Source: Verrucomicrobiia bacterium (GTDB lineage Bacteria > Verrucomicrobiota > Verrucomicrobiia > Limisphaerales > DASXHY01). From it: a DNA stretch of 49,753 nucleotides. The stretch is from NCBI GenBank assembly GCA_035629175.1, contig DASPIL010000057.1, positions 1 through 49,753 of the forward strand, given 5' to 3'. Shown here piece after piece: positions 1-49,753 of this stretch. Below the pieces are notes generated by a model that was given only the letters and a program-made list of their open reading frames with translations, was not told the DNA's origin and made no database searches. Each line of letters opens with the position of its first letter. Position 1 is the first letter of the stretch. The position numbers and the translations under genes are program-made.

Positions 1-1
1 T

Positions 2-76
2 CTGCAGGAGTTGGCACTGCGCCTTGACCGCAGCCTGGAGTATCCCGGCCAATTGACGCCTCTGTGGAGCGGTTGA
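2..76 (+). CDS. C-terminal end of an unidentified protein (5' partial)
   Basis: The reading frame open from base 2 encodes 24 residues ending in LTPLWSG and a TGA at 74-76. A stop followed at once by a strong hairpin (88-110) on the same strand makes this a credible gene end. Too little is visible to name the protein. It may belong to the run that continues with scpA, but the hairpin and the roughly 270-base gap argue for separate transcription. Confidence 0.45.
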   Translation: MQELALRLDRSLEYPGQLTPLWSG

Positions 77-87
77 CTCTCAATTTA

Positions 88-110
88 CCCACCGTCCGGT
101 CGATGGTGGG
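88..110 (+). terminator. Hairpin, possible terminator of the upstream gene
   Basis: CCCACCGTC and GATGGTGGG form a 9-bp stem (one G-U pair) around a 5-base loop, 11 bases after the stop at 76. The tail ccgctctttg has only a short T run, so it is a weak candidate for an intrinsic terminator. The remaining bases up to the scpA start at 348 show no other clear feature. Confidence 0.4.
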
Positions 111-347
111 CCGCTCTTTGAAATCGCCCTAATCAAACCCTCATCTGAACGCTCACGGGTGGGGTGTCTTCAGTCGCCTTGAGGTGCCTCCTCAAAACAA
201 GACACGCGCCGCTTTTAAAAAATGACCGCACTCCCATTTCCCGTAGTCCCTCCTACCTTCCGGAATCCTTGCGGGCAAGGGTCTGCCATTGCCAACCCGA
301 TTTTGCGCGCTTACGATCTTTCACTCCGCGGCCGATGCGCGGTTCCG

Positions 348-1184
348 ATGTCCGAATACAAAGTCAAATTCGAGGTCTTTGAAGGCCCGCTGGATTTGCT
401 CCTCTATCTCATTCGAAAGGAGGAGGTCGACATCTATGAGGTCAACCTCACGCGCCTTGCCACCCAGTTCATCGAGTACATCGACACGATGCGCATGCTC
501 GACCTCGATGTTGCGGGCGAGTTCCTGGTGATGGCCGCGACACTGATGTACATCAAGAGCAAGGAGCTGCTCCCGGTGGAACAACAGGTGCAGACTGAGG
601 GCGAGGACGAGGGAGAGGATCCGCGATGGGAATTGATTCGGCAGCTCGTTGAATACAAAAAGTTTAAAGATGCCGCGGCGCAACTTCAGACACTCGAAAG
701 CCGGCAGGAAAACGTGTTTCCGCGGCGGCCCGGAAAGATTGAGTTTGAGCCTGAACCCGCGCGCGGCAAACCCGAGGTTTCGATCTTTGACCTCGTTAAC
801 GCGGTCAATTCCGTCCTCCAGCGAATTTCAAAAAAAGATGACGCGCGCGACATCTACGAGGACAAGTGGAGCGTCAGCGAGAAAATCGAGCATGTGCTCG
901 GCATGATCGCGTCCCGGCCGCGGCTGCGCTTCTCGGAATTGTTTGCCGATGCCAGCACACGACCCGAGGTGATCTGCACCTTCCTGGCGCTGCTGGAGCT
1001 CATTCGGCTCAAGCAGCTGGTTTGCGAACAGGCGGAGAACTTCGGCGAGATCGAAATTGTCCGGCGTGCACCGGAACCGCAGCCGGCCGAGGCCGCCGCA
1101 CCCCCGGCCCAGCAGGAACCCCCGTCCAACGATTCGTCCGCCCTGCCTGACAGCGGGCCGGCTTCATTCGAACACAATGGATAA
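348..1184 (+). CDS. scpA: ScpA, kleisin subunit of the SMC-ScpAB condensin
   Basis: ScpA is the kleisin that bridges the SMC heads and, with ScpB, helps compact and segregate the chromosome in the cytoplasm. The N-terminal signature FEVFEGPLDLLLYLI followed by KEEVDIYEV is diagnostic, and a C-terminal winged-helix region covers about residues 195-245 (RLRFSELFADASTRPEVICTF). The start MSEYKVKF at 348 gives 278 aa and begins just before the conserved segment; the frame stays open back to 222 but the extra 42 residues do not look like ScpA. The last 35 or so residues are a Pro/Ala/Glu-rich tail. The stop overlaps the scpB start by 8 bases, so the two are translated together, as is usual for this pair. 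Confidence 0.93.
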   Translation: MSEYKVKFEVFEGPLDLLLYLIRKEEVDIYEVNLTRLATQFIEYIDTMRMLDLDVAGEFLVMAATLMYIKSKELLPVEQQVQTEGEDEGEDPRWELIRQLVEYKKFKDAAAQLQTLESRQENVFPRRPGKIEFEPEPARGKPEVSIFDLVNAVNSVLQRISKKDDARDIYEDKWSVSEKIEHVLGMIASRPRLRFSELFADASTRPEVICTFLALLELIRLKQLVCEQAENFGEIEIVRRAPEPQPAEAAAPPAQQEPPSNDSSALPDSGPASFEHNG

Positions 1185-1950
1185 CGAAATACCCCAGCCA
1201 GAGGCGGAGAGCTCCCCCGCGGTTCTTCCGGCCGAACTCAAGTTCATCCTGGAAGCATTGCTCTTTTCCGCCCAAAAGCCACTCAGCCTGAAGGAAATCC
1301 GGGACGCCCTGGCAGGTGCCGTGGAACACGCGGAAGGCGATGCGCGCGCCGCCGCATTCAAGAAAGTCAGGGAACCAGAAATGATTGCCACGCTCGAGGA
1401 ACTGGCGAGGGACCACGACGCGGCGGCTAGAAGCTATCGTCTTGCATGCATCGCGGGATCCTGGCAGTTCGTAACGCTGCCGGATTATGCGCCGTGGCTG
1501 AAGGCGTTGGTCGGGGTAAAGGCACGCCCTCCTCGACTCTCCCAGGCCGCGCTTGAGACGATGGCGATCATTGCCTACCGGCAGCCGATCACCCGCGCGG
1601 AAGTGGAGCAGATTCGCGGCGTAAGTGTGGACGGCACAATGCAAACCTTGATTGAGCGCGGGTTGGTCGAGCAAACCGGCAGGGCTGAGGCGGTGGGGCG
1701 TCCAGCGCTTTACGGCACCACGGCGGTGTTCCTGGAGTATTTTGGATTGCGAAGCCTGGACGACCTGCCTGCAGCCGAGGAGTTGCGGCGCATTGTCATT
1801 GAAAAGCCGGCCGCCCCATTGACGGCGGACCCTGGGCTGGCGACAGTTCCGCCTGAACCGTTGAAGTCCGCTGAACAATCGGTTGTCGTGGAAACCTTAC
1901 CTGAGGCGACTGAAAGCTCCCCCGCGACGGATAAACCCACTGCGGATTGA
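1177..1950 (+). CDS. scpB: ScpB, winged-helix partner of ScpA in condensin
   Basis: ScpB dimers bind the ScpA kleisin and modulate the SMC ATPase. The 257-aa product has the two expected winged-helix regions. The second is the most recognisable, from about residue 121 (LSQAALETMAIIAYRQPIT) to the GLVEQTGRAEAVGRP segment near 165-180. The start MDNEIPQPEAE at 1177 overlaps the end of scpA by 8 bases; an upstream frame to 1057 lies wholly inside scpA and is rejected. After residue 195 there is a low-complexity Ala/Pro/Glu/Thr tail of about 60 residues, longer than in compact ScpB proteins. Part of an operon with scpA and, downstream, pheA. Confidence 0.92.
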   Translation: MDNEIPQPEAESSPAVLPAELKFILEALLFSAQKPLSLKEIRDALAGAVEHAEGDARAAAFKKVREPEMIATLEELARDHDAAARSYRLACIAGSWQFVTLPDYAPWLKALVGVKARPPRLSQAALETMAIIAYRQPITRAEVEQIRGVSVDGTMQTLIERGLVEQTGRAEAVGRPALYGTTAVFLEYFGLRSLDDLPAAEELRRIVIEKPAAPLTADPGLATVPPEPLKSAEQSVVVETLPEATESSPATDKPTAD

Positions 1951-1984
1951 TTCTTCGAGGCGGTTTCTCCATTCTGCCCCGGCT

Positions 1985-3046
1985 GTGAATATTTCCGACC
2001 ATCGCAAGGCCATCGACCTTCTGGATGCGCAGATCGTCAAGTTGCTGAACGAACGCACGCGGCACGTGCTGGCAATTGGCGAAATCAAGCTCAAAGCAGG
2101 CGAGGAGATCTATGCCCCGCACCGAGAGCGCGCAGTGCTTCAGCGGATCTGCAAACTGAATGAGGGTCCGATGACCGATGATTCGCTGCGGGCCGTGTAT
2201 CGCGAGGTGATGTCGAGCGCGTTGTCCTTGGAGAAATCCCTGACGATCTCGTATCTCGGGCCGGAAGCCACGTTCACACATCAAGCCGCGATCCGGCGCT
2301 TCGGGTCCAGCCTGCGCTATGCGGCGCAGAAGACGATTGCTGATGTCTTTTCAGAGGTGAGCAAGAACCGCGCGGATTACGGCGTGGTGCCTGTCGAAAA
2401 TTCCACGGAGGGGGTCGTCACCCACACGCTCGACATGTTCGTCGACAGCGATCTCAAGATTGTGGCGCAAATCATCCTTCCCGTTCAGCAGTGCCTGATG
2501 AGCAATTCTCCGCGGTCACAGTTGCGGAAACTGTATTGTCATCCGCAATCACTGGCCCAATGCCGCGGCTGGATTCAAAACCACCTGCCGCAGGTTGAAA
2601 TCATCGAGACCTCCTCGAACGCCCGCTCGGCCGAACTCGCCGCGAAGGAAAAAGGTGCAGCCGCTGTGGGCGGAATTCTTGCAGCGGAAAAATATGGTTT
2701 GAACGTTTTGGAGCAGGACATCCAGGATAACGCTGCCAACGCCACGCGCTTTCTCGTTCTCGGGCGTCGCTGCAGCCCGCCGACTGGCAGCGATCGCACG
2801 AGCCTCATGGTCAGCGTCAGCCACAAGGTTGGGGCATTGCATCATGCACTCGCGGCATTTCGGCGAAACAAAATCAATCTCACCAAAATCGAATCGCGGC
2901 CGAGCAAGCGCAAGGCCTGGGAATACTTCTTCTTCATCGACTGCGATGGCCATCAGCAGGATCGCAAAGTCGCTGGGGCCATCACAGCGCTGGAAGCGGA
3001 GTGCAGCTTTGTCAAAGTTCTTGGGTCATATCCGAATTCCGACTGA
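1985..3046 (+). CDS. pheA: Bifunctional chorismate mutase / prephenate dehydratase
   Basis: Converts chorismate to prephenate and prephenate to phenylpyruvate, the last committed steps to phenylalanine, in the cytoplasm. Three domains are visible: chorismate mutase (about residues 1-85, ISDHRKAIDLLDAQIVKLLN), prephenate dehydratase (about 88-265, with SYLGPEATFTHQAA, PVENSTEGVV and NATRF) and a C-terminal ACT domain (about 275-350, GALHHAL and ESRP), which normally binds phenylalanine for feedback inhibition. The GTG at 1985 gives 353 aa, the usual length, and starts directly at the mutase domain. The next upstream ATG at 1883 would overlap scpB by 68 bases and add arginine-rich sequence with no family resemblance. 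No strong ribosome site is seen. kdsD starts 6 bases after the stop. Confidence 0.93.
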   Translation: MNISDHRKAIDLLDAQIVKLLNERTRHVLAIGEIKLKAGEEIYAPHRERAVLQRICKLNEGPMTDDSLRAVYREVMSSALSLEKSLTISYLGPEATFTHQAAIRRFGSSLRYAAQKTIADVFSEVSKNRADYGVVPVENSTEGVVTHTLDMFVDSDLKIVAQIILPVQQCLMSNSPRSQLRKLYCHPQSLAQCRGWIQNHLPQVEIIETSSNARSAELAAKEKGAAAVGGILAAEKYGLNVLEQDIQDNAANATRFLVLGRRCSPPTGSDRTSLMVSVSHKVGALHHALAAFRRNKINLTKIESRPSKRKAWEYFFFIDCDGHQQDRKVAGAITALEAECSFVKVLGSYPNSD

Positions 3047-3052
3047 CTCGCC

Positions 3053-4024
3053 ATGAGCCATCTCGCCCGCGCCCGCACGGTTTTCGACATCGAGCTCGCT
3101 GCGATCAAAGCCGTGCGGGCGCAGCTCGACTCGCAATTTGACCAGGCCGTGGACTGCATTGTCGCCGCGCTCGCCAATCGCAGCAAAGTTGTCATCGTGG
3201 GCATTGGCAAATCGGGCAACGTGGGAGGCAAAATCGCCGCCACCCTGACGAGCACTGGATCCACTTCCGTCGTGCTCAACAGCGTTGACGCCCTGCACGG
3301 CGACGTCGGGATTGTGAATGACGGCGACGTCATCCTGGGCCTGAGCTATTCGGGCGAGTCGGAGGAATTGTTAAACCTGCTCCCGGCCCTGAAGCGGTTT
3401 TCAGTCCGTGTCATTTCCATGACAGGCAATGCGAAGTCTGCCCTCGCAATGCACAGCGACATCGTGCTGAACGTGCGTGTGCCGAAGGAAGCATGCCCGT
3501 TCAATCTCGCGCCGACTTCCAGCACCACCGCAATGCTCGTCATGGGTGATGCACTTGCCATGGCAGTCCTTCAGGCGCGCGGGTTCAAGAAAGCTGACTT
3601 CGCACGGTATCATCCGAGCGGAGCCATCGGACGCGCCATGCTGCTGCGCGTGGGCGACATCATGCGAAAGGGTGAGCGCAACGCGGTGGCGCGCGAGGAT
3701 CTCACCGTAAAAGAGGCGCTGCTCGTCATGACCCGCGCGAAATCAGGGAGCTTGTCAGTGATCAATGGGCGCGGACGATTGGTTGGCGTGTTTACCGACG
3801 GCGATTTCCGGCGGTGGATGTCGGCGGATGATGACCTGCTTTCGCGCCGCCTCAAGTCCGTCATGACGCCGAGACCGATTGCGATTCGCGACGAGGCGCT
3901 CGCGGTTGAAGCGCTCAAGATTTTTGACGAAAGGAACATCGACGATCTCATTGTGGTCAACGCGAAGCATGAGCCGGTCGGGATGGTGGATTCGCAGGAC
4001 CTTCCGAAGCTCAAGATTGTGTAG
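3053..4024 (+). CDS. kdsD: D-arabinose 5-phosphate isomerase, KdsD/KpsF family
   Basis: Interconverts ribulose 5-phosphate and arabinose 5-phosphate, the first step toward Kdo for lipopolysaccharide, which fits a Gram-negative envelope. The 323-aa protein has an N-terminal SIS domain (about 40-180: IVGIGKSGNVGGKIAAT, LSYSGESEE, the FNLAPTSSTTAMLVMGDALA segment and RYHPSGAIG) and two CBS motifs (about 205-320). Length and order match the family exactly. It begins 6 bases after pheA, so it is probably co-transcribed. kdsC, often next to kdsD, is not here. A sugar isomerase acting on another phosphosugar cannot be excluded, but KdsD is the usual function of this architecture. Confidence 0.9.
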   Translation: MSHLARARTVFDIELAAIKAVRAQLDSQFDQAVDCIVAALANRSKVVIVGIGKSGNVGGKIAATLTSTGSTSVVLNSVDALHGDVGIVNDGDVILGLSYSGESEELLNLLPALKRFSVRVISMTGNAKSALAMHSDIVLNVRVPKEACPFNLAPTSSTTAMLVMGDALAMAVLQARGFKKADFARYHPSGAIGRAMLLRVGDIMRKGERNAVAREDLTVKEALLVMTRAKSGSLSVINGRGRLVGVFTDGDFRRWMSADDDLLSRRLKSVMTPRPIAIRDEALAVEALKIFDERNIDDLIVVNAKHEPVGMVDSQDLPKLKIV

Positions 4025-4075
4025 GAGCGTCAATTCTTTGCGAGGCGCGCCCGTTGGGGTTAACGTGACGCACCC

Positions 4076-6163
4076 ATGGCAACCAGCAGCACAACCGGCC
4101 ACGCGCACACGAATCGTTTGGCCCGAGAAAAATCCCCCTACCTGCTCCAGCACGCGCACAATCCCGTGGATTGGCATCCGTGGAGCGACATTGCTTTTGA
4201 AAAGGCGCGTGCGGAGAACAAGCCGATCTTTCTCAGCATTGGTTATTCAACCTGCCATTGGTGCCATGTCATGGAACGGGAATCGTTTGAAGACGAAAAG
4301 GTGGGCGCCTGGCTGAACGAGCATTTCGTGAGCATCAAGGTGGATCGCGAGGAGCGGCCGGATGTTGACAAGATCTACATGACGTTTGTGCAGGCGACCA
4401 CTGGCTCGGGTGGCTGGCCCATGAGTGTTTTCCTGACGCCAAATCGGCAGCCGTTCTTTGGCGGGACCTATTTTCCACCCGACAACCGATACGGCAGGCC
4501 GGGTTTCCTGACGTTGCTCCAGCACATTCACCAGCTCTGGCAAAACCGCCGTGAAGATCTTCTCGAGTCCGCGGCGGAAATGCATTCGCGGCTTGCAGGA
4601 ATGATGGCGGTTGAAAGGGGCGAGGCCGAAGCCCCGGTGAACCGCGATCTGCTTCGAAAGGCGGGAGCATTGTTGAAGGAGCATTACGACCCGCGTCACG
4701 GAGGTTTCGGGGGCGCGCCCAAATTTCCGCAACCGAGCCATCCGGCATTGCTGCTGCGTTACGCGGCGCGATTTGACGACAAGGAAGCAACACAGATGGT
4801 CCTGCACACGTGTGAACGCATGGCCGCGGGAGGCATTAACGATCAACTGGGCGGCGGCTTTTCGAGGTATGCCGTCGACGCGGAATGGCTCGTGCCTCAT
4901 TTCGAAAAGATGCTTTATGACAATGCGCAACTGGTCTCGCTCTACCTCGACGCATATTTGGCGAGCGACAATCCCCTTCATGCGAAAGTGGCGCGCGATG
5001 TCCTCGCGTACGTGCAACGCGACATGACGCACCCGGATGGAGGCTTCTATTCGGCGGAGGATGCGGACTCGGAAGGACACGAGGGAAAGTTCTATTGTTG
5101 GACGCGCTCGGAGCTGGCCGGTCTCCTGACGCCCGAGGAGTTCAATGTTACGGCCCGCCACTTCGGCATCACGGAAGGCGGCAACTTCGTCGATCACAGT
5201 CATCCCGCGCCATTGGCCAATCAGAACGTGCTGAGCATCGCGAATCCAGTCGCACCAGCGGATGCTCCTCTGCTTGAATCGGCACGGGCAAAGATGATCG
5301 AGGCCCGCAGCCGGCGCATTCGCCCGCATTTGGACGACAAGGTTCTGGCCTCATGGAATGGACTGATGTTAGGCGCCTTCGCGAGAGCGTATGCAGTTCT
5401 TGGAGATCAACCCTTTCGCGAGACGGCCGAGCGGAACCTTGCATTCATTCGATCCGCGCTATGGGATGCTGATTCGCAAACGTTGTTTCATCGCTGGCGC
5501 GAGGGCGAACGCGACCAGGTTCAACTGCTTGAAGCCTACGCGTTTCTTCTGCAGGGCGTGATCGACCTGTATGAAGCCACGATTGATCCTGCCGTGCTGG
5601 AGTTTGCGGTTCAACTCGCGGAATCCTTGTTGAAACGTTTTTACGACAGCGATGCTGGCGGATTCTGGCAGAGCGCGGCGGAGTCCACGGATTTGATCCT
5701 GCGGGTGAAGGAGGCGTATGACGGCGCGGAACCGTCAGGAAATTCGGTGGCGATTCTTGCGTTATTGAAGCTGGGCGCGATTTGTGAGCGCGATGAGTTC
5801 ACGGCTGCCGCGCGCAAGAGCCTGCAATTGTTTGCCGCGCGATTAGAACATTCTCCACAAGCCCTTACCTACATGCTGCATGCCGTCGATTTCAGCTGGC
5901 AGGAGCCCGTGCGCATTGTCATCGCCGGTGATTCGAAGGATCGGCATGCGATGGACTTGATCCGTGCGGCACATGGCGTGTACCAGCCGAATAGGATCGT
6001 CATGGGAAATCGGGGTTCGGTGGATGCGTTTGCCCAAACGCTGAAGGGAGAACCGAAACCGCTGGCCTACCTTTGCAGTGGAATGACGTGCCAGGCCCCG
6101 ACGGCCGATCCTGAACACCTGCGCAATCTGGTAGCGGGAAATCGCGCGGCGGCAAGCGGCTAG
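4076..6163 (+). CDS. Thioredoxin-domain protein of the YyaL/DUF255 (SPATA20-like) family
   Basis: The 695-aa protein opens with [21 protein letters not shown], the hallmark of this family. An N-terminal thioredoxin-like domain (about 1-170) carries a CHWC redox motif in [17 protein letters not shown] and the [12 protein letters not shown] segment. The rest (about 200-690) resembles a six-hairpin glycosidase-type barrel, including [37 protein letters not shown] and [13 protein letters not shown]. Family members are widespread, but the substrate and reaction are not settled, so no enzyme name is given. There is no signal peptide, so it should be cytoplasmic. The start at 4076 has no strong ribosome site but fits the family N-terminus. 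It converges on the minus-strand response regulator 33 bases downstream. Confidence 0.88.
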
Positions 6164-6196
6164 CCCAACGCGATCTGCAACGAAACGAATGTTCGG

Positions 6197-6640
6197 TCAG
6201 GGGCTGGGCGCTGCAATGTCGGGCGACTTCGATTCCATTGCCGCATCCACAGCCTGCACGAGCGCCTCCCCCTGTGGCGGTTTGACGTAGTAAGCCTTTG
6301 CGCCGAGTTGATGAGCTTGTTGACGATCCCGCTCTTCTGGAGAAGACGTGAGCACGACAACGGGGAGGGTGGAGAGCGTTTCGTGCTGGCGAATCCACTG
6401 CAGCACTTCAAACCCGTGCACGTAGGGAAGCTTCAGGTCCAGAAAGACAAGCAACGGAATGGGAAACTGGGAACGGTCCTTAAACTTGCCGACCCCGCCG
6501 AGGTAGTCCAGCGCCTCCTGCCCATCCATGACCACGTGCAAAGGGAGTTGAATGTTTGCCTTTCTCAATGCCCGGCGCATGAGAAAAACATCGTCTTCGC
6601 TGTCTTCGACCAATAGCAGAGTTCGCGTCTGATCTGTCAT
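6197..6640 (-). CDS. Single-domain response regulator, Rcp1/CheY-like
   Basis: A 147-aa stand-alone receiver domain with acidic residues at 12-13 (LLLVEDSEDD), the phosphoacceptor Asp68 in LVFLDLKLPYVHG, the switch Thr in VVVLTSS and the conserved Lys in YYVKP. The insertion between helix 2 and strand 3 (GGVGKFKDRSQFPIP) is typical of the Rcp1 group that partners phytochrome-like kinases. It has no output domain, so it acts through protein contacts or as a phosphorelay intermediate. It lies 67 bases downstream of the PAS/GAF kinase on the same strand, its likely phosphodonor. Confidence 0.88.
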   Translation of the reverse strand: MTDQTRTLLLVEDSEDDVFLMRRALRKANIQLPLHVVMDGQEALDYLGGVGKFKDRSQFPIPLLVFLDLKLPYVHGFEVLQWIRQHETLSTLPVVVLTSSPEERDRQQAHQLGAKAYYVKPPQGEALVQAVDAAMESKSPDIAAPSP

Positions 6641-6707
6641 AAATCCTCACCGTCGCCGCCCGCTCGCCATCGGGCGCGGACTGCCGTTCTTTTCTGAATA
6701 CACGATT

Positions 6708-9281
6708 TCAAGGCGCCGGAGCGGGTGTGCTGGCTCCCGGCAACTCCAGCCAGAAGCGGCTTCCCGTGGTGCCATCCGAAACCACGCCCACCCGTCCGCC
6801 CATGCGTTCGACCGCTTTGCGCACAATCGCGAGGCCGATTCCCGTGCCCTCGTATTTGCGCTCAGGATGGATTCTTTCAAACATTCCGAACAGCCGATGC
6901 TGATATTCGGGACGAATGCCGATGCCGTTATCTTCAACCCAAAATCGCACCCATTCCCCGCGCCGCTCCGCGGCGAGTCGGACTCGTGCGGTCTGACCCG
7001 GCAATACGAACTTCACCGCGTTGCTCAGCAGATTGGATACGGCCTGTGACAGCGAAGGTTCGTGGGCCAGGACGTCGTGCAGAGGTTCAACCAACTCAAT
7101 TTCTGCCTGCGGGGCCTGCATCTGCGGATATTGCAGCAGGATTTCGCGCAGCAGCTTGCTCAACGATACGGGTTGCAGCTGAATTTCACGGCGGCTCAAC
7201 CTGCTGTAGATGAGGATATCCTGGATGAGCCGATCCATGCGCGCACCGCTGCGCACGATCCGCTCCAGGTAATCGCGCCCGGAATCGTCCAATTGGGCGC
7301 CGTGATCCTCGAGCACGGCACGGGCGTAGCCCTGCATGGCGCGCACTGGCGCCCGCAGGTCATGTGAGACGCTATAGGAGAATTCCTCCATCTGCGCGAT
7401 CGCTTCGCGCAGGGAAGCCGTGCGCTCGTCCACGAGCCGTTCCAGCGCCTGCCCGCTTTTTTGCCTCTGCAATGCGAACGCAATCTGGCTGGCAATCGTC
7501 TGCGCCGGACGCACCTCGTCAGCAGTGAAGAAGTGCGTCGACGTGTAATAAATCATGAATTTGCCCAGCAGCTGCTTTTGGTTCGTGATGGGAACGAAAG
7601 CCAGCGCCTTGATTCCTTCCCGTTCCGCCGCTTCCCGCAGTTCAGGCGCCAGGTTCGCCTCCGCAATGTTGTTGATCCACAGTACCTCCGGATCCGGGTC
7701 GCCGGCCGCCCACGGGGAGTGGCCTTCGGCCGCGCGGCGATAGGTTTCGGACAATCCACGCCACGCACGGAAGCGCATCAGGCCCTGCTCGTCGTATAGA
7801 AGAATGGAAGCGCGATCCGCATGGTGGCAGCGGCAGATCGCATCAAGCGCGGCCTCGTGAATTTCCGGCATTGCACTCGCCCGGTTGACGGCCGCTACCA
7901 ATTCATACAAGGCGCGCTGCTGCAATTCCGTCTGCTTGGATGCGGTGACATCGAGTGCCACGCCTGAAACGCCAAGTATTTCGCCCTGCGCATTGCGCCG
8001 GGGCGAAACAAACACGTCATAGAATTTTTTCCCGCCCGGCAGGCTCGTGCCGACCTCCAGCCGCCGCGCAGCGCCGCTCTCCAGCGCCTCCCGCTTCAAC
8101 GCCATCAACGCCTGGCCTTCGGGTCCCGGCAATAATTCGAGATCGGTTTTGCCGAGGGCTCCCGCATGTTCTGGATGCGATGGATAAAGCCACACATAAC
8201 GCAGGTTCCTGTCCTGCTCGTAAAGCGTCACCGATTCTGAGTGGGCCGCGAGACGAAAGCGCTCTTCGCTGAGCCGCAAAGCCTGTTGCGCTTTCAACCG
8301 TTCTGCAGCCTCGCGCTCCGCGGTTTCCCGGAGGCGGATGCTCTCGATGACGTCAGCCGCCTGCCGCGCGAGCAGATCCATCATCCGTTCGTCCCGTTCT
8401 GACGGCCGGTGTGGCTTGGGAAACTGGATCGAAAGAACTCCGATAAGCCGATCCTCGCAGGTGATCAACGGTGTGCTGTGCGCCGCGCGGAATCCGGCGG
8501 CGCGAGCCGCGTCCCTGTGAAATTCCATCGCTGGATGTGTTTCGACATCTTCGATGATCACGCGTTCGCGGCGAAGGAAAGCAAGGCCGCAGGTGCAGCT
8601 GCCGGGTGTGACCACTTCGCTCAGCTTGAGAAAACTGGAATCGAATCCTTCCGCCACTGCAACACGCAGACCTTTTCCATCAGCGTCGGACAAGGACAGA
8701 ATGCCCATCGTCGCGTGGTGAATCTCAAGCGCCGCGCGCAGAATTTCGCGCAATGCGGCATGCAGTTTCAGGGGTGCAGCCAGGCGCGCGCTGATTTCAT
8801 GCAGCTGGCGCAGGTCTGCAACCTGGCGTTCCAACTGGGACCGCACCCGGGCAAAGGGGCCGGACGCGGCCGTTTCGGGTGTGATGACGCTCAGCGTGAC
8901 GATGTAGCCGCTTGGGACGAACGGCGCGGCCGAGAGTTTCAACCATCGGTTTCCCTGGCTTTCGAAATACTCCCATTCTGCGGTCCCGGATTGCTCCATC
9001 GCCGCGCACAATTCGGATTTCATGCCGCCGCCGAAGAGATCCGGTAATGCGTCCCAAACCAGCTGTCCTGCGATGTCGCCTGGTTTGCAGGAGAGAAGGT
9101 CCGCCGCGGATGCGGTCATTGACTGGACCCGCCAGGCGTTATCCAGTGCGAGAAAGCCCTCGCGCGGGGCTGCCGTCGGCGCATCGGCGACCGTTTCGAG
9201 CTGCGGCGAAACGTGGAGAACAGATCTCTCCAGAGCTGCATCTGCCTCAGGGCCAGAGCGTTCTGTGGGCGCACGATTCAC
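6708..9281 (-). CDS. Multi-sensor histidine kinase (PAS-GAF-PAS-GAF-HisKA-HATPase)
   Basis: An 857-aa cytoplasmic sensor kinase with no membrane segment. Domain order, approximate: PAS (43-150, GFLALDNAWRVQSMTASAAD), GAF (160-315), PAS (330-460, containing SESVTLYEQDRNLRYVWLYP), GAF (470-615), HisKA with the phosphoacceptor in FSYSVSHDLRAPVRAMQ near 640, and a HATPase with N box SNLLSNAVKFV and G boxes VEDNGIGI and GTGIGLAIV. The layout resembles phytochrome-type kinases without an obvious chromophore-binding PHY region, so the signal (ligand, redox or light) is unknown. The start is a GTG at 9281 with no clear ribosome site; no internal start would keep the first PAS domain. The Rcp1-like regulator follows on the same strand. 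Confidence 0.88.
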   Translation of the reverse strand: MNRAPTERSGPEADAALERSVLHVSPQLETVADAPTAAPREGFLALDNAWRVQSMTASAADLLSCKPGDIAGQLVWDALPDLFGGGMKSELCAAMEQSGTAEWEYFESQGNRWLKLSAAPFVPSGYIVTLSVITPETAASGPFARVRSQLERQVADLRQLHEISARLAAPLKLHAALREILRAALEIHHATMGILSLSDADGKGLRVAVAEGFDSSFLKLSEVVTPGSCTCGLAFLRRERVIIEDVETHPAMEFHRDAARAAGFRAAHSTPLITCEDRLIGVLSIQFPKPHRPSERDERMMDLLARQAADVIESIRLRETAEREAAERLKAQQALRLSEERFRLAAHSESVTLYEQDRNLRYVWLYPSHPEHAGALGKTDLELLPGPEGQALMALKREALESGAARRLEVGTSLPGGKKFYDVFVSPRRNAQGEILGVSGVALDVTASKQTELQQRALYELVAAVNRASAMPEIHEAALDAICRCHHADRASILLYDEQGLMRFRAWRGLSETYRRAAEGHSPWAAGDPDPEVLWINNIAEANLAPELREAAEREGIKALAFVPITNQKQLLGKFMIYYTSTHFFTADEVRPAQTIASQIAFALQRQKSGQALERLVDERTASLREAIAQMEEFSYSVSHDLRAPVRAMQGYARAVLEDHGAQLDDSGRDYLERIVRSGARMDRLIQDILIYSRLSRREIQLQPVSLSKLLREILLQYPQMQAPQAEIELVEPLHDVLAHEPSLSQAVSNLLSNAVKFVLPGQTARVRLAAERRGEWVRFWVEDNGIGIRPEYQHRLFGMFERIHPERKYEGTGIGLAIVRKAVERMGGRVGVVSDGTTGSRFWLELPGASTPAPAP

Positions 9282-9348
9282 GGCTGATAAGGGCGAAATG
9301 AGAAACCGCCGACCCGGATGCAGACATGGGGTAAAGACCTACCCGCCC

Positions 9349-9768
9349 TCAAATATAATACATTTTGTCTTTCTCATTTGCCTGATCGAGCAGGTATTGA
9401 AACGTGATGCGATCGGCTGCCGCGGTGGCGTCGGTTTTCAGCTGCCGCCAGGCTCCTGCAAGCTCGAGAGGGCATTGGGGATCGGAAAGAGCGGGAGTGT
9501 CGAAGACTTCGCCATGTACGGCCCTGAGAACGTCACCCAGCGAGATTTCGGCCGGCGGGCGCGCGAGCAGGTAGCCCCCTTCCTTGCCGCGGACGCTGCG
9601 GACGATTCCCATCGCTTTCAGTTCAATCAGGATTTGCACGAGGTAATTCGCAGGCACTTGTTGTTCGCCTGCGAGATCCTCGATGCGCACCGCGTTCCCA
9701 GACGTCACGTGACGCGCCAGTCCGAACACGGCGCGCGCGGCGTAATCGCTTTTGAGCGAGAGCTTCAC
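9349..9768 (-). CDS. Rrf2-family transcriptional regulator
   Basis: A 139-aa protein with the family's N-terminal winged helix (MKLSLKSDYAARAVFGLARH, then VPANYLVQILIELKAMGIVRS and the wing RGKEGGYLLARPP). Rrf2 proteins are dimeric repressors; the IscR and NsrR types hold an Fe-S cluster with three cysteines, while the CymR/RirA-like types differ. Here the C-terminal half has only one cysteine (in DPQCPLEL), so a classical three-Cys cluster is not possible. The start is GTG at 9768. It is divergent from dapL, with about 130 bases between the starts, so control of dapL, itself or a distant regulon is plausible. The 8-bp palindrome CGTTAACG at 9776-9783 lies just upstream of its start. Confidence 0.87.
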   Translation of the reverse strand: MKLSLKSDYAARAVFGLARHVTSGNAVRIEDLAGEQQVPANYLVQILIELKAMGIVRSVRGKEGGYLLARPPAEISLGDVLRAVHGEVFDTPALSDPQCPLELAGAWRQLKTDATAAADRITFQYLLDQANEKDKMYYI

Positions 9769-9898
9769 CTCGCAACGTTAACGAACAGCAGCTAAATCGC
9801 AATCATTCCCGCCACGGTTGCACCCACTTGCGCCATCAAAGTTGTTCCACTAAGGTCTCCGCCCGTTGCTTGTTCGTAATCCGATTGAGAGGATTTTC

Positions 9899-11137
9899 AT
9901 GGCGCACCTGAATGACAATTATTTGAAGCTTAAAGCCGGCTATCTCTTCCCTGAGATCGGGCGGCGTGTAAAAGCGTTTTGCGATGCAAACCCCGAGGCT
10001 GCAGCACGGCTGATTCGCTGCGGGATTGGCGACGTGACAGAACCGTTGCCGGCCGCTGTTGTCGCTTCCATGCACAAGGCCGTGGATGAAATGGCGAACC
10101 GCGGCACATTCAAGGGCTATGGTCCGGAACAGGGCTATGAATGGCTTCGCCGCGCGATAGCGCAGAACGACTTCCGGGATCGCGGCCTTGACGTGGCAGA
10201 CGATGAGATTTTTGTCAGTGACGGCTCGAAGTGCGATTGCGGAAACATCCTCGACATCCTGGGCCATCGCAACCGCATCGCGATCAGCGATCCTGTTTAC
10301 CCCGTGTATGTCGACACGAACGTGATGGCGGGGCATACAGGCGAAGCGAACGAAGCGGGCGCGTACAGCAAGCTGGTTTATCTGCCGTGCCGGCCATCCA
10401 ACGGATTCATTCCCACGCCGCCGAAACGGCACGTCGACGTGATTTACCTCTGTTCTCCAAACAACCCGACTGGAGCGGCCGCAACGCGCGAGCAATTGGA
10501 AGCCTGGGTGAAGTATGCGCTGGATCACAAGGCGATCATTCTCTTCGACGCGGCTTACGAGGCCTACATCACGGATCCCGCGATCCCGCACTCGATTTAC
10601 GAGATTCCTGGCGGACGGGAATGCGCCATTGAGTTTCGCAGTTTTTCGAAGAATGGCGGGTTCACAGGAACGCGCTGCGCTTTTACTGTCGTGCCGAAAT
10701 CCCTGCTGGCACAGACACGCTCGGGTGAGTTCAAGCCGCTTCACCCGCTCTGGTCGCGCCGGATGACAACCAAATTCAATGGCGTTTCATACGTGGTGCA
10801 GCGTGCCGCAGAAGCCTTGTATTCGCCTGAGGGCAAGGAGCAGGTCAAAGCGTTGATCGAGCATTACCTCGGGAACGCCGCAGTATTGCGAACCGGTGCA
10901 AAGAAGGCCGGCCTGAAGGTTTTCGGCGGCGTCAACGCGCCGTATATCTGGGTCCAAACGCCCAAGGGAATCACAAGCTGGGAAGCGTTTGATCGTATCC
11001 TCAACAAGGCGAACGTGGTGATCACGCCTGGCAGTGGATTCGGATCAAAGGGGGAAGGTTACTTCCGCATCAGTGCCTTCAACAGCCGCGCGAACGCGGA
11101 AGAGGTTGCCCGGCGGCTTCAGGAATTGAAATGGTGA
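9899..11137 (+). CDS. dapL: LL-diaminopimelate aminotransferase
   Basis: Converts tetrahydrodipicolinate to LL-2,6-diaminopimelate with glutamate as amino donor, bypassing the acyl-blocked DapD/C/E route. It feeds lysine and peptidoglycan synthesis. The protein is a PLP fold-type I aminotransferase. The N-terminus [21 protein letters not shown] and the segment [11 protein letters not shown] are characteristic of DapL, and the PLP lysine is in [15 protein letters not shown]. The ATG at 9899 gives 412 aa, the family length, and has a good GAGAGG site at 9887-9892 with 6-base spacing. An upstream frame to 9866 lacks support. DapL is typical of Verrucomicrobiota, Chlamydiota and plants, which helps place the organism. 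The gene converges on the HDOD regulator. Confidence 0.93.
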
Positions 11138-11164
11138 CGCGGGCTGGACGTTCAGGAGAACGGC

Positions 11165-12457
11165 TCAGTCCGTATGTCGCGACCCGATGAGCATGCTGGC
11201 CTCGTTCCGCCAGGTGGCCAGGCGATTGTCGCATCGGATTGCGGCGAGATAATTTACGTCGAGCTCCGCGCCGCGTCCGGGAATCGAGGTGTGCGAAAGT
11301 TCGTGCTCCAGGACGTTCGCGACATGAATTGCCCCCAAGGGTCCCAGCGTTCTGCAATCGCTTGCCGTGGGCTGATGATGAAATGCGACGGCTTCGACAA
11401 TCGACGCAGGCAAGCCCCAGAGTCCGAGAAGATATGCGGCGACTCCTGCGTGGGTTGCGCCCAAGACCTCCAACTCCGCTTCGTGCAGCGGAAGATTGCG
11501 TTCTGCCGCGATTGTGAGGGCCTTTTGAAAGTCTTCCGGCGTGCCGTCGGCGAGCATCAGTTTGCCAATGTCATGCAGCATGCCGGCGATGTAAGCATCC
11601 TCGACGTCGGACGGGTCGGCCTGCTCGTACTGCATGATCATGCAGGCGATGCGGCCGCACTTCATGCCGTGATCCCACAACTGGCTGACGGAGAAGCCCT
11701 TGAGGTTGGTGCGTTCGAAGCAGGAAAAGATGTGAGCTGACAGGACCAGGGAACGGACGGTTCCAAGGCCCAGGAACTGCACCGCTTCAAAAGGGCTTCC
11801 GACCTTTCGTGATAAACCGATCGCCGCGGAGTTTACGATCTGCAGCATCTTGGCCGTCATTCCCGGATCACGAGCAATGACACCAGCAATGTTTTCTACG
11901 GAGGGACTGTCGGAGTTCAGTTCCTTCATGACTTCCACGTAGAGCGAAGGGAAGCTGGGCAATGAACGGAATCTTCCAACGAGCGCGCGGATTTTTTCGT
12001 TCTGCAGGTATGCGTCCAGTCCTCGAATGCGCTCGAGGGTATTCTTGAGCGCTTTAAGGTCGAACGGCTTTGCGAGAAATTGGTGGGTCGAACCCAGCGA
12101 ACGCGCCACCTCCTCCTGGTCGTTCAATCCGGAAACCACGATGCGTGATGTGCCGGGAAAACGTTCGCGCGTGTGTGTGAGGAGTTCCAGTCCCGACATT
12201 CGCGGCATGCGCATGTCCGAAACCACGACGTCGAAGCTGCAGCGTTCCATCAGCGCGAGAGCGTCGTGGCCGCTCTCAGAGGTGCTCACGTCCCATTGCG
12301 CATCTCCTTCCAGCATTGCCTGGTACATCTGCAGGAGGATGGGATTGTCTTCAACAAAGAGTATCCGTTTCTTCATCGATCCAACCAGTGTCGCAGTCTG
12401 CGGAGAAGCTGAAATCTGTCCGGCTCGAGCCGGCTGGCTGTCAATCCCGGCGTTCAC
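11165..12457 (-). CDS. Response regulator with HDOD output domain
   Basis: A 430-aa cytoplasmic protein with a receiver domain (about 28-150; phosphoacceptor Asp81 in FDVVVSDMRMPRMSG, conserved Lys in FLAKPFDL) and an HDOD domain (about 165-385; LPSFPSLYVEVMKEL, then AGMLHDIGKLMLADG and AFHHQP). HDOD proteins usually act as scaffolds in chemotaxis, stress or cyclic-di-GMP signalling rather than as phosphodiesterases. The GTG start at 12457 overlaps the TGA of the upstream kinase in a GTGA, which suggests translational coupling. The ATG at 12376 (MKKRILFVEDN) is an equally plausible start that begins exactly at the receiver domain. It is almost certainly co-transcribed with the receiver-kinase gene. 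Confidence 0.87.
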   Translation of the reverse strand: MNAGIDSQPARAGQISASPQTATLVGSMKKRILFVEDNPILLQMYQAMLEGDAQWDVSTSESGHDALALMERCSFDVVVSDMRMPRMSGLELLTHTRERFPGTSRIVVSGLNDQEEVARSLGSTHQFLAKPFDLKALKNTLERIRGLDAYLQNEKIRALVGRFRSLPSFPSLYVEVMKELNSDSPSVENIAGVIARDPGMTAKMLQIVNSAAIGLSRKVGSPFEAVQFLGLGTVRSLVLSAHIFSCFERTNLKGFSVSQLWDHGMKCGRIACMIMQYEQADPSDVEDAYIAGMLHDIGKLMLADGTPEDFQKALTIAAERNLPLHEAELEVLGATHAGVAAYLLGLWGLPASIVEAVAFHHQPTASDCRTLGPLGAIHVANVLEHELSHTSIPGRGAELDVNYLAAIRCDNRLATWRNEASMLIGSRHTD

Positions 12458-13734
12458 TTCATCAACCTTGCGCCGGGCAGATATACCGTGAAGGTGGTAC
12501 CTTTTCCGATCTGCGTGCGAACATGCAATGCTCCCCGGCCTTCGCGAACGAGTCTTTGGACAATATTCAGCCCCAGGCCGGTTCCCTGTTTTGCGCCCTT
12601 GGTTGTGAAGAAGGGCTGGAAAATGCGCGGAAGAACTTCCGTTGGAATTCCCGGGCCGGTATCGCTCACCGACACCTGCAACACGGGCGTGCCGTTGTCA
12701 AAACCTTCCACGTTGATGAAGCGGTTCTCGGCGTCGTCGCGGAATGCCGCCAGGTCCAGCGGCTCATAAAGGACAGTTCCTGAGATGACGACATGATGCG
12801 CGATCGGCGTGCATTGAAACGCGTTGATGATCAGATTCAGCAACACCTGGATCAGGTCGGTGCCGTTGATCTTCACCCCGATGTCTTCGGCCAGCGGTTG
12901 CATCACGAACGTGTTCTGCTGCAGGGCAGGGTGGACATTCACCAGGTGCTGGAGATCCGCGAGCAACTGGTTTACTCCAACGCGCGGCGCCTCGTCGGAT
13001 TGCTTGCGAAGGAAACCCAGGTAACGGCGGGAAATCTCGATGCAGTTGGTGATCTGCCGGGTGATGATCTTCAGGCGCTCCTTGAGGAAATCGACGTCCT
13101 CTCGCCCAAGATTCGACGCCCCGTTGAACCGCTGGTTCATGAGTTGAACGAACCCGGAAATCACCGTGAGCGGGCCGTTGATGTCGTGGAGAATGCTCGC
13201 GTAAATTTCTCCGCGCGTGTTCGCAATCTGCTCTTCGATCCGCTGGTTCTGCAGTTCCATCAACAACCCCTGCAGCTTCTCCTCGTTATCGTGAATCTCG
13301 CTTTCGAGCGTCCGCCGCTGCATCGCATGGCTGACCGCCGCGCGGACCGTCGACAAGTCGAAAGGCTTGTTGATGTAGTCACAGGCGCGCAGGCGCAGGG
13401 CCTGGCGGATCGTGTCAGTGGTCTCGAAAGCCGTCATCATAATGACCTGGACGTCGGGACTGACCGCCTTCAATCGCTCCAGCGTTTCAATGCCTGACAT
13501 TCCCGTCATGCGAATATCGAGCACAGCCACGTCGACAGTGTTATCCTGCGCGAGTTCAATTGCCTGCGAACCGCTGTCAGCCATCAGGATGTGGTAATCG
13601 TCCTTGAAAATAACACGCAGCGACTGGCGCGGACCCTCCTCGTCATCAACAATCAGCAGGGTGCCGCGCCGGGTTCGAGCCCCGGCACAGTCACCGCTTA
13701 TTTCAACGAAATCGGATGCAACAGATGACGGCAT
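12454..13734 (-). CDS. Receiver-histidine kinase fusion
   Basis: A cytoplasmic protein of 426 aa from the ATG at 13734. Receiver domain about 24-140 (LLIVDDEEGPRQSLR, phosphoacceptor in VDVAVLDIRMTGMSG, Lys in YINKPFDLS); a short coiled coil; HisKA-like helix with the histidine in YASILHDINGPLTVISGF; HATPase with NLIINAFQC, VSDTGPGIP and GTGLGLNIVQRL. A receiver ahead of a kinase suggests it takes a phosphoryl signal from another kinase and retunes its own activity. The frame is open back to 13800, but that extra part is read from the palindrome at 13754-13794, so the internal start is preferred. Its stop overlaps the GTG of the HDOD regulator, the probable output partner. Confidence 0.86.
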   Translation of the reverse strand: MPSSVASDFVEISGDCAGARTRRGTLLIVDDEEGPRQSLRVIFKDDYHILMADSGSQAIELAQDNTVDVAVLDIRMTGMSGIETLERLKAVSPDVQVIMMTAFETTDTIRQALRLRACDYINKPFDLSTVRAAVSHAMQRRTLESEIHDNEEKLQGLLMELQNQRIEEQIANTRGEIYASILHDINGPLTVISGFVQLMNQRFNGASNLGREDVDFLKERLKIITRQITNCIEISRRYLGFLRKQSDEAPRVGVNQLLADLQHLVNVHPALQQNTFVMQPLAEDIGVKINGTDLIQVLLNLIINAFQCTPIAHHVVISGTVLYEPLDLAAFRDDAENRFINVEGFDNGTPVLQVSVSDTGPGIPTEVLPRIFQPFFTTKGAKQGTGLGLNIVQRLVREGRGALHVRTQIGKGTTFTVYLPGARLMK

Positions 13735-13753
13735 ATGTCCATGAGACCACGAC

Positions 13754-13794
13754 TGAGCGGTCAGCTCAGTGAATCGGCGTAAGCGCCGACCGCT
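13754..13794. repeat. Nested REP-like palindrome between tmk-like and kinase genes
   Basis: An outer 7-bp inverted repeat (AGCGGTC at 13756-13762 with GACCGCT at 13788-13794) encloses CGGCG-TAAG-CGCCG (13775-13788). A third arm, TGAGC/GCTCA, uses 13754-13768. The arms overlap, so alternative folds are possible. On the minus strand this lies between the upstream thymidylate-kinase-like gene and the receiver-kinase start at 13734. It could attenuate or insulate expression, or simply be a dispersed palindromic repeat like those at 15427-15526 and 35184-35256. Confidence 0.6.
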
Positions 13795-13850
13795 GAACAC
13801 TTTTTTCGGTCATGGGGAACACGGGATTCACCCCGCCGCCCCATCTTGAA

Positions 13851-14582
13851 CTACCTGCCTGCCAACACCCGCCCTATCTTGCGCCGCAACTCGCCGGTAA
13901 CGGCATCCACGGAACGATTGCTGTTCACAATGGTAAAGCCGTAAGTCTTTTGCAACTGCCGAAAGGCGCCCTTCATTGCGGTCTGATACTGTACAAAGCT
14001 GTCGAAGAGGTCACGCGATAATCCCAGGTCCATGCCGCTTTCCCAATAATCCAGGGTCGCGTTCTTCGAAAGATTTCGCTGAACCAGCTCCTCCGCATCC
14101 ACTTCAAGATAGAAAACCGCGTCGGGTTCGAGTGCGATTCCATACAGGTTTTTCAGCCACGTTTCATCCATTCCCCGCACCATGTCCCGGGCCATCAGCG
14201 TGTAGATGTAACGGTCCGCGAGCACAATGAATCCCGCCTTGAGCGCCGGCAGAATGATGTTCTCGAGCTGATCAGCGAAATCGGTCGCATAAAACAACCC
14301 AAGGGTCGTGCGGCTCAGAATATTCCCGCCCTGCGCGCGCTCCAGTTCCTCGCTGACGAGGGTCGACCGCTTCAATCCGACCTGAACCGTCGCGTGTCCC
14401 GTCGTTTCCAGCCATTCGACCAGCCGCGCAATCTGTGTCGAACGCCCGGAACCGTCCGCTCCCTCGACCACGATCAGCTTGCCCACAAGCTCTTCGAGCT
14501 CAACGCCCGGAATGCCGTGCCCATAAAAGTTCCGCGGGCCTGCCGGCGGGACGACGATGTGATGCCTTTTCCGCGGCTTCAT
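13851..14582 (-). CDS. Thymidylate-kinase-like P-loop kinase (second of a tandem pair)
   Basis: A 243-aa P-loop kinase of the TMPK superfamily. Walker A is VEGADGSGRSTQ, with Arg replacing the usual Lys before Ser-Thr, and the DRY motif is in VLADRYIYTLMARDMVRG. True dTMP kinases normally follow DRY with a Ser-x-x-Ala-Tyr-Gln type segment; here the Tyr-Gln is missing, so substrate and even activity are uncertain. It shares with its neighbour a C-terminal block of the form W/F-E-x-GMDL-x-LS-x-D, about residues 180-192. It overlaps the upstream paralog in an ATGA. The first 30 or so residues (MKPRKRHHIVVPPAGP onward) are basic and unlike the paralog. The Walker Lys-to-Arg change suggests weak catalysis or a regulatory role beside the paralog. 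Confidence 0.8.
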   Translation of the reverse strand: MKPRKRHHIVVPPAGPRNFYGHGIPGVELEELVGKLIVVEGADGSGRSTQIARLVEWLETTGHATVQVGLKRSTLVSEELERAQGGNILSRTTLGLFYATDFADQLENIILPALKAGFIVLADRYIYTLMARDMVRGMDETWLKNLYGIALEPDAVFYLEVDAEELVQRNLSKNATLDYWESGMDLGLSRDLFDSFVQYQTAMKGAFRQLQKTYGFTIVNSNRSVDAVTGELRRKIGRVLAGR

Positions 14583-15325
14583 TCGACAGGTTCATCCTCC
14601 AGGTCCACCACCCGGCCAACCTTCCGGGCCGGCGGCAAGGGCAATGGACTCCTGCGCTTGAAGGCTGAGAGCTTGATGCGTTCGCTCAGTAATTGGCGCA
14701 CGATTCCCTGCTGTGCCTCAACGCGCTGATTGGCATCGATGACAATGAACTGGAACTCCGTGCTCATCGCCAGGTATTGCTCGAGGATGCGCCCCTGAAA
14801 TATCCGGAAGCTCTCATAGGGATCGCTTGAGAGCCGCAAATCCATTCCCGCCTCGAAGAACTTGAGCTTCGGCCGGCCTTCCAGGATGCGATTCAATGAA
14901 ACTTCGAGGTCGGCCTTGAAGAAGAACGTGATGTCTGGAAGCGCGGCGAAATTATACATTCCGCGCACCCATTGCGGCGGGCAACCCCGAACCACGTCGC
15001 GCGCGAACGCCGTGAAAATGTAGCGGTCGCAAAGCACCACGTAACCTGCGCGCAGCAACGGCAGCAGATGCCGTTCATAGCGATCCGCGAAATCGGTTGC
15101 GTGGATGAGGCTGAAGGTCGTGGGTGTGAGCAGTTCTCGTTTTTTTCCTTTGCTCGTGGCAGACTTCACGAGTTCGGAGGAGTTCCATTCGCTGAAATAA
15201 ACGCGAATCCCTTCGGCTTCCAACCAGCGTTTTAGCAGGTAAATTTGCGTCGATTTTCCGGATCCGTCCAATCCTTCCACTGCGATCAGCCGCCCGGGAA
15301 AATTGAGTTCCGCAAAAGTTTTCAT
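14579..15325 (-). CDS. Thymidylate-kinase-like P-loop kinase (first of a tandem pair)
   Basis: A 248-aa TMPK-superfamily kinase from the ATG at 15325 (MKTFAELNFPGRLIAVEG); the frame is open to 15367, but those extra residues precede the family N-terminus. Walker A is intact (EGLDGSGKSTQ), and DRY occurs in VLCDRYIFTAFARDVVRG. As in the downstream paralog, the Ala-Tyr-Gln segment of classical dTMP kinases is replaced by ARD. The C-terminus ends in a basic and acidic tail (KRRSPLPLPPARK to DLEDEPVE). Coupled by a 4-base ATGA overlap to the second copy. It may be the catalytic half of a heterodimer or a nucleotide kinase with altered specificity; an annotation of simple dTMP kinase is possible but unproven. 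Confidence 0.82.
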   Translation of the reverse strand: MKTFAELNFPGRLIAVEGLDGSGKSTQIYLLKRWLEAEGIRVYFSEWNSSELVKSATSKGKKRELLTPTTFSLIHATDFADRYERHLLPLLRAGYVVLCDRYIFTAFARDVVRGCPPQWVRGMYNFAALPDITFFFKADLEVSLNRILEGRPKLKFFEAGMDLRLSSDPYESFRIFQGRILEQYLAMSTEFQFIVIDANQRVEAQQGIVRQLLSERIKLSAFKRRSPLPLPPARKVGRVVDLEDEPVE

Positions 15326-15426
15326 CGAATCGTTCGCAGAAACTAGATCTTTGCAGGGGCAACACAATGTTTTTCAAGCAGACGCGCGCTGCCCGCCGGA
15401 CAGGCCTCCTTGTCTGCCGCGAAGCC

Positions 15427-15528
15427 GGGCTTCCAGCCCTCGGGCGGAAGGATGCCTGGGGCCGAGCATATTATCGATTTTCGGCGCCCCTCCGAGGCCT
15501 GCGGTTTTCCGGGCGGCAAGATGCCGGA
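15427..15528. repeat. Palindrome- and repeat-rich intergenic segment
   Basis: Between the tmk-like pair and the Gfo/Idh terminator lie GGGCT-TCC-AGCCC (15427-15439) and CGGCA-AGA-TGCCG (15514-15526). Two imperfect direct copies of an 18-base unit, GGGCGGAAGGATGCCTGG at 15442-15459 and a close relative at 15511-15528, surround an AT-richer core. This looks like decayed dispersed-repeat DNA. No protein-like sequence was found in it. Confidence 0.5.
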
Positions 15529-15547
15529 CGGTACGGCGTTGCCAACG

Positions 15548-15574
15548 AAAAAGCCGTGGACCGGAGTCCACGGC
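15548..15574 (-). terminator. Rho-independent terminator of the Gfo/Idh gene
   Basis: Read on the minus strand, GCCGTGGAC-TCCG-GTCCACGGC forms a perfect 9-bp stem with a tetraloop (15553-15574) followed immediately by five T (15552-15548). It sits 26 bases past the Gfo/Idh stop at 15601. It is the clearest intrinsic terminator in the window. Confidence 0.88.
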
Positions 15575-15600
15575 AAATGTCTGCGTTCCAGCGACCGGGC

Positions 15601-17034
15601 CTAGACTTTCCAGCCAGCGCGATAATCGCGTTTGACGAATTTGGCTGCCTCAGGCGCATTCTTGGCTCGCATGTTCGGGCCGTCCCACTCGAGTTTCTTG
15701 CCCACGCGCATCGCGACGCATCCGAGGAGCATGATCTCAGTCAGATCCGCCGCGATGTCGAAGTTCGAGAAGCACATTCCAGGCTTGGTGTCACGGATCG
15801 CCTGCAACCATTCGAGGTGCTGGCGGGCGTCAGCGTCACCCTTGAACGGATTACGCGGAAGCGTGACCGGAATGGCGCTCACCGCTTCATGGCGGCTGTA
15901 ATGCACCAGCTTTTCCTCGCCCTTCAATTTCACGTAGAAACGCGTGCCGTAGTCGTCGTCGGAAAAGATCTGTCCCTTGTCGCCGATAATCAAACAACCG
16001 CTCCCGGGAACTTCACCGCGCGCAGCTTCAACATCCGCGGTCAGTTCCTTCGAAGGTTTGTTGCTGCCGTCGTGCCCGCCGCGGGCGCCGTCCTTTGGCT
16101 TGCCGCCGTCGTACCACCAAAACGTCAGCGCCGGCATTTCGGCCCGGGCAGGGAATTGGAAGCGGATCTTCGAGCCGAGCGGGTAGGTTTCCCCGTTCAT
16201 GCCTGAGGTTTCGGATTCAATTTCCGTCGGAAAACCCATCTTCAAAGCTCGGAAAGGCATGTTCACCGTATGGCATGCCATATCGCCGAGAGCTCCCGTG
16301 CCGAAATCCACCCAGCCGCGCCAGTTAAACGCATGATACGCACCCTTCTTGTAAGGCCGCATCTGGGCCGGGCCAATCCAAAGATCCCAGTCCAGACCTT
16401 CCGGGATAGGATCCGATCCTTCCGGGCGGCCCATGCCTTGCGGCCAGATTGGGCGATTACTCCAAACGTGGGCTTCACGGACGGGGCCGATGAGGCCGGC
16501 CTGAATCACTTCAACCGCGCGGCGCAATCCGTCCTCGGCGCTGCCCTGGTTGCCCATCTGTGAAATGACCTTGTGCTCCCGCGCCAGGTCGCGCAAGCGG
16601 CGAGCTTCGTGAATCGTCTGGGTCAGGGGCTTCTGGCAATAAATGTGTTTGTCGAGCTGAATGGCTGCGGAAGCGGCCACCGCATGGAAGTGGTCAGGCG
16701 TCGCGACAATGACCGCATCGATCGACTTGCTCATGTCGTCGAACATCTTGCGATAATCGTGATAGAACTTCGCCTTCGGGTATTTCTTGAGCTGGCCTGC
16801 GCAATGATTCTGGTCAGCGTCGCACAGGGCGACGATGTTTTCAGTCGCGCAATGATCCGTGTCGCTGGCGCCCTTGCCCGCGGCTCCGATCGTCGCGATG
16901 TTGATCTTGCTGTTGAGGTTTTGGCCGCGCAACAGTGCCGGAACGCCAAAGGTGACGGCGGTTGCAGCTAGGGCGCTGGTCTTCAGGAAGCGCCGACGAT
17001 TGACGGCGAACGAGGAGGATTTGGATGATTTCAT
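15601..17034 (-). CDS. Tat-exported Gfo/Idh/MocA oxidoreductase
   Basis: A 477-aa NAD(P)-dependent sugar oxidoreductase. The N-terminus has a Tat signal (NRRRFLKTSALAATAVTFG, about residues 11-29), so it is folded with its cofactor and exported. The Rossmann region starts IATIGAAGKG and includes IVATPDHFHAV; the family EKP motif appears as CQKP, a conservative change near the cofactor. The C-terminal domain contains WIGPAQMRPY, NWRGWVDFGTGALGDM and the ACHTVNMP segment typical of this exported subgroup. The ATG at 17034 begins the Tat signal; the frame runs on to 18066, but that part is antisense to the isomerase gene. It is divergent from the TIM-barrel gene and has a strong terminator, so it is probably a single-gene unit. 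The substrate is unknown. Confidence 0.9.
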   Translation of the reverse strand: MKSSKSSSFAVNRRRFLKTSALAATAVTFGVPALLRGQNLNSKINIATIGAAGKGASDTDHCATENIVALCDADQNHCAGQLKKYPKAKFYHDYRKMFDDMSKSIDAVIVATPDHFHAVAASAAIQLDKHIYCQKPLTQTIHEARRLRDLAREHKVISQMGNQGSAEDGLRRAVEVIQAGLIGPVREAHVWSNRPIWPQGMGRPEGSDPIPEGLDWDLWIGPAQMRPYKKGAYHAFNWRGWVDFGTGALGDMACHTVNMPFRALKMGFPTEIESETSGMNGETYPLGSKIRFQFPARAEMPALTFWWYDGGKPKDGARGGHDGSNKPSKELTADVEAARGEVPGSGCLIIGDKGQIFSDDDYGTRFYVKLKGEEKLVHYSRHEAVSAIPVTLPRNPFKGDADARQHLEWLQAIRDTKPGMCFSNFDIAADLTEIMLLGCVAMRVGKKLEWDGPNMRAKNAPEAAKFVKRDYRAGWKV

Positions 17035-17088
17035 GAAAGATTTTCGAGACGTGATCAGTTTTGCCGCAGGGCACGAGTCATTAATTCT

Positions 17089-17137
17089 CAGGATCGCTTT
17101 CGGCCAAGTTTGCGTTTGGCAGACGTCAGCGATCCTG
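17089..17137. promoter_or_regulatory. Extended inverted repeat in the divergent intergenic region
   Basis: CAGGATCGCT (17089-17098) and AGCGATCCTG (17128-17137) form a perfect 10-bp inverted repeat, with GCCAA/TTGGC (17104-17108 and 17116-17120) nested inside. It lies between the start of the Gfo/Idh gene (17034, minus) and the isomerase gene (17173, plus). It is either a shared operator or a leader hairpin of the isomerase mRNA. No clear -35/-10 pair was assigned. Confidence 0.5.
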
Positions 17138-17172
17138 CCATGGTTTCCGCGATTTCGAAACGAGTTTTTGTT

Positions 17173-18045
17173 ATGAGCACCAAAAAAGTTCTCCTGTCCG
17201 CCCTGTTCACCGGTATCGCATGTGTCGCGCCGGTCCAGGCTGAACCCATTCCGGAATCCTGCCGAACGTTCGGATTTGCTGTCGGCTGCCAGGCATGGAC
17301 GTTCAATCGCTTCTCCGTATTCGAGACGATCGACAAGACTATCGAAGCGGGCGGAAAGGTCATTGAACTCTACCCCGGACAGCGACTCAGCGCCGCGGAA
17401 CCGGATGTTAAGTTCGACCACAACGCGCCTGCAGCCGTGATCGAAAAGGTAAAGGCTCGCCTCGCCGAGCGCGGCCTTAAGGCTGTCAATTACGGCGTTG
17501 TCGATATTCCCAGGGATGAAGCCGGCGCCCGGAAAGTATTCGAACTGGCCAAGGCGTTGAACCTGTACGCCATCACCACGGAATCCGTGGGCGCAATCGA
17601 TACCATCGAAAAGCTGGCCAAGGAATTCGACATTCGGGTGGGAATCCATAATCATCCGCGCAGGGCAAACGACGCCAATTACAAGGTGTGGGATCCGAAC
17701 TACGTCCTGAGCGTTGTCAAAAACCGGGATGAGCGGCTCGGGGCGGCAGCCGATACGGGCCATTGGGTGCGGTCGGGCCTGAATCCGGTGGAATGCCTGA
17801 AGATCCTGGAAGGCCGGATCGTCAGTTCGCACCTGAAGGATCTGAACGAAAAGTCCTCGACTGCCCACGATGTGCCCTATGGCAATGGCGTTTCCAACAT
17901 CCCGGGAATTCTCGACGAACTGAAGCGGCAGAAATTTGTGGGGAACATTTCCGTCGAGTACGAGCACAATTGGGAAAACAATGTATCGGACGCGGCCCAA
18001 TGTATAGGATTTGTCCGCGGGTATGGTGCCCGCTTCAATCCGTAA
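17173..18045 (+). CDS. Exported sugar isomerase/epimerase, xylose-isomerase-like TIM barrel
   Basis: A 290-aa protein with a Sec-type signal peptide (MSTKKVLLSALFTGIACVAP, likely cut after VQA) and an AP-endonuclease-2/xylose-isomerase TIM barrel. Probable metal ligands or catalytic residues lie at strand ends: Glu in AITTESVGA, His in VGIHNHPRR, Asp/His in AAADTGHW, His in SSHLKD and Glu in SVEYEHNW. Relatives isomerise or epimerise sugars, and some act on 3-keto-sugars. The ATG at 17173 is chosen because it starts the signal peptide; the frame is open upstream to a TTG at 17110. It is the first gene of a plus-strand run with DoxX, a second Gfo/Idh and a discoidin-like protein. Confidence 0.86.
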   Translation: MSTKKVLLSALFTGIACVAPVQAEPIPESCRTFGFAVGCQAWTFNRFSVFETIDKTIEAGGKVIELYPGQRLSAAEPDVKFDHNAPAAVIEKVKARLAERGLKAVNYGVVDIPRDEAGARKVFELAKALNLYAITTESVGAIDTIEKLAKEFDIRVGIHNHPRRANDANYKVWDPNYVLSVVKNRDERLGAAADTGHWVRSGLNPVECLKILEGRIVSSHLKDLNEKSSTAHDVPYGNGVSNIPGILDELKRQKFVGNISVEYEHNWENNVSDAAQCIGFVRGYGARFNP

Positions 18046-18054
18046 CCTGAATAA

Positions 18055-18093
18055 CGGCGAACGCATCTGCGTCCATTTGCGTGCGGTTCGCCG
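18055..18093 (+). repeat. Intergenic hairpin before the DoxX gene
   Basis: CGGCGAAC (18055-18062) pairs with GTTCGCCG (18086-18093), an 8-bp stem with a 23-base loop, between the isomerase stop and the DoxX start. There is no T tract. It may be an mRNA processing or stability element rather than a terminator, since the same operon appears to continue. Confidence 0.4.
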
Positions 18094-18115
18094 GTGAACG
18101 GCAGAAGATCAAAGC

Positions 18116-18649
18116 ATGAATGAAGTAAACGTGAAAGACTCCCGGGGCGGCGCATTTGACCATACGCTCGCATTCCTACTGCTGCGGCTGTGGCTTGGCT
18201 TCCGGGCAATTGTAACCGGCATCGAAAAGTTCGGCGGGTTTAACACCGTCCAGAAACCCTTTATCGATCCCAGCACCGGCATGGCGGACCCGAGCGGCGC
18301 AATGATCGAGGTTAAGGAAAAGTTCTACGCGCTCACCAATTACAGCGCCATTCCCCAGTCAATGAAGGACCGCTTCGCGGGCGAACCGTTGATGCCAGCC
18401 GTTGCGACGACCCCTTTTTACGCGGTGCTCGGTTGGGCGCTGATCATTCTTGGTGTAATGTTGGTGGTCGGTCTGGGCACCCGGATTTCATTGTTCCTGC
18501 AGGGTCTGCTCTACATCGGCCTGACGGTCGGCCTTATTCTGATCAAGCAGGACGACGGTGTCGCGTGGCTGGCGATTCACGTGGCGCTGATCGCGCTGGC
18601 GTTCACGCTGGCCCGGCACAATCGCTTTAGCATATTGAAGAAATGGTAG
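18116..18649 (+). CDS. DoxX-family membrane protein
   Basis: A 177-aa integral membrane protein with about four hydrophobic segments: residues 17-33 (TLAFLLLRLWLGFRAIV), about 100-120 (FYAVLGWALIILGVMLVV), 122-143 (SLFLQGLLYIGLTVGLILI) and 148-165 (VAWLAIHVALIALAFTL). DoxX-like proteins are linked to quinone or thiosulfate redox chemistry in other organisms. Here the neighbours suggest a link between periplasmic sugar oxidation and the membrane, which is inference. The start at 18116 has no strong ribosome site. Its stop overlaps the start of the second Gfo/Idh gene by 7 bases, so the two are coupled. Confidence 0.83.
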   Translation: MNEVNVKDSRGGAFDHTLAFLLLRLWLGFRAIVTGIEKFGGFNTVQKPFIDPSTGMADPSGAMIEVKEKFYALTNYSAIPQSMKDRFAGEPLMPAVATTPFYAVLGWALIILGVMLVVGLGTRISLFLQGLLYIGLTVGLILIKQDDGVAWLAIHVALIALAFTLARHNRFSILKKW

Positions 18650-19977
18650 AGAACCTCATCACCCGGCGGGACTTCGTCCGCACCACCGCCGCTGCCGGAG
18701 CGGGATTGATCCTGACCGCCGGAGCGTCGTCCTTCGGCCAGAACCGTTCGCCAAACGGCAAGATCAACGTTGCGCTGATCGGCTTCGGAGCTCAGGGCCG
18801 CGTGCTGCTGGAATCACTGCTCAAGATCGAGGGGATCCAGTTGGTTGCCGTTGTCGACATTTGGGAATACGCCCGCACCTACGCGGAACGCTCATTGAAA
18901 AAGATGGGCGTGGAGGTGCGCGCGTACGAAAACCATGAGCAGATGCTCGAGAAGGAAAAGGATCTCCAGGCTGCAGTCGTCGCCACCCCGGATTTCTGGC
19001 ACGCGCCAGTGACCAATGCCTGCCTGAAGGCCGGTCTGCACGTGTATTGCGAAAAGATGATGGCGCATTCCATCGAAGCCGCGCGCTCGATGGTTCACAC
19101 GATGCGGGAAACCGGAAAGCTCCTGCAGATTGGGCATCAGCGCCGCAGCAATCCGCGTTACGTGTTCGCCTTGAACCGCCTGATGAACGAGGCGAAAATC
19201 TGCGGACGTCTCACTGCTGCAAACGCGCAGTGGAATCGCGCCGCCGCCGAGGATTTCAAATGGCCCAAGCGCTCGGACATGTCAGCCGAGCAGCTGGCGC
19301 AGTATGGATTCAAGGACATGCACCAGTTCCGCAACTGGCGCTGGTTCAAGGAACTGGGAGGAGGGCCGCTCTCTGACCTGGGCGCGCATCAGATCGATAT
19401 TTTCAACTGGTGGTTCGGGAAGCTGCCGCGGTCAGTCATGGCCAGCGGCGGAATGGACTACTACACGACGCACGAATGGTACGACAACGCGATGGTGGTT
19501 TACGAATACGAGCTGCCCGAAGGCGTGGCGCGCGCGTTTTACCAGGTGCATACCACCACGAGCGCGGGCGGTGGTTACTTCGAATATTTCATGGGCGACG
19601 AAGGCTCGCTCAAGATGTCCGAAAATCCGAGTTTGACGACAGTCTTCCGCGAAGCGCGGGCTCCCGTATGGGATGAATGGGTTCGCAAAAATTACCTGCG
19701 TGCGAAACAGGCTCCGCCATCTGAGGCCGTGAAGGACGCCACCAAGGTCGATGTGCGGGAGACCGCGCAGCTGGCCGCTTACGAAATCCCGGTGTTCTTC
19801 AACAAGGCGATTCATCAGCCGCATCTGGAGAATTTCTTCAAGGCAATGCGGGGCGAGGCCAAATTGAATTGTCCTGCGGACGAGGCGTTCACGAGCGAAT
19901 ACATCATTCACAAGGCGAACGAAGCGATTGCCGCACGCCGCACGCTGGATATTGATTTAAAGGATGCCGAGGCATGA
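18643..19977 (+). CDS. Tat-exported Gfo/Idh/MocA oxidoreductase, second copy
   Basis: A 444-aa oxidoreductase with a Tat signal at once after the start (TRRDFVRTTAAAGAGLILTAG, near residues 7-26). The Rossmann motif is VALIGFGAQGRV; the EKP site reads CEKM, so the proline is lost. Other family blocks are VVATPDFWHAPV, QIGHQRRSNPRY, RNWRWFKELGGGPLSDLG and AHQIDIFNWWFG. The product should act in the periplasm with a tightly held NAD(P). It differs clearly from the minus-strand copy at 15601 in length and core sequence, so the two are not recent duplicates. Translation is coupled to DoxX by a 7-base overlap. It is probably one step of a sugar oxidation and reduction scheme with the TIM-barrel protein. 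Confidence 0.9.
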   Translation: MVENLITRRDFVRTTAAAGAGLILTAGASSFGQNRSPNGKINVALIGFGAQGRVLLESLLKIEGIQLVAVVDIWEYARTYAERSLKKMGVEVRAYENHEQMLEKEKDLQAAVVATPDFWHAPVTNACLKAGLHVYCEKMMAHSIEAARSMVHTMRETGKLLQIGHQRRSNPRYVFALNRLMNEAKICGRLTAANAQWNRAAAEDFKWPKRSDMSAEQLAQYGFKDMHQFRNWRWFKELGGGPLSDLGAHQIDIFNWWFGKLPRSVMASGGMDYYTTHEWYDNAMVVYEYELPEGVARAFYQVHTTTSAGGGYFEYFMGDEGSLKMSENPSLTTVFREARAPVWDEWVRKNYLRAKQAPPSEAVKDATKVDVRETAQLAAYEIPVFFNKAIHQPHLENFFKAMRGEAKLNCPADEAFTSEYIIHKANEAIAARRTLDIDLKDAEA

Positions 19978-20029
19978 TGGTTCCCGCCACCGGATCCGCC
20001 GATTTTTAACCATTGATTGGAGATAACGT

Positions 20030-20689
20030 ATGAATTCGAAACTCATCTTTTCCGTTTTGTCGCTGTCTGTGCTTGCACATGCAGCGATTGCGCAAGACAA
20101 GGTGCCGTTGAAAACCGAGCTGCCGAAGCCGCTGTTTGTCGGCACTCCCGTTCCAGTGAAGATCCCCAACCTGGAGCCCGCGCGCCAGGGCAAGCGCCCT
20201 GACTTTCTGGTTCCCGCGGGCACCACCAACATCGCCGCCGGAAAACCTGTCACCGCCAGCGACAATGAACCCGTGATGGGCACGCTGGACCTGGTCACGG
20301 ACGGCGACAAGGAAGGCGATGAAGGATCCTGGGTTGAACTCGGGCCTGGCAAGCAATGGGTGCAAATCGATCTCGAAAAATCCTCTGAAATCTACGCCGT
20401 GCTCCTGTGGCATTATCATTCACAAGCACGTGTTTATCGGGATGTCGTCGTCCAGGTATCTGACGATCCAGAGTTCAAGAAAGGCGTTACGACGATATTC
20501 AACGCCGATATCGGAAATGTTCTTGGCCTCGGCGCAGGCAAGGACATGGCCTACATGGAGAATTACGAAGGCAAGCTGATCGATGCCAAGGGCGTCAAAG
20601 GCCGTTACGTGCGCCTCTACAGCAATGGCAACACGACCAATAAACTGAACCACTACATCGAAGTGGAAGTATTCGGCAAAGCCCAGTAA
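20030..20689 (+). CDS. Exported discoidin/F5-8C-like protein
   Basis: A 219-aa secreted protein with a signal peptide (MNSKLIFSVLSLSVLAHAAIA, cut near AQD). The mature part has a galactose-binding-like beta sandwich: TNIAAGKPVTASDNEP, WVELGPGKQWVQIDLEKSS, IYAVLLWHYHSQARVYRDVV, VQVSDDPEF and a terminal KGVKGRYVRLYSNG. Such domains bind carbohydrate or cell surfaces. A good GGAG site at 20019-20022 sits 7 bases before the ATG. It follows the second Gfo/Idh gene by about 50 bases and is probably in the same unit, so it may present or bind the sugar substrate. It carries no catalytic motif. Confidence 0.82.
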   Translation: MNSKLIFSVLSLSVLAHAAIAQDKVPLKTELPKPLFVGTPVPVKIPNLEPARQGKRPDFLVPAGTTNIAAGKPVTASDNEPVMGTLDLVTDGDKEGDEGSWVELGPGKQWVQIDLEKSSEIYAVLLWHYHSQARVYRDVVVQVSDDPEFKKGVTTIFNADIGNVLGLGAGKDMAYMENYEGKLIDAKGVKGRYVRLYSNGNTTNKLNHYIEVEVFGKAQ

Positions 20690-20708
20690 ACCCGCTGGAG
20701 GTTCACGC

Positions 20709-22205
20709 GTGCCTCCAGTTTCCACTCCTTCGCGATGGGCGGTCTTTTTGGGGATCGCCCTCCTTACGCTCCTCGTTCGGTTGCCGCATCTCGGTGAGCG
20801 GCCGATGCACACCGACGAGGCCGTAAACGGTTACATTACCGGCCAACTCCTCGCTGGCCAGCCGTATCAATATGACCCGCAGGATCGTCACGGTCCTGCC
20901 TTGTACCTTGCTGCCGTTCCAGCGTCCCGCCTCGCAGGTCAGAAACATCTTTCCGATCTCACCGAGCCGGTTCTTCGATCGATTCCTGCGATCTTCAGTT
21001 TCCTGACCGTTCTTCTTTTTGCCGTAGTCGCCAAACGCATCGGATTTATCAGCGCAATTCTGGGTGCCCTGTTGTTTGCAGTGGCGCCTTTGCCGGTTTA
21101 CTACGGCCGCTACTTCATTCACGAAATGCTGTTTGTGTTTGGGACGCTGGCGTTTCTGCTCTCAGGCTTGCGCGTGCTGGAGTCAAGATCTCACGGGGCT
21201 GCGGCGCTGGGCGCGTCAGCCGCGTTCATGCTCGCGTGCAAGGAAACTGCCGTACTCCATTTCGCGGCGGCAGCAGTGCCGCTGGTTTGGTGGCTCTGGG
21301 CGGAACGAAATTCAGGGACGGGTCGTCGTGTGGCTCTGCGGCAGTTCGTCAGCCCCGCGGCAAACGCATTTGTTGCATTCGTGTTGGTGACGCTTGCGTT
21401 TTACACGTGGGGCGGACGCAATTGGGAAGGACCAGTGGACCTCCTGAAATCCTTCCCGCGCTTTGCGCAACGGGCTGGCGGCGAAGGACACGAAAAGCCG
21501 TATTACTATTATGGGCTTCTGCTGGGCGGTAGCGGCGCAGGATGGGGACTCATCGGGCTGGCAATTTACGGAACCTGGCTCAGCTTGAAAGCGCTTCGAA
21601 GCAGTGCAACCCGCACGCTGCCGCTGCCAATGCTCGGATTTTACTGCATCGCGATCCTCATTCTCTACAGTGCGATTCCTTACAAGAATCCGTGGCTCGG
21701 ATTGAACCTTTGGCTGCCAATCGCGCTGCTGGCCGGAGTCGGTTTCCAGAAGCTGTGGTTCGCGCGACAACGCGCTGCGGCTCGCGCGGCGCTCATTCTG
21801 GGTGCAACGGCGCTGCTCGCGCTGTCGGGCCAAGAAACATGGAAGTGGGGCTTCGCACGGCCGTCTGACGACAGAAATCCGTATGCATATGCCCACACCG
21901 TGGAAGACCTGCTCGGATTGCCGGAACGCCTGAAAGCGTTGACTCACACCAACACCGCGCGGGTGCGGATTTCAGTTGTCGCATCAGATCCGTGGCCACT
22001 CCCATGGTATCTGCGCAGATTCTCACGCGTGGGATATTATCAGCCCGGGCAGGACCCCGGGGTTGCTGATTTTTACGTCAGTTCGCTGGAGCCCGCGCCA
22101 AACCTCGAGGCTCGCGCGGAAGGCTGGCGATCTGAGTTTTTTGGGGTTCGTCCTGAAGTGCTGCTCCTGCTTTGGACACCTCCTGCTGCAGGGATCGATG
22201 AGTGA
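20709..22205 (+). CDS. Multipass membrane protein, Agl23/GT39-like (flippase-associated)
   Basis: A 498-aa integral membrane protein with roughly ten hydrophobic segments. The N-terminal loop LGERPMHTDEAVNGY carries the Asp-Glu pair found in GT-C type glycosyltransferases; PYYYYGLLLGG and YSAIPYKNPWLGLN are further blocks of the Agl23-like family (named for an archaeal protein encoded beside polysaccharide flippases). It probably transfers sugars from a lipid carrier outside the membrane; the acceptor is unknown. The start is GTG at 20709, supported by TGGAGG at 20696-20701 with 7-base spacing. The gene ends inside the start of apbE (8-base overlap), so the two are coupled. Confidence 0.83.
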   Translation: MPPVSTPSRWAVFLGIALLTLLVRLPHLGERPMHTDEAVNGYITGQLLAGQPYQYDPQDRHGPALYLAAVPASRLAGQKHLSDLTEPVLRSIPAIFSFLTVLLFAVVAKRIGFISAILGALLFAVAPLPVYYGRYFIHEMLFVFGTLAFLLSGLRVLESRSHGAAALGASAAFMLACKETAVLHFAAAAVPLVWWLWAERNSGTGRRVALRQFVSPAANAFVAFVLVTLAFYTWGGRNWEGPVDLLKSFPRFAQRAGGEGHEKPYYYYGLLLGGSGAGWGLIGLAIYGTWLSLKALRSSATRTLPLPMLGFYCIAILILYSAIPYKNPWLGLNLWLPIALLAGVGFQKLWFARQRAAARAALILGATALLALSGQETWKWGFARPSDDRNPYAYAHTVEDLLGLPERLKALTHTNTARVRISVVASDPWPLPWYLRRFSRVGYYQPGQDPGVADFYVSSLEPAPNLEARAEGWRSEFFGVRPEVLLLLWTPPAAGIDE

Positions 22206-23037
22206 CGGGGTTCACATTTTTCGGCACGAGGCGATGGCCACGCATTTTGAAGTCAGAATTTCCGGCGAGGAGAAGTCGTATGCAGGGCAGGCGGCGCGAA
22301 CAGCTTTTGATCTGTTGGATCGTCTGGAAGGCCTGCTGAGCCGATTCCGTGAAAACAGCGAGATCAGCCAGATTGGCTTTCTCACTCCCGGCGAAGAGTT
22401 GCGGCTGAGCGAGCCGACCTTCGCCTGCCTTGAAATCGCCAGACGCATGGAAGCTGTGACACACTCCGCGTTCTGCGTCAGCCCCGATGCCGTGAGGCGC
22501 CAGTTGGAGATCCCCGTTTGGTCGTTGAATCGAAGCACGTTTTCGATTCATTGCGAAAGCGGACGCCTGCAGTTCGATCTGGGCGCGATCGGCAAGGGCT
22601 TTGCCTTGGATCGAATGGCGGAGGAACTTGCCGATTGGGGTTGCCCGTCATTTTTATTGGTCGCGGGCGGCAGCAGCATTCTTGCGGGGAATCCGCCTTC
22701 GGGAATGCCAGGCTGGTCCTGCGGCCTTGGCGAATCAGAGACGGACCTGCGGCTTCTGCTGCAACACTGCTCGCTGAGCGGCTCAGGCTTGGCTGTGAAA
22801 GGCGCGCACATCCTGGATCCGCGCATCGGCAAGCCCGTCACAGATCGGGGAAGAGCGTGGGCGTTGACGTCATCGGCCGCTGAATCCGATGCGCTTTCGA
22901 CAGCTGCGATGGTATTGACGGAAGACGAATTGTTCGCGTGCATGGATGGCAAATCCGAGTGGCTCGTCCTATGGAACGATTCCGGCGTGTGGCGCGAGGC
23001 TGGTGCCCGTCCGCGTCCGCCTGCGGATCTCGTTTGA
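22198..23037 (+). CDS. apbE: ApbE-like FAD:protein FMN transferase
   Basis: ApbE attaches FMN to a Thr or Ser of target flavoproteins such as Rnf/Nqr subunits. The 279-aa product has the expected blocks: HEAMATHFEVRI near the start, LQFDLGAIGKGFALDRMAE, FLLVAGGSS, the GAHILDPRIGKPV segment and SSAAESDALSTAAMVL, which holds the metal-binding Asp and Ser/Thr region. Most ApbE proteins are periplasmic lipoproteins; this one begins directly at the fold with MSDGVHIF and shows no signal or lipobox, so it may work in the cytoplasm. The ATG at 22198 overlaps the Agl23-like gene by 8 bases. No Rnf or Nqr gene is in the window, so the target protein is unknown. Confidence 0.86.
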   Translation: MSDGVHIFRHEAMATHFEVRISGEEKSYAGQAARTAFDLLDRLEGLLSRFRENSEISQIGFLTPGEELRLSEPTFACLEIARRMEAVTHSAFCVSPDAVRRQLEIPVWSLNRSTFSIHCESGRLQFDLGAIGKGFALDRMAEELADWGCPSFLLVAGGSSILAGNPPSGMPGWSCGLGESETDLRLLLQHCSLSGSGLAVKGAHILDPRIGKPVTDRGRAWALTSSAAESDALSTAAMVLTEDELFACMDGKSEWLVLWNDSGVWREAGARPRPPADLV

Positions 23038-23066
23038 CCGTAAATGGGAGCCGCGGCGTTCCCGGA

Positions 23067-23780
23067 TCAGCGAGCGTGCCGCGACGTGTATTTGCCCGCG
23101 ATCGCGGCCATGAAGTCGCTCAGGTCCAGCGTCATGCTCCGAATATCTCCGACCTGGACGTCTTCGTCTTTCATGAAACCGCCCCACATCCGCGATGAAC
23201 TTGAGACACCGCTGCGGCGAACGTCGAACGCAAACTTTTCCTGGCCTGCGTCGGTCATTCGTCCCTGCACGCGCAACACGGGCTGGCCTGCGCCATACAT
23301 TCCCGCGAAATACCGGGCGGCCCCGCCACCTTTCGAATATTCAACGATCGTATTCTCCATCGTCAAATAACGCGCATTCGCTGGAAGCGCACTTTCGTTG
23401 GTGACCACGGTGGCGAACAGCTGCCGCGCCCGGATGAAATCACTCAACTGCTCGACATAATTGCCTGCAGTCCACTCATGGAGCCGTTTCTCATCGTCAT
23501 GGAACGTCGCGGTCGACTTCACGGGCGCAATGTAAAGGGCGTCGTAGCCGGTGAAATCAAATCCATCGGCAATCCAGCAGTGCGCCAGGTGCGGATGCTT
23601 GAAGTTCCAGCCCGAATTGGAAGCGGTGCTTGAACCGATGACTACGTTTCGCCCGTCATCAGCTTTGTATCGGGCTGGAAACTTGCCGGGAGCGGCCGAG
23701 TTCTGGCGGGTCGCACAGCCCGCGAAAGTGAGCGCTGCGGCACAAACGCTGATTGGGATGAGAAAGGCGGCACTTCGCAT
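23067..23780 (-). CDS. Lipoprotein, DUF4410-like
   Basis: A 237-aa lipoprotein. The signal peptide MRSAAFLIPISVCAAALTFAG ends at a lipobox with Cys22 (TFAGC), so it should be anchored in the outer or inner membrane facing the periplasm. The mature part carries YDALYIAPVKSTATF, then RARQLFATVV, VEYSKGGGAARYFAGMYGAG and VLRVQGRMTDAGQEKFAF, an order reminiscent of DUF4410 proteins; function is unknown for the family. The assignment is from memory of the block pattern and DUF3313 is an alternative. It converges on apbE, 29 bases apart, and is divergent from the pseudogene/giant-protein region. Confidence 0.72.
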   Translation of the reverse strand: MRSAAFLIPISVCAAALTFAGCATRQNSAAPGKFPARYKADDGRNVVIGSSTASNSGWNFKHPHLAHCWIADGFDFTGYDALYIAPVKSTATFHDDEKRLHEWTAGNYVEQLSDFIRARQLFATVVTNESALPANARYLTMENTIVEYSKGGGAARYFAGMYGAGQPVLRVQGRMTDAGQEKFAFDVRRSGVSSSSRMWGGFMKDEDVQVGDIRSMTLDLSDFMAAIAGKYTSRHAR

Positions 23781-23958
23781 AGTGTTGTTTTTTGGGTTGG
23801 ACGGATTGTGGTCAATTCATGTTGGGTCGACAACGAATTTTGCGAAACGGGCGCGCTGGCGTTCGGAACCCGCATGCACGCGCTCGTGCAATCGAATCAT
23901 GCTCGTTCCTGATCATCCGTCGTTGTCCTTCAGTAATGTTTTTACCATCGAAGCGTGA

Positions 23959-24138
23959 ATTAATCCCGCGGGCGCCGCGGATGTCGAGTACGCGGTTGAG
24001 GGTTCGGCCAATCTCGTCGACTGGATTCCTCTTGGTCCGGCAGTCTCCGTTGGAAGCGGTTCGTTCCAATTCACCGTTTCGGATGAGCAACACCCGTCAC
24101 CGCGCTTCTTCCGGTTTGTGCCAAATGGTTCGCCCTAG
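23959..24138 (+). pseudogene. Decayed C-terminal fragment of a LamG/Ig-type secreted protein
   Basis: Frame 23959-24138 (60 codons with stop TAG at 24136) reads DVEYAVEGSANLVDWIPLG, then GSGSFQFTV and RFFRFVPNGSP. This closely matches the extreme C-terminus of the giant protein next door (FYHVQMSTNLVDWVTIGT, ARFQFVH, CFYRF). An in-frame TGA at 23956 cuts it off upstream, and no start codon or ribosome site precedes it. It is therefore read as the tail of a lost paralog rather than a gene. The rest of the 458-base gap between 23781 and 24238 shows no other credible coding sequence. Confidence 0.68.
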
Positions 24139-24238
24139 CTCGAACATTGGAGACCAACCGTCGTTTGGGTCGGCAGGAATTCCCTTGACCTCGGTGTGCA
24201 TCGGCCCTGGAATGCGGTGCAGAGGTTTTAATTATCCA

Positions 24239-27200
24239 ATGAAAACTCGAGCCCACTCACTCGTCCGGCTGGCTTGCATGAAGATTGCACCGTGGTGTCT
24301 CGCACCAGGTCTTGTTGCGGCCGCGCCGTCCATCGAGATCTCTCGCTTCGCTGCAGTTGGTCTCCTTCCCGCCGGCAATCTCCCGTCGCGCGTCGCGGTG
24401 GGTGACTTCAACCGGGACGGAAAACCTGATCTTGCCGTTGCAAATTCGGGATCCCAAAATATATCGCTGTTTGAAAACCTGGGATTGCATCCGCTGAGTT
24501 CCAATACGTTTTCTGCGCCGATCCTCCTTTCGGGGCCGGTTGCCAGCGAAGTCCCATACAAGGTTGAGGTCGCGGACATTAACGGCGACGGGTGGGATGA
24601 TTTGTTAACAGCAAACCGCAGCTTGAATACGGTTTCCGTGTTCTGCAATGCGGCGCACACCGGGAGCGTGAGCGCGGCATCCTTTGAAGCGCCCGTGGAC
24701 CTCGTCACGGGTTCCTTCCCAATGGCCGTTGCTGTGCGCGATCTGGATGGGGACGGGCGTCCCGAAATCATCACAGCCAACTTCGAGGGCCAGTCGATTT
24801 CGGTATTGAAGAATCTTGGCAGCGGCGCTGATGTGACGTCTGCATCATTTGCCGGGCACATCGATTTTCCTGCGGGATCAGGAGCCGCGAACCTCGCATG
24901 TGCAGATTTCGACGGCGATTCAAAGCTCGACATCGCGGTGGTTAACTTCAAGGACACGATGGTTTCCATCCTGAAGAACACGACGGCTTCCAATACGATC
25001 TCTTCCAGCTCGTTTGCCTTCGCCGCCAGCTTGCCAGCGCCTCTCAGTTGCGAAGGCATTGCAGTGGGCGATTTGGACCGGGATGGACGTATCGATCTGG
25101 TTGCGGGCGCGTCGCTTGAGGGACAGCGCATTGCTATTTACCGGAACACAAGTTTTCCAGGACATCTGGAATCCATTTCGTTCGAGCCCAGGCATGATCT
25201 CGAAACTGGTGGCTGGACGCACAGTGTTGAACTTTCTGACCTCAACCGGGATGGGAAGCTGGATATCGCCGGGGTTACAGAGCAGCAAAGCCATCTGTTC
25301 ATCTTCGAGAATCGCAGTGAGCCTGGGGAATCGCCTACCAACTGGTTTGGGACTCGACTGGACCTGGCCACGGGTCTCAATGCCTGGGGATTGTCGGTAT
25401 CCGATCTCGATGGCGATTTGCGTCCAGACATTGTCCTTTGCAACGCATATGACAACAACGTCGGAATGTATCGCAACGAGCTGCCTTTGACACCCGGTGG
25501 AACCGCTTGTACGCCGGCCCCGTCCGGCCTCAGCGGTTGGTGGGCGGGAGACCATTCGGCTGATGATGGTATCGATGGCCACCATGGAGTCCTGTTGAAC
25601 AATGCTGGTTTCGCTGCTGGCGTGGTCGGTTCAGCACTGTCATTTGATGGCAACAACCAAGCCGTTCGAATCCCGCATTCAGCCGCTCTCTCAACTCCCA
25701 GTTACACAGTCGAGGCTTGGATCCGGCCTGCTGGGCAGGTGAATGATGCCATCGACCAGGAATTAATTTTCGGCCAGAGCTTTGGCTTTCCGCAATTGGT
25801 GGTTCGAAGAGGAGTCAGCGGTGTTCGGCTCTCGTGGCAGTTCGGAACAGACATGTTCAGCTTTTATGAGGTGGAAGCTCCGGAGGAGATTCCGATCGGA
25901 CAGTTTACCCACGTTGCAGGAACTTGGGATGGAATCGCGCTGCAATTGTATGTGAATGGAATTTTGACGGCGACAAGCACGCCTGGAACGGTGCCCGTGG
26001 ACTCAGGATGCGATTTCTTCATAGGCGGCTTTCACAGTGAAGGCGAAGAATGCGGTTATGTCGGTCAGTTCTTTAATGGTGTCATCGACGAACTCACGAT
26101 GTACAGCAGCGCGCTTGCATCATCGGACATCCATGCCATCTACGACGCGGGAGCGTTTGGCAAATGCCGCCCCATCGTGGGGACACCCTTGCCTGTGATC
26201 GCGGTTCAACCTCACAGCACCAATGTGTTCGAAGGTGAACGCGCTTCTTTCAGCATCGCGTTTCAAAGCGCCGCTCCAGCGAGCGTCCGATGGCAATTCA
26301 ACGGCACAAACATACCGATCGGAACAACCGCGACTTACACAATCCTTAACGCACAAGCTGCCCACGAGGGCGAGTACCGTGCCGTTATCAGCAATGCTGG
26401 CGGTTCGGTAACGAGCATTGTCGCCCGATTGACGACTAAACCCGGTCCCAATTGCACCCCCGTCGCACAGGGATTGGTCGGTTGGTGGCGATTTGAAGAC
26501 GATCTGCTCGACTCATGGGGAACCAACGATTTCCTTGAATCGACGCTGGTCAGCGGCTTTGTGTCAGGGAAGGTGGGTCGCGCGTTCCATGTATGGAGCG
26601 GTCGCTTGAACTCCTTTGTATTCGTTCCGCACACCTCGTCGTTGAATTTGACCGAGGCTATTTCAGTGGAGGCGTGGGTGCAGCCGGGTGTGCCGAGCTC
26701 GGCCCAAACCATCCTGAGCAAAAGCGATCCTGGGATGACAACCGGTTTCGCGTTCGGAATAACAAATGCGCGTCCGTACTTTGCGATTGGATCGGGAACG
26801 GCGGGATCCGCGACTGTGATTGCGCCCGCCGCGCTCCCGTCCGCCGCATGGAACTACGTCACGGCGACGTTCAATGGCGCGATGTTGAAGCTTTATACGA
26901 ATGGCGCGGTAGCCGCCACCGCGCCGCATGCCGCGGCAATTGCAGCGAATCAGAGCAATATGATAATCGGCCCGCAGGCCGGCGCTTCGCCCTTTTCGGG
27001 CTCTGTCGTGGTTGATGAACTTGCCCTCCACCGCCGCGCTCTGGCTGCGGAGGAAATTCGTGAAATCTTCAACTCGTCTCGTTCGGGCCGATGCCTGCCC
27101 CCGCCGCAGGTTGTATCCAACCCCCTGAGCCAGGCGATCCCTGAAGGCGAAGATTTGCTGCTGCAAGTGACGGCAACAGGCGGCAAGCCCGTTTCCTACC

Positions 27201-28336
27201 AATGGAGTTTCAATAGAACCAACATTCCACATGCCACAGGCCGGACGTTGCATATCCCTCGGATTGAAGCTGCCCAGGCGGGGTTCTACTCTGTCTCGAT
27301 CAGCAACCGGACCGGCATGGTGGTGAGTTCCAGCGCGCACGTGAAGGTGGTCGCGGCAAACAGCTGCATGGAATCCCCCGCAGGCTTGTTGGCGTGGTGG
27401 CCCGGGGACGGATCGACAATTGAAATCGTGAGCGGGCGAACAGCCACTGCGTTGGGGGCCCGGTACAGCACGGGGAAAGTCGCGCAAGCTTTCAATCTTA
27501 CTGGAGGTGGTATCAGACTGCCGCATTATCCTGAGCTCGAAGGTTTCGCAGAGGCCAGCTTTAGCCTGGAGGCGTGGGTACGGCTGAGTACGAATCCTAC
27601 AATCCGCTGGCTGGGCACTCCGGAATTTGTTATTGCCGACAACCGCGGCGTGGCGATCCCCCAGCCTCCGACGCCGGAAACAGCGAGTTATGTTTTTGCA
27701 GTCAACAACGGGCAGCTTGTTTTCTCGTTCGAGTCAGCCGGGCCGTTGCCTAAAGTGACTTCGCAGAGTGTGTCGGGCGGACCTGAATTGCGCGACGGCG
27801 TCTACCATCATGTGGCCGTCTCGTTTCAGCGCGGTGCAACAAACCAATGCATTCTCTATGTGGACGGGCGCGTTGTGGCGTCCGTGAAATCCACGAACCT
27901 GTTCCGTGGCACAATCCCGAATCTGGGTCCTGCTTTTCTAGGACAGCGAAGTTTCAGTTTTTATCCGAAGCCCGCTGGCCCGCAATTCGGCGAGCTGGAC
28001 GAGCTGGCACTCTATGATCGCGCGCTGCATGGGGCCGAAATCGAGGCTATTGCACGCAACGGCCGGGCCGGCAAATGCAAAGAGCTGCCATCCATCATTG
28101 TTCAACCCGCCGAAGAGTCTGTTCGCGCGAACCTGCAATTCGTTGCGAATGAAAGAGTGGTCGAATTCTCGGGCTCCCCCGACGGATTCTATCACGTGCA
28201 AATGTCAACGAACCTTGTCGATTGGGTGACTATCGGAACCGCGGTGCGCGTGAATGGTGCGCGTTTTCAGTTCGTGCACGCAGATGCGAAAGCTGAGCCT
28301 TCCTGTTTCTATCGATTCATCGAAGCAGGGCACTGA
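24239..28336 (+). CDS. Giant secreted protein: seven FG-GAP repeats, three LamG domains, two Ig-like domains
   Basis: A 1365-aa exported protein; the ATG at 24239 begins a plausible signal peptide with hydrophobic IAPWCLAPGLVAAAPS after a basic start (ATG at 24278 is possible). Residues 37-417 hold seven FG-GAP/VCBS repeats with Ca-binding cores such as GDFNRDGKPDLAV, ADINGDGWDDLLT and SDLDGDLRPDIVL, predicting one seven-bladed propeller. Then LamG 1 (about 429-637, SGLSGWWAGDH and YTVEAWIRPAG), Ig 1 (649-730), LamG 2 (740-953), Ig 2 (957-1037), LamG 3 (1045-1278) and an 85-residue C-terminal beta domain. There is no PEP-CTERM or other sorting tail. Probably adhesive or glycan binding outside the cell. 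An internal duplication history is suggested by the LamG-Ig alternation and by the related remnant upstream. Confidence 0.87.
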   Translation: MKTRAHSLVRLACMKIAPWCLAPGLVAAAPSIEISRFAAVGLLPAGNLPSRVAVGDFNRDGKPDLAVANSGSQNISLFENLGLHPLSSNTFSAPILLSGPVASEVPYKVEVADINGDGWDDLLTANRSLNTVSVFCNAAHTGSVSAASFEAPVDLVTGSFPMAVAVRDLDGDGRPEIITANFEGQSISVLKNLGSGADVTSASFAGHIDFPAGSGAANLACADFDGDSKLDIAVVNFKDTMVSILKNTTASNTISSSSFAFAASLPAPLSCEGIAVGDLDRDGRIDLVAGASLEGQRIAIYRNTSFPGHLESISFEPRHDLETGGWTHSVELSDLNRDGKLDIAGVTEQQSHLFIFENRSEPGESPTNWFGTRLDLATGLNAWGLSVSDLDGDLRPDIVLCNAYDNNVGMYRNELPLTPGGTACTPAPSGLSGWWAGDHSADDGIDGHHGVLLNNAGFAAGVVGSALSFDGNNQAVRIPHSAALSTPSYTVEAWIRPAGQVNDAIDQELIFGQSFGFPQLVVRRGVSGVRLSWQFGTDMFSFYEVEAPEEIPIGQFTHVAGTWDGIALQLYVNGILTATSTPGTVPVDSGCDFFIGGFHSEGEECGYVGQFFNGVIDELTMYSSALASSDIHAIYDAGAFGKCRPIVGTPLPVIAVQPHSTNVFEGERASFSIAFQSAAPASVRWQFNGTNIPIGTTATYTILNAQAAHEGEYRAVISNAGGSVTSIVARLTTKPGPNCTPVAQGLVGWWRFEDDLLDSWGTNDFLESTLVSGFVSGKVGRAFHVWSGRLNSFVFVPHTSSLNLTEAISVEAWVQPGVPSSAQTILSKSDPGMTTGFAFGITNARPYFAIGSGTAGSATVIAPAALPSAAWNYVTATFNGAMLKLYTNGAVAATAPHAAAIAANQSNMIIGPQAGASPFSGSVVVDELALHRRALAAEEIREIFNSSRSGRCLPPPQVVSNPLSQAIPEGEDLLLQVTATGGKPVSYQWSFNRTNIPHATGRTLHIPRIEAAQAGFYSVSISNRTGMVVSSSAHVKVVAANSCMESPAGLLAWWPGDGSTIEIVSGRTATALGARYSTGKVAQAFNLTGGGIRLPHYPELEGFAEASFSLEAWVRLSTNPTIRWLGTPEFVIADNRGVAIPQPPTPETASYVFAVNNGQLVFSFESAGPLPKVTSQSVSGGPELRDGVYHHVAVSFQRGATNQCILYVDGRVVASVKSTNLFRGTIPNLGPAFLGQRSFSFYPKPAGPQFGELDELALYDRALHGAEIEAIARNGRAGKCKELPSIIVQPAEESVRANLQFVANERVVEFSGSPDGFYHVQMSTNLVDWVTIGTAVRVNGARFQFVHADAKAEPSCFYRFIEAGH

Positions 28337-28341
28337 CCGCA

Positions 28342-29301
28342 TCAATCGACCGGGATGCTGGCGGACCGAAACGACTTTGCTCCCTTCAGCTTCTTCAATC
28401 GCTTCGGCGCGTTCTGAGGCTCTCCACTGTCGTCGCTGAGAAATTGCAGGCCACGATTTGCGTCGGGCCAAAGGACAAGCGATTCCGCGTTCACGGTTCC
28501 CGGAATCCCGCCCACCACTCGGACGGGAACGGCATCGCCACCTTTCCAGCGGAATAGTTCAAATCTCTCATTTCCTTCCGTCGAACCGGCGACAATTCCG
28601 TATTCGCCGTCCCAGAAATCCATGCTTCGAATTCCGAGACCGTTGAGCTTGAGTTGAATCGGAGTTCCAAGTTTCGCTGCGGTTCCCTGAATCATTTGGT
28701 CCGGATTCAACAATGGAACAATCAGGGCCTGGCCGTTCGGAACGGGGCTGCGAAAACCGATCAGCAGATGGCCGTCGGGTGTCGCCACTAATCCTTCAAT
28801 GTTCAGGCCTCCCGGGGCCTTGGGCGCCAGGCGTGATGCCGCTGAAAGACCAAATTTCTCCAGCGGCTTGTGAGCGAGCAGATCCCGCAACAGATCCTTG
28901 TAAGGCTCGCCCCTGGGAACCAGGAGTTTCGGTTGGTTGAGGTCAATGTCAGTGGCAAAGAACCGATATCGGCTGCCGCGATATTTCCCGTCCTTGTTCC
29001 GGCCGTGTGAAGTAATCCAGAACACGCGCTGTCCGATTCTTGCGGCCGCCTCGATGTCTGTTTCGGGCGAAGCGGGATCGACCTGGAGAAATGCGGACAA
29101 ACCGATTTCCTGGAGCGGTTCGGCGGAGTTCTCGCGATTGTAAATGCGAATCACGTTCTCCTCATCGCTGGCTGCGGCGAAACGCGAATCATCAATGGCA
29201 ACGGCCGCAGACGCATCGACGGCCCGCAGGTAAGCGGTCAGGTCCTCCGCACCGGCCGGGGTTGCTGCGGCGAGCGTCAGAGTGAGGAACGCAGTTTTCA
29301 T
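28342..29301 (-). CDS. Exported DUF3616-family protein
   Basis: A 319-aa protein with a signal peptide (MKTAFLTLTLAAATPAGA) from the ATG at 29301; the frame is open 12 codons further, to a TTG, without support. The mature domain resembles DUF3616: IDDSRFAAASDEENVIRIYNR, WITSHGRNKDGKYRGSR, the FFATDID segment, GGLNIEGLVATPDG, LLIGFRSPVPNGQALIVPLLNP and RSMDFWDGEYGIVAGS. These blocks suggest a beta-propeller that may be an esterase-like or sugar-binding periplasmic protein; the biochemical role is unknown. It converges on the giant LamG gene with only 5 bases between stops and no visible terminator, so transcripts may overlap. Confidence 0.82.
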   Translation of the reverse strand: MKTAFLTLTLAAATPAGAEDLTAYLRAVDASAAVAIDDSRFAAASDEENVIRIYNRENSAEPLQEIGLSAFLQVDPASPETDIEAAARIGQRVFWITSHGRNKDGKYRGSRYRFFATDIDLNQPKLLVPRGEPYKDLLRDLLAHKPLEKFGLSAASRLAPKAPGGLNIEGLVATPDGHLLIGFRSPVPNGQALIVPLLNPDQMIQGTAAKLGTPIQLKLNGLGIRSMDFWDGEYGIVAGSTEGNERFELFRWKGGDAVPVRVVGGIPGTVNAESLVLWPDANRGLQFLSDDSGEPQNAPKRLKKLKGAKSFRSASIPVD

Positions 29302-29369
29302 CACCGCCAATGTTTCGCATTTATGTGCAGTCAGCAACCCGGATGTCGCCCCACGCGCATAGCGCGCCC

Positions 29370-29522
29370 GGAGCGCCGACTTGCAGTCGGCTTACGATGA
29401 TCGAGAAACCGATCGCGTACAATCCAGAGTGACGTCTGATTGCACAAAGGAGGACGAACGCGGCACGCATTTGACCGCGTCAGGCTGGGTTGAGCGTTAA
29501 GCCGACTGCAAATCAGCGCCCC
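29370..29522. repeat. 153-bp element A with 25-bp inverted ends
   Basis: The left arm 29370-29394 and right arm 29498-29522 are inverted repeats that match at 22 of 25 positions. Each arm is itself partly palindromic (GCCGACT-TGC-AGTCGGC on the left). Next to the left arm, 29395-29417 holds a second hairpin (GATCG-AGAAAC-CGATC). The same left half and the last 30 or so bases recur in element B (34987-35141), while the middle differs. It lies between the DUF3616 gene start and the end of the broken ankyrin gene. No ORF of note is inside. It is a non-autonomous dispersed repeat, REP-doublet or MITE-like; no transposase was seen. Confidence 0.82.
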
Positions 29523-29538
29523 GGAGCGCACGCTTCGA

Positions 29539-32052
29539 TTACCGTTCTGGAACTTCGATGATGTCGCCGTCGCGCAGGTGCAACTCGTCTGGCGGGGGGA
29601 CGGATCCGTTAAGAACGAGCCTGCTGCCGCCGCCCATGTGAGGCTGGGGTGGGAGAGCCTGACTCGGCGATTTCGCAATGCAACTGATTGTCCATACCTT
29701 TCGCGTGCCGTTCTCAGCGGTCCTCGTGATCTTGACGCGGGAGAGGTCGGATGAGGAGAGCAGGATTGCTTTTGCCTGGGCCGACTCCAAGACGTTGCAC
29801 AGGCGGGATGATTCAAATGGGTAAACAGCAATGAAAACCTGTTTATCGCGAAATCTCAGTTCGACAGTTCCTTTGACGCAGTTGTGGAGAGATTGAACCT
29901 GGTCTTGAGGCAGACCCGTCCACCGTTCGTCCAATGTATGTTCACGCTCGGGGATTTCTATGACATCCCCCCATTCCAGCGGAACGTTCTTTTCACAATC
30001 GATCGTTCCGTCCGCGCGAAGAATATTCAAGGTTTGGCGGGTTTCGCTCGTGCCTGGGAGCTGACGAATAATGGTGAGATCGGCAAAATCCGGAAATGTC
30101 GGGGGGCTCATGGGGTGGCTGTAGTTTACGAGAATCGCGTCAAGCAACGTGAAATGGTTCCAATCGTTCGTGCCGCGCCAGAAGACCGTTTTCAAGCCGG
30201 CGCCATTGCGTTGAATAGTGATGCGTGTGAAATCTGGAGGATTCTCGAGCGCGCCCTGCTGGCGAAGAAGGTCGGCGATCGCTGCGTATTGGTCAGCCAG
30301 TGCCGGTTCCCCTTTCTTGAGGCTTATGGCCAAACCTAGCGGCGACTCCGTTCCTAGGTTCCATTGAAATCGGCGATTGATGGGCACACCACGCTTGATG
30401 AGTTCCTCAACAACCGGCTGCATCCTGGCCGCGATCGCAAACATCAATACGGTTCCATCCTCCCGCTGAGGATCGGCTCCTGCTTCCAACAACGCCAGAG
30501 CCACGTCCGTCATTCGCTCTGCAATCGCCTGACGGATTATCGGTTGGCCGCGAAGACTCAGTGTGTTGGGATCGGCTTTATGCTTCAGCATGAGCAGGAC
30601 GAGTGAGCTCTCCTTTCGCGCCATAGCAAGTTGTATTGCGGAAATCGCGGGCGTCGGACCGATCACGTCTTCAATCCTTCCGCGGCGAAGAAATTGTTCA
30701 GCCGAAATATTCGGATCAGCCCCTGCGCGAAGCAGGGTTCCGCAAATTGTAAGTCTCTCTGGATTCCCAAATTCAATCGCACTGCTCAGTGGTAAATTCC
30801 GTGAGCCGCGATTAGGGTCTGCGCCAGCGGTCAGCAACCTCTCCACCATTTCCAGCGAAACTTGTGCCGCTATGCTGAGGGGGCTCCCGCCTTGGTTCAG
30901 GTGGTTTGGGTTCGCTTTTGCCGCGAGCAACACCTCAACTGTCCTAAGGTGGCCGTACGTTACTGCCTGAAACAACGGCGTTGAATCCGATTGATCGGCC
31001 GCATCCGCTTCGGCGCCATGTTGCAGGAGCACAGCGATGATTTCGGTGTGTCCTTTCGCGGCTGCAAGGTGAACGGGATTCTGACCATGCGAAGTCCGGG
31101 CATTCACGTCAGCCTTGTTTATTATCAAGGCCTCAGCCACAGGGACAAATCCTCCCTCTGCCGCGTCGTGCAACGGTGTGCGCCCCTGCGCCCGTCTTGC
31201 ATTCACGTCGGCTTTTGCGGCGATCAAGGATTCAACGACGGCTTTGTATCCGCGCGCCGACGCCACATGCAGAGCGGTTTCGCTCGTGATGTTTCGCGCC
31301 ATGACTTCCGCGCCGTGTTTCAGCAACAGGTCGACCATGGTTTTGTGTCCCGCCCTGGCTGCGTAATACAGAGGCACGGCGCCGTCTGAAGCCTGATTCA
31401 CGTTTGCGCCGTTGTTGATCAGGAAAGTGGCCACATGGACGTGTCCTTTCTCTGCGGCATTTGCGAGCGGGGTGCGAGAGGTGGCAGGACTGGCGTTGAT
31501 CAAGTCTGGGCTGTTCTGGATCATCGCCTGAATACGCCGAATCTCCTGTTCCTCTTCGTCTGTTATAACCTCGCCAACCGTTTTCGGAACGGGGACTGGC
31601 TGTGTGTCCCCCGCCGCAAAACCGCGAATGCCAGCCAGGTTCTGGCGGCTCAACGTGACGAGCATCTGCTGGTTACTGAACTCGCGAATGATGCGTTCGT
31701 AGTGCGGAACAGCCTCGTTGGTGCGGCCGAGTTTGCGATAGCATTCGCCGAGACGGAAGATGGCGGTCGCTGCAATTTATCGATTTCGGTCAAACTGCTT
31801 TGCCAATGCGTCGTAGCTCGCAATCGCGGCCTCGATGTCACGATTCGCCTCCTCCTCGAACAGACCTTGTTGCAGCAGAAATGTCAGGTCGTTGGTCGTT
31901 GCTGCTGGTGCGCTGCATGGCAGTGAAAGGAAGAGCGTCAGGCAGACGATCTTGGCGAACCCCTTCGCGCGCGCCGACAGACCTGCGAGCGCCCATGCGT
32001 GAGTCATCATCGCTGATACAAGTTCTTCCCTATCTGTGCGGAGTGTTTTCAT
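29539..32052 (-). pseudogene. Exported TPR-like/ankyrin-repeat protein with SLBB-like tail, broken by an in-frame TAA
   Basis: The frame from ATG 32052 is a single reading frame of 838 codons interrupted only by TAA at 31777-31779 (codon 92). Before it: a signal-anchor segment (FAKIVCLTLFLSLPCSAPAA) and a TPR-like helix (LLQQGLFEEEANRDIEAAIA). After it, in the same frame, the TPR resumes (FRLGECYRKLG and HYERIIREFS) with no start until 31665. About eleven ankyrin repeats follow (RTPLHDAAEGG, NPVHLAAAKGHTEIIAVLLQ), then two C-terminal segments ending WGDVIEIPERE and LRDGDIIEVPER that resemble SLBB-type beta-grasp repeats. CAA to TAA is the simplest cause. Readthrough or internal restart at 31665, giving a 708-aa ankyrin protein without an export signal, is possible. 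It lies downstream of the PhoB-type regulator, 109 bases away. Confidence 0.85.
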
Positions 32053-32161
32053 ATCAAGTTCATTTCCACTGCCGATTTCTCCTGCCCTGGCGCTGCTGAT
32101 TCGTGCCCATATCCTCCCAAACCAGCTCCAACGAATTGTCACGGATTTGCAAAATGTCGGC

Positions 32162-32842
32162 TCATAGTTCGAGGCGATATCCAACGCCATGGACCGTGCG
32201 AATGAAGCGCGGTGAATCAGGATCGCGTTCGAGCTTGCGGCGAAGGCTCGCAACGTGGCTGTCCACTGTGCGCGTCGTTGGAAACGATGCGTAACCCCAC
32301 GCGGCATCGAGGAAGCGCTCGCGAGAAACAGGCTCGCCTTCCGATTCTGCCATTAATCGCAGCATCGCAAACTCCTTTGCCGTGAGATGGAGCTGGGTTT
32401 TTCCGCGAATCGCGGTTTGACGGATGAGATCGACTTCCACTTCACCGAACTTCAAAACCCGGGCCGTTTTGACCTGGCGTTCGACACGGCGCAACATCGC
32501 GCGCACCCTCGCCAGCAATTCGTCGCGGCTGAATGGCTTGACGAGGTAATCGTCGGCTCCCATGTCGAGGCCCGTCACACGGTCTTCAACCTGGCCTTTT
32601 GCAGTCAGCATCAGGATCGGCACGGGATTGGAAACCTGTCGAAGCGCCGCGCACACCTCCAAACCGTTCAGCTTCGGCATCATCACGTCGAGCAGGATGA
32701 GATCAGGTTTCTCGGACAGCGCGCGCTCGAGGCCCGACTCCCCATCGTTCGCGGTCAGAACGCGGTAGGATTCAGACGCAAGCGCGTCGGCGAGGGCGAC
32801 ACGCATGGGTGTCTCGTCTTCGATGATCAGGATGCGGGACAT
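32162..32842 (-). CDS. OmpR/PhoB-family response regulator
   Basis: A 226-aa DNA-binding response regulator. The receiver has acidic residues at 8-9, phosphoacceptor Asp52 in LILLDVMMPKLNG, Thr in LMLTAKGQ and Lys in YLVKPFSRDELLARV. The C-terminal winged helix (about 130-226) shows LTAKEFAMLRLM, TRTVDSHVASLRRKLE and the end FIRTVHGVGYRLEL, the classical OmpR-type DNA-binding domain. It overlaps the upstream histidine kinase by 16 bases and is surely its cognate partner. The broken ankyrin gene is the next gene downstream on the same strand and might be a target or an operon member. Confidence 0.92.
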   Translation of the reverse strand: MSRILIIEDETPMRVALADALASESYRVLTANDGESGLERALSEKPDLILLDVMMPKLNGLEVCAALRQVSNPVPILMLTAKGQVEDRVTGLDMGADDYLVKPFSRDELLARVRAMLRRVERQVKTARVLKFGEVEVDLIRQTAIRGKTQLHLTAKEFAMLRLMAESEGEPVSRERFLDAAWGYASFPTTRTVDSHVASLRRKLERDPDSPRFIRTVHGVGYRLEL

Positions 32843-34896
32843 GGATTCATTGGACGTGAGTGAATCGGCAATTCGATGGTGAAGCGGCTTCCTTTTCCGG
32901 GTCGGCTCTCGACGTGAATGCAGCCGCCATGCGCATTGACGATGTGTTTCACAATGCTCAAGCCGATGCCAACGCCCTGCGTTTCGCGTCGAAGTTCGGA
33001 GCCCAGCCGGTAGAAGCGCTCGAAGATGCGCGCGTGTTCAGTGGCCGGAATCCCGCGGCCGTGATCCGAGACAGAGATGTGAAGCGCAGGGCTCGGGGAA
33101 CGGGTCTCTTCGGGGCGCGTCAATTTCACAATGACACATTCGCCGCGTGGCGAGTGTTTCACCGCGTTGTCGATGAGATTGATCAAGGCCTGCTGAATGG
33201 CTCGGCCGTCGGCCATCAACTCGAAGTCCAATGTTCCTGATTCAGCGGATGGGACTTCAACGCGAAGAGTCACACCGCGTTCGTCCGCGTAAGGTTGCAG
33301 GACTTTGACTGTCTCGCTCGTGAGCGCGCGCAGGTCGGTGGGTTCGAAGTCATACAGTTTTCGTCCCTGTTCGATGCGCGAGAAGTCGAGGACGTTTTCG
33401 ATCAGCGACGACAATCTCCTGCATTCCTGGACGATGAATCGGAAGTATTCCTGTTGCTTGCCGGGATGCGAAACCGCGCCGCGCTCCAGGCTTTCAGCCA
33501 TCAAACGGACCGATGCTATGGGCGCGCGCAGTTCATGGGAGACGCTTGAGACGAAGTTCGATTTTTGTTCGTTGAGCGCCTGTTCCGCGCGAAAACTCCG
33601 GAGCGCCAGGCGGAAGCCCTGGAACGCGACCATCGCAGTAATGCCGATCAATGATCCGTACACAACCTGGCGCTGACGCTGGCGGGCGTAGAATGCGGCG
33701 GGATCGCGGAGGAGAACTGCCACCGCAAGACGGGGTTCGAAATCGGTTTCCGTGGACGCCAAGGTTCGTAGCGATTCCAGTGAGCTTGCTGCCAAATAGA
33801 GGGTGTGTCCCGCGATTTCAACTCGCGCGCCGAGAAATCCTGGAACGTTTGCATTTTGGAATGCTTTGCCGACGGCGCTGGCAATCGCGCCATGTTCCTG
33901 CGCCACGAAAAGGCTTTGGCCCTCGCATGTAATTACCGCGCATAGCCATGCGCCGCCATCCTCCAAGAGCCAACCGGACGTGCCCAGCCCGTGAGCGGCA
34001 ACGAGCGCGCGCGAGCGTTCGTGAGTTTCCCACACTTCCTTCCATTGCGAAGCGCCTGCTCGTTCCTGTTCCAGTGCGACAGCCTTCTCCAGCAGCAGCG
34101 GAGTCAGGAGGGTCGGGCAGTGGATGGCGTCGGCGGACATCAGCGTCATTTGAGTTCTGACGGCGGCTTCATTTGTCGCCAAGGACGCAAGATGAAAGCG
34201 GCTCAATGCCCGCCACGGATTGGGGATGATTGGAAGACCGGCTTCACTGCCGCTTGCGCTGTGGAATGTCTCGCGAGCAGCGTTGGTGAGGCCGCGCTTG
34301 AGTTGCACCAAACCCAGGGTGAAGCGGGCCTTCGACGCCACCAGTTGGTCCCCACTCTCGGCAAGGTGACCATACTGACTGGCAGCGCGCTCGAGATCGC
34401 GTTCAACGAATTCCGAGACGATCGCTTCCGCCCACGCACGGGATTCCGCTGAACCCGCGCGCTGCTGGAGCACTTCGTCGGTTGGGGTTTCTGAGATTGG
34501 AGGAGGAAAAAGCAACTCTCCGTCCGAATTGAAAAGCGCGGTTTGCAGCGGGATTTCCTGTGTGGCATTGCGAAACACTGGATCTTCGTGCGGAAGATCA
34601 CTCATCAGCCTGGCTGCGTTCGTTCCGGAATTCGAGAATACCGATGGATGGAACCAGGTGCTGCAATTGAACCCTGCGGATCGCGCGGCGTGGACGGGAG
34701 GGAGAATGACATTTCGGAGCTCGCGATGGAGTCGTTCTGCAATCTGCTCGGCGATCTGAAACGCTTCGCCATCTAGTTCGCGCCGGTCCTGGATGAGCGA
34801 GATGATTGCCACAGACGCGAGCACGGCGACGGGCGCGATGATCAAGACGCCCTGCCAGAAAAAACTCGGTCGGGATTGTTTGACCACGCCTGGCAT
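32827..34896 (-). CDS. Membrane histidine kinase with TPR-like extracytoplasmic sensor region
   Basis: A 689-aa sensor kinase. TM 1 lies near 14-34 (FWQGVLIIAPVAVLASVAIIS); a long extracytoplasmic part follows to about 415 and contains helical repeats that look TPR-like (VASKARFTLGLVQLKRG and AARETFHSASGSE); TM 2 is near 418-435 (VVYGSLIGITAMVAFQG). The cytoplasmic HisKA has NFVSSVSHELRAPIASVRL and the HATPase has LINLIDNAVKHSP, VSDHGRGIP, FERFYRLGSE and GVGIGLSIVKHIV. Such repeats in a sensor suggest protein or peptide binding. The gene starts at ATG 34896 and overlaps the PhoB-type regulator gene by 16 bases. The upstream region (34897-35330) is repeat-rich, so its promoter lies next to element B. 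Confidence 0.88.
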   Translation of the reverse strand: MPGVVKQSRPSFFWQGVLIIAPVAVLASVAIISLIQDRRELDGEAFQIAEQIAERLHRELRNVILPPVHAARSAGFNCSTWFHPSVFSNSGTNAARLMSDLPHEDPVFRNATQEIPLQTALFNSDGELLFPPPISETPTDEVLQQRAGSAESRAWAEAIVSEFVERDLERAASQYGHLAESGDQLVASKARFTLGLVQLKRGLTNAARETFHSASGSEAGLPIIPNPWRALSRFHLASLATNEAAVRTQMTLMSADAIHCPTLLTPLLLEKAVALEQERAGASQWKEVWETHERSRALVAAHGLGTSGWLLEDGGAWLCAVITCEGQSLFVAQEHGAIASAVGKAFQNANVPGFLGARVEIAGHTLYLAASSLESLRTLASTETDFEPRLAVAVLLRDPAAFYARQRQRQVVYGSLIGITAMVAFQGFRLALRSFRAEQALNEQKSNFVSSVSHELRAPIASVRLMAESLERGAVSHPGKQQEYFRFIVQECRRLSSLIENVLDFSRIEQGRKLYDFEPTDLRALTSETVKVLQPYADERGVTLRVEVPSAESGTLDFELMADGRAIQQALINLIDNAVKHSPRGECVIVKLTRPEETRSPSPALHISVSDHGRGIPATEHARIFERFYRLGSELRRETQGVGIGLSIVKHIVNAHGGCIHVESRPGKGSRFTIELPIHSRPMNPCPAS

Positions 34897-34986
34897 GCGC
34901 GCTTGTTATGCGATGATCGTGGCACTGCGGCAAGCAATGTTTGTCATGGAATTGTGAAATGTTCTGGAAAAACTAACGGCGTCACC

Positions 34987-35141
34987 GGAGCCCCGACTTG
35001 CACTCGGCTTACGATGATCGAGAAACCGATCGCGCAAGGAATTGAAAGCGAACTCAGATACTTCATGGAGAACCAGCTCTTCTCGAATTGGGCGGACCCA
35101 GGCGAAAATTGAGCGTTAAGCGGACTCCAAGTCGGCGCTCC
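34987..35141. repeat. 155-bp element B with 25-bp inverted ends
   Basis: The arms 34987-35011 and 35117-35141 are inverted repeats matching at 21 of 25 positions. About 46 bases at the left end (34992-35034) match element A with only two differences, including the hairpin GATCG-AGAAAC-CGATC, and TTGAGCGTTAAG near the right end is identical. The roughly 75 central bases do not align with element A. The near-identical length (155 versus 153) with a diverged centre indicates a defined family whose ends are under constraint or are mobilised together. Confidence 0.82.
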
Positions 35142-35183
35142 GTCGTATCGGGTTGGGATCTTACGCACGGATGGGTAACGCCC

Positions 35184-35256
35184 CGCAGACTAGGACGTCT
35201 GCGATACAGTCTTCCGTAGCAGCTACTGCGGAGGGCAGGACAGGTTTCGAAACCTG
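35184..35256. repeat. Cluster of short palindromes next to element B
   Basis: Three palindromes lie in line: CGCAGAC-TAGGAC-GTCTGCG (35184-35203, 7-bp stem), GTAGC-A-GCTAC (35216-35226) and the perfect 16-mer CAGGTTTCGAAACCTG (35241-35256). They fill the region between element B and the outer-membrane barrel gene. They look like REP-type repeats; one could also bind a dimeric regulator. Confidence 0.6.
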
Positions 35257-35320
35257 CGCTATGCCGGCAATTTGCGGTTGTCCTTTGGCAATGCAGGATT
35301 ATCGGCGTGGCAGCCCAGGG

Positions 35321-35359
35321 TTGAATATGAATGCACTCATTGAACACGTTCATATTCAA
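35321..35359 (+). promoter_or_regulatory. 11-bp stem hairpin covering the barrel gene start
   Basis: TTGAATATGAA (35321-35331) is perfectly complementary to TTCATATTCAA (35349-35359), with a 17-base loop. The first base of the ATG at 35331 is in the stem and the rest of the start region is in the loop, so folding could limit ribosome access. If translation instead begins at GTG 35373, the hairpin becomes a 5' leader structure 13 bases upstream. Confidence 0.6.
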
Positions 35360-36632
35360 GTTTCGTGACACAGTGATCTGGCACTTTCAAGCAGTCGCAA
35401 AATGTGCCGGATTGCTGGCGCTGGGTTCGTTGATCACGGTCGGGAAAGCGGCCGATGCCGCATCGACTTCGCAATTGAACTTCAAGGCGAACATTGCGCT
35501 GAAGGAAACGTTCGACAGCAATGTGTTCCTGCAATCGCACGGCCCGAAATCCGATCGCGGTTCCTTCGTCAGCAGCATCATTCCGCAAGCGGGAATGGGC
35601 TGGGACTCTGGCGCGCTGCTTCACGGGACCCTGACATATGGGCCCGAGGTGAACGTGTTTCATTCGGAGCATTCCGAAGATTTTATTCTCCACCGGGTCG
35701 CACTGAATGTCTCGGGGGCATCAGAAAAGACGGCGTATGAGGTCAGCGGCACAGCAGTGCACGTTGATGGCAATTCGCAAAGCCCGATCTGGACTGAAGA
35801 GGGGGGCGCGCCTGCAACCGGAGCGCCAGCAATCCGGGACCGTCGCGACGCAACCATCCTGCGGAGCAGCGCACGCATCACACAACATTTCGGAGAATGG
35901 TTTGCCCGCCCGGTCATCACGGCTTACGTGCATGACTTTCGCACCGAGCATCGGGAATCTGCAGGATATCAGAACGCGGTGGATCGAAGTGAATTCACGT
36001 TCGGCGGGGATTTCGGCCACAGCATCGGACGAAAGGCTGCGTTGTGGTGCGGGTATCGGTACGGAATTCAAGAGCAGGCAACGCTCTTTGATTCGAACGA
36101 GGATTATGACAACAGATTCCATCGCTTTCTCGCGGGCGTGGAGGGAGATCCGACTGATTGGCTGAAGGCGACAATCGCTATTGGACCGGAACTGAGGCGA
36201 TTTGGCAGCGACGTGGCGGGAGGGTTCGGATCGCGCGAGCGAATGAATGTATTCGTGGATGCCGCCCTGACATTCACGTTGTCACCTTCCGACACCGTGC
36301 GCATTGCAGCCAAGCGGTTTGAGCAGCCGGGATCAGGCGGCCGCAGCACGTATCAGGATCTGACGATCGACATGAACTGGCGCCATGAGCTGAACGCGCG
36401 ATGGACCATCGGGTTGGGTGGGCGGGCTTACAACACCGAGTTCAGGAAGCCCGCGATGCGCGACGACTGGGCCTTCACGGGAACGGCGTTTGTGAACGTC
36501 GCAATGACCGAACGTGTGAACGCCGAGTTTTCCTGCGTCCTGGAAAAAGGCCTGACGCACACGCCGCATGCATCGGGACGGGAATACACGCGGCATCTTC
36601 TTTCGATCGGGGTGAGATACACGTTTCGCTGA
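35331..36632 (+). CDS. Outer-membrane beta-barrel protein
   Basis: A 433-aa protein with a signal peptide (VAKCAGLLALGSLITVGKAADA) and a mature part of alternating amphipathic strands: ANIALKETFDSNVFL, GALLHGTLTYGPEVNVF, TYGPEV, AALWCGYRYGIQEQ, RWTIGLGGRAYNTEF, ending LLSIGVRYTFR. The pattern and aromatic C-terminus fit an outer-membrane barrel of the uncharacterised porin-like type. ATG 35331 lies in a hairpin; GTG at 35373 (reading MIWHFQAVAKCAG) would give a shorter signal peptide and is a real alternative. A CAGGG site at 35316-35320 favours 35331. The gene stands just upstream of the GH16 gene but is separated by a 319-base gap. Confidence 0.8.
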   Translation: MHSLNTFIFKFRDTVIWHFQAVAKCAGLLALGSLITVGKAADAASTSQLNFKANIALKETFDSNVFLQSHGPKSDRGSFVSSIIPQAGMGWDSGALLHGTLTYGPEVNVFHSEHSEDFILHRVALNVSGASEKTAYEVSGTAVHVDGNSQSPIWTEEGGAPATGAPAIRDRRDATILRSSARITQHFGEWFARPVITAYVHDFRTEHRESAGYQNAVDRSEFTFGGDFGHSIGRKAALWCGYRYGIQEQATLFDSNEDYDNRFHRFLAGVEGDPTDWLKATIAIGPELRRFGSDVAGGFGSRERMNVFVDAALTFTLSPSDTVRIAAKRFEQPGSGGRSTYQDLTIDMNWRHELNARWTIGLGGRAYNTEFRKPAMRDDWAFTGTAFVNVAMTERVNAEFSCVLEKGLTHTPHASGREYTRHLLSIGVRYTFR

Positions 36633-36645
36633 TCCCAAGATCACC

Positions 36646-36661
36646 CACCCTCGAACGGGTG
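36646..36661 (+). terminator. Weak hairpin after the barrel gene
   Basis: CACCC-TCGAAC-GGGTG forms a 5-bp stem 13 bases after the stop at 36632. There is no T tract (gaactaaaac follows), so this is a weak terminator candidate only. Confidence 0.3.
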
Positions 36662-36669
36662 AACTAAAA

Positions 36670-36688
36670 CTACCCGAATGGGGGATAG
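36670..36688. promoter_or_regulatory. Imperfect dyad upstream of the GH16 gene
   Basis: CTACCC-GAAT-GGGGGATAG is an imperfect dyad (CTAYCC against GGRTAG) in the 319-base gap before the GH16 start at 36952. Dimeric regulators such as LuxR/NarL-type proteins bind dyads of this kind, and one is encoded at 46732. The link is a guess. The rest of the gap shows no coding sequence; its last 60 bases are an unusual A/C-rich run. Confidence 0.3.
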
Positions 36689-36951
36689 GCGGAATGCAGC
36701 GATTCTGATATTCATCATCACACTCACTCACCGGACTGATCCACTCAATCCTGAGCGACGCTGGAGTTATCGATGGCTGCGGGACGGAAGTCTTTTTGCG
36801 GAGTCGGTTTAGCGTTGGTCGAAGGTTCGTTCGCATAACAAATCACTTTTCGGAGCCGCATGATCTGGGGCAGTTCAGGTCTGCTGTTCGTTGTTTGAAC
36901 CCAACACAAACCCCAACACAACCCAACAAACTACAGGGAGCAAACACACCT

Positions 36952-37620
36952 ATGGAGAACACAACCAAAACCACAGTGGCAGCCCTCGCGCTCGCCATGG
37001 CAGGAATCGCCTCCTCACCCGCGGCGTGGGTCAACAACGGCCAGTATCCCTGGGGATCATCAACACACAACGGGAACGTCTACATGGTGACGTCAGCGGT
37101 GACGCCAGTATCTGGCGGCTATCGGATTACGGCGTCCCAGCCTGGCCTGAACGGAAAGAAGTATCGCTCGGGCGTGATCTATGAAAGCGGCACGCTGAAG
37201 CTGCGCTCGAACAAGGCGATCGGCGCGCAGGCCCGCGTTTCGGCTCCCACTGCGCGTGGTACGTGGCCCGCCTTCTGGATCACAACACTCGGCGGCTGGA
37301 CTGGAGAAGTGGACATTGCCGAATGGAAGGGCAGCGGCACGGTTTGGCAGAACACCTACGACGGCGGATGGGAGAATTATACCCGTTCGTCGAACAATAC
37401 GATGTACAAGACTCACATCCAGGCCAAAAACGACGGCACCAACCATGCCTGGGTCTGGCTCTACATCAACAACGCCTGGAGCGCGACGCATACGGGCAAT
37501 AACTTCGTCGGCAAGGATTGGTGGCTGATCGCCAACCTGCAGATGGAAGGCTCGTCAGGGTCGCCTGGTCCCACAAGCGCGCAGGTTACATTCACAAGCA
37601 TGTCTGCCTGGGGCTTCTGA
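36952..37620 (+). CDS. Secreted GH16-like endo-glycanase
   Basis: A compact 222-aa exported enzyme with a signal peptide (TTVAALALAMAGIASSPAA). The concanavalin-like fold of GH16 is supported by RGTWPAFWITT and by the catalytic motif EVDIAE (Glu119, Asp121, Glu124), matching the ExDxxE of GH16, where the two glutamates are nucleophile and acid/base. GH16 enzymes cut beta-1,3 or mixed glucans, agar, carrageenan or xyloglucan; the substrate cannot be told here. At roughly 200 residues after cleavage it lies at the short end of the family. The ATG at 36952 follows AGGGAG (36935-36940) at 11 bases. A GH3 gene and a propeller kinase are nearby, consistent with glucan use. Confidence 0.83.
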   Translation: MENTTKTTVAALALAMAGIASSPAAWVNNGQYPWGSSTHNGNVYMVTSAVTPVSGGYRITASQPGLNGKKYRSGVIYESGTLKLRSNKAIGAQARVSAPTARGTWPAFWITTLGGWTGEVDIAEWKGSGTVWQNTYDGGWENYTRSSNNTMYKTHIQAKNDGTNHAWVWLYINNAWSATHTGNNFVGKDWWLIANLQMEGSSGSPGPTSAQVTFTSMSAWGF

Positions 37621-37648
37621 TCGATTGACCCAACCACAACCACAACAC

Positions 37649-37679
37649 GCAGCCGCTTCGTCCCAACCGGAGCGGCTGC
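37649..37679 (+). terminator. Hairpin between the GH16 and parvulin genes
   Basis: GCAGCCGCT (37649-37657) and AGCGGCTGC (37671-37679) form a perfect 9-bp stem with a 13-base loop, 28 bases after the GH16 stop. No T run follows (ctcggcc), so it is a terminator or processing hairpin of moderate likelihood. The parvulin gene starts 22 bases further on. Confidence 0.5.
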
Positions 37680-37700
37680 CTCGGCCACGCTAATCGGTGT

Positions 37701-38879
37701 ATGAGTCATTTGCGTATCCCCACATCCTGGAATTTCGCGGCGGCTGCGATGCTCCTCCTTGTTGCAACCGCCTGCACTGGTCCCTCCACTTCCCGCCGCG
37801 ATATAGCGGTGTTCGTCAACGGCGATCCCATTCCGCATGCAGAGGTGGAAGCCGAAGCCGACCGCTGGATCAACGCGAACAAGGCGCGCGACGCGTCGAA
37901 GGGAATCATTTTCGAAGAGTCGGGCCGCGAAGCCACCCGCGCGCTCCTGCGTCACGAGGTTTTGGAGTCGCTGATTGAACGCAGATTGATCGCGCAACAA
38001 CTTCGCGCCGATAATCTTGAGATCACCGAGGATGAGGTTGACAAGCATCTGCAGGCCAGGATGCGGGCGCTCGGGCAGACACCCGGGCAGGCGGCGCAGG
38101 AAATTGAAGAGCAGGGGAAAACGCTCGGCGACGTTCGCGAACGCATCCGCTGGCACACGCTCGGGGTTGAGAAGCTCTACACCGTGCACGCTGCGGACAA
38201 GCAAACGCTGAGCGATGAGGCCGCGTTGAAACTCTACAACGATTACCCCGCGGAGTTCGATCGCGAAGAGGAGCGTCGAGTCCGGCACATTCTTATCCGC
38301 GTGAACCCCGACGCATCAGCGAAAGTGAAACAGGCCGCGCGGGCGAAAATGGAACAACTGCTTCAGCGCATTCGCGCAGGCGAGGACTTCGCCGCGCTGG
38401 CGAAGGAATACTCCGACGATGAATTGAGCCGGAATCGCGGTGGCGACCGCGGCTTTTCAGGACGCGGATTTATTCGAGGGCCTGGGGATGATCCGTTCGG
38501 CGACGTTGCCTTTGCCATGAAGCAGATTGGCGAAATCAGCGATGTTGTCGAAACCCGCGACGGATTTCATGTGATTGAACTTACAGGGTTGAAGGAAGCG
38601 CGCCGGCTCAGCTTTGAAGAGGTTAAGGACGGGATGATTGCTGATTTTCGGCATCGGGAAATTGGCCGTTTCTGGAGCCGGTTCGGCGGCGACCTGCGTG
38701 CTGCCGCAAATCTTGACTGGACCTCGCACGAACTGTTCCGCCAGGCCAGGGCAAAGCGGCTCCAGGAAAAGCACAATGCGAAGATCGAACGCATGATTGC
38801 GCGTGAACAGCGAAAGGCGGGTGAAGCGCCGCCTGAAGATGGCGCGGCTGCGACGGAACTCAGGACCGATGTTCGCTGA
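37701..38879 (+). CDS. Parvulin-type peptidyl-prolyl isomerase, exported (SurA/PrsA-like)
   Basis: A 392-aa periplasmic chaperone. The signal region NFAAAAMLLLVATACTG has a Cys25 that may be a lipidation site (VATAC is a loose lipobox). An N-terminal SurA-type helical region (about 35-190, AVFVNGDPIPHAEVEAE and LIERRLIAQQL) precedes a parvulin domain (about 190-300: RRVRHILIRVNPDAS, DFAALAKEYSDD, GGDRGFSGRGFI, ISDVVETRDGFHVIEL). Such proteins help outer-membrane or secreted proteins fold. The C-terminal tail is basic and helical. It sits 5' of the two paralogous anchored proteins, and the first of these starts 9 bases after its stop, so the three form one operon. Confidence 0.9.
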   Translation: MSHLRIPTSWNFAAAAMLLLVATACTGPSTSRRDIAVFVNGDPIPHAEVEAEADRWINANKARDASKGIIFEESGREATRALLRHEVLESLIERRLIAQQLRADNLEITEDEVDKHLQARMRALGQTPGQAAQEIEEQGKTLGDVRERIRWHTLGVEKLYTVHAADKQTLSDEAALKLYNDYPAEFDREEERRVRHILIRVNPDASAKVKQAARAKMEQLLQRIRAGEDFAALAKEYSDDELSRNRGGDRGFSGRGFIRGPGDDPFGDVAFAMKQIGEISDVVETRDGFHVIELTGLKEARRLSFEEVKDGMIADFRHREIGRFWSRFGGDLRAAANLDWTSHELFRQARAKRLQEKHNAKIERMIAREQRKAGEAPPEDGAAATELRTDVR

Positions 38880-38888
38880 GGAGGTTCT

Positions 38889-40127
38889 GTGAACGGAAAG
38901 TTCGTCTTTGCGGCGTCGCTCTCGCTCAACGCGGCACTTGTCATTGCGCTGGTGTCGTTGCAGGACGTCACGTCCGGGGCTGACCCAACTTTCGTGACCG
39001 CGATTGATTCTCCGGCTGTGCCGCCGCTGCAGGCCGTGGTTATCGACTCGGAGGCAAACCCGTCCGCCATAAAGCAGATTCCTTTTCGATGGAGCTCATT
39101 GGAGTCGCAGGATTACCGCCAATACGTCAGCAACCTGCGCGCGATCCATTGTCCCGAAGAGACGCTGCGCGACATCATCGTCGCAGATCTGGATCAGCTC
39201 TGCGCGTCGAAGCCCGGGCACACGCCTCCCAATCCCGCGCCGTGGAATGGAGCGACGCGACGCCGGGCGTTGGAGCGGCAGCATGTGCTTTCACGGGCTG
39301 CAATGGCTGCTGAAAAGCGCGCACTGGTCCGGGAATTGATTGGCTATCCATGGGACCATTCCAGCCGCGACGTGTGGCATCAGGATTCCTACACGTCCAT
39401 TTTGCTGGGGTTCCTGGCTGCGTCGAAAGGACCACAGTTGCTTTCTCTTCTTGCCGACGCCACCGAGCAGGCGCGCGCCATAAAAGAGGCTTCGGGAGGA
39501 ATATTGATTGCAGAAGATCGGGAGGCACTGCGCCGGCTTTACCACACTCTTCAGCGCGAAATGTCGGGGATGCTGTCTGCAGCGGATAAACTGGAGTTCG
39601 AATTGCGAACGCAGGCTGGAGCGTATCTGCCTGTGGAGGATATCCACTGGGACGGCGTCACGATCAACGGAGGCGAACTGCGGGAATTCGTGCGGTTCTC
39701 GTTGGAGCATCGGGACATGTTCGCTGAGGAATTCCTGGCCGAAGCTCCGCTTGCCGGAGATACGATTGAAGCGAAGAGAACCGCGTTCACAAGCCGCGTG
39801 CGAACGATGCTCGGCCCGGTGCGATTCTCGGATTACGAACGGGCGCAGGACCAGGCATTCCGGGAACTGTTCGCGTTTACAGCCGCGCGAAACATGACAC
39901 GAGATGTTGCCGTGCACATTTACAACACCTGCCGGGCGGCGGAATCGCAGGCGTCGCAGGTTCGCAACGACGCGACACTTTCCGCTGAAGAACAACTCGC
40001 CGCCCTGGCGGTGCTGAAGTCAATGACCACAAAATCCGTTGCGGCGCGGCTGGGTGCTGATTACCGCGAGTATGTGAGCGGCGCCGGACAATGGATGTCG
40101 ATCCTGCAACAAGAGGAAGCCAATTAG
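38889..40127 (+). CDS. Anchored protein of unknown function, paralog 1 (CPEETLRDIIVAD motif)
   Basis: I do not recognise a described family. The 412-aa protein has an N-terminal membrane anchor (FVFAASLSLNAALVIALVSL, residues 5-24) and should face the periplasm. A conserved block reads FRWSSLESQDYRQYVSNLR then CPEETLRDIIVADL near residues 66-103; the next protein has the same block. The remainder is mostly helical, with a central segment near residues 175-270 and a helical C-terminus. The start is GTG at 38889 with GGAGG at 38880-38884 close behind the parvulin stop, so translation is coupled. The link to a folding chaperone suggests an envelope role. The block occurs, from memory, in many hypothetical proteins of this bacterial group. 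Confidence 0.8.
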   Translation: MNGKFVFAASLSLNAALVIALVSLQDVTSGADPTFVTAIDSPAVPPLQAVVIDSEANPSAIKQIPFRWSSLESQDYRQYVSNLRAIHCPEETLRDIIVADLDQLCASKPGHTPPNPAPWNGATRRRALERQHVLSRAAMAAEKRALVRELIGYPWDHSSRDVWHQDSYTSILLGFLAASKGPQLLSLLADATEQARAIKEASGGILIAEDREALRRLYHTLQREMSGMLSAADKLEFELRTQAGAYLPVEDIHWDGVTINGGELREFVRFSLEHRDMFAEEFLAEAPLAGDTIEAKRTAFTSRVRTMLGPVRFSDYERAQDQAFRELFAFTAARNMTRDVAVHIYNTCRAAESQASQVRNDATLSAEEQLAALAVLKSMTTKSVAARLGADYREYVSGAGQWMSILQQEEAN

Positions 40128-40136
40128 CTTCGCGCG

Positions 40137-41210
40137 ATGAACCTGTTACTGCGCACATCGTTGATCTTGAATATGGCACTCGGAATTGCGGTGCTGGCCT
40201 CGTTCATCGCCCGCAAACCACTCCGCAAACATGCCGTGGCGGCGAGTTTGCCTTCCAACGTGGAAGCAGAGCGAGGGCAGGACGAACGGAATGAACCTCT
40301 TGCGTTGGAAGCGGCGCAGCGCCAGTTCGATTGGGAGGCATTGTGCGATGCTGATTTGAAAGTCTACCGCCAGAATCTCGAGGCAGTGGGTTGTCCTTCG
40401 CAGACGATCGCCGACATCATCGTCGCGGAAATCAACGAGCGATTCCATGCGCGGCGTGAGGTGTTGATTCAGTCCTGCCAGGCGCGGTATTGGGATCTGG
40501 CATTGAAAGGCGAAGCAGCCATTCGATCGGAATGCTGTCCGCCGCTGGACGCCCTGGCCGCCGAACGCCAGGCCATGATTCAGGACGTACTCGGCGACCG
40601 GCCGCGGGTCAGCGAGCCCGTTTCCGCAAACCACCAAACCAGTGCAGTGGCCGAGGCAACGGCAACGCCCGACCTCGAAAATGCGGGAACCGACGCGCGC
40701 TTGTTGGGATCCCGTGAATCGCTTTGGGCGGCGGACTTGTCGGGATTCGAGCCGACCCGGGAGGAGTGGCGCCTGGTGACGCAATTGCGAATGGAATGGG
40801 TCGACGCACAGCAGGAGCTGGATCAACAGGAGCTTCCCCATGAAGAGAAGTTTCGGCGCGGAGAGCAGTTGCAGGCCGACCTGGATGCGCGCATTCGCGA
40901 GGTGTTAGGCGAGGAGCGGCACGCGGAATACGAACTCGCAAAAGATGGAGCATTTCAGGAGTTGCATCGCGTCGCGGAACGGTACGGCCTCGCGCGCGAG
41001 GTTGCGGCGCAGGCGCACCACATTGCCCGGACGACGCAACAGCAGCTGGAGACTCTTCGGAACAATTCGGCATTGAGCGAGCAGATTCGCCGCGCGACGA
41101 TCGAACGGGTCCTGAAGGAGGCGAAGCAGAGCCTTCAGGAAACGATGGGAGCGCGAGCGCTGGCGACGTATGGCGAGCACGGAGGCGACTGGCTGACTTC
41201 AGGATTGTAA
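40137..41210 (+). CDS. Anchored protein of unknown function, paralog 2 (CPSQTIADIIVAE motif)
   Basis: A 357-aa paralog of the preceding product. N-terminal anchor SLILNMALGIAVLASFI (residues 8-24), then FDWEALCDADLKVYRQNLE and CPSQTIADIIVAEI (about 63-102), which align with the block in paralog 1. After it comes a variable, acidic linker and a helical C-terminus rich in Glu, Gln and Arg (RLVTQLRMEWVDAQQELDQQ) that looks like a coiled coil. No catalytic motif was found. The gene starts 9 bases after paralog 1. The pair plus the parvulin is read as a co-evolving unit; heterodimer formation is a guess. Confidence 0.8.
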   Translation: MNLLLRTSLILNMALGIAVLASFIARKPLRKHAVAASLPSNVEAERGQDERNEPLALEAAQRQFDWEALCDADLKVYRQNLEAVGCPSQTIADIIVAEINERFHARREVLIQSCQARYWDLALKGEAAIRSECCPPLDALAAERQAMIQDVLGDRPRVSEPVSANHQTSAVAEATATPDLENAGTDARLLGSRESLWAADLSGFEPTREEWRLVTQLRMEWVDAQQELDQQELPHEEKFRRGEQLQADLDARIREVLGEERHAEYELAKDGAFQELHRVAERYGLAREVAAQAHHIARTTQQQLETLRNNSALSEQIRRATIERVLKEAKQSLQETMGARALATYGEHGGDWLTSGL

Positions 41211-41301
41211 TTGGTTTTCACGACGTGCCGGGTCCGGACACCGTGTTAGTGTCGCGGGGCGACGGACGGCGACGAACCGTCAGTTGTGCATCCTGAACAC
41301 A

Positions 41302-43551
41302 ATGAAAAACCTGCTGTCCACCGCGACCGCCCTCTTCCTGCTTGTGCAAAACGCCACCGCTTCCACGATTGACCATGAAGTTGACGAACTGCTCGGTAAG
41401 CTGTCGCTTGAAGAAAAGATCGGGCAGATGGTGCAACTGGATCTCCTGGTCGTGACGCGGGCCGGCAGCAATCCCATTCAGCTCGATCCCGCAAAGCTTC
41501 GCGAAGCTGTCGTCACCCACAAGATCGGCTCGTTCATCAACAACGGACTGGGCCGCGCTCTTTCCCTCGCGGAATGGACCTACGTTCACAAGACGATCCA
41601 GGACATGATCCGGGCGGAGACGCCAAACAAGGTGCCGCTGTTGTATGGGATTGATTCCATTCATGGAGCCACTTTTGTGAAGGATGGGACGTTGTTTCCG
41701 CAGAGCATTGGCATGGCAGCGACGCGCAATCCTGAATTGATGCGGTTGAGCTCGGAGGTTTCGGCGCGTGAGACGCGAGCAGCGGGACTTCGATGGACCT
41801 TTGCGCCCGTGCTCGACGTCGGACGCCAGCCGCTGTGGTCGCGGCTGCCTGAGACGTTCGGTGAAGATCCATTGCTTGCGTCAGTGTTTGGAGTCGCCGC
41901 GGTGAAAGGATTTCAAGGGAGCGATCTCAGTGCGCCCACGAGTGTCGCCGCCTGCATGAAGCACTACGTTGGGTATTCGTTTCCGTTCAACGGCAAGGAT
42001 CGATCACCTGCGTTAATTCCAGATCCCTACCTGCGCGAATATTTTCTGCCGCCCTTCCGGGAGGCAATCAAGGCTGGAGCCAGGACGATCATGGTCAATT
42101 CAGGCGAGGTGAATGGCGTTCCAGTGCATGGAAGCAAATATTACCTTACCGATGTCCTCCGGGGAGAGCTGGGTTTTGACGGCGTCGTTGTTTCAGATTG
42201 GGAGGATGTGATTCGCCTGCATAAATGGCATCGGATTGCGGAGACGCCTGCCGACGCGGTGCGAATCGCCGTTGAAGCGGGTCTCGACATCAGCATGGTG
42301 CCGCTGGATTACTCGTTTGCGAAGTTGCTCAAGCAACTCGTGATGGACGGCCGAGTGAACCAAGAACGCATCGACAAATCCGTTCGGCGCATTCTCAGAC
42401 TGAAGGTTGAATTGGGCCTGTTGCGAAATCCGTATGTTGAGGCGGAAGCGGCGGCGAACTTCGGACAGCCTGAGCATCAGCAGCTGGCCCTGCAGGCTGC
42501 AGAGGAATCATTGACCCTGTTGAAGAACGAACGGACGACGCTGCCGCTGAAAAAATCGGCGCGCGTTCTGGTCGCAGGTCCCGCGGCGAACAGCATCAGC
42601 GCGCTGCACGGCTGCTGGTCCTTCACGTGGCAGGGACTTGATGAAAGCAAATACCCCGCAAGCGCTCGTTCGATCCTGGAAGCGATTCGCGAAAAGGTCG
42701 GCGCTGGAAACGTAACTTACCATCAGGGCGTCACTTTTGCGGGCGGAGCCGTTGATCTGGAAAGCGCGGAACGCGCGGCGGCCAATGCCGATGCTGTGAT
42801 TCTTTGCCTCGGCGAGGACGCTTACGCGGAGACACCAGGCGACATCAGCTCACTCGACCTGCCTGCCGGACAACAGGAACTCGCGAGGCGATTGCAGGCT
42901 GCGGGCAAGCCGGTCGTGCTGGTCCTTGTGCAGGGACGCTGCCGCGTGATTCGCGAGATTGAGCCGGGTGCGGCGAGTATACTGCTCGCGTACTGGCCCG
43001 GGTCGCAGGGAGCACGCGCGATTGCCAATGTTATATTTGGCGACGCAGTTCCATCCGGAAAGCTGCCGTTCACTTATCCGCGATACGAGAATCATCTGCT
43101 GACGTATGATCGCAATCACACGGCGAGCATCAATGAATTTGAACCACCCGATCACACGCCCGCGAAGGAATTCAAACCGCAGTGGGAGTTTGGCACGGGA
43201 CTCAGCTACACGACGTTTGAAGTGCGCAATCTGCGGCTGGGCGCGCCCGTTTTGCGGGGCGCGGAAACATTGACCGTGGAGGTGGAGGTTGTGAACTCTG
43301 GAAAGCGGGCCGCCCCTGAGACCGTCGAGCTTTACACGCGCGATTTGTTTGCTTCGACGACGCCTCCTTCGAAGCGGCTGAGGGCATTTCAAAAGCTCTC
43401 CCTGAATCCCGGCGAAACCAAAATCGCGACCTTCGCCCTCACCGCAAGTGACCTGGCATTCGTCGATGCGCAAAGCCGGATCGTGACAGAACCTGGGGAT
43501 TTTGAAGTCCTGGTTGGCGGCTTGAAGGCTTCGTTTCGTTACGAGCCATAA
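41302..43551 (+). CDS. Exported GH3 beta-glycosidase
   Basis: A 749-aa glycoside hydrolase family 3 enzyme, likely a beta-glucosidase. A signal peptide (LLSTATALFLLVQNATAS) begins at ATG 41302; the frame is open to a TTG at 41284. The N-terminal TIM barrel shows KIGQMVQLD, LLYGIDSIHGATFV, CMKHYVGYSFPFNGKDRS and the nucleophile Asp299 in GVVVSDWEDV. The alpha/beta sandwich follows (LLKNERTTLPL, LCLGEDAYAETPGD, then WPGSQGARAIANVIFG and PSGKLPFTYPR), and a fibronectin-III-like C-terminus (ETLTVEVEVVNSGKRA to LVGGLKASF). It removes terminal sugars from oligosaccharides in the periplasm, fitting as partner to the GH16 enzyme upstream. There is no terminator before the next gene, about 95 bases on. 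Confidence 0.92.
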   Translation: MKNLLSTATALFLLVQNATASTIDHEVDELLGKLSLEEKIGQMVQLDLLVVTRAGSNPIQLDPAKLREAVVTHKIGSFINNGLGRALSLAEWTYVHKTIQDMIRAETPNKVPLLYGIDSIHGATFVKDGTLFPQSIGMAATRNPELMRLSSEVSARETRAAGLRWTFAPVLDVGRQPLWSRLPETFGEDPLLASVFGVAAVKGFQGSDLSAPTSVAACMKHYVGYSFPFNGKDRSPALIPDPYLREYFLPPFREAIKAGARTIMVNSGEVNGVPVHGSKYYLTDVLRGELGFDGVVVSDWEDVIRLHKWHRIAETPADAVRIAVEAGLDISMVPLDYSFAKLLKQLVMDGRVNQERIDKSVRRILRLKVELGLLRNPYVEAEAAANFGQPEHQQLALQAAEESLTLLKNERTTLPLKKSARVLVAGPAANSISALHGCWSFTWQGLDESKYPASARSILEAIREKVGAGNVTYHQGVTFAGGAVDLESAERAAANADAVILCLGEDAYAETPGDISSLDLPAGQQELARRLQAAGKPVVLVLVQGRCRVIREIEPGAASILLAYWPGSQGARAIANVIFGDAVPSGKLPFTYPRYENHLLTYDRNHTASINEFEPPDHTPAKEFKPQWEFGTGLSYTTFEVRNLRLGAPVLRGAETLTVEVEVVNSGKRAAPETVELYTRDLFASTTPPSKRLRAFQKLSLNPGETKIATFALTASDLAFVDAQSRIVTEPGDFEVLVGGLKASFRYEP

Positions 43552-43647
43552 GCAAATGGGCGTTGCCCGCGCTTAATCAAATCGCACTTTGCGAGCGAGG
43601 CTGTTCTTCTCTTGCGCCGCCCCTGATCGGGTTCCAGAATCAGCGCC

Positions 43648-46600
43648 GTGCGTCCCGTGAACCGGAGCAGCAATGCAGTTGGCGACAGTTGCAGAATTTT
43701 CCTGCTGCGCCTTGCTGTCGTGTTATTGGCGCTGATTTCAATACCTGCGTTTTCGGCAACGCCGCTTCCAAATTATTTTCCCCGGGTCCTCGATTCAGAA
43801 AACGGGCTGCCGCAGAATTCCGTCACTGCAATTCTTCAAACCCGCGACGGCTATCTTTGGATCGGAACCTACAACGGCCTCGCACGGTTCGATGGCCACT
43901 CGTTTACGGTGTTTGACGGGGACCGAAGCAACGCACCGGAGTTGCGCAACAGCCGCGTTGTGAGCCTGTTTGAGGACGATGACGGCACGCTCTGGATCGG
44001 ACATGAAACCGGGGAGTTGACGCGCTATCGGGACGGCAGGTTTACCGCGGTTGAATACCGTGTGCCGTGGGAAAACCGCAAGATCATCGGAATCGGCTCG
44101 GACAGTTCCGGCAAATTGTGGCTGTTGAACGAGCAAGGCCTTCTGGCGGCGATCACGGGCGAAACCCTTGCGGTTCCGGACGCCGGCACAGCGACGAAGA
44201 TTGCTGGGTTTGCGCGAAATTCCCGCGGCGAAATCTGGGTTGCCTACGCGGGGCGCGTCTTTGCGCTGAAGGACAGCAAACTGATTCCGCTGGCCGAAGG
44301 CGATGAAGGGCCCGGCGGATACGCCACCGGCATCTGCGCGGCGCTCGACGACACTCTGTGGATTGTAAGCGGCGACAACATTCGAAAATGGAATGGCGAG
44401 AAACTCGTGGCGGACCTCGGGCCCGCTCCGTGGGGGCAAAGTTCCATCAGCGCGATGCTGGAAACGCGAGGTGGCGCGCTGGCAGTCGGCACTCTCGAGG
44501 CAGGGTTGTATCTTCACTTTGCCGGCCGCGGCGTCATTCATTTCGATCGTTCGAATGGCTTTCCGCACGATTGGACGCGCTGCCTGTTTGAGGATCGAGA
44601 AGGAACATTGTGGGCGGGGACGGGCAGCCGCGGAATCGTCGCGTTGCGGGCGGGAAATGTGCGCACTGTGACTCCGCCCGATCTTTGGCGCGAGCGGGAC
44701 GTGCTTTCTGTCACCGCGGCACAGGATGGGTCGCTGTGGATCGGAACCGAAGGCGTGGGGATTTATCGCCTGCAGAATGGCCAATGGAGCCAGTTTGGCG
44801 AAGCACACGGACTGGCCAATGTGTTCGTCTGGTCGATCGCGGAGGATGCGCGGGGAACAATCTGGGCCGGCACGTGGGGCGGGGGAGTCTTTGTGAGCCA
44901 GGGAAATCAGTTTCGAACCGCCGCAGGATTGGAGGGCATGAACGTTCCCGCGCCCGCTCTGTTGCATGCGCGGAACGGCGTCACCTGGATCGGAACTCGC
45001 AACGGCCTCATGCGTTACCAGAACGGGGAGACTCGCCTGTTCGGACGAAACGAAGGTCTCGACGTGCCTGACGTGCGTGCCGTCGTGGAAGACGATCGCG
45101 GCGGCGTGTGGTTTGGAATGATGGGAGGCGGACTCGGTTATTTCCTGAACGGCCAATTGCGGACGTACCACCGCGCGGAGGGACTCACAAGCGAGTATGT
45201 GCATTGCTTGCGATGGGATCCTGATGGCGTCCTGTGGATTGGAACCTACGGAGGCGGCGTGAACCGCTTGAAAGACGGACGGATCAGCGCGATCAGCATG
45301 AGCGAGGGGCTGCCGAATAATGTGATCTGTCATATCGAAGAGGATCACGACAAGCATCTCTGGTTCAGTTCGCGCGGCGGCATTTTCCGAGTGGCAAAAT
45401 CAGAGTTGAACCGTTGTGCCGACGGCGAGATCGCGCAGGTGCGCTGCCTAAGCTATGGAAAAGCCGACGGCATGCCGACCCTGGAATGCACGGGGGGGTT
45501 CCAGCCCGCCGGATGCAAGACCGCGGACGGGCGGCTCTGGTTTCCAACCACCAAGGGATTGGTAATGCTGGATCCCGCTGACGCGAAGGTGAATCAGCTG
45601 CCCCCGCCCGTCGTGATTGAAAGCGCCTGGATTGAAGGACGGCCGGTGACGCTGCCACGCGAGGAAGGCGTCCTGGAGGTTCCACCGGGCCAGCAACGTT
45701 TCGAGTTTCATTACACTGCACTGACATTCGTCGCGCCGGAAAAGGTGCGGTTCCGATACCGCCTGCGGGGACTTGAGACTGCGTGGACTGATGCGGAAAC
45801 GAAGCGTGTTGCACCCTACACCTACATTCCGCCCGGCAGTTATACTTTCCAGGTGATCGCATGCAACAGCGACGGCGTGTGGAACGAGCAGGGCGCGCAA
45901 CTTGCGATTGTCGTGCAGCCGCACGTCTGGCAGCGCTGGTGGTTCAAGCTGCTCGAAATGTTGCTTGCCGCGACGCTGCTTGTCGGCGTGGCGCTGGGCG
46001 TGTCGCGGCGTCGCATGCGGTTGAAGTTCGAGCGCATCGAACGCCAGCGCGCGATCGAACGGGAACGCGCGCGGATTGCGCAGGACATTCACGACAACCT
46101 TGGGGCCAGCCTCACTCGCATTTCGCTGCTCAGTCAATCGGCATATGGAGAGCTCGACAATCCACAGCATACGGGGACGCAGCTTGAACGGATTTATGGA
46201 ACGGCGCGGGAGCTCACGCGCGCGATGGATGAGATCGTCTGGGCAGTCAATCCGCAGCACGACACGCTCGACAGTCTCGCCAATTACATCGGAAAGTTCG
46301 CGCAGGATTTCCTCGGGCCGCTTCAGATCCGCTGCCGCCTGGACGTGCCTGTCGACCTGCCACATTGGCCAGTGACCGCCGAGGTGCGGCACAATCTGTT
46401 CCTCGCTGTGAAGGAAGCGTTGCACAATGTCGTCAAGCACGCGGGCGCGACCGAGGTGATTGTTATCCTGACGACCTCTGCGCAAAAATTCACGCTCGCC
46501 ATTCGGGACAACGGCAGGGGCTTTTCGCAGACCGTCTCGCGTGACAAGCCAGGCGGCAACGGACGCATCCTGTCAGGCAACGGGCTTGCGAACATTCGAT

Positions 46601-46698
46601 CGCGGCTCGGGAAACTCGGGGGCTCGTGCGAGATTGACAGTGTCGTGGGGGGCGGAACGACAGTGCGTCTGACAGTGCCTGTTGCTGTCCCCGCCTGA
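43648..46698 (+). CDS. Two-component regulator-propeller histidine kinase (HTCS-like, without regulator fusion)
   Basis: A 1016-aa membrane sensor kinase. After an N-terminal hydrophobic segment (IFLLRLAVVLLALISIPAFS) comes a periplasmic part with 14 propeller strands of the type DGYLWIGT, DGTLWIGH, EGTLWAGT, DGVLWIGT and DGRLWFPT (about residues 45-650). Fourteen fits two seven-bladed propellers. A Y_Y_Y domain (about 685-755), a transmembrane helix (about 770-790) and HisKA_3 with the phosphoacceptor in IAQDIHDNLGAS follow, then a HATPase ending with GNGLANIRSRLGKLGG. Bacteroidetes hybrid versions sense oligosaccharides; here the regulator is a separate gene 34 bases downstream. The start is GTG at 43648 without a strong ribosome site (GTG 43657 is also possible). 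It probably senses a glucan fragment. Confidence 0.9.
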   Translation: MRPVNRSSNAVGDSCRIFLLRLAVVLLALISIPAFSATPLPNYFPRVLDSENGLPQNSVTAILQTRDGYLWIGTYNGLARFDGHSFTVFDGDRSNAPELRNSRVVSLFEDDDGTLWIGHETGELTRYRDGRFTAVEYRVPWENRKIIGIGSDSSGKLWLLNEQGLLAAITGETLAVPDAGTATKIAGFARNSRGEIWVAYAGRVFALKDSKLIPLAEGDEGPGGYATGICAALDDTLWIVSGDNIRKWNGEKLVADLGPAPWGQSSISAMLETRGGALAVGTLEAGLYLHFAGRGVIHFDRSNGFPHDWTRCLFEDREGTLWAGTGSRGIVALRAGNVRTVTPPDLWRERDVLSVTAAQDGSLWIGTEGVGIYRLQNGQWSQFGEAHGLANVFVWSIAEDARGTIWAGTWGGGVFVSQGNQFRTAAGLEGMNVPAPALLHARNGVTWIGTRNGLMRYQNGETRLFGRNEGLDVPDVRAVVEDDRGGVWFGMMGGGLGYFLNGQLRTYHRAEGLTSEYVHCLRWDPDGVLWIGTYGGGVNRLKDGRISAISMSEGLPNNVICHIEEDHDKHLWFSSRGGIFRVAKSELNRCADGEIAQVRCLSYGKADGMPTLECTGGFQPAGCKTADGRLWFPTTKGLVMLDPADAKVNQLPPPVVIESAWIEGRPVTLPREEGVLEVPPGQQRFEFHYTALTFVAPEKVRFRYRLRGLETAWTDAETKRVAPYTYIPPGSYTFQVIACNSDGVWNEQGAQLAIVVQPHVWQRWWFKLLEMLLAATLLVGVALGVSRRRMRLKFERIERQRAIERERARIAQDIHDNLGASLTRISLLSQSAYGELDNPQHTGTQLERIYGTARELTRAMDEIVWAVNPQHDTLDSLANYIGKFAQDFLGPLQIRCRLDVPVDLPHWPVTAEVRHNLFLAVKEALHNVVKHAGATEVIVILTTSAQKFTLAIRDNGRGFSQTVSRDKPGGNGRILSGNGLANIRSRLGKLGGSCEIDSVVGGGTTVRLTVPVAVPA

Positions 46699-46731
46699 GC
46701 TGTAGCCAAAACACACGACACGCATTTGCCA

Positions 46732-47400
46732 ATGAGCCGAACTAAAGTCAGCCCGGAAGTGAGTATTGCGGTTTCTATTATCGAAGACGATTTGCCCGCC
46801 CGGGAAATCATCGCGGCATGGATCAAGCGGGCAGAGGGTTTCAAGCTGGTGAGTGAGCACGGGAGCGCGGAGACAGCCCTGGCGCGCATGCCGGAGGAAA
46901 AGCCTGACGTCGTGCTTGCAGACATCAACCTGCCCGGGTTGAACGGCATCGAATGCATCCGCCGGTTGAAGCCAATCCTGCCGAACACGCAATTCGTCAT
47001 GGTGACCGTGTACGAGGATGCCGATCACATTTTCAACGCGCTTGCTGTCGGCGCCAGCGGTTACCTGCTGAAGCAGACTGCGCGGAACGATTTACTGGCC
47101 GCGTTGCGGGAAGTGCATGCGGGCGGCTCGCCGATGAGCAGCAACATTGCGCGCAAGGTCGTGCAATCCTTCCGTCGGCCGAATGCCCCTGCGCATCCCA
47201 GCCACGATTTGTCGCCTCGCGAGCGCGAAGTGCTGGAACTGCTCGCGCGGGGTTATCTCTACAAGGAAATTGCCGATTCGCTCCAGATCAGCGTTCCGAC
47301 GGTGAACACTTACATTCGGCGCATCTACGAGAAGCTGCACGTGCGTTCACGCGCCCAGGCAGTCGCGAAGTTCACGAACATTCCGCTGGGGAATTCGTGA
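46732..47400 (+). CDS. LuxR/NarL-type response regulator
   Basis: A 222-aa DNA-binding response regulator and cognate partner of the HisKA_3 kinase. The receiver has acidic residues at 18-20 (SIIEDDLP), phosphoacceptor Asp64 in VVLADINLPGLNG, Thr in MVTVYEDAD and Lys in GYLLKQTA. The C-terminal helix-turn-helix (about 155-215) reads LSPREREVLELLARG, then EIADSLQISVPTVNTYIRRIYEKLHVRS. The start is ATG at 46732; a TTG six bases earlier is not preferred. It lies 33 bases after the kinase. Target promoters could include the GH16, GH3 and symporter genes, which is inference from position only. Confidence 0.92.
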   Translation: MSRTKVSPEVSIAVSIIEDDLPAREIIAAWIKRAEGFKLVSEHGSAETALARMPEEKPDVVLADINLPGLNGIECIRRLKPILPNTQFVMVTVYEDADHIFNALAVGASGYLLKQTARNDLLAALREVHAGGSPMSSNIARKVVQSFRRPNAPAHPSHDLSPREREVLELLARGYLYKEIADSLQISVPTVNTYIRRIYEKLHVRSRAQAVAKFTNIPLGNS

Positions 47401-47723
47401 GCAGACAGGAACGGGGCATTCATGCCGCGTTATCGTTCGGAAGCGTGGCGCGTCGGATCGTTTCTAACACGCTGGAGTAGCCGAACCTGAAGCGGCTGAA
47501 GGCACGCGCTGCGGGATTCGCAGGATCGCGCGTTCACGCCGCTTAAGCGTGCTTCGGAAAGAGCGATTTCGATCGGCCTGACGCGCGCCGAAACAAATGC
47601 GCTCAAGCGGGCTGAAACTCCCCGCGCCATCCTCCAGGGGAAGTGTCGTTAGAACACACGACTCCGCCGCGAGCACCTGTAGCGGCAGTATTCGCGCGTG
47701 ATTTCAACCCGCCCTTCTTCAGT
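47401..47723. other. Intergenic stretch before the symporter gene
   Basis: This 323-base gap has no credible coding sequence on either strand. It holds a small hairpin CACGC-CGCTTAA-GCGTG at 47535-47551 and GTCGT/ACGAC at 47645-47662. It must contain the symporter promoter, but no confident -35/-10 pair was found. Confidence 0.5.
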
Positions 47724-49613
47724 ATGAAGCTCCACGCCATTGATATCGCGATCATCGTGGGATACTTCCTCCTCGTTCTGCTGATCGGATTGTGGGTATC
47801 GCGCCGTGGCTCGAAGGATTTGGATTCGTATTTTCTGGGCGGCCGTTCGTTGCGCTGGCATGTGCTGGGAATCTCCGACGCGTCGGGGATGTTTGATATC
47901 AGTGGAACGATGTGGCTCGTGTTCATCCTTTTTGTCTATGGCCTCAAGAGCCTCTGGCTTCCCTGGCTCTGGCCTGTGTTCAACCAGATTTTCCTGATGA
48001 TGTTCCTGAGTGCGTGGCTGCGCCGTTCGAACGTGCTGACTGGCGCGGAATGGATTCAAACGCGGTTTGGCCGTGGTCGCGGTGCCAATCTCGCGCATCT
48101 CAGCGTCGTCTTCTTTGCGCTCGTGAACGTCATTGGCATGCTTGCCTACGCGTTCAAGGGCATCGGGAAATTCGCGGTGGTCATGCTCCCCTGGCAATTC
48201 ACGGGAAACACCGCTGGCCTTTTCACCGACGAAAACATCTACGCCATGATCATCCTTGGCCTGACTTCCCTGTACGCGATCAAGGGAGGAATGGTGAGCG
48301 TGGTGATTACCGAGGTGATGCAATTCACCATTCTTACAATCACAGCGCTGGCAATTGCGGTGATAGCCATGGTCAAGGTGTCGCCTGAGATGATTCAGGC
48401 TGCGATCCCCGCGGGCTGGATGAACCCATTCTTCGGACTGCGTCTGGAGCTCGATTGGACGGGAATCCTGGACAAGGTGAACAATGTGATTCGCACTGAC
48501 GGGAACGAACTGTTTGGGATTGTGTTCGGCCTGATGTTCTTCAAGGGAATTCTCGCGAGTCTCGCAGGGCCTGCGCCCAATTACGACATGCAGCGAATCC
48601 TCGCCACGCGGAATCCGCGCGAGGCCTGCATGATGAACGGAATGGTCAACGTCGCATTGTATTTTCCGCGTTACGCGATGATCACCGGGATCACGATTCT
48701 GGCGCTGGCGTTTTGCATGCCCGAGTTGCGTGCCATGGAGAAGCCTGACTTTGAGAAGCTGCTGCCGATCGTGCTCAGCCAGTATATCCCGGCGGGCGTC
48801 GTCGGATTGCTGCTGGCTGGCTTGCTTGCCGCGCTTATGTCGAATTTCGCCGCAACCCTGAATGCCGCGCCCGCCTATCTGGTGAACGACATCTATAAGC
48901 GGTTTTTCGATCCCACCATGGCGCCCAAGGCGCAGGTGTTTTGGAGCCGCGTCGCGTCGGTTGGCGTGCTTTTGGTCGGAACCCTGTTTGGGCTTCTCAC
49001 GACCAGCATAACGGAAGTCATGATGTGGATCGTGGGAGCGCTGTATGGCGGCTACGTGATGGCGAACGTGCTTAAATGGTATTGGTGGCGCTTCAATGGA
49101 TACGGGTACTTTTGGGGAATGATGGCGGGCATTCTCAGCGCCATGTTCATGCCGGAAGTGGCCCGCCTCGTCCTCGGCCATCCGATCAGCAACCCGCTAT
49201 TCCTCTTTCCGATCATCTTCGGCCTGTCGGTCGCCGGCTGCCTCCTGGGAACCTTCTTGTCCAAGGCCGAAGACGATTCAGTGTTGAAGAATTTTTACAA
49301 GACGGTCAATCCGTGGGGCGCGTGGGGGCCGATTCGCGCGAAGGTCGTGGCCGAGAATCCCAGCTTCATTCCCAATCCAGATTTCGCAAAAGACATGACG
49401 AATGTCGCTGTTGGAATCGTGTGGCAGCTCTCGCTTACAGCGCTGCCAATCTTCATCGTGCTTCGCAGCTGGAAGTGGGCGGGGGTCGTCGGGGCGCTTC
49501 TCGCGGTGACATCGGTATTCATCAAATTGAATTGGTATGACCGTCTGGAAAAGGCCGGCCCTACGCCAGCCGAACCTGCCCCGCGTCCCGCACACTATTC
49601 TTCGGCTGCATGA
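47724..49613 (+). CDS. Sodium:solute symporter (SSS family)
   Basis: A 629-aa membrane transporter with about 13-14 hydrophobic segments. The N-terminus IDIAIIVGYFLLVLLIGLWV, then KDLDSYFLGGRSLRW and WLVFILFVYGLKSLWLPWLW, marks the solute:sodium symporter family; other blocks are GAEWIQTRFG, GLTSLYAIKGGMVSVVI, DMQRILATRNPREA and LLAGLLAALMSNFAATLNAA. Substrates in the family include sugars, amino acids and organic acids; beside GH16 and GH3 genes a sugar is favoured but not shown. The ATG at 47724 starts at the first helix; the frame is open to 47643 but adds an unconvincing segment. It ends in an ATGA overlap with the next gene, so the two are coupled. Confidence 0.9.
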   Translation: MKLHAIDIAIIVGYFLLVLLIGLWVSRRGSKDLDSYFLGGRSLRWHVLGISDASGMFDISGTMWLVFILFVYGLKSLWLPWLWPVFNQIFLMMFLSAWLRRSNVLTGAEWIQTRFGRGRGANLAHLSVVFFALVNVIGMLAYAFKGIGKFAVVMLPWQFTGNTAGLFTDENIYAMIILGLTSLYAIKGGMVSVVITEVMQFTILTITALAIAVIAMVKVSPEMIQAAIPAGWMNPFFGLRLELDWTGILDKVNNVIRTDGNELFGIVFGLMFFKGILASLAGPAPNYDMQRILATRNPREACMMNGMVNVALYFPRYAMITGITILALAFCMPELRAMEKPDFEKLLPIVLSQYIPAGVVGLLLAGLLAALMSNFAATLNAAPAYLVNDIYKRFFDPTMAPKAQVFWSRVASVGVLLVGTLFGLLTTSITEVMMWIVGALYGGYVMANVLKWYWWRFNGYGYFWGMMAGILSAMFMPEVARLVLGHPISNPLFLFPIIFGLSVAGCLLGTFLSKAEDDSVLKNFYKTVNPWGAWGPIRAKVVAENPSFIPNPDFAKDMTNVAVGIVWQLSLTALPIFIVLRSWKWAGVVGALLAVTSVFIKLNWYDRLEKAGPTPAEPAPRPAHYSSAA

Positions 49614-49753
49614 AGACATCTCCACACATCGGTCTCAGCCTGGGTTCTGCGCTGTTGTTTGCCGTCGCGGCGGGCGCATCTGCGAGCGTCTTGAGCGCGC
49701 CGCAATTCCAATCCTTCGTGCGGGCAGAAGCTGGCCAGTTGGTTGAAGACGGC
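49610..49753 (+). CDS. Exported protein, N-terminal part (3' partial), possibly a glycan-active enzyme
   Basis: Begins with an ATGA overlap on the symporter stop (49610-49613) and runs off the window after 48 codons. It has a signal peptide (IGLSLGSALLFAVAAGASAS) followed by SFVRAEAGQLVEDG. From memory, a start of the form FVR-x-x-G-x-x-LVEDG is common in secreted glycoside hydrolases of the GH5-like group in this phylum, but that is a weak hint. The tight overlap indicates that it works with the transporter. Confidence 0.6.
   Translation, partial: MKTSPHIGLSLGSALLFAVAAGASASVLSAPQFQSFVRAEAGQLVEDG

Follow-up and report, generated by a model that had tools for sequence, protein, structure and literature searches.

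Does a parvulin gene followed at short spacings by two genes for anchored proteins mark a single envelope unit, or do only some of these genes belong together? The question is raised by a 49,753-nucleotide contig of a Verrucomicrobiia bacterium, to whose whole length we refer as the window. On its + strand, three open frames, for a parvulin, protein A, and protein B, follow one another with gaps of 9 bp each; this is the arrangement of a parvulin and two anchored proteins that the original prediction had described. The features of the locus are as follows.

37701..38879, + strand: parvulin (SurA/PrsA-like), probable lipoprotein, 392 aa; PF00639, 88 bits
38286..38585, + strand: PPIC rotamase domain of the parvulin; PF00639, 1.2e-24
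38889..40127, + strand: protein A, 412 aa, GTG start; N-terminal membrane anchor, conserved block, and a helical part expected to be periplasmic
39084..39188, + strand: conserved N block of A, F-x-W ... NLR ... CPEET-LRDII; from alignments
39783..40100, + strand: C-terminal shared block of A, LG-x-x-R-x-x-x-Y ... G-x-W; from BLASTP of A against B and a search of the window's own genome
40125..40139, + strand: A/B junction (TAG, 9 bp, ATG); read from the sequence
40137..41210, + strand: protein B, 357 aa; paralog of A, with anchor and blocks as in A
40326..40430, + strand: conserved N block of B; from alignments
40881..41198, + strand: C-terminal shared block of B; from BLASTP of A against B

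Proteins A and B and their surroundings

Proteins A and B each have a single N-terminal hydrophobic stretch, and the block common to them reads FRWSSLESQDYRQYVSNLRAIHCPEETLRDIIVAD and FDWEALCDADLKVYRQNLEAVGCPSQTIADIIVAE. The anchor and the block F-x-W-x-x-L ... C-P-x-x-T-x-x-D-I-I-V-A that had been reported as shared are thus both present, and BLASTP adds a C-terminal block that had escaped the original prediction. Since the comparison of A with B gives matches in two stretches (3e-11 in the shared C-terminal stretch and 9e-9 in the N-terminal one), the likeness is not due to chance and is broader than was first seen; judged by their sequences, A and B are paralogs. The claim that they match no known family also stands: Neither has a match of useful score in Pfam or NCBIfam, and a Pfam scan of both detects no LysM domain.

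Five residues of the block (W68, L83, C88, P89, and T92) are invariant in 92 aligned rows, but most of these rows were found by a pattern that required CP, which biases the count for the cysteine. Among the 79 rows of the order that were found by profile, the Cys of the GCP motif is kept in 76; in the other family of the class in which these proteins occur, the position is mostly F, V, or L. We considered a reactive cysteine at GCP and rejected it because of these hydrophobic replacements, which make a buried position more likely than a catalytic one. Window protein B has five cysteines behind the anchor, where most relatives have one.

The three genes share their strand with a gene for a GH16-like protein upstream (36796-37620) and one for a GH3 glycoside hydrolase downstream (41284-43551), and these two, around the parvulin, A, and B, perhaps mark one beta-glucan operon. 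Further upstream lies an outer-membrane-barrel-like protein (35331-36632), whose likeness to TIGR03016 (PEP-CTERM system) is weak and below the cut-off. This barrel was considered as a partner of A and B and rejected, as it is near the family in only two of 13 places, one of them being locus L170, where a relative of it (6705-7979) lies directly 3′ of three family genes. Elsewhere in the window we note a 1514-aa protein with FG-GAP, LamG-like, and Ig domains (23792-28336), probably a large surface protein; a 708-aa ankyrin-repeat protein close to a two-component system (29539-31665); and a 498-aa open frame without a Pfam match at 1e-5 (20709-22205).

Distribution of the family and linkage to the parvulin

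The family to which A and B belong is concentrated in the window's order. In a sample of 58 relatives, one genome per family of that order, it is present in 49, with one to 11 copies where present; in a phylum-wide sample, it is found in 13 of 240 genomes, namely, the window's own and 12 from one other family of the class. Scanning species genomes added 80 further loci, nearly all titled Verrucomicrobiota; a few titles, Klebsiella and Proteobacteria MAGs among them, are probably mislabelled. Yet for all its frequency in the order, the family is named in none of the libraries searched (including Pfam and NCBIfam), and a limited search of the literature found nothing on it.

Nearly all members begin with a hydrophobic helix, and 16 out of 92 have a LysM domain according to Pfam. 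Most members are single genes, and with single members so abundant, the family needs no paired paralog in general. Family genes stand at three loci of the window's genome: as a pair in the window, as another pair on contig C1, and singly on contig C3, where the gene product also ends in LysM. Co-occurrence with exosortases is uninformative, since 54 of the 58 genomes have one. Some short members keep mainly the N block (L207:5766-6584, L208:5939-6835, L209:6279-7061, and L212:5689-6597); they adjoin similar-looking secreted proteins, two of them also adjoin SEL1-like genes, and two proteins near short members end in PEP-CTERM-like tails (L208:3781-4521 and L212:3491-4312).

A gene for a DUF6263-type lipoprotein lies directly upstream of other single members (loci L051, L055, L061, L064, and L069, and also L052, L063, and L065). 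In five of the eight loci read, its stop overlaps the ATG of the family gene (ATGA); to judge from these reading frames, the DUF6263-type lipoprotein is a second type of coupled partner of the family.

The window parvulin itself is readily recognized. Its PPIC domain (PF00639) scores 88.1 bits, over the curated cut-off of 21.7, and its SurA-like N-terminal part is over the cut-off for SurA_N_3. A lipobox-like VATAC indicates that it is probably a lipoprotein. It is not a named SurA, PrsA, or PpiD equivalog, the NCBIfam scores being far under the cut-offs (best, 74 vs. 303). It is the third parvulin of its genome, and its best relatives in the order are ∼30%–36% identical to it.

The original prediction took the parvulin, A, and B together for one envelope assembly or quality-control unit. 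The 9-bp spacings suggest one transcript, so the parvulin is perhaps cotranscribed with A and B; it is a probable envelope lipoprotein; and the family lineage directly behind DUF6263 lipoproteins indicates that linkage to a lipoprotein arose elsewhere too. However, a phmmer search of the flanks (up to 6 kb) of the 80 other loci found no parvulin, and none is present in the 1.5-kb flanks of A/B loci or near the second A/B pair of the window's own genome. When family matches and parvulin matches were compared by eye in the 48 genomes with family members, they had no contig in common, and within the order the window parvulin lacks a clear ortholog. Coupling of A and B to a folding chaperone is therefore not general, a unit of all three is refuted in that sense, and we hold it to be very unlikely as an account of this locus. 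The parvulin is a local neighbor outside the conserved unit, its linkage being called local on a sample in which the window's own family is represented by the window's genome alone. Wide occurrence of the block without a parvulin, or without any association in pairs, had been named from the outset as evidence against the idea; the first is what we observe, and the second is not.

The A/B pair and its junction

The association of A with B is visible in trees and profile searches alike. In a quick tree built from 30 pairs and 24 singles, A is a clade of 16 rows (99), and the second genes at these 16 loci group as a set of their own (96); the window pair and the second pair of the window's genome both fall in these sets. 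A tree of 139 members places window A in a 12-row clade (99) that comprises 10 first genes and two apparent singles, both on contigs that end within the second gene. When 196 genomes of the order were searched with an A profile, each of the 23 best loci (more than ∼320 bits) proved to have a family gene immediately 3′ of the match, in the same orientation. About 15 of these loci had not knowingly contributed to the profile, but the f27 members among them may be close copies of rows used to build it; seven come from families other than f27, two of which (f7 and f16) were not knowingly represented in the profile. Five of the next seven loci are single. With a B profile, every one of the 17 best matches has an A match immediately 5′ of it. 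The A/B loci span at least 10 families of the order (f1, f6, f7, f16, f22, f27, f28, f34, f38, and f49).

Four-base overlaps between genes are common in operons. At all 22 A/B junctions read elsewhere, some of them from loci closely related to each other, the frame of A extends four bases into that of B, counted from the likely start of B; the shared bases are ATGA in 20 cases and GTGA in two. The window pair is the exception, with no overlap but TAG, nine bases, and ATG. The trees, both profile searches, and the junctions bear out the pairing as a conserved unit, and adjacency and the order A then B are conserved across one Verrucomicrobiota lineage.

A and B might nonetheless be products of a tandem duplication that have diverged and work independently of each other, as monomers or homo-oligomers, with the linkage serving shared expression only. 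Tandem arrays do occur, with up to six copies, pairs arose several times, and the majority of members are single. Against this, the pairing is old: Order and adjacency are kept among A rows with a median identity of ∼26%, despite flanking genes that vary between A/B lineages, and every one of the 23 best A matches and of the 17 best B matches is paired. We consider separate action possible but doubtful. Co-divergence of A and B, after removal of near-copies, is weak (r 0.36; 177 of 5000 permutations as high).

Six family genes stand in a row at L164:8077-16024, as three A/B-like pairs; whole pairs were duplicated there, since the tree puts the first genes and the second genes in different clades. 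At loci L165, L166, L167, and L168, from the other family of the class, four to six members that have diverged strongly stand in arrays, with GCP altered to, for example, GFP, GVP, or GLP.

Short stop/start overlaps bring about coupled translation, and genes for the subunits of heteromeric complexes are enriched in them (PMC10666635). Because A and B are a conserved coupled pair, we infer that they are two subunits of a heteromeric envelope complex, a scaffold or adaptor drawn from an uncurated Verrucomicrobiota family, and give this reading a probability of about one-half. The persistence of order and overlap at the identity given above, while the flanking genes change, argues for the heteromer. 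Counted against it are the 9-bp gap in the window, the weak co-divergence, the many single members, the lack of LysM in A and B, and the commonness of overlaps.

Fold, possible role, and known systems

In its AlphaFold model (pLDDT 84.6, pTM 0.63), A consists of helices except for one small hairpin; a separate model of residues 172-412 has a pLDDT of 89.4. Neither the whole of A nor residues 172-412 have a fold match at E ≤ 0.001; VIA-align Z values do not exceed 7.5 and 6.5, respectively, and are scattered over unrelated folds. Profile self-comparison reported no internal repeats.

This near all-helical model raises the question of whether these proteins are membrane-held periplasmic chaperones or stress sensors of the Spy/CpxP kind. 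The repeated turns "LSPEELEEY" and "LGPERFxxYxRA" recall LTxxQ motifs, and the best stretch in a profile comparison with Spy/CpxP-type proteins falls on one such turn. That comparison, however, gives a probability of only 9%. LTXXQ (PF07813) and Metal_resist (PF13801) are not among the 25 Pfam families listed for 92 members, A having no Pfam match at all and B none to either of the two, and where relatives do have matches to these two models, the matching proteins are not family members. No Spy-like chain is found among the fold matches of either model, an absence that is no proof against a hooked helical hairpin. We therefore regard a chaperone or sensor of this type as improbable.

Under the preferred reading, a heteromeric complex of A and B, one N-terminal helix would hold each protein in the inner membrane, and the mostly helical part would be exposed to the periplasm. 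The ordered, usually overlapping pair would result in both being made together, in matched amounts. The complex would most likely be a structural scaffold or adaptor between the inner membrane and the cell wall, a role suggested by the anchor, the LysM-bearing relatives, and the absence of features typical of enzymes; where LysM stands at the C terminus, a relative would span the distance from membrane to peptidoglycan. The upstream parvulin may help to fold envelope proteins, A and B included, but would not be required. A bolder version, which we think rather unlikely, would have A and B as cotranslated paralogs with a new helical fold, forming an as yet undescribed two-subunit envelope machine of Verrucomicrobiota that bridges inner membrane and wall, was duplicated repeatedly by whole pairs, and can take on accessory lipoproteins such as the parvulin. 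With one clade recognized as a fixed ordered pair, what were "hypothetical proteins" become a two-subunit complex that can be tested, in an envelope of which little is understood, and the eye-catching link to a chaperone proves to be local.

Four known systems invite comparison. PpiC-type parvulins (SurA/PrsA) are represented by the upstream neighbor, with its PPIC domain and SurA-like N-terminal part, whereas A and B themselves lack a parvulin domain and, at other loci, any linkage to parvulins. Spy/CpxP proteins (LTXXQ, Metal_resist) are likewise helical envelope proteins with motif-like turns between helices, but the A/B family has no significant sequence, profile, or fold match to them. 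With LysM-domain envelope proteins, the family has in common that a subset of its members, including the C3 paralog of the window's genome, ends in LysM; A and B do not, and none of the libraries searched contains the family's defining helical part. The overlapping gene pairs for heteromer subunits (PMC10666635) resemble A/B in their kept order and 4-bp stop/start overlap, and A/B differs from them in being paralogs of an uncurated family whose complex is a predicted one. The kind of system, a coupled pair of paralogous subunits, is thus a known one, while the A/B family and pair appear to be undescribed.
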